This document shows positions 1-64,000 of a DNA stretch of 64,000 nt, one piece after another. Source of the DNA: Chromera velia (Eukaryota; Sar; Chromeraceae); contig JAHBMJ010002665.1 in the NCBI GenBank assembly GCA_018398765.1, positions 34,864 through 98,863 of the forward strand. Reading direction: 5' to 3'. Every line of letters starts with the position of its first letter. Position 1 is the stretch's first letter. Under the pieces are notes generated by a model. That model searched no databases. It was given only the letters and a program-made list of their open reading frames with translations, and was not told where the DNA came from. The position numbers and the translations under genes are program-made.

Positions 1-335
1 ACAATCCTCTCTCACTTCGATCCGCGCATTTCTCTTCTGCCCCTCGGAGGATGCTTTATCACCATCGATCTTGAATGTGTTAACTGATGATGCACCCGCT
101 TCTCCTGGCTGGTCTGCGCATGGTATTTTACACGCATCTATTCATCCTTTTGCCCCGCCTTCTCTACCGCTTCCGCTAGTGAATCTGTCTCTCTCCTGCT
201 CGATCGTTCCCTCCTTTTACTCACTTCAGCTAGGGGACCGCAATAGGCCGTCAGAAAATGAATCTCCTCTCTCGGTGCGACAAAGCTTTTCTCCCCCCTC
301 ATCCATTTTCATTCTCTCCTCGCATCTCTCTGCAG

Positions 336-1820
336 CACAACTTGACAGGCCACAAGTTCGCAGTCATGAAGGAGGTCCCAGAGGATCAAAAGGCAGTGGA
401 CACCTGGCTGGGAGGCCGTTCCCCAGAGGCAACAGGCGACTCGGGAGCTCCAAAGGAAGGGGAGGGGACGGGAAAGGACACAGGAGGAGCAGGTCAGACA
501 GTGACCCTCCCTCCGTTCTCAGAGGTCGAGCAGGCAGCTTTGGCGGACTTTCTGGCCTTGCAGACACAGGGCCACAAGCGTATCCAGAGATACAATGCCA
601 TTCTGCACAGGTACAAACTGCACAAATACACGCCAGATGAATTGTTCAGATTCATCTCGGAAGAACTGGGAGAGAAGGAAGAGCAAGAGGACAAAGAAGC
701 GAACAGACACAAACATGTGGAGGACTTTCACATCTCTCCGGAGACCTTGGTGGAATTCTTCAAGAAGAACAACATTCAGGCCCCCACCCGCACAGATGAG
801 TGGGCCAAACTCGCCATTGCCCGTTTCGACAGAGACTTTGACGGCCAACTCTCCAGCGACGAGTTTGCGGCAGCACTACGCCTGGACCCAGAGGAGAGCA
901 GCACCCTCGTCGCGTTGCACAAGTGAGTGAGTCAGTCATGCAGTCAGTCTGTATGAGAGACAGTCTGCAGGTGTAATCTTAGACGCTTCACCTTCCCCTC
1001 TTTGGACGGAGCTCGCGCGACCACTTTGCTTTGAAACTTCTGTCCACCTGCTTTCCCTTTGTCCTTCTTGAGCCAAATTGAATCCACGGACTCCTTTACA
1101 TTGGACTGCAGCTTTCTTTGGTCTTTTTGCCGTTTTCTGTTCCCCCCAGCCATTCATTTCCTTTTCACACAGTGACGACTTCTCCTCTCTTTTTCTGCAT
1201 GCCTCCCTCGATTGATCTTCCTTCATGCAGGCGGGATGGGTGCAGCGACTGTGGTGTTGCAGGGGGGGTCAGTCTGTGTGCTTTTGTTTCTTGGTCGTGC
1301 TCTCTTCTCGTCTTCTTCTTCTGTCGTCGCCTCTTCGCTCCTCTCGCGTTCCTTTGGTTTTTCTCTCCGCCTCTCCCATCCTCTTCTGCTGCCTGCTTTT
1401 CTGTTTTGCCGCCCCCTCTTCAAATCAAGCAGTCTGTTGGTTCTCGCATGCGACAACTGACACTTCGTAACGAACAGTCGCTACATTTGTTTCTCTTTGT
1501 TCCTTCTCTCCTTCAGCTCTGCCGTCTCTCTTCCAACATCCCCCCCCGCCCTCCCCCCCTCCCTCCCTCTTTGTGTGCAGACGATGCAAATCATCAGGAG
1601 TCCCCAGGGCGCCCACATGCCCCCCGTGGAGATTCCAGTCACCCCCCAGATGCCCATGCAGACCTCCGTGCTGGCACGTCCCACGACATACGCCTTCTCC
1701 ACGGGCGTCCCTCAGGGCACCTCCCCCAATACCCTCAGACCAGAAACCCAGGCAGGGAGTGCAACAGAGTCAGGAACAGCACAAAACGCACTCGCACAGG
1801 CAGCCAACGGAACCTCCTAG
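336..1820 (+). CDS. EF-hand protein, 5' partial, three visible exons
   Basis: Proposed exons are 336-922, 1231-1267 and 1581-1820. The donor at 923 is GTGAGT and the one at 1268 is GTCAGT. All acceptors end in GCAG. The 37-nt middle exon is needed to keep frame: exon 1 ends with two bases of a codon, exon 2 supplies one base plus twelve codons, and exon 3 then opens in the frame that gives a proline- and methionine-rich tail ending at the TAG at 1818. The last part of exon 1 holds a canonical EF-hand loop, DRDFDGQLSSDE, with acidic residues at positions 1, 3, 5 and 12, so it should bind calcium. The rest of exon 1 is charged and helical. An ATG at 366 could be the start (277 aa), but the TCTCTGCAG before 336 looks like an acceptor, so the gene may begin outside the window. 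Only one EF-hand is visible; they usually come in pairs. The target is unknown. Confidence 0.6.
1231..1267 (+). other. 37-nt internal exon of the EF-hand gene
   Basis: It is flanked by CTTCATGCAG and GTCAGT. It encodes K-RDGCSDCGVAGG across the junction with exon 1. Without it the flanking exons are out of frame with each other; with it the frame closes exactly. The coding assignment is inferred from splice sites and phase only. Confidence 0.5.
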
Positions 1821-3326
1821 CCGAGGGGAAGCGAAAGGAAAGTTTGGGTATCACATCTCCCAGGTTGTTGAACTGCACAAATCAAGAAATCAACAAGGCA
1901 CTACGGCTTTCGCATCGTCTTGCCTCTTCACATTTCGATGTCGATCATTTACGATCGCGACGGAGTGTGAATTGACTGCCCTGAGTTGTTCCGTATGAAA
2001 GATGTCTTCAGTTGATCCTCTTTTCTATCCAATCCAATTACCAAGAACCAACTTCTGTACCTTGCACGTACACTGCAGTTATGGTTTACACTGTATATCC
2101 AAATGGCTTCTTCGTAACAGAACATGAATTATCGAACAAATGTTCTTAATGGCTGGGCATTTCATTAGTAGTATTTGTATTAGTTCAACTCAGTAAAAAT
2201 TCTTTCTTCGACTTTCTATTTTTTTTTTTCATTACTCACGTTAACTTAAGCTTTAGTTTTAAAACCTTTTTATTATGGCACTACTTTCCATTTTTATGTA
2301 AATTAAGATTGAATTTACGATGCATCTGATACAAAAACTTAAGTATGTGTCGAAGTTATAACAGAGATTGAATGAATTTCTATAATTTTATTTTCGATTT
2401 TCTATAAAATCTTCAAATAAAATTTTCTAGAAATGATTCTGTGTCAAACAATTTATGATAAATTCGTTTCTAATTCACTAGAATGGAAAATGTCTCCAAA
2501 TATCTCCAAATTCCAGTTCTTGATTAAATACTAGTCGTGTTAATTGAATTGATCATATACGTATTATATCTGTAAGTGATAAGAACCATTAAGGTGGAGG
2601 ATCGACTAGTGGGCTTAGCTGACAGATTCACGTAGGTTGGACTCCATCAGTCAGGAGGAGTGTCAGTCTAGTACTAAGTACAATCATAAGACAGGGACAA
2701 CGATCACACTCTTTGGGTGTGAGGGTACATGTCGATCGATCTGTCGCTGCACACCAATCTAGACACCAATAAATGCGATAGGCCCGAACGCATACCATTC
2801 GGGGCCGACTGACAGGCAGTGCAGGGGCGGCGCGCTGCTTGCACGACTAGGGACGAGGCTGCCCCGCGACGCAGGCAAACCGGATGGCAGGTGTGAAAGA
2901 AGGTGGTTCACAACAGTAAGCCTACTCAGGCTTATTTCTATATATAGGAAGAAAACTGAGCCTACTAACTTGTTATCATCAACGTAATGCTACTGATGCA
3001 CTGGCAGTGAGGCAAGTCAGTTAAAATGAGTTTCACCTCAGCCTGCATGCAGCAATTTCAAAAGGTAGCAGTTTTTCCCGCAGCACTACGCCTAGCACTG
3101 CACACTAGACTGCACATCCACCTTGCCAATCCAAGGAGGTCAGACTAGAGGTCAGCTGGATCTGCCTGGATGCCAAAGTGGTGCACGGACGCAAACTTCT
3201 CCGAAGACAGCCAACATGATGCAATCAAGTGACACTCTTTCTGCTTTGCACCTTCAGAAAGACTGCAATCTCAGGGCTGCGTGACACATCCCTCTCTTTT
3301 GTACTTTCTTGACTGATCTTCATTTC
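1821..3326. other. Intergenic: 3' flank and AT-rich block
   Basis: From about 2030 to 2580 the DNA is strongly AT-rich with no credible open frame. From 2590 to 3240 composition becomes balanced, with short stop-rich frames. I see no RNA gene or recognisable element. It separates two convergent genes, so both 3' UTRs probably end here. Confidence 0.6.
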
Positions 3327-3545
3327 TCACCCTCTCTGACAGCTTTCTCTGTGTGTCGTCCAACTCTGTCTCTTCACTCCACATTGCAGTAGTACGCTTT
3401 CCTGGACCGCGTGCATCTGTTCGAAGCCCCCCTTTTGGCGCACGTCCAGCAGTATTGCTGAGAAGAGCGCGGTGGGGTTTCCTGAAGCAGCAAGACGATT
3501 TCGTAGTGGCCCCGAACGATTGCTTCTTCGATAGGTGTCCTTCCC
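3327..3545 (-). pseudogene. Terminal exon: partial ankyrin repeat plus disrupted MYND zinc finger
   Basis: The acceptor is GTGTGCTTGCAG at 3546-3557. The exon opens with a ninth, partial ankyrin unit (GRTPIEEAIVRGHYEIVLLL) and runs into a MYND-like finger. The first Cys pair (CWTC), a third Cys (RC) and KAYYCNVE are in one frame, which stops at 3374. The rest of the finger (RQSWTTHRESC, with the W-x2-H-x3-C spacing of MYND) lies in the next frame and stops at 3327. The fourth expected Cys reads Ser (CTRS). A one-base deletion plus a Cys-to-Ser change would explain this, as would a sequencing error. As written, the finger cannot fold. MYND fingers normally bind proline-rich partner proteins. 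Confidence 0.6.
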
Positions 3546-3977
3546 TGCAAGCACACACCAGCGGATCATTGCTTGATTTCACGTTTTGACACGACAGCCG
3601 CAGTGCAGTTGAAATTGGTTTCAGCCTGTGCTGCTCATAGAAGCTGTTTAAAATAAATGCCGCACTTGAGAAGAACAGCCATGTTTGCGCCAGTTGTGAG
3701 TTCATCTTAGATCGATAGAGAGGCACGCGAACAGAGAGACAACGCGAGGGGCAGACAGGCAGGTACACAGCTAGACCGGCACACAGACCGACAGACAGAT
3801 GGATTGTATGTTTGTCCTTATTCTTTCGTGTGGTTTCCTTTCCTTTCCTTCTCTTAACTCATCGTCAAAAAGGACAGCCAAAGAGAATTCCGGACAAAAC
3901 TACATAGCTTCTTTTGAAAACACAAAGAACAAAGGATACCCGGACAGGCAGATGAGATAGAGGAACACGCGGCTGAC

Positions 3978-6879
3978 GTTAAAAAAAGCTTTGTGTCTGT
4001 CTGCCCCAGCTTGGAGGAGGATGGAGACAACCTCAAGGTGGCCAAATTGAGAGGCCACGAACAAGGGGGTCGTTCCACTCTGCACCCACACACAGACAGG
4101 CAAGTATTTCCCCACCCCCACAGCAAGAGAAACCAATCTACGAGACACAGCGCGAAGCGAGGGAAAGCAGTGGAAGGAGAATCAGAACCACTCAAATACA
4201 GAGGAGACAGAATTAGAGAAGCAGAGTATTAGAAAAAATTGAGACTCACGTGTGTAGCCTTGTCCCTGTCTGCCCCATGATTCAGCAGGAGGCTCACAAG
4301 GTCCTTGTGACCGCACTCAGCTGCCACATACAAGGGTGTCCCTCCATCCTGCACAATTGATGTAGAAAGGCATGTACACTCCGACTGATGCAGTTGAAAA
4401 CGGATACGGAGAGAGAGAAGGGCAAACGACACGGACATGGCACATGAAAAACAGAATAGAAAGGCACAAAAAGAAAGAAAGGCCGAAAAAATCGTTTCGC
4501 ACACGACACTGTCTTGCACGGAAACAGAGAATTGGGATACCAAAGCGCAACACCGATCAATGAAGGCAGAGGGAGTTGCGAAAGGTCAGAGACAAGTCTC
4601 CGTGAGGAGCAGAAAAAGAGAATCAGAAACGCATGATCGAGTCAAGGGAAACGTCATGAATTCAAATCGGTCAGTACAAAAAAAGCAAACAGGCTAGGCA
4701 AAGATGCACTTGGAGGGGAGCAGTCGACCAGACAGATAGCCACGATGCATGTGCATTTCTCTTCCATTCCGAGAGCCGGTGGCATAGCCGGAAAAGGATA
4801 GAAACTCTTCAAATTTTCATTTCTTTTCAGTGACTCATGAAGTAATGACCAACACACACTCGAAATCGGGCTCAAGCCTTGCGCCGATTTGATGTGGCAC
4901 AGGTTATGTGGCACATGCAGGTCCTAGAATGATAGAAAGTCGTTACTTCACATGAAGCGTTGAATGAAAGGAACACAATTTCACTTACATACTGCTCCAC
5001 ATGCTACACACATGACTGGAATCACCAGGCGGACCACTAGAAGGCGGTCACAGCTTGAATGAAATAATCCACAGGCGAGGATGAAGCGAGATGGAATAGA
5101 CTGCCAACGACAAGACGCATGACCAGAAGACTGACACTCTCTTCCTTGTCCTTGTCTGCCCCTGCTCTCAGGAGGATGGACACAACGCCCTTGTGGCCAT
5201 GCAGAGCCGCGATGAACAGCGGAGTTGCCCCATTCTGCATCGACGTCCAGGTAAACGGAAGTGCAGACGGCATGCAACTCACAGGGGCCCAACTAGGAAA
5301 AACAGAGGACATCGAACAAAAGACGAAAAGAAGACAGAGTAAAAAGCTAGGTAAGTCAATCAAGCGCATGCTCGAAGAATTGTCTGGGAGCCTCAGAAAG
5401 AACGGGGGGGAGCAAGAAGAGAGATGAGTGAGGGAACAACACCCAAGCAACTTTGCATTCGACTCACGCTCTCTCCCTTGTCCTTGTCGGCCCCTTCAGC
5501 CAGGAGAGTGGACACGACGCCCTGTTGGCTTTTCTCAGCTGCCACAAACAGCGGTGCCTTTCCATTCTCAGAGAAACTCGCTTAGCAACAAAAGTTGATA
5601 GAGAAACAAACGACAGCGAAAGAGAGAAGGCATTGAAGAGAGAACGAAAGAAGCAGAACAACAGACCCATGAAAAAACGAGAGAGGGTCTGGAATACTTG
5701 TTTCTCTTGATTACGCGAAGTGCCTGACACAGCTTCTCATTTCAAATTACACAAAAAGGGACTCACTTTGTCAGGCTTGTTCTTGTCCACCCCTGCCCTC
5801 ACAAGGATGGACACAACGCCCTCTTCGCCTTCCAGTGCTGCGGCATACAGCGGTGTCGCTCCATGATCCTGCAGCACAGCCAGAGAGAAATTGACCCTTT
5901 ACTCATGCAGCAGTGGGATACATGTGCGGCCAGAGTTCACCTTTGCAGAATCGCTAAGCTCCCCGACTCTCACACAGACCACATGTGCATAGACATTCTG
6001 CATGGCGAAACATCGAAATGAACCCCCACAGGATGAGGGAGAGGAGGGCTGCGCTCACTCAGTGAGTCGACTGACGTTTTCTGCCTTGTCCTTGTCTGCT
6101 CCTGCGTCCACCAGTGTGGACACAACGCCCTCGTGGCCGTTTAGAGCCGCAGTAAACAGGGGCGTCGCTCCACTCTGCACCCACGTCGAGACAGGCAGAC
6201 AGCCATGTCCGCGTCCATTCGTGTAGCCACACGCATCGTTGTTGTGAGAAAAACAATCAAAACGAAAGTCGGGATTGGTTGTGAAAGCCAGAGAGACTAA
6301 TTCAAGACAGAATCATGCGCAGGATCAAGAACAGACAGGGATTTTCAATTCACTCGAATCAAGGTGCAAATCGCCAGGTGAAAATTTAGAAGTCCCCCGC
6401 GTGCACAAACACAGAGCAGAATGAGAGTGAAAAAGGAAGGGAAACAAAACACAACAAAGGATTCACTCACGTTGTCAGGTTTGTTCTTGTCCGCCCCTGC
6501 ATGTAAAAGGACCGACACAACACCTTCGTGTCCGTTCTCCGCGGCGATATACAACGGTGTCGCTCCGTTCTGCATTCACATCCATGAAAAGACCTATATA
6601 TGAGCATGCCCACAAACGCAATATCTGTCTCCGTGAAATTCTGCATCATGCCATGATTCATTCAGCAAGGTGACCAGATGGACGAGGAAAGAACAAGAGA
6701 CGCGCCGACATGCAGAGAGCTGCATTCAGTATTATCATAGTGGCATGATGCAACAAAACAAACGAGATCATGCTAACCTCATCAGTCTCGTTGATTGGCG
6801 CCCCCGCCCCAAGCAGACGCTGCACCTCCACCTCGTTACCGGATTCCGCAGCCATATGGAGGACACCACCAGGACGCAC
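3978..6879 (-). CDS. Ankyrin-repeat part of a RING/ANK/MYND gene, one repeat per exon
   Basis: Eight exons in 5' to 3' order lie at 6778-6879, 6471-6569, 6076-6174, 5767-5868, 5468-5566, 5136-5234, 4250-4348 and 3978-4079. Each is 99 or 102 nt, starts and ends at phase 0, and encodes one whole ankyrin repeat of 33 or 34 residues of the form xGATPLxxAAxxGHxGVVSxL followed by LxAGADKDK. Donors are GTGAGT, GTCAGT, GTCAGC or GTTAGC. Acceptors end in GCAG, except a GAG at the 5468-5566 exon. Introns are about 200-800 bp. Ankyrin repeats stack into a protein-binding solenoid. The exons sit downstream of RING and coiled-coil exons on the same strand with no visible terminator between, so I treat them as one gene. 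That join is inference. Confidence 0.75.
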
Positions 6880-7422
6880 CTGCACGCAAATATTGTTTGT
6901 CAGTGCGTGTGTCGATTCGTGAAGGGGGAGGGATGCATAAACGTCCACACGTTCCCTTAATTTTTGTCTTTTTGCCCATGCAAACTATCCAGTAGTGCTT
7001 CCTTCCCAACATGCCTCCCTCCGCACATATTTGTCTCTCGACCTGCTCCCCTCATTGTACATCCAACAAACCAGCAGGTGGAGCCCGCGTGCCTTTTGTT
7101 TGGTCTGCCGGACTGTATGTCTGTGTGTCTGTCCCTTCCTACCTCTTGCGCAGCCCACAGACGCAGACAGTGCGAACAGACGCACATGCACGAACGGGAA
7201 CAATGGGGCAAACGAAAGGGAGGTAGACATGAAGGTCGACTGGAACTGTTACAGCACAAATGAGATTCGAGCAAACAGAGAGACCAAAACAAGAGAAGAA
7301 CACCAGGTGGAAAAATAGTGACCGCTCGCCTAAAAATGAGACCGACCTCTTCCGTCCCTTGAGCGCGGGGTCGGTGCGGCTGGTGGTTGTGGGTGTCTGC
7401 GCTTCTCGGCGGTTCCAGATTA

Positions 7423-8235
7423 GCTTCCTGAGTAAGGATAGCAGGAGCAGATGCACTTCGAGCGAGCCTCTGTCGGAGCTTTTGCCGCCAGTGATCGGAA
7501 TGATTTGCCCTTGGACTCTAGGCTTGGAGATGACGGGCTGACAGGCAGCGCGTGACAGGGAAGGGACCACACGGCACTGCGCTGCCGCTGGGCGCCGAGG
7601 GACTTGAGGCAGCGATACTGCGCCTCCTCATCTTGCTGAGGGTGTATGAGTCCAAGCTCCTCGTACACCCGTTCGAAATTCTCGTTGATCGAATCTTTCC
7701 TTTCGATCTCATACGGCAAGCGTCTCTCGTCCCCCCGACTGCCCATCCAATGAAGCACTTTGACCGCCCTCTCGTCCTCTGCCAGACGCCCCCTTTCAAC
7801 AAGCACGTCATCACCGATCAAATCGAAACACCGAGAGTGGCCGTAGTAGTGGATGCGAAGGAGAATCCTGTCCTCGTTCTTTCTGCTCTCTTTCATGTTT
7901 TTCAACATCTCCTTTCGCTCTTCCAGCTTTTCCTCCTCAAAGTTTTTGAAGAATTCCATAAGTCTCTTCGATTTCTCCTGCCAATCCTCCACCCCATCCA
8001 TAGCTTTTTGCCCTCTGTCCATATTTTCTGCATATTGTTCTTCGAACTTTCTGCGGAGGTACTGCTCCTCTGACTCATCTCCCCTTTCTCCCCGGACGGA
8101 GGCGGCATACCGACGGAGCCGTCTCACGTGCTCGGAGCTTTCTTCTGCTTTGCCAAGCCCTCCACACGCACTTGCCAATCTTGCCTCAACCTCCATCATC
8201 GTCTCATGCCTGTGTCTGACTGTCTCCAAACTCCC
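7423..8235 (-). CDS. Coiled-coil exon of the RING/ANK/MYND gene
   Basis: This open frame starts after a plausible acceptor (GGTAGCAG) at 8236 and encodes about 270 residues. The first half is highly charged and heptad-like (RRKFEEQYAENMDRGQKAMD, then KNFEEEKLEERKEMLKNMKE), as expected for a coiled coil. A more mixed segment follows, with HYYGHSRCFDLIGDDVLVE and PYEIERKDSINENFERVYEE. The donor is not certain: a GTCGGT near 7350 in another frame is one possibility, so the 3' boundary is approximate. No homologous domain is recognised. It probably mediates oligomerisation between the RING and ankyrin parts. Confidence 0.5.
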
Positions 8236-8519
8236 CTGCTACCCTGCCTGTCTGCCTGCCTGACCACCCTCCAATTTCTCCCGACGTGGATCGGGGCCTA
8301 TCTGAACAGGTTCACAACGGGGATCGGGGCCTATCGACATGAACACTCCCGGCACGTGCGCCCTGACCCCTGCTCGGGTAGCCACCAGGGTCTCTGTCCC
8401 TGAAGGGTCAGGGTTCTCATTCCTTCCCAGTTCTTTTCCGGTGGTGAGTGCCTCTTTGAACCAAAACTCTGCTCCCGCCCCCTGTCTCCCTTCCCCCTTC
8501 CCCCTTCCCCCTTCCCTTG

Positions 8520-10070
8520 CCGGAGCAGACATGCCCCCATCCGGTGGAAGCACCGGAGCTTCTCCATCTTCCATCGGTCAACGTCGTACTGCGAGGGAGG
8601 AACAGCGTCTCGAAGCCGGAAGGTGTTGATGCGCTTTCGCAGCTCTTCTTCTGCAAGGTGCCACCTGGAGGACTGCAGAAGATGCTCAATCCTCCTGTTC
8701 TGGTCTCTGTCACCAAGCAGAGCAGTTTTACCTTGCATGTCGGCAATTTGGTTTTTCAGGCGCTTGCACAGCTTCTTCAGCTCTTTCCAGGTAGCGAGAA
8801 CCTCGCGGTCTCTCTGTGTGACTGCGGTGTCCAGTGGCAGTGACGGGTTTGTTTCAATGAAGGACACGAATTCCTTTGCGTCTGAATATTTGTACATCGA
8901 TAGGGCTGTAGAGAGCATCAGCAGTGCTTCTGGACTCGAGCACTGATCCTCACTCAGTCTGGTCAGCTGCTGCTCCTGCTGTGTTTCATCGTCAGAGGAG
9001 AACTCGGAGGGGCGACGCCGCACACAGCCAGGGCCTACAGCACAGAGATATGAAGGTGGATTAGCGCTCGTGTAGACGGAAGTGTACATCGATACCCACT
9101 GAAGCACTGACCCATCCTTTTGTACCTTGTACTTTCTAACCACAACCACAACCTCCTCTGGTATGGTGCAAACTAACGCGAAGGCCCACTGATTCCGTGC
9201 ACCGCCCTGAATCTTCCACGGTCCGGCCTCAACCCTCCACAGAGGTGCAGAAACACCCTCCACCACCGCACGGCCCGTTCGGACGTCCACAATGGCGGCA
9301 CTCTCAGCAGAAAGCAACTCGTCACTTACTTTATCAAGCGAGTTGTCAGCCAGCTGAGCCAGCCTTGTTTGGGCACTACGAACAAAAGAATCTCCCAAAT
9401 GCTCTTTCAGACTCGACGTCAGGACTGATTGTCCAATGACGACGAGTGCGCTCTTTTCAATCTTCTGCAGTCTCGTCACTACTTCTTGAATCGGTCCAAC
9501 GAAGTCCTTCAGCTTAGCTGGAAGGTGTTCCGCGCTTACCTCCCCATTCCATGGGCGCCAATCAGCCAGCTCCTCTCGAGATCGGTACGACGCAGCCGGA
9601 TTGGGAAGCACAGAAAGCGCACAGCCCCGAGCAGCCTCACTGGCACAGCCAGCTACTGCAGCATGACCGCCTGTTGCAGAGAGAGCTTGACGGTCAGGGT
9701 AAAAGTCGCAGTTCTGGGGGGAATCGTGTGCCACAACTGCATCGTGTGTTCCTGTAAACGCACAGGGAGCGTTTCCACAGGCGAAGTGGATCTTCTTGAG
9801 GTTGTTCACGATAAGTGGGATCGGCTTTTTGAGAAACGCAGGGGTGAAGGCCTCTCCACAACCCTCACCAGGACAGGTCAAGGAGTGGGAGCTGTCTCCT
9901 TGTTCGGACACGAAGGCATCCACACACGACCCGCAAATGAGGTGCGTATCACACGGCAGCTGCTTGACTGACGATTCTCCAGGCACCTTTCCGCATTTCA
10001 CGCAGAGAAAGTCCTTTGCACGGTCCGAAGACCCTGATGCGACGACGTGACCACTGACTGCGTGCTCCAT
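8520..10070 (-). CDS. 5' exon of the RING/ANK/MYND gene: RING-type zinc finger protein
   Basis: The start is the ATG at 10068-10070, the first in the frame. At residues 23-70 there is a RING-like array: CVKC, then CDTHLICGSC, then CPGEGC. This is the C-x2-C / C-x2-H-x2-C-x2-C layout, with a slightly wide last pair. Next comes a second Cys/His cluster (FACGNAPCAF, HDSPQNC) that could be a TRAF-type finger. The middle is a mixed globular stretch of unknown fold. The end is helical and charged (ATWKELKKLCKRLKNQIADM). RING fingers usually recruit E2 enzymes for ubiquitination. Combined with ankyrin and MYND modules downstream, a ubiquitin-ligase scaffold is a reasonable inference. The frame stays open to 8331, but low-complexity sequence after 8530 suggests the exon ends near there. 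The donor is not resolved. Confidence 0.65.
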
Positions 10071-10282
10071 TAGTACTATATACTAAAGTCGAAGTTTGCG
10101 TGCTTGTGTGTCTTTCCAAAAACTTTCAGACGCTTGCGTAGCTCTATGTACCAGCCTCTTCTTTAGCCTTCTCTCACCGAAGTCTTCGAAGGAGACTTTT
10201 TCGTGACAGAACCAACGCTGCCTCAACACGTAAGAGTCCTGTCTTCCAAACCCAAACCCCTTCATTTGCGCTTCACATCGAT

Positions 10283-10309
10283 CGATGCATGAAACAAGTC
10301 ATGCATGCA
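10283..10309. promoter_or_regulatory. TGCATGCA motif upstream of the RING gene
   Basis: ATGCATG and TGCATGCA (10302-10309) lie about 215-240 bp upstream of the ATG at 10070. TGCATGCA-type sites are known targets of ApiAP2 factors in apicomplexans. Its use here is inferred. The same motif recurs in the divergent promoter at 49.5 kb. Confidence 0.3.
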
Positions 10310-11542
10310 GTGGGCCGGAATTGACTGACCTTTGGCGAACCCATGCACTAACTTGACCTTTGCATGGCCCGCGCGCGCGGCCCGCGAGGGAGGGCAGCTG
10401 CCGGCCCGCCGGCCCGCGGCTGGCTGCCGGGAAAGCGCACACAGCTGCATGATTGACGGGCATAAGCTTAAAAGGAGCAAATTCAAGCCTAATTGCACGC
10501 GTATAATTTGAAAAATCTGACGCAAGCAGATGCATATGTTCCGAAAACAGAGCTCAGAGGGCATTCAACGTAATAAGAGTGAGGGTGAGAATAAAGATTT
10601 CAAAACGACCTCCCCGACAGTCGAAGCTACTTTTGAAAACGTTTTTTAAAATTAGATTTTTAAGTCAGACTTGATTTTAACTTAGGATTTTTGAGTGATA
10701 ACACCATGCATTTTATGCTGTTAAAATCTTAGTATACGCAATGCTAGGCGCAATGCGTGACATGCTGCCTTTGCGGAACATCGCGCAGTCTTGACTCTCA
10801 AAAACGGTTTAAAAAACCACAACCCTGGCATGGTTCCATATAGTTCCAAAATCTTCTAAAGTTTCTACACCATATTTTTCTTATCGTTTTACTCAACATA
10901 TGATTCATTCTGTTTAAAAAAAAAAATGAAGAACTTGAAAAACTGAAGCTTTTTAACCTTTATAAACCCTGGTATAAACCTATAATCATAAAATTAAAAA
11001 AAAAATCAACTTTTGAATCAAAAATCCTAAAATAGACTCTCTTTTGTGTGAGTTTTGAAAACGTTTGAAAACGTTCTTACATGTACGAAAGCATTTCAAG
11101 ACTCAAGAGGGACAGTTTGAGATAAACAGAAACACACATTCAACGCGTACAGGATTCGTAGGCTGAAGGAATCTCAATCTGATCGAGGTTAGATCGTATC
11201 AAATCGACCGAAGGGAATGAAGAAAAAAAAGCCCAAGCGGTTGTTTAAAACTCGGCAGACGTGGAGTGAGTGGAGACACGCATATTTGAATGCATAGCGC
11301 TCTCTTTGAGGATCGAGCTGTTGCTTCTGCCAATTGGGAGGTTCATCTTGATGCTGCATCGCTCGTCCATCTTCTGTCATCTGCTCGCACGAGGTTTCTC
11401 CCTCGATCAGTGACAGAGTCTGAGAGACGCCTTGTGTCCTTCTGTCATCATTTATTCACTTAACTTTCCTTATCTTTTTTTTTTTTTCTTCTCTTAAGCT
11501 GTCAGGGACATTTACTCAAATTGACTTCAGATGCCGTTCAGT
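10310..11542. other. Intergenic: GC-rich patch then AT-rich block
   Basis: A short very GC-rich stretch (about 10360-10440) is followed by an AT-rich, stop-rich block (10560-11150) with homopolymer runs. It contains AATGCTAGGCGCAATGC near 10740, which resembles the ends of the small inverted-repeat element at 38.7-39.0 kb. No coding or RNA gene is seen. Confidence 0.5.
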
Positions 11543-13268
11543 TCATGCCTCCATCCCCTCTCCCTTCTCCCTCTTGATTCTGTTGATGACTTCCTTCATG
11601 CTCTTTGAGGGTGCGAAGAGCTTCTCCAGCTCCTTTCCTTTCCCCTTCTGTAGATGGGCAATCCTCTTCTTGCGCATCTCCTGCAGTTTTAGTGCGATCT
11701 GCACGTTCCTCTTCAGGACCTCCCAGGAGGCCTCGACGACCTCTGCTCTCTTTGACTCGCACTCTTCTGTCACTGCGTTCTTTTCCTCCTGCTCTTTCTC
11801 CTCTTTGTCCAGCTGCTCTGCCCGTCTGTGTGCGTCTGCCCTGATCATCCCTTTCTTGAAGTTCTCGTGGATCTGCTTCATCAGGTCCTCCTCTGAGTGG
11901 TGGAAGCTGAACGGTCTCTGATCCCTCGGAAAAGAACCTGCAGAATTTAACGGAATCATGATGTGGCCGGCAAATTAAGGTCAGACAGGAAGAGACCATG
12001 CAAGTATGAGAACATACGTCATAAGAAAAGAAGAGAAGAAGAAGAAAAAGAAGAAACAAGTTGTGAGAGTATACGAAAAAGAATTCACTGAGAGTGAGTG
12101 GTCTGCCTCTTTCTCAGCCTGCATGAGCACTGGCATTGCATAGCCTCCTGGAGTGAAACGGCCGAAATATACGTAAAGAGAAACTCAGTCAACCATTTGA
12201 AGTCACAAAACCGTCGCAAGGGGATGCAAACTGACCAGCGTAGAAGATTTCCTCAAGCGAAATTGGCTCCACTGCTGGACGCGAGGGCATTCGGCTGAGC
12301 ATCGTCTTGATCTCTCTTTGTCTTTTCGTCTCACTTGTGTCTGTCCTCCTGCCGCTCTCTTTTCTTTGAAGCCATCGCTTGAGTCTCTGGGCTTGCGTGT
12401 CGTGTGAAAGATCAGAGAAGAGGGATGACCCAGGGGGCCAGCAAGTGGAAGTGAATCCTTCAATGAAGGTCTGATCGGAATCCGCTGGCACCTCTGGCTC
12501 CTCCGCAGTCTGTGGTTCTTTGTCTCTGTCTTCGGAGGAGTCGTCCGATAAGATCTGATCTTTGGTGTTGTCTGACAGAAGTGTTTTGGGTTCAAGCTTG
12601 GCTGACTGCACTTTCGGTTTGTGGTTTTGCAGAGAGGCAGGCGGGCACGCTGCAGTAGAGATGTACTCACGGAGGGCCTCCCCGTTGGATGATTGATTGA
12701 GGTTGATGATGGCATGGGGGGCAGGGGGGGGTCTCCAAGTGGGCAGTGCATGCAGGGTCTGGGATATGTCCGGCTGGGGGTGGGGGCGCCCTGCGGTGCT
12801 GCATCGAGCGGTCGGGCAGAACAGGCGGGTGACGTGCGTGAGGGATGCCTGGGTCCGTGCTGTGTGGGGAGTTGCGGTCGTGGGGGCGCGGAGGGAACAC
12901 CAGGTGGGGGGGTCTCGTAGAGAGTTGTTGAGATCTGAGTGGGGAGAGTGGGGGGTCATTGAGGGGCGCTGTGGAAGGGTGGACTGGGCCCTGAAGGCGG
13001 CGGGGGGGTGGGGGTTCTGGTGAGTAGAGACTCTGCTTTGAGCAGTCGTAGATCGAGGGGCGCCGTGAGAGTGAAGTGTTTGGGTGAATGTGGGGAGTGC
13101 TGGACGGACCTTCATGGCGGTCTGTGACCTCGGGCGCATGGGTACGGATGGCTGGGCTTGTACAGTTCTCATCTGTTGGACCGGGGTGGCGTTTGTGTGA
13201 CGAGTCTGTGTGCGTGGTATCTGGGACGCCGGTACCGCTCTGGGCCTCTGACTGAAAGTGGAATGCAT
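11543..13268 (-). CDS. Two-exon gene of unknown function, Pro/Ser-rich with charged C-terminus
   Basis: Exon 1 is 12236-13268 (ATG at 13266-13268) and exon 2 is 11543-11937. Exon 1 ends with one base of a codon before GTCAGT, and exon 2 begins after AATTCTGCAG. The split glycine codon restores frame, giving 475 residues. The first two thirds are proline-, threonine- and serine-rich and likely disordered. An acidic stretch with SDDSSEDRDKEP follows. The last 130 residues are strongly charged and helical, with EQLDKEEKEQEEKN and KLQEMRKKRIAHLQKGK typical of a coiled coil. I do not recognise a family. The splice model is well supported by phase; the function is unknown. Confidence 0.65.
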
Positions 13269-14483
13269 GGCTGCTCTTTCGGAAGAACGAATCCGAAGTT
13301 GCTGTCCTTCAACTTAATGCTCTTCTGACAGCCCAATATATGCCAAAAAGGCCTCCACGTGTCGACACAAGTCCTGTGTTTGCCCTCCTGCGATCTGCAG
13401 TCTTCTGTTTGAGAGTGAGGAGGAACAAGGATGGGTCGCCTTTTCTGTTGACTTTTCCTCACAGAGACTTCTTGAAGCTGAAGGGTCTTCAATGTCGATC
13501 GATCCAGTTGAGCTCTACAGCAGCACAGCGCACTGTTCCCTTGACTGCGTCTATTTGGCGAACAGACCGCTTCGACTCGATCTGCTCCGGCTCTGTACAC
13601 CTATGTATACAGCTGTACGTGGCGAATTGGCGTACGTGTTGCATGATCACTTGCAGCATCATGCAGCTCAGTGCGTATCGGTTAACTTCTTTTGTGCAAC
13701 ATGTATCGGTTCCTTTTCTTCCATTTTCGCGCGAGTGCGCGCGTGTATTTCGATGCAGGTATGCGAAAAAAAGTTTTTGGAAACGGCGCATGCACGCGAA
13801 CATATATGCGAACCGATACAGCCAGCAGCTCCCACTACCAAGCAGTCTCGAGGACAACCTGAAGCTAGACCTGAAGAGATAGCAGCCTTACAGATGTACG
13901 CAGGTCATACTTGAAGTGGGTTTTTGAAGGCTTCTGTCTCAGAGTTTGACTTCCAGTTCTCCAAAGGGTTCCAGAGTCAAGCTGCGTCTGTGTGGAAATT
14001 GCTGTCTCCTCGCTTCTGGATTTTCGGCAGTGGTCGAGGCTGAAGGGGAGAGCACTTGAGGAGATTTCCTTCGCCTCAGGCTGCGCTCCTGTCTCTGGTT
14101 TTGTGGTTCATCTGAGTGCCTGCTACTGTCACTTGCTTTGCTCTGGCATCTTCTGCTCCGGCTGCGTTCGTTGCCTGGGTCCAGGGCTTGTCTTTGCTTC
14201 TTGGCGAGACGTACAGTCTTTGCGACGAGAAGGAAAGAAAAGGAAGAGACCTTGCCCGACTGGGAGCCCCTTATATAGAGTTGATTAAGCAAAAGAGGCT
14301 TTTTCCTCTTATCTTGGAATTCTACCAAGACCATTTTTGACCGAGACAGGACCCCTGCCATCATCACTTGGGCCCGTTGACTTGTTTCGTCTAGCTGTCT
14401 CTCGCTCACAGAGTGAAAGGGCAGTCATTTCATTCTCTTGCGGATCTTCGAGAAAAGACAAAAGACGGGGTGGCTGAAGAGAA
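13269..14483. other. Divergent intergenic region with weak open frames
   Basis: It lies between the start of the minus-strand gene at 13268 and the plus-strand gene that probably starts at 14484, so it should hold both promoters. An Arg/Ser-rich minus-strand frame at 13939-14409 (SRSRRCQSKASDSSRHSDEP) has no ATG at its 5' end and no clear splice sites, so I do not call it. Confidence 0.4.
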
Positions 14484-17400
14484 ATGAAGGGAAAAAAGAG
14501 GGAATGCAAAAGAATCTGGCGACACCTGTATGGGAGATCCCAGGTCAGTCAACACACGCCTAGTGAGAGCTCCTCCCTGTTCTTCCGTTCGAATGTGTGC
14601 GCTCTGCTGTCTCTTTTTGGTCGACACGCACTCTTCCTCTGCGGAGCTCCAGAATCGGTGCGTGGACAGGGTGACGACTTCCATCCTGTCAGAGGAGATT
14701 TGCGCTTTCAGAATTAATTCTTCTATTTGACATTGACTGTGTGCTGCTCTCCCTCCCCCCCCCCCCCNNNNNNNNNNNNNNNNNNNNNNNNNNNNNNNNN
14801 NNNNNNNNNNNNNNNNNNNCCCTCTCTCTGTCTCTGCAGGAAAAAGAACCCCACGTCCAGAGGCTGTTCGAGCTCCTCTTCACCGAAGACGACGAGTGGA
14901 CGTTCGACATCCCAGACGAACGCTTTAGACGGGAACGACTCGAACCCCACTTCCCCACGGTATGTGCGGATGTTTCTTTCTTCTCTCATTGGACGTGCCC
15001 TTACAGACGATTGTTCCATTTGGAATCCCCCCTTTTGTAGGTATTCCAAGTACAAGTTGTTCTGTTCTGTCTCTTTGGCGGCATGATGCATGGACTGATC
15101 CCTGTCAAGCGTTCGTGTATTGCCCCTGGTTTTGTCCCTCTCCTCTTCCGCTGGAGAAATTCTTCTTCTTTCTCTTTCGTCTCTAAAGCCAGAAACAAGT
15201 CTCTCCCCCCGCTTGCACCTTTCAGTTGCGTATGCAACACTGCATGCAGGCGCGACTGAGGCCGAGACCCAGGAGATGCATCTTTGACGCCCTCGAAGCC
15301 TATCGAAGATTTGAGGTCGGTCGGTCGGTCGGTTGGTTACCCGCGTTTCTTTCTGCATGCAGTCATACCAGACCCAGCACTACACTAAAGAGAACGTTTA
15401 ATTTCCCCAATGCTTGTTGCACTCGGTCTCCTGGCAGCTCGCTCTTCCCTCCATTCTCTCCTTCCCAGCTACCGCCAGTATGTATCCTGTGCCAAGTTCA
15501 TCACAAAAACAGTCGCTGTACTTGTGCCTTTTTTTTCTTTGTGTCGTTTATTCCTTTCGTCCTTCGTTTCCTTTGGTTTTCCCCTCCCTCTTCCCGTCCT
15601 ACCTTCCCTTCTGTCTGCTTGCCTCTGTACGTGCAGTTGTTTGAATAGTGCGTGTACATGGGGCTTCAGAGCTGTCTGCCCTTTTGTTCTCTCTCAACTT
15701 GCTTGACTCGTCTTTTCTGGCTTGCTTGAACTGCAGGACATCACGTCTGTCGAGCAGCGTAAGGTCGAGGAGGAGCGCTTCTGGGACCTCCTCGACGACG
15801 CCGCTTCGGACATGCCGATGCAGACTGCCATGAGAAGTCCGGTACCCCGGCAGGCTGCTGAGGAGACCAGAAGGGAGCGAGAGAGGCGGGAGGGGGGTGG
15901 GCGTTATGATGCTGGTAGAGGCAGCAGGGATGATGAGAGAGAGAGAAACCGATGGGATCTAGGGACGGGGGGGAGGATTAGAGAAGAAAAAACTCCCTGG
16001 GACAGGTCTGAGCCCTCCTCTCCTAGACCCACCCGGGAGACGAGACGCTCCCCCGAAATCACCCAGCAGCAGCACGTTGCCAGAGAGAGAGAGAGATACC
16101 ACCCCTCTCCGAGAGATGGCCCCAGAAGGTCCCCCTATCACGACAGCAACGAAAGGGTTACCCAGGGGGGGAGGGAGAAGGAGAGGGAATGGCAAGTGCG
16201 GAGAGAAAAGAGCAGAGACACAAAACGCCCTTTAGCAAATCCGTACGACTTCAGTTCGCCGGGGGAAAGCGAGAAGGAGAGGGAGCGGGGAGTGCGGAGA
16301 GAAAAGAGTAGAGACACAAAAAGCTCTTACGTAGATCCGTATGACGTGCAGCCGGGGGAAAGCGAATACGAGAGGGAATGGGAAGTGCGGAGAGAAAAGA
16401 GCAGAGACCCAAAAAGCTCTTACGTAGACCCGTACGACTTGCAGCCGCGCGGAAGAGGCACGGGAGGGGAGGGAAGGCGAGAGAGAGATGCCGCCGGAAG
16501 GAGAGAAGGTCAATGGGGGGGGGATACTGGAAGAGGCACCGGATATACCCCCGCTGAGAGGCCCCGAGGCAGCCGAGAGGGCAAGGGATGGGGCGGCGGA
16601 GACGCTGCCGCTGAGAGCCCCCGAGGCAGCCGAGAGGGCAAGGGATGGGGCGGCGGAGACGCTGCCGCTGAGAGGCCGCGAGGCAGCGGAGAGGGCAAGG
16701 GATGGGGCGGCGGAGACGGTGCCGCTGAGAGGTTGCGAGGCAGCAGAGAGGGCAAGGGATGGGGCGGCGGAGACGCTGTCGCTGAGAGGCCCCGAGGCAG
16801 CCGAGAGGGCAAGGGATGGGGGGGCGGAGACGGTGCCGCTGAGAGGCCGCGAGGCAGCAGAGAGGGCAGTGGATGGGGTGGCGGAGACGCTGTCGCTGAG
16901 AGGCCCCGAGGCAGCCGACAGGGCAAGGGATGGGGCGGCGGAGACGCTGTCGCTGAGAGGCCCCGAGGCAGCAGAGAGGGCAAGGGATGGGGCGGCGGAG
17001 ACGGTGCCGCTGAGAGGCCGCGAGGCAGCAGAGAGGGCAGTGGATGGGGCGGCGGAGACGCTGTCGCTGAGAGGCCCCGAGGCAGCCGAGAGGGCAAGGG
17101 ATGGGGCGGCGGAGACGCTGCCGCTGAGAGGCCCCGAGGCAGCCGAGAGGGCAAGGGATGGGGCGGCGGAGACGGTGCCGCTGAGAGGCCCCGAGGAAGC
17201 CGACAGGGCAAGGGATGGGGCGGCGGAGACGGTGCCGCTGAGAGGCCCCGAGGCAGCCGAGAGGGCAAGGGATGGGGCGGCGGAGACGGTGCCGCTGAGA
17301 GCCCCCGAGGCAGCAGAGAGGGCAGTGGATGGGGCGGCGGAGACGGTGCGGCTGAGAGGCCCCGAGGCAGCAGAGAGGGCAAGGGATGGGGCGGCGGAGA

Positions 17401-20400
17401 CGCTGCCGCTGAGAGGCCCCGAGGCAGCCGAGAGGGCAAGGGATGGGGCGGTAGAGACGCTGCCGCTGAGAGGCCCCGAGGCAGCCGAGAGGGCAAGGGA
17501 TGGGGCGGCGGAGACGGTGCCGCTGAGAGGCCGCGAGGCGGCAGAGAAGGCAGGGCATGGGGCAGCAGAGACCCCCCGGTTGAAAGAGATGTTCCCAGAG
17601 GCAGCAGAGACCCTCCAGCAGCTGACGCACGCAGAAGTCCCAATATGGACGGGGGCCGACGGACAGCAGCAGCAGCAGCAGGAGCGGGAGGAAAATTTGA
17701 CGATGACGGGTGGGGAGCGGCAAGAGGTGGAAGGAGAGTTGCGCGCGATTCCTCTCCCCATGAAGAAGAGGCGGATGGATACAGAGGGTGGGGCACAGGA
17801 AGGGAGAGAGAGGTGAAGAGAGAAAAGAATCAGCACACCTGGCAACAGAGAGAGGCTGACAGACGCAGATCTGATAGTCACAATGATGGTAGACAGGCAG
17901 ACACGCGAAGGCGAAGAGGCACGGAAGACGAAGGGGGAGATAGAGACCGTTGGCAGACTGGAGAGGTGAATAGAGGGAGACAGAGAGATGTCTACCAGAA
18001 TCGAGCAGCTCAAAGCCCAGGATTTGATGGTAGGCAGGTGGACAGACGGGGGGGCAGAGGCGCGTCAGAGTCCTCTTCGGATGCCGGTGAAGCCAAACGA
18101 TTGAATGGAGAGTATGCCATGGGAGGAAAGAGGTGTGTCTACGGACAAGGAAGAAGAGAGGCGGAAAGGAAGAGGCAGGGTGAAAGCGCAAAACAGAGAG
18201 ACGTTTACGATTTGACCCCCGAAGAGGAGGAAGAGGAAGCTGCTGGATACAGATATAGCAGATACAGAGGGGAGAACGCAGTTGCCCAAAGAGAAGTCAA
18301 CAGAAGCAGAGAGACAGAGACATACAACGAGAGGGAGAAAGCGGGCAGGCAGAGAGAGACACACAGAGACCGAGACAGAGACAGACCTTCGTCTAGTCCT
18401 CCCAACCCTTATGACTATTCAGACAGAGACAGACCTTCGTCTACTCCTCCCAACCCTTATGACTATCCAAGCAGCTCTGAAGCCAACGAAAAAGGTAGAC
18501 GCAGAGAGATGGAAAAAGAGTCGTCCCCCGTCTCTGGAAGTGCCCCGAATCGGGGGATGGGTTTGGGTTTCGACAGGGGGGCATGGGGGGACAGAGAAGG
18601 TGAAGTAGACGCAGATTCGTCCGTCTCCATGAAGTGTAGAGGCTCAGGGGTTGTCGCCTCCAGGCTGCCAGCTAGAGAGAGAGAGCTGGATAGGCGCAGA
18701 GAAGAGGAAAGTGAATCGTCCGTCTCCATGAGGTGCAGAGGTTCGGGGGTTGTCGCCTCCAGGGCACCAGTCCAAGAGAGAGAGAGAGCGCCGGAGAGAG
18801 ATTCGCCGCCAGACTATGGTGGTGGTTCCGGGTTCGAGGGATTGGCCCAGTGCAGGCCAGCGAATAGAGAGAGAGAGAGACGCAGAGGGGACGAGAGAGC
18901 AGTGATGCGCGGAGGGTCCCCCCCGGTTGTCGGATCCAGATCACCACCGCCTAGGCAGAGGGAGAGGGAAAGGGAGGTGTACAGACGCAGAGAGACGGAC
19001 AGAGACTCGATGGGGCATCATAGGCGGCGAGAGAGGCAGGAGACACAGCATCAGGCATATGATGATGAAGATGAAGGCCTGTCCCCTAGCCTCGATGAGG
19101 AGGAATGGGGGGGATGGGGGGGCGGATACTCGCCCAGAGAGATGACTGTCAGTGAGGCTGAGCGTGAAGAATGGGAAAGGGAGGTGAGAGGAAATCACAG
19201 CAGGGGGCCGCCGATCGAGATATACGATTTAAGGCAAGGGGGGACATTAGGAAGAGGACAGGAAGAGGGGGACGTAGATTGGGATGATGAAACAGGCACA
19301 AGGGGTTGGGGTTCCATTCCGGATGTCTGGAATCGCCTTCGTAATGTTAACACTAACACCCCTTTTCAGATCTTTATTTCCCATATTCACCCGATTCCTG
19401 CTGGTGCAAGGGATGCCCCCCCACCGCCCGAACCCAGAGAACCCGAACCCGCACCCTCCCCACAGCCCTCACGCTCCCAGTCGCCCACTCGTCCTCCGCC
19501 TCGTTCTCCTCCTTCTCCGAATGCACAGAGAGAGAGTGAGGATGATGATGAGGAAGAGAATTCGGAAGAGAGTGTTTCATCATCATCATCATCATCCGAA
19601 AGCTCTGTTCATTACCGCAGTAGGGGACCGAGACAGATCGTGAATATGGGGGGTGGGCGTCATGTAGAGGCAGAGGAGGAGGAAGAGAGCGAGTACTCTA
19701 CTGAATACGGTTCCCGTAGCCGCTCGTCAAAGCACACGTCTTCTTTTTGTGCCTCTTCCTCTTCTCCCAATGATCATCAAGAAGAAGAGGAAGAATGGGG
19801 TCCTCGTCGGCAGCAGCAGCAGCCCAAGAACCCCCACCGTCTCCTCGGACCGCCGCGTCGTTACATTTCCGAAGAGACGGACTCGTTGGATTCTCGGAGC
19901 AAGGCCAATGTGACCCCTTATGTGTCCGCTGCTGCCACTCCGTGTGACAGTCGACAAGACAGTCCTGAGGGTTCACAAAGGAGCAGGAGGGAGGGACGAG
20001 AAGCGAGGGCCCCTGATTATGGCTCTCCGAGTCTCGATGATCTGGTTTCCGCCTCCATGAAAGCGCCAGGGGGGGGGGGCGTTGCAGCTGGTTATGGCTC
20101 TAAAGGCCGTGATGACTCTCCGTGCGACTCCATGCAATCGAAGGGGCGGGGGGCTGCATCTGGTCATGGGTCTGATATTCCCGAATCAGGTATAGGCGCT
20201 GATCAGGGTTCTGAATTATCCTCTTCAAGAGACTACGGGGGGCTGCAGATTGCGGAGGAATTCGACCTCGAAGTTCCATCCGAACACCCCCGACCTTTGG
20301 AGAGTAAACAGAGGTGGTATGGTCTCTCTCGACCCTCGCCGGTGCAACAGGCGGGCAGTCGGGGGGGGCAGCCGGGGGGCCGTGACAGGCTCGACGCTCC

Positions 20401-23400
20401 TCCCCCCGAATCAGAGGAAGGGAGGAGGCTACTAGGCTGGGGAGGGGGTACATTTCGTCACAGCGGCCCTGGCAGTCAGGATGACTCTCCCGCCGCTTCA
20501 AAGCAAAGGGGGGGGCAAGAGAGTGCGTCTGATAGCAGCTCTGAGAGTGAGGATGACTCTCTCGCCGCTTCAAAGCAAGGGGGGGGGCAATGGTTGAAGG
20601 AAAGGAGGAGGAAACGGCTTGAGGCTGACAGCAGCTCTGAGAGTGAGGATGACTCCCCCCCCGCCTCAATGAATGTGGGGGGGCGTGGAGGTACCGCTCA
20701 CCGCGCCTCTGACACGCAAAATGACTCCCCCCCCCCTTCCATGAATTCAGGTGAGCGTGGGGGCACCGCTGACCTCCCTTCTGACAGTCAGGGTGACACA
20801 CCATCGACCTTACTGCAGCAAGAGTTGAGGGATGGGGGGAGCCGTCAGCCCGGCAGTGACTGGTCCGTCCCTCCCGTGTCAAGGGAAGCGGCGCGGGAAA
20901 GGGAGGCGGCTTATTGGGGGTCTGCCGGTCGGGATGGCCTCTGGCGATCCGATTCTGTGCAAGAGGGGAAGGGGGGGCGTGCCGCCACGCCCGGCCGTGA
21001 CAGGCTTGACTCTCCCCCCGCCTCAGAACAAGGGAAAGGGCAAGAGAGTGCGTCTGATAGCAGCTCTGAGAGTGAGGATGACTCCCCCCCCGCCTCAATG
21101 AATGTGGGGGGGCGTGGAGGTACCGCTGAGTGCCCCTCTGGCAGTCAGGATGAGTCTGCATCCGCCTCAAAGCAAGAGGAGGGGGCTGGGGGGTGCCCTG
21201 AGCCCGGCCGTGACAGTGACAGACTCGACCCAAAGGTGTCTTCAAGGGCAGCGTTGGGGGAAAGGGGTGGCGCTGATAGGGGGTCTGCCGATCAGGGTGA
21301 CTCTCCGTCCGCTTCAGAGCGAGAGCGGGAGGAGGGGGGTGCCGGTGCGCCCGGCAGTGGCTTGGTTGCTTCTCCCCATGCGTCAGAGCGAGGCAGGAGG
21401 CAAAAGGGTGCCTCTGATAGCTCTGAAAGTAAGAATGACTCCGTTGTCGCTTCAGATCAAGGGTGGAGCGAAGCGGGCGCCTCTCATGGCGGCTCTGAGA
21501 GGGGAGACGTCTCCCTTCCCCCCACCCCTTTGCCTCGCTATGTCCGTGAGAGTGGTGATGAGTCTCCGTCCTCCAGTAGCTCGAGCAGCGATGCTGAGTC
21601 CGAGAACAGCAGTGAGAAGGACTCTGGGGGTGAGAAGGGAGAAGAGTTGTCCTCTAGGCCAAGGAGGAGTGAGGAGAGGTCAGAGTCGGAGAGCGGAAGC
21701 GACTCTGAGAGTTCTTCTTTTTCTCCTCCTCCTTGTTCTTTTTTTGGCTCTCCCCTTACTTCATCCAGAAGTGCGGATGCAGAAACCCGCAGTGATTTGG
21801 GGTCCCAGGTTGTTGGGGTTGGACACCGGGCTCGGGCTCTCTCTAGTTCTTTAGTCAAGAAGGAAGGGGCGGGGGGGGGATTGGGTGGCAGTGATGGTGC
21901 TGCTGGGGGGGAGGGTGAGTCTCCTTGTAGTCCGATGAACAACAGCACAGAAGAGAACGAGAGCGGGCACAGTTCCGAGAGTGCAGAGGATAGTCCGTCT
22001 GGTTCAAATGATGGGGGGCTGGCAGAGAGCGATACCAATGGGGGGGAGGGCAACGAAGAAGAGGAAGGACAGACGGAGGAGGGGGCGGGGGATGAAGAGG
22101 AGGAAGAAAATGCTGTGTCGAGCTCCACTGGGGGCAGCTCCTCAGCACATGAGTTCCTTTCCGATATCGTCTATTTGGAGTCCTCAGATGAATTGCGGCA
22201 GAGAGCGATCACTCTGATCTCTGAAGATCAGATTCACCTCCCTTCTGGGATGCGTTTCTGGGGGGTGATTGCGTTGTCTGGTGCTACTTATGAGAGCCTA
22301 TGGGTTCGCTCTGTTGCGGATGCAGCGACAGCGTGGAGAATCCATGCATTCACAGAGAGAGTGATCTCGAAAGGAGCACCGTGGGTGGTCATTGCTGCCC
22401 GACGGCAGCCGAGAAGCGTTGGGGGGGGAAGTTGGAAGCGTGATTGGTTGATTGGTGTGCAGACCCAGGATCAGGGCAATCAGCACGCTGCTCTTGATCA
22501 TCGCGTTGCGCACGACTCGAGGGGTGCTGCTGCTCATCTCGCGATGCGCATCGCAGAGAAACTCCTCGAGGTGCCAGACGATGACTCTGTGGCCGCTTTC
22601 ATCCCCCCCGCCTCTGAGGGTGTTCCCCCCGTGGCCGATGTTCCGCCGCCCACAGAGATCTTTGAGCTAGAAAACGAAGAGGGAGGAGAAGGGGGGGAGC
22701 AGGAGAGCGAGACGGCAGAGGAGGAGGAGGGGGAGGAGGGGGAGGGAGAGGAAGAGGCCCAGAGTGCCACTCCTTGCACTGTCGTGATGCTGGTAGAGCA
22801 GGCATGGGAGGGAAGCAACAGTCCCCCCTCTCTTCCTCTCAGCCCTCCTGAAGGGACGGGAGAGAGTGAGGGGGGCGGAAAGGGGGTGGTCGCATCTGCA
22901 GCTGCAGCTGCAGCAGCGTCGGTGTCCGCAACCGGCCTCTGGTGCCCAGGGCAGAGTACCAACGTCCTCTATTCCCCCTCCCTTCTGGGCTCCCCCGCTA
23001 TGAGTGACAACAATGCACTCCGTGACCTTGCGACGGAGACGAGCATTCCCACCCTGTCTGCTGAGGACATGGATATGGCTGCACTGCACATCGACATTGA
23101 AGAAGAGTTCTCCCCAAAGAGCGAGGAGGTTCTGTTCATTTGTGGCAATGCCATCACAGCGAAGGCAGTCACAGAGGCTGGGTTTCCTCCCATCGGTTGG
23201 AGATTTGGCAGTCAACGTATTCGGACAGTAAGGGCATTCCTCCGGTTGCAGATGGCGTTGCAGAGGGCGAACGCTGACGTTCTTGGCATCCGTCTGCTGG
23301 GGGCCGACAGAGGGGGGGACAACGCGCGCACCGAGGTGACTCTGTATGTGGTCTTCCCCGACACGGGCACAGACAAGAAATTCACGGGAGAGGTGGACCT

Positions 23401-26400
23401 CGACCACAGGGGTTCGGGAGAAGTCAAGACACTCACCCATCTCTGCACCAGTATATACGTTTGGCTGAAAGAGCGGGAAGGAAAAGAAAAGGGGGAGAAC
23501 GGAGAGGGGTCAGATTCGGACGCAGGGCAGGAGGAAGAGAAACATGATGGAAGCCCCCTAGAGTCCCATCTGCGTCATGCGCAACCCTCCGCCGCCGCCG
23601 CCGCAGCAGTAGCAGCAGGAGGAGGAGGCGCGAATGCACGATCCCCGCATGTGCATCCATTCGCAGCAACCGTAGCTGCAGCCGCAGGGGCAACCGCAGA
23701 GTCGGCATTTCAGCCTGCTTCTAGGTCCCCTAACGCCGGATGCGTGCAGAGGGAAGGGCCTGACGAGAATGCTTTGGAGAGAGTTTTGGGAGGGGGTGAG
23801 AAGAGAACGAAGCAGGCTCCCTCAGCCTCGGTCGACAAAAAAGAGAAAAAGAAGGAGAATGCTTCTGCCGAAAGAGCAAAGAAAGAGAGGGAGATCTCTT
23901 CCGCATCAGTCGACAAAGGAGAGAAAAAGAAGGAGAGTACTTCTGCCGAGAAAACAAAGAAAGAGAAGGAGATCTCTTCCGCATCAGTCGACAAAGGGGA
24001 GAAAGAGAAGGAGAGTGCTTCTGCCGAAAGAGCAAAGAAAGAGAAGGAGATCTCTTCCGCATCGGCCGACAAAGGAGAGAAAAAGAAGGAGACTGCTTCT
24101 GCCGAGAAAGCAAAGAAAGAGACGGACATCTCTTCCGCATCGGCCGACAAAGGAGAGAAAAAGAAGGAGACTGCTTCTGCCGAGAAAGCAAAGAAAGAGA
24201 AAGAGATCCCCTCAGCTCTAGCTGATAGAGGAGAGAGAAAGGAGGACGATGGATCTGCTGACAAAGAGAAAAAGAAGAAAGAGGAGATGAAAGATAAAGA
24301 GCGAAGGACCTCGTCGGACAGTGAGGAGGAGCAGCGAGAGAGGTTGCTCCAGGCTTGCGTCTCTGCTGCCTCGTTTGTCTCTCAGGGCCAGGCGAGGAGG
24401 AGTCCCGGAGGCAGAGGGGGGGTTGGTAGGGAGAGGGAGAGGGGCAGAGCCGTTCTGGCGCCTTACGAGCAAAGCCAAAGCAGCGGGAGGAAGAGTTCAG
24501 AGAGGGCCTCCTCCTCTTCCGTTTCTCAGCAGAAGAGCCGGCAGAGTGCCGATAGGGGTGTGAGAGGAGGAAGGGGTTTTGTCCAGGAGAGCAGTGGCAG
24601 TAGTGCTCGGGGACACCCCTTACGCCTCCCGAGACCCTCTTCCTCGAGTCATCGGAGGGAGACGGAAAGGACAAGAGGAAGGAGAGAGGAGGAGGAAGAA
24701 GAGGAAGAGGCATCCAGTCGGACGAAAGACGTCGCAAAATCATCTTCATCAGGTTATTCCCGAAAGATGGAGGTGAGGGAGAGCAGGAGAGTGAGTGACG
24801 GCAGTGGCAGTGATGATGAGTGCTACTTCTCACCCAACGGTCGGGTCTCCCCCCGTTCCGAATCGGGGGATGAGAAAGACGAGGGGGTAGGGGAGGAAGA
24901 GAAGGACTATGACAGCGCCATCGATTCCCCCCCTGCCGACACGACCCCTAGCGGTTGCAGCGGTGCGAGTGACTTCAAGTCCTTCCCGCCCTCTCCCGAG
25001 AGACTTACCCGTCTCCCCCTTGAATTTGTCTGGGGTGTCCCCCGAAAGCTTCTGATGGCTCAGAAGGACGAGTTTGAGTGGGGAGAGCCCGGGGAAGATG
25101 ATGATGAAGAGGGGGAGTGCGTTTTGTTTGTGCATGGGAGGGAAGAGAGAGGAGAAGAGGGTGCCTCGGATGATGGGTCCAGGCCCCCGATCTGGCATGC
25201 TCGTTTGTCCATGGAGGAAGACGAGGAGATGGAGGGGATTTGCAGAGAGCTGGCAGATATGCGACTCCGGACCGTCGTTTTCCTCTCTGCAGCGAACATT
25301 GCACAAGCATGGGCATGGACTGAACCGACAGGTGAGCTGGGAAAGGGGAAGGGGCAGGGGAGGGAGTTGAAGACATTGAGACAAGTCTGATGAGGGTAAG
25401 GGGGTCTCCTGTGCCTGAAGCAGGAGATAGCTGATGAAATCATCCCCTTCCTCATTGTGTCTTTCGTTTCTTTCGAAAGAAGGATATTTGGCGCTCTCTG
25501 TCACTTGGTGCCTGTGTGACGTGAAATGGAGAGATCTCCTGCTGCTTGTTGTTCTTTTTCCGTGTGTTTTGTTTGAGTGAAGGAGAGAGCGAGAGAGGAG
25601 ACAACGTACGTTGTGAATCAACCCGTCTGTGTGTGCAAAAATGCTTGTATTTACACATACTTCAGCACATTCCTCTTCTCTTTGATTCTTTCTTGCAGTC
25701 GCGCAGCCGGAGCGGTTCATTGAGAAGCTGGTGAAAGACTCGAACCCTTCCACGGCCGTCCGGAAGGCCCTGAAGAATGTCCTGGAGGTTCTCAGGAAGG
25801 GTGTGCAAGAAGGGGAAGGGGAAGGGAAGTCAACGGATCGGGGAGGAGAGTCCGACAAGTCACCCGAGATCGGGGGCACGGGGGCAGATCTGTCGGATGA
25901 CGGCGCCAAGTCCTCCGCCTCGTCCACCTCCTCCTCCCGGCCTTTGCACCCCTTCCCCGAGTCTGGCCCTGGGAGTCCCTATATTCCGACCTGGAGAATT
26001 GAGCAGATGAAAAAGGAAAGGAGGGAACGAAGAGCAAAGAAACGCCCTGCGTCTGCCTCTGCTTCGTCTAGGTCCCTGAGAAGGGACATGACGGAGATGA
26101 GTAGTTGGAGCAGTGTGCAGACACGGCAGCGGCCCGCCTCTTCCAGTGGGGGGCGCAGGCAGAATCCGATTGCTGGGCCTCCAAGGGATCTGAGGGAGTG
26201 CTGGCACATCGATTATGTACGCGAGTACAAGGTGAACTTCCACTTCAGTGAGGAGAAATTGGTTGCCACTGTGGGCAGAGAGAAGCTCCGGAGCTTCATG
26301 CCTCCCGACTACACGTTGTTCGGGTTCGTCACCAAAGCAGACGACGATTACTGGGTTGGGGCCTTCAGTCCAGCCAGAAGAATGCTGGTGAGATAGGTTG

Positions 26401-27398
26401 GAGCTAGGTCTTTCTTTCTTCTCCTTTCTCCCCTTCCTTCTCTCTCTGTGCGTGCGTGGTGGCACCACGAGATGTCTGTGTGATTCTAGCGGAGTTGTGC
26501 TTTTCTTTCTCGCTTTTTGTTTTTGTTTTTGAAAATTTGCCTGTGCAATCCTCTTGTCCCTTTTGCTTCGTTCTGCATAAGTCTTCTGTTTAGTGCTAGA
26601 CAGAGACAGAGACGCATTTTGCATGCGGACTGCATCTGTTCCTCTGTCTCTTGAGAGAAAACAGCGAGCGACCCAAGATGCAAACATGCATGCCTTGCCC
26701 CCCCGTTCGTGGCGAATTTGTTTTTCGAACTGTGGTCTGCATGTGTCTCCTTTCCTTGTACCGTCCCTCTTTTTTGTTCTGTCTTCTCGTGGTCTTATTC
26801 CCTGGTCCGTGTCTTCTTGAGAGACAGACCCGTTCCTTCCACTCTTTCCCTCTGCCTCTCTTCCTCCTTTGCCTTTCCTCTTCCCTCGGCCTTCCCCTGT
26901 TTGTCCATCTCTGTCTGCCTGTCTGTCTGTCTGTCTGTGTACACGCAGGATGCCCAGCGCCGGGAGGTCCACAGTCTGGTGCGAGTCTGCAAGGAGCGTG
27001 ACTTTGCCGTTTTGGTCGGGTGGAAGATGGAGGAGGGTGAATACAGTGCGGTGGTGGTACCTGCCCAGGACTGTGCGCACAACGACATCGTTCAGATATC
27101 CCGGGAGTTTCATGACGCCGCGCTGGTCAGGGCGATGGAGATTGCCTCGGAGAGAATCTCTTTGGGTGGAGACCTCCGGAGAGAGGGGGGTTCAGAAAAA
27201 GAAAAGGGATCCAGACCAACCTCAGCGTCTGCATCCGCATCTGGACGGAACGGAAAAGCAGCTGTGGGTACCCAGGTTGCATCCACGCTCTCGCCTGACC
27301 AACGAGAGTCGAGGTGGCAGGCGCTACACCGTAAGGACTTTGAAATTGCTGCCGAGACGGAGGGGGACGGGGGCCATCATGGGGGGACTTTCTTCTAG
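14484..27398 (+). CDS. Giant low-complexity protein gene, about 3,667 codons, six proposed exons
   Basis: Exons are 14484-14543 (tentative, before a gap of 52 N), 14840-14959, 15226-15315, 15737-25331, 25699-26387 and 26949-27398. All phases agree: four junctions are phase 0, and the fifth splits a valine codon. Donors are GTCAGT, GTATGT, GTCGGT, GTGAGC and GTGAGA. The fourth exon alone is 9,595 nt. In order, the protein has a short globular start (FELLFTEDDEWTFDIPDE), a long Arg/Glu/Ser-rich part with three copies of an about 29-residue unit (VRREKSRDTKSSYVDPYD), 18 copies of a 19-residue unit, serine-acidic stretches (SSSESEDDSPPASMN), a 26-residue charged repeat and an RS-like tail. Three separated globular stretches look related (near codons 2145-2285, 2445-2590 and the last 270). 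No known family is recognised. Arg/Ser-rich composition would suit RNA processing, but that is only a guess. Confidence 0.65.
14768..14819. other. Assembly gap (52 N)
   Basis: It is preceded by a run of C and falls in an intron or near the 5' end of the giant gene, so one or more early exons could be hidden. Confidence 0.95.
16547..17572 (+). repeat. 57-bp tandem repeat, 18 copies, coding for a 19-residue unit
   Basis: Eighteen contiguous copies of a 57-bp unit encode the consensus GAAERPRGSREGKGWGGGD with few substitutions (A/G/V at the first positions, K/S, E/Q, R/S). The unit length is a multiple of three and the GC-rich unit lacks stop codons in nearly every frame, so very long spurious frames appear on both strands here. 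The W-G-G and R-G elements resemble RGG-like RNA-binding or phase-separating sequences (inference). Confidence 0.9.
20500..21140 (+). repeat. Imperfect Ser/acidic and GGRGGTA repeats inside the giant gene
   Basis: The motifs SDSSSESEDDS, PPASMNVGGRGGTA and ASKQ recur with shuffled spacing. The DNA around 20640-20710 and 21060-21130 is nearly identical, pointing to recent internal duplication. Confidence 0.6.
23822..24211 (+). repeat. 78-bp tandem repeat, five copies, charged 26-residue unit
   Basis: The encoded consensus is SASVDKGEKKKESASAEKAK followed by KEKEIS. Five copies are in register and a degenerate sixth follows. A Lys/Glu pattern of this sort predicts a long single helix or coiled coil. 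Confidence 0.85.
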
Positions 27399-27995
27399 CT
27401 GGCGGCAGAGCGAGGGGGGAGGGGAAGGAGACAGTTGATGCGTATACGACTGATGTGTGTATGTAGTGCATTGAGGGAATGGGGATGAGGCCAGCTTCTG
27501 TGGTCCAAAAACAATGACCGACTTTTCGAATACGGGGGCGCAGGGGATGGATGAGCAGAGAGAACTTGCATGGTGGTGCGAGAAGCTGAAAATCCTCTCT
27601 GGACTCTTCCTCGTTTGTTTTTCATGGTAGACTCCTTCTTTCCTTCCTTACTTTCTTCCTTCCTTCCTTCCTTCCTTCCTCTGGTCGGTTGTTCCTTCAC
27701 TCCCTCCTTCGTTCATCCATCCATCCCTAATTTTTCGTTCGTTCATGCACTCTTTCTGTCTTTTCTTTACCCCCCTCATGAAGTTCTTGTCTCCTTTCTT
27801 TCCATCCGCAGTAGGTCTTCCTTCGGCCCTGTGATCCTCTCTTTCTTCTTTTCTCTCGACCTGTCTTTGCTTGCCGAATGGTCCGTCCGTATGGGAGGGG
27901 GGCTTCTCCTCGATCGTGGTAGATGGACATGCATGTGCCGTCTTTATTTTTTGCCTTGATCCTTCCTGCAAGGCTCGCTCCTCTCTTTTTGTTCG

Positions 27996-28035
<40 letters not shown>

Positions 28036-28546
28036 ACGCGGTCTGCATGCGTGTCTTCTGTTCATTCAGGTGCTGATGGAATGCTGCTGCGCATACATGG
28101 TAAACTTTTTTCAAGACTGCCGTCTCCTTTTCACGACTGTGAAAAGAAAAAAAGAGAGCGCTGGGGCGATTCACTACCTGACTGCCTCTCTCTCTGTTGC
28201 TGCGAGAAGTGGAAGGAATGCTGCATGGTCGATCGATGCAGGAAGGCCTCTGCGTCCGTCTCGATGGATGGATGGAGCAGTTTCGAGTTTGAGAGACATA
28301 CGGATCAGCATGGGATGGCTGAAGGGCTGGGAGGGGGTAAAACTTTCTCGTCTCCATGAGGCGAGGAAAGGGGCTGCCGGTGTGTATGCGTCTTCCTTCA
28401 CGTCTTTGTTTCTCCCTCTGCATGTATCTGCCGATTCGCCTTTGATGAATGTTTATCTATGAATGCGTCTTGCTATCCGCCTCTGTGCCTGCCTGCGTGT
28501 GTCCATGATTCTGCATTAATCTCCCGTGCGAGACTCGTTTTGATGA
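27399..28546. other. 3' flank with microsatellites
   Basis: It holds a TTCC run (about 27650-27680) and a CT run (about 27997-28034). Open frames on either strand are low-complexity and lack ATG or splice context. I see no gene. Confidence 0.5.
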
Positions 28547-29301
28547 GTGAAGAAGACGAGTGCAGTATGCGAAGGAGCACCGAATGGAATGGACTTGCGG
28601 TCAGCAGCTGGGGAGGGGAGGGGCCAGGATGAAAGAAACACAGCGTATCCAACAAGTGAAATCGCCAGTTCAGTGACTGAAGACAATTGCAGCGACCAGC
28701 AGACCCAGACCAAACCAAAGCGCCCGTCTACCAAGTCTGGGGAGAAAGCCGACAGGACGCAGTGTCAGGGCGCGTCCCTTCAAGTCTGTTGGTGCACCCG
28801 CAGGTTCACGAGCACCTGCTGCCCCTCAAGAAAGAAGAAAGGGAAGGGAAAGGCTCCCCTCTCTTTGCCCGGGCGGCAAGTAGAGTCTTCCCAACTAATT
28901 TAACTGGGTTAAGATACGACTATGACTATGATACGCCATCGTTATCCGTATCCCGAGTCATCTGGACACTTTTAAGACAGGGAAAAGTTATTATTTTCTA
29001 GGATGCTACGTGCACTACCATTGTAGCTAATATAGCTTAATAAATGTTTACCTCAGTGTTTCTAGACCTGTTGTCTGCACACTAACTTGCCACTATAAGT
29101 ATAACTAAGTGTAATTATATATGGAAGTGAAAAAACAGTGATCGAACACTATAGAGTCTATACTAGAGTGAACAAAAAGTTTTTTGTTTACGTAGTAACC
29201 TTCTCTAACTTTTATTTAAAAAATATTTACTAGTGACAAACTTAGAGTAGCTGGCCTGCATATCTTTTTCCCCCCCTTTTCTTTTTTAGTAAAATTCTAA
29301 C
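28547..29301. other. No recognisable gene; weak plus-strand frame then AT-rich DNA
   Basis: The frame 28547-28903 (+) starts at a non-ATG codon and has no recognisable domain. After 28900 the DNA becomes AT-rich with stops in all frames. Confidence 0.4.
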
Positions 29302-29526
29302 CTAGGCTCCCCATATCAAAAGAAAAAAAAAAGAAAATTTGGCTAAAAACCTGATTAGTTTTTTTTTATTTTTGATTTTCTAGAATAACATCCGAACAAC
29401 TGTTGTTTGGGGTGTTGTATGGGGTGTTGCACAATACATAAGTGTTGTTTAGAAAAGAAAAAAAGAAAATTAAAAATTAATTTTAGACAATTACTTTCTT
29501 ATTTTTTTTTTATATGGGGAGCCTAG
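29302..29526. repeat. Small inverted-repeat element (MITE-like), about 225 bp
   Basis: CTAGGCTCCCCATAT at 29302-29316 is repeated as its exact reverse complement at 29512-29526, and the match extends imperfectly on both sides (TT..AA and AAAA). The interior is AT-rich and non-coding. Terminal inverted repeats around a short AT-rich core fit a miniature DNA transposon. No clear target-site duplication is evident. Confidence 0.5.
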
Positions 29527-31500
29527 ATTCCAATCTAACATAATTATAGTACGTGTCTTTAATTTTTATTCAATGTCATAATCAAAACTATATGGTGATA
29601 TAAAATCAATTAATATCCTAGTGAATATTAAAATATCATTTAAATTCTTTTCCTTGAGATGAATGTAATGTATAGGCTTAGATATGAACATGTATGATAA
29701 ACATGCAATGACTGAGACAGCAAGCAGCTCGGCGCCGGGATTTGCGCTGAGCAAACAAGAATTAAAAGTAGATCTGAGTGAATGACGATTCGATTTCGAA
29801 GATAGCCTTTGCTGTCTTTTAAACGCTTCGAATACAAAGAATGACAACTTTGAATCAATGCAATCATTTCCAAGCTTTTTGGCAGCTGCTTTACGTACCT
29901 TTCGAACGGTCTGACTCGGACCTTTGACTTCGAACGACAACTTTGCATATTTCATTCTACTTTCCCCTTCTTAACTTCACTTTCTTCAGACTTAATTCTC
30001 ATTCCTGAAACGGACAGCAGCATATGCAGACAACAGAGTTAAGATAGAAAGAGATACCAGAACACTCAAGGTAGAATGGACACACCATGCAAACAAGAGA
30101 AAAATAAAAATTGATCCCTCAATCAATCGCCAATCCCCGAAGGGAAAGGCCTTCTCCATGCCCACGGGCTTGGCCGACGTGCGGTATATACCGTAACTTT
30201 ACGGCAATGCTGGTATCTCAATGCTATCACTCCCATTCTTCTGTGCCGAGGGAAGCACGTTGGAGCAGGTCCAGCACAGACACTCGCTTTTATGCCGATC
30301 CGTCATGCAGGAGGTCTCTCTACGCTCACCCACGCCAATGCTGTTTTAGAGACCCTGAGGTCAATAGATAGCCGTCCAGGCAGTCACCAGACGGACTAAT
30401 GACTCCCAGCCCGCTCATTGGTTATCGTGATCATTGAGAGAGAGAGCGTTGAACGCCTAACTAAGACAAAGAGTTGACTGCCTCTGCTGTCTGCTGCTGC
30501 TGCCGTTGCCCCCATTTCCTTTTCCTTTCAATTGCATGACTGCCTCTTTTCACTCGTGCGCGTCGCATGCGGATATGTCACACTACAGGCAGAAACACCG
30601 AAGACACCGACAGACTTCTTTCAACCTTTTCTTTTGCCTTCCATGCTGGTTGCGAGACGAACGACCACGATCTGCACTCAATTAAATACAGATTTCATTC
30701 TATTCCTTTTCTTTCTACCTTTCTCCCCCCCGTTCCCATCGATCTACAGAGAAGGCAGCGACTCTCTGGATGGTCGCATCATTGTCATTGTCAGGGGGGC
30801 ATTCTCGTCACTGTTGCAGTTCTTGTTATTGTTTTGATTGGGGGTGGTCGATGCTGGGCGGACTTGCAGAAGGCGACAGACGGCCTCCATAAAGACTTCA
30901 ACTTGTAGAAGGCGGTCTTGTCGGTATGACAGTCGAGAGAGAGGATGGAGACTTCCTCAGTATCTGCACACAGGAGGTAGGGAGGGAGGGGAGAGGGATA
31001 TTGAAGGAGACTTGCAGGGGGGAGGAAGTCAGAGAAAGTTAAGGAATGAAAAGGGGGAGCGCTAAAAGCAAAGAGAAATGGTGAGAGCCAGGAGCACTAT
31101 GGGTGAACGTCCATAAGAGAACAAAAGAGGGGCAAAGGGAGAAGCTGACCTTATGACTGTCGGTGTAAACGGATGGAAAGGAACCCAGACGATCAATGTA
31201 CAGGGTGAATGTCCTTCTTCGGTGTCTGCACGAAGAGGAAGGGAGGGGGGGGAGGGGGTGGTTAAGAATGATCTGACAACTGACTGCAAAGAAGGGGTGA
31301 TAAAAGAGGAGAAAGAAATTCAAAGGCAAAGTATGGCAAGGTCTCGGAAAGACAAGGGAAAAAACAGTCGGAAAGACAAGCGTTAGAAGATGAGAAGCGC
31401 TGCTGACCTTCATGATGTGTGTTGAGGGTGAGGGAATAGGAGGGCCGGACCATGGGCGTACGACAATGGGGGGCTTGGGGCGATAGTCTTCATATGGCCT
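29527..31500. other. Mostly non-coding; weak minus-strand frames
   Basis: A 129-codon minus-strand frame with an ATG (29566-29955; KYAKLSFEVKGPSQTVRKVR near its start) could be a gene remnant but has no recognised domain. Around 30750-31230 there are two similar minus-strand segments after TGCAG (near 30970 and 31227), both beginning AYACYGARGAAG. They may be duplicated small exons, but no consistent gene can be built. Confidence 0.3.
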
Positions 31501-31704
31501 TCAGAATTTCAGGAGACCGAGTTGTTCAAGATGTGTTGCATGTTGCTGTGCCATGTTGTTGTTGGTGTCCTGGATCGACCTCGAGGGACTGAGGCTGTTC
31601 AAGGGGGCGGCCTTGAGGGGGCCGTCATTGGTGGCGAGGGACAATTCGTTGAGGACGATGAAGAAGTTCAATGGTCCGTATCGGGGTATATCGGTGTATC
31701 GGTT
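31501..31704 (-). CDS. Possible terminal exon of a small unknown minus-strand gene
   Basis: After the acceptor TTGTGTGCATGCAG, an in-phase frame of 67 codons ends at a TGA. It contains GPLNFFIVLNELSLATNDGP, which looks protein-like. The next upstream candidate exon (ending near 31800 before GTGAGT) leaves two bases over and does not join in frame with it, so the model is incomplete or wrong. Confidence 0.2.
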   Translation of the reverse strand, partial: NRYTDIPRYGPLNFFIVLNELSLATNDGPLKAAPLNSLSPSRSIQDTNNNMAQQHATHLEQLGLLKF

Positions 31705-32328
31705 CTGCATGCACACAAGGAGACACGGAGGGGTGAAGACAGAATCGGCAAAGACATCAGCAGATTCAAGAAACCTGGAGGCAGAGAAGATACTCACCTT
31801 TCACTCATTGCAGATTGCAGGCCCTCCGCCACCTGGACACCCAACTGTGACCAAGAATGAAGAGACCGCTGATCGACTGTTGCGCAGCTGAGAGGCCAGG
31901 CTGTTGCGTGGTCAAAACTCAGTGAAACAATACTGAGAAAAAGAAGGAAGGGCTGCAGTAAGGCTTTTTTGCCCTTTGTATCAGAAATCTGAAGCTCAGA
32001 GTTGAGATTTTGTTCGGTCACTTTCGGGGGCTAATCAGCGATCCTTGATGTGAAAGGAAGAGGGAAGACAGAGCAGAAGAGATTTGATCATGTAGAAATT
32101 AATTATTGAACAAGAAATTTGGGTCAAAATATATGCATGTGCATCTATGCTGTGAGTGTGTTCCAAAAAACTCTTTTTCCGATACAGAAAGGCCGAAAAA
32201 TGTTGACAAAAGCAATACAGAGAGCTGTTTTTACGTACTATAAGAAAAAATATTTTTTGTAAAAAATCAAATGGTGAGCAATTGAGTTCCTCGGATAGAA
32301 CGCGGGATGATCGCTCCGAGACTTAATG

Positions 32329-32492
32329 TATACCGCATCAAATCGAATTTTTCGTCAGATACAAATTACAAATACATTTTTTGCATTTTGAATTTTTTTG
32401 GGGGGGGGCCCAAAAGAGGCGTACAGACCAAAAATAACATGCCGGGGCCCAACTTTTGTGTCCGACCACAATTTGCATGCTGGATTACAAAT
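32329..32492 (+). repeat. Left terminal inverted repeat
   Basis: It runs from TATACCGCATCAAAT to GGATTACAAAT. A run of G near 32400 and scattered indels separate it from the right copy. Confidence 0.8.
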
Positions 32493-32659
32493 GTTGACAA
32501 TTAATGCATGTGGATCCCAGAAGTCTCCTGAAAGCTGAAGTCTCCTGACACACAGTGACACCTTCTGTTTCATCTGAGTTTTTTTCCATCTTGGATCATC
32601 TTCTGTTTCGATCTGACATCTTGGATCATCTTGGATCATCTTAGATCACTTTTTTTGGA

Positions 32660-34264
32660 ATGTCAGAGCTGGTCTTAACTCTCACCTGCACACACTCAAA
32701 GTGTGGGAAGGTGAGGCGAGTCAAGTATCTGAACCAGAGGAATTTTGAGGACCTTCAGGAGAATCGAGAACTGTTCAAGTGCGCCCTCTTGAACGCCACC
32801 AGGTGCGCGGACAGAGAGGACGATGAAAACACGACGCTCAGGGAGATGGACATCACGAAACTGGCGGGGTTTAACAGAGGGGTCGAAAGGGTCAGCGCAC
32901 AGTCGCCTTGAAAAAAGTTCCTGCAAGCTTGAGTGCCATCGGATGTCTGCTCTTTGCTCATCCTTTGTTCCATTGCTTCTTGCATGTGCTTGCAGAAGAA
33001 ACTGGTAGAGGCGGGGGGACAGACCGGAGAGGAAGAGACTGAAGGAGCCCTTGGAAATGTTGTTGTCTCTGATGAAGTCAGTGCGCCGTCCCCTTCCTGT
33101 AAGCTTGAGTACCACCAGATGTCTGCTCTTTGCTCATCCTTTGTTCCCTTGCTTCCTGCATGTGTTTGCAGAATAAAGTGGCAGAGGCGGGGGGACAGAC
33201 CGAAGAGGAAGAGACTGAAGGAGCCCCTGGTGATGTTATCGTCTCTGATGAGGTCAGTGCGCCATCCCCTTCCTGCAAGCTTGAGTGCCACTGGATGTCT
33301 GCTCTTTGCTCATCCTTTGTTCCCTTGCTTCCTACATGTGCTTGCAGAATAAAGTGGCAGAGGTGGGGAGACAGACCGGTGAGGAACAGACTGAAGGAGC
33401 CCCTGGGGATGTTGTTGTCTCTGACGAGGTCAGTGCGCCATCCCCTTCCTGCAAGCTTGAGTACCACCGGATATCTGCTCTTTGCTCATCCTTTGTTCCC
33501 TTTGGGAGGTGCATGCAAAGGCCATATTTGCATATGAATCTGACTTCAAGGCACCCTTGTACACGTTCGGGAGTCTAATCAGAGGTAAGCCAGTGGAGTA
33601 CTATGACAGAGCAGAAAAGAAAATGGTGACGTTTCATCCTCTGCAAAAGATTGTGGGGGGCTCGTCTCGCACTCTGGCTGATTCTGCCTCAAACGCAGGC
33701 ATTTTTATGGGTGCAGACGGGGTGCCAGAGGGAGGAGAAGGGCAAGGGGGGGAAGGGAGGGGGGAGGGAAAGAAAAAAACTCTGGCCTCACTGATTGGCA
33801 ACAGTGTGGTTTCGGGTGTGCAGGAATCAATGCTGGCCATTCTCCCTTCTCATCTCATCCATTCTTCAAGTGCTCCTGCTTTGTTTCCGCAGCAGACCCC
33901 TGTAGTCGCGGGCGGGGGCATTTTTTCCTCTGCAGCTGCAACTGCAGCGCCTGCTGCACCGCCTGTTCCCCTTGCAGTTCCCCCTGCAGTTCCCCCCTCT
34001 GTAGAAGGGCCGATGCTTTTTGTCACTATCGTCATACCAATGGAGGGATGCCAAGACAAGCTGAGCGAGAAAGCAGTCCCTTCGACCACTACATTCGCTG
34101 AGTTTGAAGCTAAGATTGTTGGCTCCAGACCATCCCCCTTTCACATTTTGTTGTGGGAATCGAGAGATGGAGAGTGGGTGGAAAGAGATGGTGAGGATCT
34201 CCTTGCCACATATGTAAAGGGCCCGGATGGAGGATTGAAGGCCAAATGGATAGAAGATAAATAA
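32660..34264 (+). CDS. Intron-containing gene carried inside the transposon, unknown function
   Basis: Exons are 32660-32890, 32996-33076, 33172-33252, 33348-33428 and 33509-34264, all phase 0, giving 409 residues. The first four donors are all GTCAGY; the first three acceptors are TTGCAG and the last is GGGAG. Exons 2-4 are near copies encoding NKVAEAGGQT followed by EEETEGAPGDV. The start (CTHSKCGKVRRVKYLNQRN) has a Cys pair but no full known finger. The middle is Gly-, Ala- and Pro-rich. The last 85 residues (from PMLFVTIVIPMEG to KAKWIEDK) look like a small alpha/beta fold, perhaps PB1- or ubiquitin-like, which is a guess. It converges on the transposase and may be captured host sequence or an accessory transposon protein. 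Confidence 0.6.
32891..33508 (+). repeat. Tandem duplication of an exon-intron unit, 176 bp
   Basis: An 81-nt exon plus a 95-nt intron is repeated with exact 176-bp spacing (exon starts 32996, 33172, 33348). The introns at both flanks are also copies, sharing GCTTGAGTNCCA and TCTGCTCTTTGCTCATCC. Each copy keeps its GTCAGT donor and TTGCAG acceptor, so protein length can change by 27 residues per copy without a frameshift. Confidence 0.85.
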
Positions 34265-34655
34265 TGGTTTGCTTCCTCCCTCCCCTGTTCGATCGCGTTC
34301 AATCCGTTTGTCATGAGACCTCAGACCTAAATGTTTATTACTATCGGCCAAATTACTTTTCTAAAATTGCTAGAAATTTTTATTTTCAAATTAAATTAAA
34401 TTAAAGATCTAGATTCTCTAACTTTCACTTAGGCTTTTATTTTTTAGAAAAAATTCTTTCAGGCTGATATATAATTTAAATAAATTTAAGATGTGAATTT
34501 AAGCGAATTTGGAAGCCTTAAATTCATCAAAATTTATTTGTAAATTCACTTAAATTCACGTAAATTCACTGCTTAAATTTATCTAAATTCACTTAAATTC
34601 CTAGTTAAATTCATTAGTGAATTTACTGATTTCACATTTGGAAAGATCCTTTTAC
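34265..34655. other. AT-rich spacer with short TAAATTCACT-type repeats
   Basis: Between the two convergent genes of the transposon, an imperfect repeat of TAAATTCACTTAAATTCA occurs several times (34480-34630). It is non-coding and probably holds both polyadenylation signals. Confidence 0.5.
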
Positions 34656-35912
34656 TCAGTCCTCATCTGAGAAATCATCATCACTGAAATCTCCAAGCTG
34701 ATCAAACACCTCAGTGTCCACATCATCTCTCTCCATCTCCTCAAGCCATTCTCTGTGCTGCACAAACACTGTCTCAACTCCACGGTACCAAAAGCAGCCT
34801 TCTGGAGACTGGTTTCCATACAGCTCTGTGGAGTAGACTTGTGCCATATAAATTGCCCCTCGCAGATGACGGGGTTCAATGTGGTCCGCTTCGTCTCCGT
34901 TCTGACGAAAGAGACTGTTGATCACTTCCCAAAGCACGTCTACCCCAAACATCTTCAAGTGTCGGCTCAACGTCTCATCACGCTTCATCTTGTTCTTCAT
35001 CATGCCGAACACCATCTCGATCGGGTTCCACTCCGGACAATGCGGTGGAAGCAGAATAAAAAGAGCACCGATGTCTTCCAATTCCTCTTGGAGCCACCTT
35101 CTCAGAGCACGGTGGGGCCCTGCGTTATCCCAAATGAAAACAGAACGGGGCTGAGGATCATGGGGATCAAACGCATTCATCACTGGGAGCACATCCGCCT
35201 GAAGAAAGTCCTTTAAGAGGTCGGCGTTCACTGTTGTGGATGTGATGTGATGTTGAAGAAGCTCCTGGTCGGTCATTGCTGCAAGCACCATCAAGCCTTG
35301 CTTCGCATCCACAAATCTTTCTTTTGACAGACATCTTGCCCCCTTCAGCGACCATCCGAAGCGGCTCACTCCCTCAGAAACTCTGAATGGAACTTCATCA
35401 AACCAGACAAAGCAGGAAGGGTGAATTCCTCGAACGTTTGCAACGAATGCATCCATTTCTTCCTTCCGTTTCTCCAACGCCATCACCTTCAGCTGCTTTC
35501 GAGTGAAGCCCAGCCGCTTGAAAGCATTCAACAACGTCTGGTCTGTCATCTGCACCCCCAACATCTGCTGCAAGGTGGCGTTGTATCTCGACAAGGTCCA
35601 CCACGGGTTGTCTTCAACGAGTTCACGCACAACATCCAGCTGTGCACCCTGAAGAACTCTGGGTGCCGGTCCCCTCTTCAGCCGGTCCGGAGACCCTGTA
35701 TCCTTCCACCTCTTCACCCAGTTCTCGATGTTCCGCACACCCAGGCACAAAAACACAGCAATCGTCTGGATGGAGGTGCCGTCAATCCACTTTGCAACGG
35801 CGAGACGGCGGATCTCATTCGAAGAATGAATGCCCGCCTCCACACCAAATTGCTCAAGCCGGAGCACCAAAACGAGCAGGAACGCCCAGAACAGAACAGA
35901 TCTCACAGTCAT
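34656..35912 (-). CDS. DDE transposase, IS630/Tc1/mariner superfamily, DD36E type
   Basis: The ATG at 35910-35912 gives 418 residues; the frame is open further upstream but has no ATG there. The first 25 residues are oddly hydrophobic (MTVRSVLFWAFLLVLVLRLE). Residues 27-140 form a helix-turn-helix DNA-binding region (EIRRLAVAKWIDGTSIQTIA, then NIENWVKRWKDTG and a GPAPR linker). The catalytic triad is visible: first Asp in CFVWFDEVPF, second in FIWDNAGPHRA, and Glu in CPEWNPIE, with 36 residues between the second and third. These residues bind the metal ions for cut-and-paste transposition. The C-terminus is acidic. No stop or frameshift interrupts it. The long inverted repeats around it are its presumed substrate. 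Confidence 0.88.
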   Translation of the reverse strand: MTVRSVLFWAFLLVLVLRLEQFGVEAGIHSSNEIRRLAVAKWIDGTSIQTIAVFLCLGVRNIENWVKRWKDTGSPDRLKRGPAPRVLQGAQLDVVRELVEDNPWWTLSRYNATLQQMLGVQMTDQTLLNAFKRLGFTRKQLKVMALEKRKEEMDAFVANVRGIHPSCFVWFDEVPFRVSEGVSRFGWSLKGARCLSKERFVDAKQGLMVLAAMTDQELLQHHITSTTVNADLLKDFLQADVLPVMNAFDPHDPQPRSVFIWDNAGPHRALRRWLQEELEDIGALFILLPPHCPEWNPIEMVFGMMKNKMKRDETLSRHLKMFGVDVLWEVINSLFRQNGDEADHIEPRHLRGAIYMAQVYSTELYGNQSPEGCFWYRGVETVFVQHREWLEEMERDDVDTEVFDQLGDFSDDDFSDED

Positions 35913-36222
35913 CGTGACTCCTATCCAAAAAAACACAGTGCAGAATGATCGATACTGAGAGAAGAAACGAGAAGGATCACCTGAAGAGACAGACTGAAGA
36001 GACAAGTTGAGGAGACGGGCGCTGACAAGCCCGAAAGAAAATGCGGAGAAGCTCCTGTCAATTCTCACACCCAAAGAGTCAGTGCGTACACGGAAGATGT
36101 TCCTATGCACGTAATCATGAAGCTTGTCTGTGCAGCAGAACTGCCCATAAACTTCAAAACAACACAACTCAAGGATGAACCGAAGTGCACTCACGGACCA
36201 ACTTTTGTAATCGAGCACTCAG

Positions 36223-36396
36223 ATTTGTAATCCGCGGTGCGCGCGTGCATCCCGCGCGAAGTTGGGCCCCGGCATGCCGTTTTTGGTCTGTATTGAACAA
36301 TTTGGGCCCAAAAAAATAGCGTTTAAAAATGCATAATTTGTATTTGTAATTTGTACGCCGGGGTCAAAAACGAAAAATTACATTTGATGCGGTATA
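36223..36396 (-). repeat. Right terminal inverted repeat
   Basis: It is the reverse complement of the left end from GGATTACAAAT to TATACCGCATCAAAT, about 174 bp, with insertions relative to the left copy. Confidence 0.8.
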
Positions 36397-37605
36397 GATC
36401 GACGCAAGCTTAGCGTTCGATGTTTATGCGAACTGATGGGTTGGGGCCCAAGACTCTTTGGTGCGCTTTGCCATCCGAGGCATGAAACATAAAATCATAC
36501 TCCGCAACACAACTGTTGTTCCGCTGTACGGCTGATACATACGTTGCATGGGTAAAACAACTGTTGTAACAGTGTTGTTCACGCAGTGTCCTTCTCAGAA
36601 CATCGATCTAATTCATTTGTGAATGTGCACCAGCCTCTTCTCGATATATAGATGACTGTTTGATTGCTGGTATAATCGAATGATCGGCAGATGGTTGGAG
36701 CAGGTACGTGGACAGAGGGCTTCTACGGAAGGCCGGCGATTGATCGAACAATATATAGTACATAAGAAGGGCGCATATATACAGCAAAGAAGAGCGTAGA
36801 TATCTATATGCCGCCGAGGGGGGCCATCGAGGTCCTTTTCTGTCACCCTCAGCCTACACGTTGGACACAGACATGTGGAACAGAGAGACTGCGGGGTCTC
36901 TTGGCTGTTTGTGACGGTCTCTGCCAAGTTGCCAGGATTGTTGCGGCCCTGCATTGCTGTTACCTGGTTGCCAAACCGTTGTTCCAGCAGACAAGTGAAG
37001 CCAGGCAGAGTAGTTGCGTGGGACACAATGCCTGCAGCTGCCCTGTTTCGTGACCATGCAGCATCCTCTCAGATGGACAGGCACATGCTGGAGAGCTCTG
37101 GTTGCATAGTGTCCCTGTTTTCACTCGATTCAGCATTGTCGTGTGCTGTTGTGGCCTGGGTCAGTCGAAAGGGGAGCTCTCTGAGTGCACGCTGGTGAGA
37201 AGGCAGAGGGAAAGTGACGCAAAGTAAATGTCGCTGTCTGGCGTCGAACTGCCACCCAAATTCATTTCNNNNNNNNNNNNNNNNNNNNNNNNNNNNNNNN
37301 NNNNNNNNNNNTCTTTTGCAGAACTCTCTGGAAGTCGCAAAGACTTCTTTTACAGGCTGAGAGCAGCCGTCTACACAGGCTTTTCTACGTTAATTCTTGT
37401 GTGTTGCCGCCTGGATCGTGCATCGCTGCCCCCCTCTCAGTTCTCTTCGGATCCCTTCCCTTTCGCACCTCACTCGGAGCCATGTACAGGAGCACACGGC
37501 AATGGTCGGTTTCCCAACTAACTCCAAGCATGGCTCGAAAAAGGCTTCTGTGTGTCATTTTCTTCGCGTTTGCGCGTTATCGCCAAACAAGAAAACACAG
37601 AAAGG
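36397..37605. other. No recognisable gene; contains a 43-N gap
   Basis: Frames on both strands (for example 36613-37026 minus) have no domains or splice logic. The N run is 37269-37311. Two copies of ACAACTGTTGT lie near 36505 and 36550; the same string occurs inside the small inverted-repeat element at 29.4 kb. Confidence 0.4.
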
Positions 37606-38088
37606 GTAGAAAGAAAGAACGAAAGAAAAAAAGAAAGAAAGAAAATAAAAGAAAAGAAAAGAAAAAAAGAAAGAAAGAAAGAAAAGAAAAAAGAAAAGAA
37701 AAGAAAAAAGGAAAGAAAGAAAGAAAGCAAGCAAGAAAGAAAGAAAGAAAGAAAGAAAGGAAGGAAGGAAGGAAGGAAGGAAGGAAGAAAGAAAGAAAGA
37801 AAGAAAGAAAGCAAGCAAGCAAGCAAGCAAGCAAGAAAGAAAGAAAGAAAGAAAGGAAGGAAGGAAGGAAGGAAGGAAGAAAGAAAGAAAAAAAGAAACC
37901 GAGGAGGGAAGGAAGGAAGGAAGGAAGGAAGGAACGAAGGAAGGAAGGAACGAAGGAAGGAAGGAAGGAAGGAAGGAACGAAGGAAGGAAGGAACGAAGG
38001 AAGGAAGGAAGGAAGGAACGAAGGAAGGAAGGAAGGAAGGAAGGAAGGAACGAAGGAAGAGAGAAAGAAAGAAAAGAAAGAAAGAAAG
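37606..38088 (+). repeat. Polypurine tract of GAAA, GGAA and GCAA tetranucleotides, about 480 bp
   Basis: It has interleaved blocks of (GAAA)n, (GGAA)n and (GCAA)n with occasional CGAA. The plus strand is almost entirely purine. Long charged frames seen in it are artefacts of composition. Mirror-like purine tracts can form triplex DNA (established for H-DNA); effects here are unknown. Confidence 0.9.
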
Positions 38089-39517
38089 TGAATGCAGGGG
38101 CATTGGAGGAATCAAACAGATCTCAAGAGGAGGGGGGTCTTGAGAGAGGAGGGCATGAGGGGGAAACGTCACGACGGCATTTCCTTCTGTCTTGAGTTGC
38201 TCTCTTCTCTCGTTGATTCCTTTCATCGCGATCGAGTGACAGATCTTTCCAACACGTCGATTGCTTCCTATCTGTTTGTCAACATGCAATCTCAAGGCCC
38301 GGGGTTTTGTGATTGGATGTATTCTTCTTTTCTTCCTTGTTTTCCTCCCTACCTCCTTTCTTCCTTCATTCTTTTCTGCCTGCCTGCATGCAATGGCCAT
38401 GCTAAGCCTGCCTGCTGTTGAGAGAGCTCTTCGAATCCGTCGTCTTCAATTAAGTCTCTGCATGAAAAGGTGCATAGTGGGGCAGAGGGGTGCTGATACT
38501 TTCTTATTGTGTTTCAATTGTTTCTTTTTTACGTCAAAAGAATAAATCCCACTGAGGCGGTACCTCCGACCCACTCGATATCCGAAATCAGAATGAGGTT
38601 GCTTTTCTGATTTCCGCACAGATCGATCGGCAGATTAATCCTGCGAAATGCCTGCTTGACTGTCTGTTCAGCTAAAGCTTCTGACAGGCAGCATGAAGTA
38701 GTGAGGAAATGTTATTAGTCGTCTGAACTGCTAGGCGTCGGAAATCGGAAAAAAAAAGCTCGCTTTAACATTTTTTTTTTTGCATTTTTTAAAACATTTT
38801 TTACATATTGGCTGTACAAAGCTATAGTTTATTGGTGTCATAAAACTCAAGTACAAATTTTGTATATGCAAAGGTGGACTTAACCATCAAAAATAATTTG
38901 TGTGTTCGTCTACGCGCTTGAAATAGAACTTCTATCATAAATGTACCAAAAAAAAAGTCTGTACAGCCTTTTTTTAAAATATGCAATGCAACGCCTAGCA
39001 GGCTTGATTCATTGATTGATGTTAAACTTTAGGATAGATAGTAAAAACATGTATGTAGAAAGAGTTATTCCTAAAGGTGTTTGCCCATAAAAATGGTTAT
39101 AATTATTACAGTGTGAATTTGTATGAAGTTGACTGTAAACCTAGTTTTTGCATATTTCAAAATAATTTTTAGATGTGTTTCATACAGTTTTACCCCCCGC
39201 CCCTCTCCCTCCTTTCTCTTAGTACCCTATGTGTTTATCATCATGGCGAGGCATTGTATTAAATCGGCGTCGTGCATATAGATTATTAAAAGAAACAAAG
39301 ACTATAGAACAAAGAAAACTAAAAATACTTTTTTTATTATTGTTTTCTTCTAGGTTTTCTTTAATGAAATTTTTTTATTTGAAATGTTAAAATAAAAAAA
39401 AAGGATCACTTTTCAGCAAAATTTGACCTGTAATGTTAATTAACTCTTTAAATTTCATGTTGTTTGCATATTGTTCTCTCTGGATTTGACCTTTTCATTT
39501 CTATTCTTATCCAGTTA
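38089..39517. other. AT-rich non-coding block
   Basis: From 38530 the DNA is AT-rich with many stops. An inverted pair, CTGCTAGGCGT at 38728-38738 and its reverse complement at 38991-39001, bounds a 274-bp AT-rich segment that may be a miniature element. No gene is seen. Confidence 0.4.
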
Positions 39518-40231
39518 CTACACAGTGGCAGTTAACACCTCTGACGACTTTTTGACGCTCTTGTTAAATTGTTTTTGATCTTTCCTGACGTCTGCTACAA
39601 TCTCCTTCAGGGGGCCCTGGAAAGCAACAGAGAAGAAAAGAGGAATGAGGAATGAAACGCTACTTCGCGCCAAAGCTACACTACAGGAAACAGTGGAATT
39701 GGGAATGCCGTGCATCGATCAAAGATCAGGACAATTTGTAGCAAAGAAATGCGACGATTTCAAAGAGGCAGCATTGAATCAACAATGATGTCGAATAAAT
39801 AGACATCGCACATGGACACTCAGACAGCGAATGACCCTTGACAAAAGAATTAACAGCGAAGCAAATGCAAAGAAGCAGGATCACGTAGAAAGATAGAAAT
39901 AAAAAGATCTGGACCATGTATCTCTTGAACTCCTCGCTCGTATAAGGAAGCCGCAATACTACAACTTGCTATTTTTTTCTATCACATACACAGGCAAACC
40001 ACTGACGTGAAAGCTTTCGTCGCTCTGCAGAGGGCAGAGGACCAGAGGGCACAGGAGAGAGAGGTGCGCAAAGAGCAAAATGCGCAATCAGTGTCTTCGT
40101 CCAGATGAGGTTGTCTCCCGCGGGCAATCCGTAGCTTCATTGACTTCGAGAGACTTACAGTGCACATGGAATGAACATACACGTGTACCGTGCAGGTCAC
40201 CTTGTGGACTCCTTGATGATCTCTCCATGAA

Positions 40232-40281
<50 letters not shown>

Positions 40282-40291
40282 ATGTGTGCGT

Positions 40292-40323
<32 letters not shown>

Positions 40324-40347
40324 GGTCTGTGTCTGTGTGAAAGAAAG

Positions 40348-40393
<46 letters not shown>

Positions 40394-43300
40394 ATCGCTG
40401 AGTAGTTGTTGGGCGTTTCCAAACAAAACGCAACAAACAAAATACGAGAGAGACTACTGATACAACCACCCAAGAAGTCCAAACTATCTCAGCAGGCTCA
40501 GTCTTCATGTTCTTCATACATGAATATGGTATATTCGAGGAGTTGGGATGCAGGACTGTTGACCTACCGGAGTATCAAAGAAGACATTCTTGATCGAATC
40601 CTGCATTCAAGAGAGAGGAGAGAGAAGAAAGTCTGTCCACATGAGTAGCTTGTGAAACAATTGAACGAAAACGGACATGCATGCATTTTGAGTGCGGCTG
40701 GTCCGAGTCCTGTCTCTACACGCCCTGCCCTCATGGACTGAGGCCTGTAAAGATACATGCATGGATGTGTTCATGCCTCCGAAACACAAATCAAGAGCTC
40801 CGCAGATTGTAATGTCAATCGGCATTTCGAAGAGGGAGAGAAGATCGTCAGTCAATGAAGGAAGAAAACAAAAGAGGGAGAGAAGATCGTCAGTCAATGA
40901 AGGAAGAAAGCAAAAGCACATACATGCGTCAGCAGAGCCCCCAGAAGCGAGGAAGGAAAAAAAGAGACGGCATGTTTCGAGCAAATCACCGAAGGATGAG
41001 AGAAACACATTCATTGATCCTCCAGATCCTTTTCTCGCTTCTGTCCTTCCTTATCTCCTTCTTCCCCAACAAATGAAATGAAGGCCACTTTCTCCTTTTC
41101 CAGCTCATCTCTCTCCTTCCCTCTTGACTAAAAAAGAGACGACAAAAGAACCCACCATAACTTTTGTCAGCTGCAGAAAGTCCACAAACAAGAACAGAGG
41201 CACAAACAATCGACAGATCCGATCGCTACCCAGTAATGCAAACCACGGCATTCCAAATTGAAACCCGGAAGACCGCAAATGAGAGTCAAGAAAAGACGGA
41301 GAGAAGGAATGCAGATGGGCGGGCAGGTATGTAGGCGGGGACGATTATTGCAAAGAAACATTGCGACATGCAGGAAGCGGAGTACACGCACAAGGCATAC
41401 AATGAACACACTACGGAAGCTGGCAGGAACAGAAGAAATGAGATATCAAGTCCATTCAGGCCCGGGACGCCTCGATGAAACCATAAATCAGCATTCAGAG
41501 AGAAGCCTCGGTCGCCTCCCTGAATTTCAATCTACCTCGACGAAAGGAAGTAAAGGGAATCAATCGTCCCAGACCAATGTAGACTGACCGCCTCCTGCTG
41601 CGCCTCCTGCAACCCCAAATGCAGACAGACACACAAACACATCGACAGAGAGAGAAGTTGAGGCATGCAGGGAATGTGTGTCAAGTGGACTCCTTGAAAC
41701 CGAGTCGAGCACCTCTTCCGTTCATTCACCTAAGTAAACATCCATCCAAAGCTGGTAAAGGACCCTCAGGAAAACGAGACTTGATGGAGCTCACAGAGAA
41801 AGGCGCACAGACAGACAGACAGACAGACAGAAAAATTGGAATTTGACGTCTGATCCTTCTCACAAGCCCCTCCACCGACCGCGACGTTGACGAGCTGCAA
41901 GGAGAGAAAAGCAGGTCGAGGTGGAGAGTTTGCAAAATCCAAAACAAGGGGATCGAGAAGCAGAAGTGATCATCACATCTGCAAGACGAACCTTGGAGGT
42001 TGACATCAAATCACGGCCAGAGCTGATCGACATGCAAATGGACTTTGGGCACAGACGCTCAGATGATTCGTTCCAGGGAAGTCCATCGATGCAAGGGCAA
42101 TTAATTGCTCTATTCAACGCTTTCGGGGGATCGCTGTTTGATCCCTTCCGGCTGCTCTCCATGTACATTCATTCACTGGATTAGCCAGAGGGCATGAGAG
42201 AGGGTCTGCAGATCCAGAGAAAGCAAACAAGCGGAAAATACAAAAGACGGCTTAATTCTGAGAGAACTTGCAGGAGAGGGTCTTTTTCCTTCCTTCCTCA
42301 CCTTCGCCCTTGCTCTCTCCCGTGCAAGAAGTTCAGGATCGGCCGCGTTCTTCTGCACTCAGTCAGACAGTAAAAGAAGAGCGCAAAGAAAAGAAGAAAA
42401 TACAGAATATACATATCCACCATAGGGTAGGGGAACCACGAAAGGAAGAAAAAGGCCGCCATCTTTCACAGCAAAGTCAGAGAAAGAAAGCAAACGGCGA
42501 AAAGAGGAAGAGAACCACAATATAGACGAGAGAACACAGCCCTCCGTCATTCTCCCGGCTGACCTGGATGTCGTGCATGATCTCTGCGTCGTCTTTGAGG
42601 AGCTGCATTGAGTTCCCGCAGGAGGGGAAAGGAAAACATAATTGGATCGGCCGGCGTCTTGCTTTGAAAAAGAAAAGAAAAGAAATGCAGACTCTACCTC
42701 AGCATCGAGTTTCTGCCATGAAGGCAATCTCTCCATCCATCATCTGTCGCTGTCTGTCTGTCTATTTTCTCTCAGAGCTGCACACCCTTCGAGGCCTCTC
42801 CTCCATTGCAAGGCGTCCTCCCTTTTTCTGTGAAGAGTGGAGCAACAAACCTAAATCAGCAGAACGGCACATCCATGCAAACGGATTTGTAGAGACCATT
42901 AGGGCGGACGAAAACACAGACAAGCAAGAATGCTTCTCTGGACGTACCTCCAAAAGATCGCCCTGTAGAGTGGCAGCCAGAGGAGGATTGGGAACAGACA
43001 GACGGACACACATCGACAAATAGATGATTCATTGTTTTTCAGTTTAAGGGGCCATCAACTTTTTCAAGCGCATTGCTCAATCGACTTCCTTTCTGAATTC
43101 ATCTTTTGCGCGACCTCTTTATCACTGACTACATGTCCGTCAACCCTGCATGTGTTTTTCTTTTGTTCACCTTCCAAGTACCTCATCCGACGCAACAGAC
43201 TGCCATTCTTTTGTAGACCCCGAAACAGACAAACTTGGAAGCAGACTGTAAGAGGCGAGCTGAAAAAAGAAAGGGCACATAACTTTGATAATCCAAGCAA

Positions 43301-46300
43301 GAAAAGAAGACATCTGGAATTTATCCTTCAAACAAAAATGGAAAAGAGAAAGTGCAGATAACAGCTTGCTTCCCTTTCCTTTCCTTCTCTTCCCTTTCTC
43401 TGATTCTTCGAAACCGATGCTGAGTCTTCAAGGGAAGGTTTTCGGGAAGGGAAGGGAAGAGAAGGCATAGAAACCCCGAATAAAGGAAAGGGACAGCACC
43501 GACAGACTTCAATCCTCCCTTCTTGCTGCAGGAAAACAAAAGAAGAAACACAAGAGAGGAGAAAATAAATGAGCGCAGGGAGCAAATTGCAAGAGCATGT
43601 CGAGATCAGGCGAGACGCCACAGAATGATCTATCAGACACTGCGTTGAGATAGCCACAAAGAAAAAATTACGACAGAAATCCGATTGTCTGAAGCAAAAA
43701 CTGCCCACGGTCTGATGTTTGTTTTCTGCTGCATCTCACGAACGTGAACGAAAAAACAGGAGAGACGGCCTGCGTCTTCTCTTTCAAAAGAAAGCTAAAC
43801 ACTGATTCCTATCCACATTCAGGACAAGAAAGACAGAGCTGTGCAATACTTCGGCATTGAAATCGAAAATTGACGAAAAAGAAGACAAAGAAAGAAAAAG
43901 GGCGGACGCACCAGTCGTCGAAGCCCCTTCTGCAGTTCAATGGAGGACACAAAAAGAGGAGAAAGAAGTCATTGTGAAAATCAAAGAAGAAAAAACTGGG
44001 CAATGAAGAGGTTGAAATTACGGAAATGCGGCACGCTGCGTGAAGTCAATTAATTTTCTTGTGGCGACTACAAACGATTGTTTGTTGCATATCGAAGGGT
44101 AAGTAAATCCTGGGTGTGGCCAAAACACTTCGATGCATCAAACTGAAGATTCTGCGTAGAGTGATGGATTGCAAAAAAAAACGACGGGAAAACGGGTGTC
44201 GTCACACGAGTGAGAATAGAAAGACACAAGAAGCGAAGCGTCAGATGGACAGTCGGACCTCGGAACTCAACAGGAGCGAGACGGTTTTCTGCACACATGC
44301 AACCAGACAAAGAGGCAGACAGGCAGACAGACAGGGCAAGGATACCGCTCAGCAAAGGGCCATGTATCGCATCAAGAACTTGACAGATTTGGCTGTCAAT
44401 GCATCACACGCTCACACAATCCAGCTGGTTGCAGGCAGATGGAGATGGACATGAACGTGCCTGTACTGCATTATCAAACAGAAAACTGGCAACCGAGAAA
44501 AAGAAGGAAAGAAGAACAGGACACGCAGAGAAAGAGATTCACAGGCCGACACTTCATGCAGACAGCGATTAAGACCATCTGACGGACGGACCCGAATGAT
44601 TTTGTGCGTGTCTGCAAGCTGCCGTGCTCTCTGCAGACATGCAAAAGTGATCGAAGGATACTTTTACAAGCTTGCTGTCAGGGTAGAAATCAACGCACGG
44701 GTAGTCCTCTCCGCGTTCCCCCAAGCGACTTCTTCTGCTCTGTCCAGCATCGTTGTCCTCCTCCTATACATTCAGGCGTACAGGCGTTTTCTTTCCAGCT
44801 TTGGGGAGGGAAGGCCTTGCAACAAGTGTGCTCTTTCCCCCTCTCCTACATGTCCAGGCACCAAGAAGATCGGAAAGATTCGAAGAAATCTTCCAGCACC
44901 ATGCATCACAGTACTAAAAGAACTGCTGACCAGTTGTTGGCGATTCAGCTGCAGCGAGATCACACGCACACACACACACACACACACCTATGCATACAAG
45001 CACACATGCATTACACACCCAGAATACACATACACATACCCACATCATGTGTTCTTCGTGGAGAAGAAGATCTCTGCACGAGACCAGACCAGCAGACAGA
45101 CTGAAGGCGGCAGAGATTCAAGGACCGCATGGGAGCATGCGGAGCTTGTGTGTGGATCTTTCTTTATGTGGCAATGAGAAAAGTTCGCCTTTTCTCTGTT
45201 CATCAAGCACACTTCCTGCCTCAGAGACAGACCTGCGCGATCTTCTGGTCTTCAGCCTGCAAAAGAGACGGAAGGAGAATGAAGCGGAAGAAGTCGTCAG
45301 ACCAAGCAAAAGTGGAAATTAAACTCAGAGTGAATGTACCGAAACCTGTCTGCTCACGAACCCAACTCGTTTTCGCAATTATTTGTCCCCAAAACATTAA
45401 TTGCAAAGGGCAGTTTTGAAGCAATCACAAGAGGCTCCAGGTAATGTCCTTATGACTTATGGACAAACAACAAAGCCTGTATGAAGACGGAAAAGAAGGG
45501 AATACGCAAGAGTACCTTCGAAGTCTACCACGCCCTTTGCTCATCACTGATTTGCTTCAAACCCTGCTCCCCGCTTCCCTTTCCGCCTCGCCAATTCCCC
45601 TCAAGCCCCCTTCACTTCGCTTATTCTCTGACAGTAGGAAGTGACTGACGGCATTGGATAGTAGCTGCAGCGACAAATTAAGAGGAAAGAAAAGAATACT
45701 GATACTCATACTCCGACTTCAGCTACTGCGACAGGTAGGCAGGAAGGCAGAAAGGCAGGTGGACGGACAGATGGACAGGTGGCAAGACAGACAAACTCCA
45801 CCCGATTTCATTCATTTGCTCTCCTTCACCAAGCAAAGGGCACAAATGGGCACAAACCCAAATGCGCAAAGGACGTGCAATACAGTCGGCAAGACAACCA
45901 GGCAGATTTTTGAATTCCGTGATCAGTCAAGAGTCAATCAAGTCTCTCTGTGACATTCGGAGTTGAGGAGACAAACTGATCACATGCGCAGCAACAATTT
46001 CTTGCCTTCTGCCACGTTTTTGAATCTCCAAAAGTTCTCATGTCCCTTACTTCTGTTCATCTTCTGTTCTGTGTCCCTGTCACCTAACTAGAACCCAGAC
46101 TACAGAACAGACCCCACGCCCGACTTCCAGTGTAACAAAAGACCCGAAGACCTAAACTCCTCCCACCATACGAACTGACCACAGCGCTCTGGAGGGAGCC
46201 AAAAGAAGAGGAGGCAGGGAAAAGGGCAATGAAAATTGTGTTTCTCCTTGTAGGTGCACACTAAATAGACATAAAGAGAGACCTGAAAGAGAGGGCAACC

Positions 46301-49085
46301 AAGCCAAGAGATCGATCCAATCTTTCCTTTCCTGCCCCCACCTGCTGTGTATGGTCAAATCACAAAATCACCTCATGCAGCTCACGGCTGTCCCTTTCAT
46401 TCCAATTTCTGAAATCATACCAGGCTATGCAGAATCATGAGGGCAGGTTAGACAGACCTGAACCGCCTGCGAGAAAGATGCAACAGGGAAGAAGAGGGAA
46501 AGGAATTGAAAGTCACCGAAAGCGAGAGAAAGAACCCAGACAGTGGGAAAGACCGAGGGCCGAGTGGGTGGATGATACTTTCTGATCAATGCACGTACAT
46601 GCAGACTTGCAAAAGCTTCCGAAACTTTCTGACTGCGTCCCGCTCGGGCTTCAGAAAGACGGCAGAAGGTCAACAGAAAGCGTCTCAAATGACGGGCATA
46701 TCGAGCTCTGTGAAAGGCAGGCGAAGAAGGCAAAGAAGAACCACGGCGCCTACAGCATGCACATCCAGAGAACTGAACAGAACAATTAAACGATTGGAAG
46801 GGAATTCAGGAGAAAGATAGATGAGAGAGAGCTGACCAATCTCAGTTGGAAATCCTGCGTGGTTTCGTCCCGTGTTTTTGTCGACGGATGAGTGAGTCGG
46901 TTCAGAACAGAGAGAAAGGGAGTGAGAGATCCATCGAGGTCGGTCAAGCTCAGTCTTGCAGAGGAACAGATGCGACTCAATCCGGGCAGAATCGGAGGCA
47001 GAGCCAGAGGTCAACCTGTGACGTCCATGCGATTTCAACGAGTCGGCCGAGTTGAGAAGCAGAAAGAAGAACAGTCAGTCAGTCAAAGCTGTGCCCAAAC
47101 AAAGAGCGGGATAAATCGGGAAGGAGCGAGAGCGAAACTCAAAGTGGAAGAACAACTTCTTCGGCCCGGCAAGGTTAAAGCCAGTCATCCAAAGAAGACA
47201 CAACCCCAGAAGGATTTGCTGACCGACGGAGTACCGTGCTGCAGCACCGCAAAAGAGTGAGGAGAGAGAGAGAGAGAGAGAGAGAGGAAGGTCGAAAGAG
47301 AGGGTGAGAGGCTCAAACATAGTTCTTCAAGGGGCACGATCCTCTGCAACAGAGGACAAAAAAAGGACAAAGAACAAAATTGGAACAGGTTGCCTGTCTC
47401 CTCCCTGCATCCCTCCCTCCTTGCCTCCCTGCCTTCCTCCCTCCCTGGCTCACTCAGTCACTCACTCACTGATTCGCTGCCTTGATTCTGATCAGTTGAG
47501 TCTCTCCACTTTTCTTCTCCCCCACCTTCCTCCCCGTCCCTTCTCTCATTTGCGGAATTAAAAAATCAAACCCCCTCTCTCCACCATCCACTGACCGATA
47601 AGTCCTGATTGATCGGTCGAAGGAGGGAGAGAGGGTCCGGAGTTGCAAGCAAAGAGACGTGGAAGCATGAAGGGTGAAGCGAAGGAGCCAACAAAGGCAG
47701 ATGACGGGAGAGGAAACAATCTTGCCAACTAGAACATGTCTCTCTGTCCAAGTTCGAATGGGCTCATCTAACGTGCGTTTGTGTGACTAGCGACAGAGGC
47801 AATGAGTGGGCAGGGAGAACGAAGAGGGGTCTGTCTGGATGATCGAAAACAGGGACAGGGAGAGAAATCCATACCTCAAGGAAAGCGACTGAGAAAAAGA
47901 CAAAGAACGTCAAGGGGGGTGAGTCTAGTTTCCAGAGGGAGAAGCGGAATTAGAAGCACGCTAAAAAGAAAGAAATGTGCGAGACAAAATCTCCTGCGGT
48001 ACTGTCTCAATGACACCTCACTGCACCGCTCCGAGTCTCTCTTCTGGTTCCCCAAAGAGTGGACCGACCTTCACCCGCTGCAGAAGCAAACGAGAGATAC
48101 ACACAGAGGGATGGAAGAGTGCATTTATGTACTTTCGAGAATTCGAGGACTTTCAAGAGCTGCGATTGAGTTTTTTGTGTTTTCTGCCACCTGTCCGATT
48201 CTGTCTGTAGCAAAAAGCTAGAACGTCTACACAGCTTCCGAGAGAAAGCCAAACAGACAGACTGACTGACCGTGAGTGCCTGCACGTCGCGGAGAGATCC
48301 CAGCAGAGAGACAGACGGGAGCGGAGAGAAGATGAGAATTGCAGGAAAGTGCAATAAAGGGAAAAACGATTTTAGAAAATGAAGCTGGCACAACGTGGAA
48401 ACAGCACAAGAAGGGGGAAGTGGAAGGAGTACCCTGAGAAGGCTCAAAGTTCTTTGTTCTTCAAGAGCCGGATGCCGGCATTTCAACACCCACATTTATG
48501 GTCTAAGCCAGACGAAAGACCATCAGATTGCTTTGGTAAAAAAAAGCAATGGGAAAGGTCGGGGGGGGNNGGGGGGGGGGGGATCTCATAGACGGATGGA
48601 TGGGTGCAGTCAGCAGAGACAGTTTGTGTAAAACGGCAGGGATGAAAGAGAAAAAAGGGGGCATCACGAAGAGACAGGGCAAGCAGCCATGTGCTGACGT
48701 GTCGGACTGCCTGCAGGTCAGAAAGGACATGCACAGAAGTGGAGAAAGAATGAGCATGCAAAAGAGAGACAAACACGCTGGCAGTTCCAGAACGGATGAA
48801 TAGTCAAACGAGAGAAACACTGTGGGCGAAAGGGATGTTTTCAGGACTGGACATGCATGAATGAACCAGCCCTTGCGTGTCTGCATGCATGCCTGTGCGC
48901 ACCTTCATCAACCTTTCCGAGTCTTTTTTTGTCGCCGGTTTCATCTGGACGAAGGCCGCCTCTGTGTGATGACTCTCCTCTGGTCTGTCCCCTCCTTGAA
49001 GAAGCCTCCCTTGAGTGGGCCCAGCCAGACAGCAGAGGATGAGGAGAAGAAGAAAAAGGCCCAGAGCCGCCACCCGGCTTCTCAT
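39518..49085 (-). CDS. Micro-exon gene: signal peptide plus about 26 tiny in-frame exons, secreted or membrane-targeted protein
   Basis: Exon 1 (48903-49085, ATG at 49083-49085) encodes 61 residues opening with a signal peptide: MRSR, then a long Leu-rich core (LGLFLLLLILCCLAG). Small exons, 5' to 3': 48699-48710, 48271-48279, 48069-48077, 47224-47238, 46837-46854, 46458-46466, 45650-45664, 45233-45256, 44931-44948, 44592-44630, 44259-44288, 43912-43929, 43622-43639, 43508-43525, 43182-43199, 42948-42962, 42698-42712, 42564-42602, 42302-42352, 41880-41894, 41589-41606, 41156-41170, 41071-41127, 40568-40600, 40007-40024, 39915-39968. The last exon is 39518-39616 (VRKDQKQFNKSVKKSSEV, TAG stop). 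Every exon is a multiple of three and phase 0, giving about 293 residues. Most acceptors are TGCAG; many donors are GTCAGY. The later part is charged and coiled-coil-like (LLKDDAEIMHDIQ, then KNAADPELLARERARAK). No family is recognised. Individual tiny exons are uncertain; the overall pattern is strong. Confidence 0.6.
40242..40390 (+). repeat. TG- and GA-type microsatellites
   Basis: A CT run, a TG run with TATG interruptions and a GA run follow one another inside a large intron of the micro-exon gene. Confidence 0.9.
48569..48570. other. Assembly gap (2 N) inside a G run
   Basis: Two N lie between runs of G, in the intron between the second and third exons of the micro-exon gene. Confidence 0.9.
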
Positions 49086-49967
49086 TGTCAATCAACCAGG
49101 GGAAAGACGAGACGCCGCGTGTGAGTGCTGGACCGTCAGAGACTCCAACAACCAAGCCGCATTGTGTGTTTTTGTCTGCGTGCGCTTTTGCAGAGAGGTG
49201 CAAGGGTCTAGTCTGTTTTCATGACGACGACTCCGACCCACGACCCAGGAAACTGTGCTGCGCAGCGTCCACGTTCCGATTGACTGACTCTCTTCGGATG
49301 AATGCTCGCTGCAGTGTATGCATCAGAGGGAAACTTGCATGATCTCGTCAGCCAAGTAACGAAACGTCCGTTCAGTGCAAGAAGATCATAGGCAAGTAAG
49401 ATTCCTGCCGTCTATTCAATCCAAGACGCTCCACAAATCCCATGCATGAATCTGACGTGAGGTCATCCGATGGTCATCCGACGTCGGTTCATGCATGCAT
49501 GCAGTCTGACGACCCCGCGCGTGCATGTGTATATCGGTTGGCATGACTTTGCATGGGTGCATGCGCACTATAAATTTGGCCCCTGCTCCTGCGAATCGTG
49601 CATTGACGCACGCTTGCAAAAAGTGTCAAATCGCGCGCCCTATAGCTGGCCCGCGATTCATATTGGGGTGAGTGAAAGTCAGTACGTGGCCTTCCTTGAA
49701 GAGACAAGTGAGGAGAAAACATGGAGAAAACAGTCACCAAAGGATTTACGTACAGCTTTGCAAGTAGCGTGGGCCTTCTACCGTTTTGACCTCTCAAGTG
49801 GTCGGTGGTCCCTTTTCCCCTCTTCGTCTGCGCCTTAACCGCACACTTGAGACGTGGGGCGGTTTTCCGGCCAAGTTTGTGCACGTTCTTCTCGTCTCTC
49901 CTCCAGAAGTTTGTCTTCTACCTTCCCTGTATTCTTTTATCGCTGGAGTGGACGAAGAGCTTCCACA
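49086..49967. promoter_or_regulatory. Divergent promoter region with TGCATGCA motifs
   Basis: This 882-bp region separates the start codons of the micro-exon gene (minus) and the epsin gene (plus). Overlapping TGCATGCA copies lie at 49492-49503, with CATGCATG at 49441-49448 and GTGCATGCGCAC near 49556. This palindrome is an ApiAP2 target in apicomplexans (established there; inferred here). No TATA box is obvious. Confidence 0.4.
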
Positions 49968-51280
49968 ATGTTGGCGAGTGCGGCCGATCTGCTGAAGAAG
50001 GGGGTCAAACAAGTCTCCCAAGCGTCAGTTCTGCAGTGTGTTGCTGACTGACTGCCTTCATTCTCCGAATTCTTATGTGTGTTTGCTAATGTCTTCTTTC
50101 CATCCCCTTCCCTTGCAGGACCACCCGGCAGAGTCCACTTGAGAAGAACCTCTCCGAAGCCACCCAAAACACAAACTGGGGATGTCCAACCTCTGTGCTG
50201 ATGGAGATCGCAAGGCAGACTTACGACTTGTACGCCCACCCGCCCACCTGCCTATCCTCCTCACTCCCGAGCAACATTCTTCTAACAGCACCCTTTATTG
50301 TGTTCGCCTCTTCTGCTCTCTGTGTGCAGCCAGGAATACCAGGCCATCATGAAGCACTGCTGGGAGGCTGTGAACGAGAAGAACCCCACCAAGTGGAGGA
50401 GAATCTACAAGGTGGGTCTGTGGGAGGGAAGGGGGGGGTCACGTGCACCTCCACCTGCACTCAGAGGACCTGCATTCCCCCTTGTCTCGTGCCTCCTCTA
50501 CGCTCACTAGGCAGCTCCTGAAGGGACTGGGTCCAAAGAGGGCCTGTCGTTGTGCGGGAGCCTTGACTGGGGGGGGCTCTTGTCGTCTCGTCTCCGTTTT
50601 CACCTATGAACTGTGCTTGCGCATGTGTATATACATGATGCATGTACTTGTGCGTGTGCATGTGCAGGGTCTGACGATGCTGGAGTTCCTGTGCAAGAAC
50701 GGGAGCGAGCGCTGCGTGGATGAGTCCCGCGAGTCACTGCACCGAATCCGCATGCTGATGGACTTCCATGTCACAGAGGAGGGCAGAGACAAGGGGGCAG
50801 GAAGTCAGTTAGTTCTGGAGACGGCTGTCTTTCTTGGATTGTGCCTGTTTTGTCTGCTTGCAGCCTCTGCATGTCTGTCTTCCTGTCTCGCCTGACTCTG
50901 GTGGTTCTATGTTCGGGTTCGTTCATTCCCTCAGGTTTTTGGTTTTGATTGATCAGAGCTCGCCGTCTCTTTGTCGGTTGTTTGTCTGTTGTGTCGGGTG
51001 ATTTACTTTATCTACAGTCTAATTCTCTGATCCGACCCTGGGGGGGTGGACAGGAGGAAATGCAGCGGGGGCAGGTTCATTGAAGAAAGAAAGTGATTTT
51101 TTCCATTGAATTCTCTCTCTGCACCCCTCTTTACTCTCTGTCTGTTCATCTCTGTCTCTCAGTCCGAGAGAAGTCCAAGTACATCTGCGAGCTGATCAAC
51201 GACAGCGAGATGCTCAAGTCAGTCGGAACGGAGATATCTCTCTTTTCGGGGTGTTGAGGAAGGCGGGATCGATGGGAAGG

Positions 51281-51316
<36 letters not shown>

Positions 51317-52323
51317 AACAACATGCATAAAACCTAGATCTCCTTCAGCAGAATGGAAGGAAGGAAAGAAGGAAGGAAACTTCCTTCCGGGAGGGAATTC
51401 AGAGCAGATCGAGCGAGCGAGAGAAACACGAAAGAAAGGGAAAGGAGCCTTCATTCATTCCTGGACTTCTCCTCTCCTCTTCCTGGCAGCTTCTTTCGTG
51501 GAAGCCAGCCAAACACGGGCAGGCATTTCTTTGTTTGTTGTCTGCTCGAGTTCTTTCTCTCCAACGTTCTCTGGTCACTTCCTTGTTCTCTGTCTGGTGG
51601 TGTGTGCGTCTCCTTGCATGCCTCCCCGTCTTCCTCCTCGTCTTCTACTTATCAAACCCTCGATGGGCTACTTCGCGTTTTGGCCTCTTGGCCCGTCATT
51701 TTCCACTTCCTCGAATGCTCATTTGCGTTCTCTCGCTTTTGCTTTGTGTCTGCAGGCAGGAGCGCGAAAAGGCTCGACAGAACAGGTCGGGGGGGATCGA
51801 AAGGAAAGAGGGGGGATGCGCTGCAAGGGGGGGCGGGGGGGGGAGTTGATGCCGAAGAGGACGAGCGCTGCCGAGCTACTTTTCTGGAATATGCAGCACC
51901 GTTTCGGTCCGTGTTCAGCTGGTTCCGGAAGAAGGCCGCAAGCAACCCCGGCCTGTGTAGAGAGAGTGGTTTGTTTCCGAGAGACTGCAGGGCTCTTTTG
52001 CATGTACGTCTGTCTGTGTGACTAACTGACTCATTCTCATTCTCACGCACCCTCTTTCTTTGCAGAGACAAATACATCGGGATCGGCGCGGGAGGGCAGA
52101 GGACGGGGGCCGGGTGGAGCTACAACACCGCGACGCCTGCTGATCGTACGGGGGGCAGAGGGTGAGTGAGCGCCTCTGAGTTTGTCTACTTGGCTGTCTG
52201 CCTGCTTGCTTGGTTGGGCTGTGGGAAGGGAATCGTTGGATTCTAGCTGTGGGCTGTGGGAAAGGGGAAGGGCCTCACAGGTGGGGCTGTATGCCTCTCT
52301 CTCTCTTGTGTGCCCACGCGCGC

Positions 52324-52358
<35 letters not shown>

Positions 52359-55300
52359 TGAGTGAAAGAGAGAGAGTGAACTAACGAAGAGAGGGCGTGA
52401 GAGAGCGCCAGCGCATTTGTGTGCATTAGTGGACGTCTATGTATGTATGGATGGACTGATTGGTGCAGAATGGAAGACCGCCCCCGAGACGGCAACTCCG
52501 CCTCCCCCTACGACCCATACATCCCGAAGGCGGACAGGGACAAGGAGAAAGAGAAGGAAAAGAGGTCATCAACCGACAAGGATGCAGACAGGTGAGAGGA
52601 GGGAGGGAGGGACGGAGGGAGGAGGTCTTTTTGTTCATAGAAGAACGGATGGAGGGGAGAAGGCAAAGCACGAGAGAGAACCTTGAGAGGGGATATTGTT
52701 GGTTGGACGCACAGTCGTCGTCGTCGTGCCTGCCTGACTCTTTGTCTTGTCTCTCATCTCACTCCGAATGGGTGCCTGCCTGTATGACGGTGTTCGATTC
52801 TTTTTCGGTTTCTGTCTGCTTTCCTTTGTTATGAAACGAAGAGCCCTGAAGTTGATGAGTCTGTATGCGATCACACACGCGAACGTTTTTTCCGAGGTTA
52901 GAAGGAGGCAAGAGAGGGTGGGTATGTCAAGACGGGAACGAAGGTGACTTGGTTGATCCTAACAAGGAGGGTTGCGATGTTGGCCCTCCTCCCTTTTCCA
53001 TCACGCTCACACCTGTGTTGCCCCTCTTCCTTCCCCTACAGACGACGCGATCGTCGGGCCTCTGATGACAGGTTGGAAGGGGGGGGGGGAGACTGTGCTT
53101 TGTTCTCCTCTGTTGTTTTGTTCTGTGCGGTTGCATTCGCGATGGCTCTTCGAGAAACTTCATGCCGCTCTTCTTAGTTTCGACAAGCTCTGTCTTCTGA
53201 GAACGTCCCCGTTGACTTCGTTCCTGTCAGATGGAGGGGCTCTTTCACCCTGTCACGCAACGGAGTGTATCAGTACACTGTTCGTATCACGTCGTCTTTC
53301 GTCTGTCTCTTTCTGCTCTGCGTGGTTGCATGACTGGGTTCTGTGCAGGCGGGGAAGAGAGAGGGAGAGGGAGAAGGAGAGACGGCCGAAGGACACAGAG
53401 GAGTCGGAGGACTCGGAAGACGAGAGGAGAAGAAAAAAGAAGGAAGAGAAAAAGTCAGTTAGTCACAAACACACTTCGTGAGAAGAGGAGAGAGGGAGGG
53501 AATCGGGGAGTGGGGATAAGGGACCCCCTTGAAGGCGTCTTCGCAACTAACAAGCAGAAGAAAAGTATGCACACACCCATGCATCCACAGACACATGCAC
53601 ATTAAGAGGGATGAAGTGGCTCCGAAGTCCTTCTTTACTGGCGGGATCCCCTCGCCTTCTTTTCGTCTCATTTCTTTTTGCTTCAAGCAGTCTCAGTGCG
53701 GCATGAAGAGGACAAAAAGGGGGCGAAAAAAGAGCCAGCTAGGGGCGTGCATAAGAGGATGCAGACCACCAGCCCCTTCTTTCTGTTGACATCGTTTTCT
53801 CTTACCCTTTCTCGTGTTCTTTTTTTCCCTCCGATCTCTCCGTTTGTATTTGTGCGTGTTTGTGTTTAATTTTCTGTACGCGCATGTATGCACATGAATT
53901 TGTCTGTCTGCACCTGCAGGAAGAAGGAGAAAGAGAACAAAGAAAGCTCCCTACTGGACCTTGACGGGCCTCCTTCCGCACCCGCCGCCAACGGAGCTAA
54001 GGGAACTGGCGCCACAGAGGAGAATTTTTTTGCCAACGGTCGGTCGGTAGGTCTGAGTATGATGAACCGTCTGCAAGGCCAGCTTTTCTGATCGCAAGTC
54101 TTTCTTTCTTTTCTCATTTTATCTCTGAATTTCTCGCTGTCTTTTGAGATCCTCGCAAAAAAAAAAGAAAATAGTGAGTGCATCTTGAGACAGCCTTTAT
54201 GAAGAGGGAGGGATCCTTCAGTTGTCCCCCCGAGGGTCTTTTTCCTTCCCTAATTGTGTCTCTGTCTCTCGCACTTTTCCAATGCCTTCTCTTCCTTGCG
54301 CTGCCCCAGCGGAAGGAAAGAAGGAAGAATTTCAGGATCTCTTTTCACGGGGCGAATCTTGCCACGTGCCCTCTTCCACGATCTCCCATTTGTCCTTTTC
54401 TTTCTAACCTCGCTGTTGCTCCACTGCAGACGGATGGAACGCCTTCGCAGGAGGAGCCGCCCCCCCTGGCCCTGCACCTGCCCCCAGCATTCCTGCCCCT
54501 CCTGTACCAGGGGGGTTTGGCACAGGCCTCAGTCCTCCATCAGCAGGGGGGGGTTTGGGGGGTGGTATGGATTTTGGAAGCTTTCAGACAGGGGCGGCGC
54601 CTCCAGCAGGAGTACCTGCACCTGCACCTGCAGCGGGGGGAGGGGGGGATCTGTTTGGCGTGGATCCATTTGGAGGGGGGGGGGGGTTCCAGTCGGCCCC
54701 TCCTGCAGCAGCAGGGATGGGTGGAGGTGGGGGGAGTGCCTCTGGAGAAATGACAGATTTCTTCTCTGCCCCTGCGCCTTCAGGAGGAGCGGCTGCAGGA
54801 GGGAGCGGCCTCGGAGGATTAGTGAATTTGGACGCGAGAGGAGGAGGTGCTGCGGGGGCGGCTGGACCGAGTGCCAGCTCAGAGGGTGAGTGAGTGAGTC
54901 TGTGCGTGAGTGAAGAATGGAAGAATGGAGAGACAGGGGCCTCGTGGAAGGGAGGGCAGCACCGAAAAGGGTCAATAAGTAGGGAGATGTTGGTTGAGAG
55001 ATTCCCGAAAACAAACAAGAGAAGAGAGTCGCGAGGCCATCTGCTGGCAGGCCCAAGAAAGACTTCGAGCGCCTTGAGGTCTTTTTTGAAGCAAGCAGCT
55101 GCATCTTCTTTCTGACTGTGCGTGATTTCGTGTCTGGCTGCATATACCAGATGTGCGCTCTTCATTCTGTGATGTAATGATGATGTGAGTGCATGTGCAG
55201 GGAAGGAGGACAAGAAGGGTTTCTTGTCGGACATCTCCTCGAACCTCTTTGACTTGTCTCTCACAGACAAAAGCGGATCGCAACAGAAGGTCAGCGGAGA

Positions 55301-56507
55301 GGCAGGCAGGCGCTGGGAGAGGGAGAGAGATACTCGAAAGAAAGAGTGACACACGTGCCTGTGGGGTGGAAGGAAGAGAAAATGGATCCTGTGGTCTTTC
55401 TGATTTTTTCTCTTCTCTCTCTGCCTTTTGTTGGTTGCAGGGGCTCTCTCTCTCTCTCTCTCTCTGCGTGGTTATTGGATTCTTTCTTTGTGCTCATTCA
55501 TCGTCCTAGGGTGTTTTCTTTTTGTCTTTCTTTGTGTGTTTGCAGAAGGCGCCCACTCCCACAGTCAGCGACATCCCTCTAAGCATGAGCGCTATGGGGG
55601 GCATGGGGGGGATGCAGATGGGAGGCATGGGGGGGATGGGCATGGGAGGACAGAGACCGCCAATGAGACCGGGTGCAGGGCTGTCGCCTGGGTCGAACCC
55701 CATGATGCAGATGCAGGGATCTCCCATGGGGCATGGGGGGGCAATGGGCATGGGGGGAGGCATGGGAGTAAATCCTATGGTCAGTCATTGATGTTGCCCC
55801 GTTTCTTAGCGGTTTCACTTCCTTTCCCTATCTTCATCAACCTCTTGCATCGTGTTCTTGGTTCTTGGTCTTCGGCCTTTCCTCGCTTTCCTCCTTTGCT
55901 ATTCTCGTCATTCGCTGTCTTCTTGTTCTTCCTCGGAATCGGGCCATCAGTGCAGTGCATGGAGCAACCAATGGCTCCTCTCCCTCTCGGCACGCTGCTT
56001 TTGCGGTTTTGTCCGTTTGCATGCCGTGTGTGAGAGAACGAGCAACACATGATTCCTTTTGCTCTCTTCTTCCCTACATGCTTGCAACGAATGGCTCACG
56101 CCTTCTTCGCCTCGTAACACGACGCACTGGATCTCCCTCCCTCCCTCTCTGCCTGCCTCTGTGGCCTTCTTTCTCTGGCCCGGTTGGTTCAACGACGGCA
56201 ACAACAGATGCAGCAACAACCTTCGGCAGTGGGGGGAATGGGGGGGATGGGTGCAATGGGCGGCATGGGGGGTATGGGAGGCATGCGGGGGGGGATGGGG
56301 GCGTCTCCGGCGGGGATGGGGGGAATGGGCATGGGGGGTATGGGAGGGATGGGGGGAATGGGAGGAGGGGGCAACCCCTTTGCCCAGCAACAACAGCAAC
56401 AGCAGACCCCGATGGGAGGAATGGGGGGCATGAACAGCAATCCCATGGGAGGAGGAGGAGGGGGATTTGGAGCGCAGGGAGGAGGCAGCCCGAATTGGCA
56501 GTTTTGA
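49968..56507 (+). CDS. Epsin-like clathrin adaptor with ENTH domain, 15 exons
   Basis: Exons: 49968-50023, 50119-50229, 50330-50411, 50668-50803, 51163-51217, 51756-51785, 52066-52161, 52469-52591, 53042-53071, 53349-53453, 53920-54038, 54430-54885, 55201-55289, 55546-55779 and 56208-56507. Lengths sum to 2,022 nt, giving 673 residues, and every junction phase agrees. Residues 1-150 form an ENTH domain: EKNLSEATQNTNWGCPTSVL, MEIARQTYD, KWRRIYKGLTMLEFLCKNGS, then SRESLHRIRML and IREKSKYICELINDSEMLK. ENTH binds PtdIns(4,5)P2 and bends membranes. A charged linker follows, then a clathrin box (LLDLD), DGWNAF, DLFGVDPF (a DPF motif for AP-2), LFDLS, and a long Gly/Met-rich tail (GGMGG repeats) with a Gln run, ending NWQF. 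No ubiquitin-interacting motif is obvious. The last acceptor (CAACAACAG) is weak, so that boundary is the least certain. Confidence 0.9.
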
Positions 56508-57947
56508 CTTGACTCCATTGTCCTTGCATCTATATCTTGCATGGGGGTAATGACCTCCATGAGTTCCCTCTCTTGTTAGACATACTTCTGTCTTTGGGTT
56601 CAGTACTGCGTGGTCATTTCTTTGTTCGACCGACAGGGGACGAGCGGGTCTTTCTGTTTTGTTTTGTTTTGTGTTGCGAATCGCTCTGTCTGTCTCACTT
56701 TGATGCTCNGTTATTGGATTCTTTCTTTGTGCTCATTCATCGTCCTAGGGTGTTTTCTTTTTGTCTTTCTTTGTGTGTTTGCAGAAGGCGCCCACTCCCA
56801 CAGTCAGCGACATCCCTCTAAGCATGAGCGCTATGGGGGGCATGGGGGGGATGCAGATGGGAGGCATGGGGGGGATGGGCATGGGAGGACAGAGACCGCC
56901 AATGAGACCGGGTGCAGGGCTGTCGCCTGGGTCGAACCCCATGATGCAGATGCAGGGATCTCCCATGGGGCATGGGGGGGCAATGGGCATGGGGGGAGGC
57001 ATGGGAGTAAATCCTATGGTCAGTCATTGATGTTGCCCCGTTTCTTAGCGGTTTCACTTCCTTTCCCTATCTTCATCAACCTCTTGCATCGTGTTCTTGG
57101 TTCTTGGTCTTCGGCCTTTCCTCGCTTTCCTCCTTTGCTATTCTCGTCATTCGCTGTCTTCTTGTTCTTCCTCGGAATCGGGCCATCAGTGCAGTGCATG
57201 GAGCAACCAATGGCTCCTCTCCCTCTCGGCACGCTGCTTTTGCGGTTTTGTCCGTTTGCATGCCGTGTGTGAGAGAACGAGCAACACATGATTCCTTTTG
57301 CTCTCTTCTTCCCTACATGCTTGCAACGAATGGCTCACGCCTTCTTCGCCTCGTAACACGACGCACTGGATCTCCCTCCCTCCCTCTCTGCCTGCCTCTG
57401 TGGCCTTCTTTCTCTGGCCCGGTTGGTTCAACGACGGCAACAACAGATGCAGCAACAACCTTCGGCAGTGGGGGGAATGGGGGGGATGGGTGCAATGGGC
57501 GGCATGGGGGGTATGGGAGGCATGCGGGGGGGGATGGGGGCGTCTCCGGCGGGGATGGGGGGAATGGGCATGGGGGGTATGGGAGGGATGGGGGGAATGG
57601 GAGGAGGGGGCAACCCCTTTGCCCAGCAACAACAGCAACAGCAGACCCCGATGGGAGGAATGGGGGGCATGAACAGCAATCCCATGGGAGGAGGAGGAGG
57701 GGGATTTGGAGCGCAGGGAGGAGGCAGCCCGAATTGGCAGTTTTGACTTGACTCCATTGTCCTTGCATCTATATCTTGCATGGGGGTAATGACCTCCATG
57801 AGTTCCCTCTCTTGTTAGACATACTTCTGTCTTTGGGTTCAGTACTGCGTGGTCATTTCTTTGTTCGACCGACAGGGGACGAGCGGGTCTTTCTGTTTTG
57901 TTTTGTTTTGTGTTGCGAATCGCTCTGTCTGTCTCACTTTGATGCTC
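55471..57947 (+). repeat. 1,238-bp direct duplication around a single N, probable assembly artefact
   Basis: 55471-56708 and 56710-57947 appear identical at a constant offset of 1,239, including introns. The first copy ends exactly at the N and the second starts right after it. That is what two contigs with overlapping, unmerged ends look like. Confidence 0.9.
56785..57746 (+). pseudogene. Second copy of the last two epsin exons
   Basis: 56785-57018 and 57447-57746 repeat epsin exons 14 and 15 exactly. They have no ENTH-coding exons of their own and lie in the duplicated segment, so they are most likely the same exons counted twice. If the duplication is real, this would be a non-functional 3' fragment. 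Confidence 0.75.
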
Positions 57948-58365
57948 CCTCTGCGTTTCCCTGGAGTCAATTGAGGGGGGAGGCAGGGCAGTCCGTGCAA
58001 AGAAACCCTTAATTGCAGGGGGCGTTGGGGGTGAGGCAAAGACGAGGCGAAGCTCTGTTTGTGATATGAGGAACGTTGTCGAGATCCCTTCTGGGAATCT
58101 CGAGGAAGTGGTGGACATTGAAGGAGCAGAGCTTGGCCAGTGAGGTGAGGTAGTTGAAGTACGTGGCTGTGCTCTATGCTCTGCCGGTAGCATTGCGTCT
58201 AAGTGTCTGACAGCCTCTACCAGCTTTTTCTGCGTCCACTCGCTCGCTCTCCGGTTTTCTTTCTGTCTGCACGGTTCTAAACGACAAAAAAACAGAAAAG
58301 TATGTTTACAATGATTCTTGATCTGTAGCTTGATCTAGTTTTACATGCATCATGCATTTCTAGGG
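57948..58365. other. Unresolved flank, possible minus-strand coding traces
   Basis: A minus-strand frame with an ATG at 58191-58193 extends into the duplicated epsin region, where it is clearly antisense shadow. Only its first 80 codons are unique, and they carry no recognisable domain. I do not call a gene. Confidence 0.3.
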
Positions 58366-59172
58366 CTAGTTTTACACCAATCCTGTAGGGTTACACAATC
58401 ACTTTTTTCAAAATGTTTTGTTACATATTGTTTTGTTACACATTTTAACAGAATTTTGATGAATGAATTAGTACACACCTTAGTGTGCAGTAATTCAAAC
58501 TATCATGTTTATGAATACATTAAGTACACACTTTAGTGTGCATTATTAAATTCAAACTATCACTTTTAAGAATGCATTATTACATACTTTAGTGTGTAGC
58601 TAGGCTTGGATTCAATATATAGATATATATAGATCTTTAGGGTTCCCCTAATATGATAATATAAATATAATATAATATGATATAACATCTACATAAATTC
58701 ACCCGTGTTTATCTTTTTTTCCCTCTTAACTTTCAATGTGAATTCATCTGAACAGAGCAACTTGTTTCTGAATCTAGTCAATTACATTATATTATATTAG
58801 CGTTTTGTCTGAAATATAATATTAGGATTAGGATTAGGGTATATATTAAATCCGAGCCTACACAGTAATTCCACGTTTCATCTCCGTCTTCTTCTTCTTC
58901 TTCTTCAGGATGGTTTCAAGGTACTGTTTTTGGAGTAATAGTGTCGTCAGCAACGCGGCAGGGAGAACTTTTGAGCACTGGAGGCAGGGGTAAAAAGAAC
59001 ACAGACGAGAGCAAGGAGGGTGCCATGAGAGAGACGGTAGATTTGTGTAGAATTATTGCGCACTAATTGTTACACACTTTTATGTGTAATAAAGAGGGGG
59101 GGCAGGGGTAATTGTTATGTACGGTAATATATATTTAACTTTGTGTAACACTACAGGATTGGTGTAGCTAGT
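58366..59172. repeat. Inverted-repeat bounded AT-rich element, about 0.8 kb (MITE-like)
   Basis: CTAG...ACACCAATCCTGTAG followed by GTTACACA (58374-58397) recurs inverted at 59142-59165 (TGTGTAAC, CTACAGGATTGGTGT). The interior is AT-rich and non-coding. It includes about three imperfect copies of a unit containing ACACTTTAGTGTG and AATTCAAACTATCA (58470-58610). This looks like a non-autonomous DNA transposon. Confidence 0.5.
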
Positions 59173-59315
59173 TTCAAAGCTTACTGTATATATGATTGAA
59201 CATAAGCATACATCTTGAGCAATTAAAAAAGAAATATAAACAAATTTAATAGTAAAGAAACTTAACGCTGTACTACTACATCAAACACAACAACTTGAAC
59301 TAGAATTTAGACGAC

Positions 59316-59823
59316 TGCTTTGTCCCTCCTGTCCGGCCACCTTATAGCATCCAGACAGAAGGTAAAGCGAGGATAAGAACCTTAGGGAAGATCTAGAGAA
59401 GGAATGTGAGCAACACTCATTCAGGCAGCAGTTTATAGAAAGTTTAGCTCTAGAGCTATCTGGGATTCCAATCAGCTAGGTTCATTCTATTATTGCACAA
59501 TCTCTACTTATACTCCTCTTTGTTCCTCTTTCTCAGAGTCTCAGACTCCCGATCTATGACAAACAGACATCAGACTCAAACGATGCTATCTGTTGCTTGA
59601 GTAACATATTGTATACTTGAATGCGAAGGTCAGACTCGACTTCAACAACTTTGATCGACGCGCGCGACACGTACATGCATGCAAGTTGATTGCGTATACA
59701 CGTGGCGGCGGAGCATGGCGTCGGCACACGGGCTCATTCAGATACAGCGCATGCGAGGGTCCAGAGGGCGGCGCCACAGGGTAGAACTCCACAGAGGGCG
59801 GCACCATAGGGTAGGACTCCACA
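59316..59823 (+). repeat. 5' LTR-like direct repeat
   Basis: It starts with TG and ends with CA. It contains GGGCGGCGCCACAGGGTAGA and GGGCGGCACCATAGGG near its 3' end, a small internal repeat of about 30 bp. Confidence 0.7.
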
Positions 59824-62774
59824 GATCCCCCCCGGCCACGGATAAGAAAATCGCGTCCCCGTGATCAGTCAAACACATTCGAGCATGCGCAGAAAGGGAA
59901 AAAAGGCGAGCAAAAGGATATGATCAACTAGACACAATGCAAACCCATGCAACCAACAGAACACCTTCAAGGAGGTAGTCGAAAAAATCCAGACGCGAAA
60001 GCTGACAAGCAGAAAAGTTTCCTCCCATTGATGCAAGTCAATCAGATTAATGTATGCAAAGGTACTATCACCACTGCTTCACCGGCAACGCCAACCCGCC
60101 AGGTCTTTCCTTGAAAAACCAGTTTTAGGGACGTTGGCTTGCTCGTGGCCTGCAAAAGCATACCATCTCTACCTGACGGCAGAGCCCGTCACTCGACGGC
60201 CGCAAGCTTCCCGATGCAAGGTCTTACGTTTCCCCAGCTTTCCATTAACCTCTTAGATCTCTGTGAAAGAAAGAATGAGACGGAAATGCTAGACAGAAAG
60301 AGCGACAGAGAGAAAGACACAGTGAGGCACAGTCAGGCCTACGTGGTCACATGCACGCATGCATCTCCATGCTGATGCATACGCTAGCATGCGCTCACAG
60401 TCGTCTACCTAGCTTTCTATATTTTCTTTTTCTATCTTTCCCTCTTTCGCTCCCTTACTTCTCACTCCCGCTTTGCTCTCCCTTCTCTGCCTTCTCTCTC
60501 TTCTATCTCACTTCCTTCCCGAAGACTGCATGCGCGTCTTCACCTGTTATGAACAACACCGTAGATCGACCGAACACCCAAGAACAGACATCAACGAATG
60601 AACGGCACCTGGTCAGACTTATCGGAGGGAGACGCCTGCCGGCACACCGTCTGGCTCCACGCAGATGCTTGCGCAGAGGCGGCTGGCTCCACTAAGGCTC
60701 CCATCAACTCCCATGCTGCGAGGGGGAGAGGCGATACCCAGAGAGCCCAAAGGGCTTCCAAAGCACCGACATCCCCTTGCAGGGAGAAACAGAAGGGATA
60801 AAGAGACATGTACGGGCTATCCCCTTGTTTTCTTTTTTCTTCTTCTTCTCTTCTCGTTGAAATAGATATCTCTTTCTGTTTCTCTCAAGATTTGTTCTTT
60901 CTTTACTCCTCCTCTACTCATTTTTCTTCGGCCTCTTCCAGTCTTTTTCTCTCAAAGAAAGAAACCGGGAATAACACAAAACGTTTTAAAGCAGCAGATG
61001 GAAACAAAAAGGAGACAGCGAATGAAAGCGCCCCCTCGTGCACTCGTGCTCTCAGCCATATGAGGGGTCTGACTCCGAAGCCACATGTAAAGAAGAGAAG
61101 CCGAGAGAGAAGAAAGGTCACTCTTCCAAAAGGAGCTCCAGAAGTTTGGAATGCGCGGCACATGCGGCGCTTGGCTTATTGTTCTCGCAGTCTGCCTCTT
61201 TGACGCTCAGCCTTGCAATGCTCACTCCCCCCCCAAGTTCAGTGCAGGGGCATAAGGGCGGTCACAGGCAGTCGCGGGCACGCGCAGGCATAAGCATATG
61301 GCGGCGACAATCAAGCAGTCCTCTGCCCTTTTTATACGTAGCTGACGTAGGGGTAGGCAATCGAGTTGGAGTTCTTATCAACAGAAGGACTCGACGGTCT
61401 CGTCGAGCACAAACATACTCCACACGTGTCAGTAGCTGCATAAAGGGAGGGAAGGAAGGGACCGGACACATTGCAGACTGCCCTGCTGGTTTCTTTTTAT
61501 CTCGTCTCTTCTTTCTGTCTCATTTTATCCCCTTGCTGCTCCTTTTGACATATATACTGGCATGAACTCTTAACTCTGGACAAAAGGCCGCAAGCCCTAC
61601 ACAGACGCTTCAGTCACACTTAGTCGTAAGTACTTCGCATGCTCTCGGCCAGCCTCGATTCGATTTGCCCCCCCACCCCGAAATAACCCCCCTCTCCCCC
61701 TCTTTCCCCCCTTTTTTCCCTCCCCTTCCCTTCCCCTTTGTCCTCCGCTTTCACCCCCTCTTCCCCCTTCTCCCACGACCCCCTCTTGCCCTTCCCGGTT
61801 AGTTGAAAATGTGCTGGCGCCGGCAAGAGACGAGGCGGCAGCTGCCGTGTGCCCTACTCTGTCTCTCGGTAGGTCTGCCGCGACCCTTCTGCCTCTCTTG
61901 CCGTCGAGGGCAGGCTTGATATCATTTTGTAGCCCTTCTTTACTTCTCCCTCCTTCCTACTCCAGGCTTGCCGCGTCGGGGTCCCAGAGCAGAAGGCCTT
62001 CCCCGGCTGGCACACCGGCCGTCACTGCGTTGGTCCGTGTGGTACGCCGCCACCTGTCCCTTCTGTCTGTTTAACATGCATGCACAGTCTCATGCACTCG
62101 ATCGAACGGCCACTCATCGAACGATCCGTACAATACCTGGACAGCTAGAAGTGACAAGCTCTCTCTTTGAAGAAAATGGTAGCATTGCAGGCACATGGAG
62201 AGACGAAGGGTGTCTTTTTGTATTTGAACGCTGCCGGACGACCAGTCCAGGCAGACCCAGACACGCTGGAGGTGTTTGCAGGCCATGAAGGTGGTCAGCC
62301 TTGCGCAGACAAGCAAGCAACTAACAGCAAAGACAAGCAAAGGTGATCAGCCGACTCTTGTCTGGAAGACGGAGACAGTTGCAGAATTAGCAGACATAAG
62401 GAAAGCACTCAACTGGCCGTTTGGATTGCGATCTACTTGTAAGTGGCATTCTCAATAACATCAGGCTCCTCAAAGTCCTGAGCAACACCAAGCAACGTCT
62501 CCACCATCGGCTTTGGCGACCTCCAAGGATCTTCAGGCTCTCCACCCAAGGACAAAGGCAAAGTCCAGGATCAGACTCGAAAGGGATCTCCGAAACAGGG
62601 CTCCAGGCAGCTTGGGACATAAGGGGACACTGAATTCCCCTACTCACGGTCTTTGCTTGACCGTGCCCGTATCGTTGCAATCGGATTTCAACTGTTGCAC
62701 AAAGAGACAGATCTGATCTCTATCATAGAAGGTACACGAGAGTCGACACTCATCGAGCTGAGCGTTCACTACAA
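59824..62774. other. Interior of the LTR-like element, no recognisable gene
   Basis: Frames on both strands are short or compositionally biased. 61660-61800 is a C- and T-rich tract. No pol motif (for example YxDD) was found in the frames I examined. Confidence 0.5.
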
Positions 62775-63282
62775 TGCTTTGTCCCTCCTGTCTGGCCACC
62801 TTATGGCGTCCAGACAGAAGGTAAAGCGAGGATAAGAACCTTAGGAAAGATCTAGAGAAGAAATATGAGCAACATTCATTCAGGCAGCAGTTTATAGAAG
62901 GTTTAACTCTAGAGCTATCTGGGATTCCAATCAGCTAGGTTCATTCTATCATTGCACAATTTCTACTTATACTCCTCTTTGTTCCTCTTTCTCAGAGTCT
63001 CAGACTCCCGATCTATGACAAACAGACATCAGACTCAAACGATGCTATCTGTTGCTTGAGTAACATATTGTATACTTGAATGCGAAGGTCAGACTCGACT
63101 TCAACAACTTTGATCGATGCGCGCGACACGTACATGCATGCAAGTTGATTGCGTATACACGTGGCGGCGGAGCATGGCGTCGGCATGCGGGTTCATTCAG
63201 ATACAGCGCATGCGAGGGTCCAGAGGGCGGCGCCACAGGGTAGAACTCCACAGAGGGCGGCACCACAGGGTAGGACTCCACA
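62775..63282 (+). repeat. 3' LTR-like direct repeat
   Basis: It has the same length as the 5' copy. Differences include CTGGCCACCTTATGGCGTCC versus CCGGCCACCTTATAGCATCC. Confidence 0.7.
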
Positions 63283-63684
63283 CGATACTAGAGACGACAT
63301 ATATTCTAATGAACTTATATAATATTCTAGTAACGTTGTACAAATTCAGAACTAGGCTTAGTAAATTTTAAACCGAAGTTTTAAGTATAATATATAGTCC
63401 GATATAATAGTCGCACATTAATTTAAATAACATACTTTGCGATCGCCATGTCTGTACCTCTGTCTACCTATGATGTTGTAAATTATTGAACAAGTACGAA
63501 CAATCTTAGTCTGTCTGACACCATCTATGACTTATCTAAATTTTGTTTCTGTCAAACAACAGCAAAGAAGTTGAAAGAACACGTACGAGTTTGTTAGAGT
63601 ATAGTAATACCGTACTCTGCAGCCTAGAATATTTGCTTAAAGCACCTCGATTAGCACCTCATTCGATGAAATTCTGATTCACAT
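63283..63684. other. AT-rich non-coding flank
   Basis: There are stops in all frames and nothing recognisable. Confidence 0.5.
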
Positions 63685-63828
63685 TCAACCCCCTCCAGCA
63701 GGTCTCTGTCCTCCTCCGTCCTCGTGCATCATGATCGCCTCAAGCCGGTGAATGATTGAGTCGAATTGCTTTCTGAAGAGGGGCAATTGTTCTTTTAGTT
63801 TACTCTGCATGTCTTGCAGTCTCCTTTC
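63685..63828 (-). CDS. Terminal exon of a gene running off the right edge
   Basis: After the acceptor CACATGCAG there is a phase-0 stretch of 47 codons plus TGA. It encodes a basic, heptad-like helix (RLQDMQSKLKEQLPLFRKQF) and a Gly-rich end. The rest of the gene lies beyond the window, so no family can be given. Confidence 0.45.
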   Translation of the reverse strand, partial: ERRLQDMQSKLKEQLPLFRKQFDSIIHRLEAIMMHEDGGGQRPAGGG

Positions 63829-63938
63829 CTGCATGTGCGTTGTTTTACGTGCAGTCAACGAAACGCAATGAAGACCAATCAATATGCACCAAGTGTCAAA
63901 ACATACCGAGAGCAAAATTAAAGGCCACATGCACAAGT

Positions 63939-63948
<10 letters not shown>

Positions 63949-63984
<36 letters not shown>

Positions 63985-64000
63985 GGGGGGGGGGGGGGGG
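63949..64000 (+). repeat. GA microsatellite and poly-G scaffold end
   Basis: An AG run ends in about 27 G residues at the last base of the window, typical of a contig that stopped in low-complexity sequence. Confidence 0.85.

Follow-up and report, generated by a model that had tools for sequence, protein, structure and literature searches.

The window, the whole 64,000-nucleotide stretch of the Chromera velia contig that was analysed, carries a gene on its minus strand between positions 49085 and 39518, made up of a 61-codon first exon, 22 internal exons and a 99-nt last exon (Table 1). The internal exons are 9–51 nt long, all of them divisible by three in length and in phase 0, and together they make up 444 nt, the middle 61%, of the 723 coding nucleotides. 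The 23 introns are all of the GT-AG type and in phase 0, with lengths of 193–623 nt (mean 384).

Table 1. Exons of the micro-exon gene and a candidate cassette exon, in positions of the window.
Feature	Residues	Length (nt)	Positions	Strand	Support
Exon 1	61 codons	183	48903..49085	-	ORF; only last two codons (MK) in P0001
Micro-exon 1	ALT	9	48271..48279	-	P0001
Micro-exon 2	RVK	9	48069..48077	-	P0001
Micro-exon 3	DLS	9	47596..47604	-	P0001; weakest splice score, 7.3
Micro-exon 4	HGTPS	15	47224..47238	-	P0001
Micro-exon 5	DFQLRL	18	46837..46854	-	P0001
Micro-exon 6	AVQ	9	46458..46466	-	P0001
Micro-exon 7	SAV	9	46180..46188	-	P0001
Micro-exon 8	LLSNA	15	45650..45664	-	P0001
Micro-exon 9	AEDQKIAQ	24	45233..45256	-	P0001
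Micro-exon 10	LNRQQL	18	44931..44948	-	P0001
Micro-exon 11	RARQLADTHKIIR	39	44592..44630	-	P0001
Micro-exon 12	KTVSLLLSSE	30	44259..44288	-	P0001
Micro-exon 13	KGLRRL	18	43912..43929	-	P0001
Micro-exon 14	QEGRIE	18	43508..43525	-	P0001
Micro-exon 15	GDLLE	15	42948..42962	-	P0001
Micro-exon 16	LLKDDAEIMHDIQ	39	42564..42602	-	P0001
Micro-exon 17	KNAADPELLARERARAK	51	42302..42352	-	P0001
Micro-exon 18	LVNVA	15	41880..41894	-	P0001
Micro-exon 19	EAQQEA	18	41589..41606	-	P0001
Micro-exon 20	LTKVM	15	41156..41170	-	P0001
Micro-exon 21	DSIKNVFFDTP	33	40568..40600	-	P0001
Micro-exon 22	SDESFH	18	40007..40024	-	P0001
Last exon	GPLKEIVADVRKDQKQFNKSVKKSSEVLTATV + stop TAG	99	39518..39616	-	P0001
Candidate cassette exon, phase 0	AVRH	12	48699..48710	-	splice score only; absent from P0001

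The exons were drawn by hand. Two of 29 candidates (47888-47875 and 47343-47319), whose lengths are not multiples of three, were dropped before the searches, and the other 27 gave a 285-aa query model. Among 6528 candidates, the only match with an E-value of up to 10 was P0001 (E 1.4e-92), a transcript-derived sequence that belongs to MMETSP Transcript_34037 and was compared as protein. It consists of MK, the end of exon 1, followed by the 22 internal exons and the last exon, and all of its 182 residues, from MK to the stop, are identical to the spliced exons (182/182). Moreover, ATGAAG|GT occurs a single time on the minus strand between 63900 and 48271, namely at the end of exon 1. The identity of P0001 and this unique site thus support the 22 internal exons and the 23 phase-0 GT-AG introns. 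This confirms the micro-exon gene and shows its exon order, junctions, phase and expression. The first-pass annotation had proposed about 26 symmetric exons of 9–57 nt; its in-frame run of micro-exons is present, but P0001 supports 22 of them, of 9–51 nt. That the small exons are all multiples of three in phase 0, with a normal last exon behind them, is borne out by P0001 for 22/22 internal exons. Three exons modelled by hand (48710-48699, 43259-43182 and 42827-42786) are absent from P0001 and were rejected for the known mRNA. The nine exons said to combine a GCAG acceptor with a GTCAGY donor are, counted by eye, reduced to eight in P0001, the ninth being the unconfirmed 48710-48699.

In a training-free count, acceptors with a pyrimidine tract were paired with the nearest GTNNGY donor and sorted by length modulo three (0/1/2). 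The gene yields 30/5/9 pairs, and 30 of the 30 in-frame ones are open. The same count gives 5/3/3 for the antisense strand of the gene, and 27/42/30 and 43/38/43 for window positions 1-39000. Both strands of 20 sampled 10-kb loci, which are fixed positions on long contigs and not a strict random sample, give 332/389/348 (gene versus loci, p = 4.6e-7). The in-frame excess of the gene goes beyond chance. Another pair count gave 0 pairs for locus L012. In leave-one-out scoring, 20 of the 22 confirmed exons reach a splice score of 14 (median of the confirmed exons 17.5), a score also reached by five other sense pairs, when those sharing a confirmed site are set aside, and by five antisense pairs. 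The top non-confirmed acceptor-donor pair in the gene is 48710-48699 with 16.8, and one antisense decoy scores 19.0. A gene finder with splice matrices from the micro-exon gene itself recovered 22/22 confirmed internal exons and drew 12 further exons in the region (34 in total), so the exon set is not fixed by the sequence alone. For comparison, we used L014, a gene of ordinary appearance in this genome; 12 of its 27 predicted exons were left out, and the other 15 were those that could be assigned by eye to branching enzyme or starch synthase. Their median length is 109 nt, and the micro-exon gene differs from them both in phase-0 starts (23/23 versus 7/15, Fisher p 1.3e-4) and in symmetric exons (22/22 versus 4/15, Fisher p 1.6e-6).

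The composition of the micro-exons is coding-like, with 19% T versus 33% in the introns and a GC content of 0.64/0.35/0.635 at codon positions 1/2/3. An origin of the introns as introners (transposed introns) was considered and rejected; all-against-all blastn of the 23 introns gave 13 matches with E-values of up to 0.01, none of them longer than 45 nt. TGCATG is found 16 times in the introns versus 7.3 expected, in a count that leaves out L012 and across differing composition. The full protein has 241 aa, and cleavage after residue 26 would leave 215 aa with a pI of 9.05. It is small and basic, and probably mostly helical, as suggested by an all-helical structure model of low confidence (mean pLDDT 56.7). 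Neither a Pfam family nor a PDB sequence relative of the protein was found. In a search of its own genome that scored only the best 11 candidates, the best two matches outside the gene were weak (E 0.09 and 0.6). The gene is expressed, nuclear and apparently single-copy.

A second locus, at about 12.7–31.4 kb of contig C104, is predicted to carry Cys-rich exons and, downstream of them, an array of micro-exons mostly in phase 0. A 416-aa composite of its predicted exons had no match with an E-value of up to 10 among 3330 transcript candidates, and the locus therefore stays a prediction; no Pfam family above the cut-off was found for the Cys-rich stretch. Small exons on contig C346 are weak candidates. 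Genome-wide, GCAGN12GTCAG has 3047 matches versus 1670 for the reversed control, TTCTGCAGN{9,27}GTCAGT has 157 versus 48, and TTTTGCAGN{9,24}GTCAGT has 57 versus 41. For 86 places among the listed matches of TTCTGCAGN{9,27}GTCAGT, kept after 14 repeats or overlaps were dropped by eye, length modulo three is 34/23/29, with no clear genome-wide bias.

Micro-exons of plants are, as a rule, few per gene. They are 15 nt or shorter, use ordinary splicing with strong signals in the flanking introns, and form 16, 21 and 8 clusters in phase 0, 1 and 2, respectively (PMC8831610); unlike these mixed phases, the gene described here has 22 in a row, all in phase 0. Aphid bicycle genes have about 17 exons on average, many of them unusually small, with nearly all internal exons starting in one phase, and encode putative gall effectors of diverged sequence (PMC9168663). 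Many tiny internal exons in uniform phase are thus common to both. However, bicycle internal exons start in phase 2, i.e. at codon position 2 (PMC9168663), whereas 22/22 are in phase 0 here, and the bicycle genes are an insect gene family to which no sequence relation was found. Schistosome MEGs encode a signal peptide and have the bulk of their coding region in small exons, mainly multiples of three (PMC10526429, PMC4350168); they are stated to appear restricted to platyhelminths (PMC4350168). The Chromera velia gene resembles them in a coding region of mostly small symmetrical exons, which supports a MEG-like architecture of the schistosome type, and would also resemble them in its start if the signal-peptide-like part of exon 1 belongs to the mRNA. 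It differs in that the host is an alga and not a fluke, that one transcribed gene and one predicted locus stand against 35 genes in Schistosoma, and that no alternative isoforms were seen. Common descent with the Schistosoma MEG family is not supported: no homologue among 6528 candidates and no Pfam family was found, the organism carries light-harvesting proteins, and the MEGs are compared by architecture. Schistosome VAL-6, a conventional gene in one part of which very small symmetrical exons follow each other (PMC4350168), resembles the predicted C104 locus in its partial micro-exon run; however, it encodes a fluke VAL protein, whereas the Cys-rich stretch of C104 has no Pfam match above the cut-off. 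None of the papers listed in a literature search reported a micro-exon gene for apicomplexans, protists or Chromera.

With all internal exons in phase 0 and of lengths divisible by three, skipping of an exon or a block of exons would remove few residues and keep the frame. P0001 is the sole transcript-derived protein found; the mRNA behind it joins all 22 micro-exons, and constitutive splicing would be the main mode. Tiny exons may easily be missed by the spliceosome, and if only frame-neutral ones are tolerated, the uniform phase would be kept; deliberate production of variants would be an extra use of it. We assign a probability of roughly three in four to this explanation as a whole, an expressed chromerid gene with 22 phase-0 micro-exons, a probably secreted product and frame-neutral tolerance.

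A functional analogue of the schistosome MEGs, in which combinatorial skipping would create a pool of secreted variants directed, for example, toward coral hosts, bacteria or grazers, is possible but doubtful. It would fit the layout, since small symmetrical exons and a signal peptide are also found in MEGs (PMC10526429, PMC4350168), and the second predicted locus with its largely phase-0 array. It would also fit the extra in-frame exon 48710-48699, which scores like the confirmed exons, is absent from P0001 and, judged by its splice sites, is a fair candidate for a cassette exon. However, P0001 contains every internal micro-exon, no gene family emerged among the best 11 candidates of the genome search, and the organism is photosynthetic, its genome encoding light-harvesting proteins. 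Moreover, no second isoform was found beside P0001 in the full-model search and the 5' fragment search of transcript proteins. Isoforms may have escaped notice, since the database of these proteins is clustered at 90% identity and a single search spans limited protein lengths. Exon skipping that yields many secreted variants, as envisaged in the first-pass annotation, is not supported so far.

Exon 1 starts with an ATG, 9 nt downstream of an in-frame stop, and encodes the hydrophobic stretch MRSRVAALGLFLLLLILCCLAGPTQG, which resembles a signal peptide (maximum 15-residue Kyte-Doolittle mean 3.09), and then a short charged linker. Such a start suggests that the full protein probably enters the secretory pathway. 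Of the "textbook signal peptide" exon reported earlier, the hydrophobic start behind an in-frame stop stands, but P0001 holds only MK: it begins at the second-last codon, and transcript cover of exon 1 is restricted to the last six bases. P0001 is labelled a "complete" ORF though its first residue is a Met inside exon 1, and the transcript may therefore be truncated or have another start. The gene could be a real micro-exon gene whose main product is a 182-aa cytosolic form from MK, the signal-peptide exon being used by a minor transcript or as one start among several. The annotation of a complete ORF that opens with the second-last codon of exon 1, a Met, is consistent with this, as is the empty 5' fragment search, in which a 100-aa query had 15 candidates, none with an E-value of up to 10. 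We nevertheless regard it as quite unlikely, since exon 1 has an open frame from its ATG onward, encodes a strongly hydrophobic start and has as its terminal donor the one that yields MK, and since 5' truncation is common in assembled transcripts. A chance choice of splice-site look-alikes that fit the frame has next to no probability: the first-pass annotation searched partly for in-frame lengths and 3 of the 27 hand-modelled exons are missing from P0001, but the exact match to this independent transcript-derived protein already refutes it, unless P0001 stems from a gene prediction instead of a transcript, and the training-free test (p about 5e-7) argues against it as well.

Chromera is a coral-associated alga, a photosynthetic relative of apicomplexan parasites such as the malaria parasites. 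Its micro-exon gene is extreme: 23 introns, every one in phase 0, interrupt 723 coding bases, and 22 exons in succession are no longer than 51 nt. The comparable micro-exon genes known to us encode effectors that flukes and aphids secrete, and the presence of this one in a unicellular photosynthetic alga suggests that micro-exon architecture can arise without host-parasite conflict. In a culturable organism, it becomes testable how the spliceosome recognizes long runs of tiny exons, and whether the exons share one phase because errors in splicing are then tolerated or because variants are made from them. Genes of this kind may be overlooked or garbled by standard annotation. It is conceivable, if improbable, that a class of micro-exon genes encoding secreted proteins, comprising at least the gene in the window and the C104 locus, arose independently in chromerids and is diversified there by phase-0 skipping. 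If true, this would be a MEG-like variation system outside animals that predates parasitism.

The model of the window gene was drawn by reading the minus strand, where 29 candidate exons were found, and two whose lengths were not multiples of three were dropped, giving a query of 27 exons and 285 amino acids. When some 5.8 billion predicted proteins were searched with this model, the 6528 candidates yielded a single match at E values up to 10 (E 1.4e-92). This protein, P0001, has 182 amino acids, bears the transcript-format name 'Transcript_34037 ... ORF ... type:complete' and comes from MMETSP, a marine eukaryote transcriptome project. All of its 182 residues are accounted for by the dipeptide MK, then 22 internal exons, which follow one another as in the genome, and finally the last exon as far as its stop codon. 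MK corresponds to the final two codons of exon 1; this requires the donor ATGAAG/GT, and the one instance of it from 63900 to 48271 on the minus strand closes exon 1. The 23 introns are all GT...AG and in phase 0, with lengths of 193-623 nt (mean 384). The internal exons, 444 nt in total, measure 9 (five exons), 15 (five), 18 (six), 24, 30, 33, 39 (two) and 51 nt. The first-pass annotation claimed a gene with a signal-peptide first exon and a normal last exon, and its start, first donor and stop are correct to the base. The estimate of some 26 symmetric exons, with lengths of 9-57 nt, was close in number, but P0001 contains 22 internal exons, of 9-51 nt. Three model exons are missing from P0001 (see table).

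Exon 1 begins with MRSRVAALGLFLLLLILCCLAGPTQG, has a 15-residue hydropathy maximum of 3.09 and is preceded by an in-frame stop 9 bases upstream of its ATG. The product would probably be routed to the ER, and the putative mature protein, assuming cleavage after residue 26, has 215 residues and a pI of 9.05. It matches no Pfam family and has no sequence relative in the PDB. The AlphaFold model of P0001, computed without an alignment, is nearly all helix and poor (mean pLDDT 56.7, pTM 0.26). A search of the organism's own genome gave two matches beyond the window gene, both weak (E 0.09 and 0.6).

Most likely, 23 ordinary introns are spliced out and all 22 micro-exons are joined. With phase 0 throughout, skipping of any exon would be frame-neutral; tolerance of skipping errors would be the simplest reason for this uniformity. 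It is also possible that the uniform phase is used to generate protein variants by micro-exon skipping. The candidate cassette exon AVRH, in-frame and unconfirmed, speaks for such a use, as its splice score of 16.8 is typical of confirmed exons; against it, the sole known transcript product contains every confirmed exon. The protein database was clustered at 90% identity and the search covered 0.55-1.75 times the query length, and therefore further isoforms could be hidden.

Could such an array arise by chance? In a training-free test, each pyrimidine-tract YAG was paired with the GTNNGY donor closest to it within 6-60 nt on its downstream side. Pair lengths modulo 3 are distributed 30/5/9 in the window gene, the in-frame pairs being open in 30 of 30 cases, and 5/3/3 on its antisense strand. 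The corresponding counts are 27/42/30 and 43/38/43 in window 1-39000, and 332/389/348 on both strands of 20 sampled loci of 10 kb, which were fixed positions on long contigs and not a strictly random sample (binomial p 4.6e-7 for the window gene). Splice matrices were trained on the confirmed sites and exons scored leave-one-out, which gave 7.3-21.0 for the 22 confirmed exons (median 17.5). A score of at least 14 was reached by 20 of the 22, compared to five other sense pairs, counted after excluding those sharing a confirmed site, and five antisense pairs. The in-frame chain of pairs scores up to 326, a value inflated because the matrices were trained on this gene; chains in the other segments of the window and in the sampled loci reach at most 29.9 (open, in-frame) or 45.3 (any length class). 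A gene finder using splice matrices from this gene recovered all 22 confirmed internal exons, but drew 34 exons in all.

The assembly searched (177.8 Mb, 4040 contigs), most likely that of Chromera velia, contains 58 matches to the chlorophyll a/b-binding protein family (PF00504) and, on three contigs, 14 to the CPW_WPC domain (PF09717), which had none in 14 control genomes and is, to our knowledge, confined to apicomplexans and chromerids. For comparison we used one of the sampled loci, L014, where 15 of 27 exons drawn by the same gene finder were recognised by eye as branching enzyme or starch-synthase-like parts; PDB sequence comparison covered part of the branching enzyme alone. Of these, 7/15 start in phase 0 and 4/15 are symmetric, with a median length of 109 nt. 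The window gene differs in phase (Fisher p 1.3e-4) and symmetry (p 1.6e-6), rough values from one gene with ab initio boundaries. Thus, at least one gene of ordinary appearance in this assembly has many introns and mixed phases.

Schistosome MEGs have a signal peptide and small exons whose lengths are mostly divisible by three; alternative splicing has been reported for them, and they are described as apparently restricted to platyhelminths (PMC10526429, PMC4350168). The window gene shares with them the small multiple-of-three exons, and its exon 1 has a signal-peptide-like start. Aphid bicycle genes have many small internal exons, nearly all starting at codon position 2 (PMC9168663), whereas the introns of the window gene are all in phase 0. 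The protein search (6528 candidates, E up to 10) gave no sequence relatives among MEGs or bicycle genes, and none of the literature matches listed described a micro-exon gene for an apicomplexan, a protist or Chromera.

The window also contains two ORFs and a tandem repeat (see table), the latter being either a recent duplication or an assembly artefact. TGCATG, an RBFOX-type motif, occurs 16 times in the window-gene introns (48902-39617, minus strand), with 7.3 expected from the sampled loci, uncorrected for composition.

Locations of the window gene, its model exons missing from P0001, and other features
Feature	Location	Remark
Micro-exon gene	window 49085-39518 (-)	
Model exon AVRH	window 48710-48699 (-)	missing from P0001
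Model exon LASY..	window 43259-43182 (-)	missing from P0001
Model exon KKGG..	window 42827-42786 (-)	missing from P0001
Repetitive ORF	window 15707-25387 (+)	3227 codons uninterrupted, without Pfam match
Transposase-like ORF	window 34659-36218 (-)	DDE_3 domain, E 2e-19
Tandem copies, ~1.2 kb	window ~55404-56509 and 56580-57748	near-identical, same translated ORFs; N at 56709
Predicted second locus	C104 ~12.7-31.4 kb (L040, L029, L028)	
Predicted phase-0 micro-exon array	C104 ~22.7-30.8 kb	prediction, exons partly hand-picked
Stretch with micro-exon AEFLL, ~350 nt	L028 ~2628-2978 and 2979-3330	two copies, beside N run
Several small 3n exons	L030 (C346:1-10000)	not started in phase 0 by the gene finder; ab initio prediction, weak

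A whole-genome pattern search picked out a predicted second locus on contig C104, in which a largely phase-0 micro-exon array would lie downstream of Cys-rich exons. The array peptides include TYDAESP, SALDTHFS, DPSTMIY, KEV, ERNFN, EMMKR, VTRKEM, SQ, ASLK, HVR, TLL, EQE and MRHHTEELEQ, and the array is predicted to be followed, near 31.0 kb, by a last exon that is long. Its in-frame chain of 11 exons, of which a duplicated exon beside an N run and a repetitive 69-nt stretch are doubtful members, scores 108; the 20 loci reach at most 28.2 in-frame and 42.1 in any class. The training-free count for 22-31 kb is 25/9/8, with 22 of 25 open (p 1.3e-4), in a region chosen for two such hits. The phase-free gene finder begins 20 of 24 exons in phase 0 between 22.4 and 30.8 kb and gives mixed phases farther upstream; one array intron is, by eye, apparently in phase 1. 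Upstream of the array, besides the Cys-rich exons, lies a signal-peptide-like ATG at 12.7 kb, one of six on that strand. The doubled AEFLL stretch probably stems from the assembly, or possibly from a genuine duplication of the micro-exon. A transcript search with a composite of the predicted exons found none. Genome-wide, the similar sites listed are distributed 34/23/29 by length modulo 3, symmetric lengths being not clearly favoured. Together with the evidence from C104, this suggests that the genome probably holds further micro-exon arrays, but that they are not typical of its genes.
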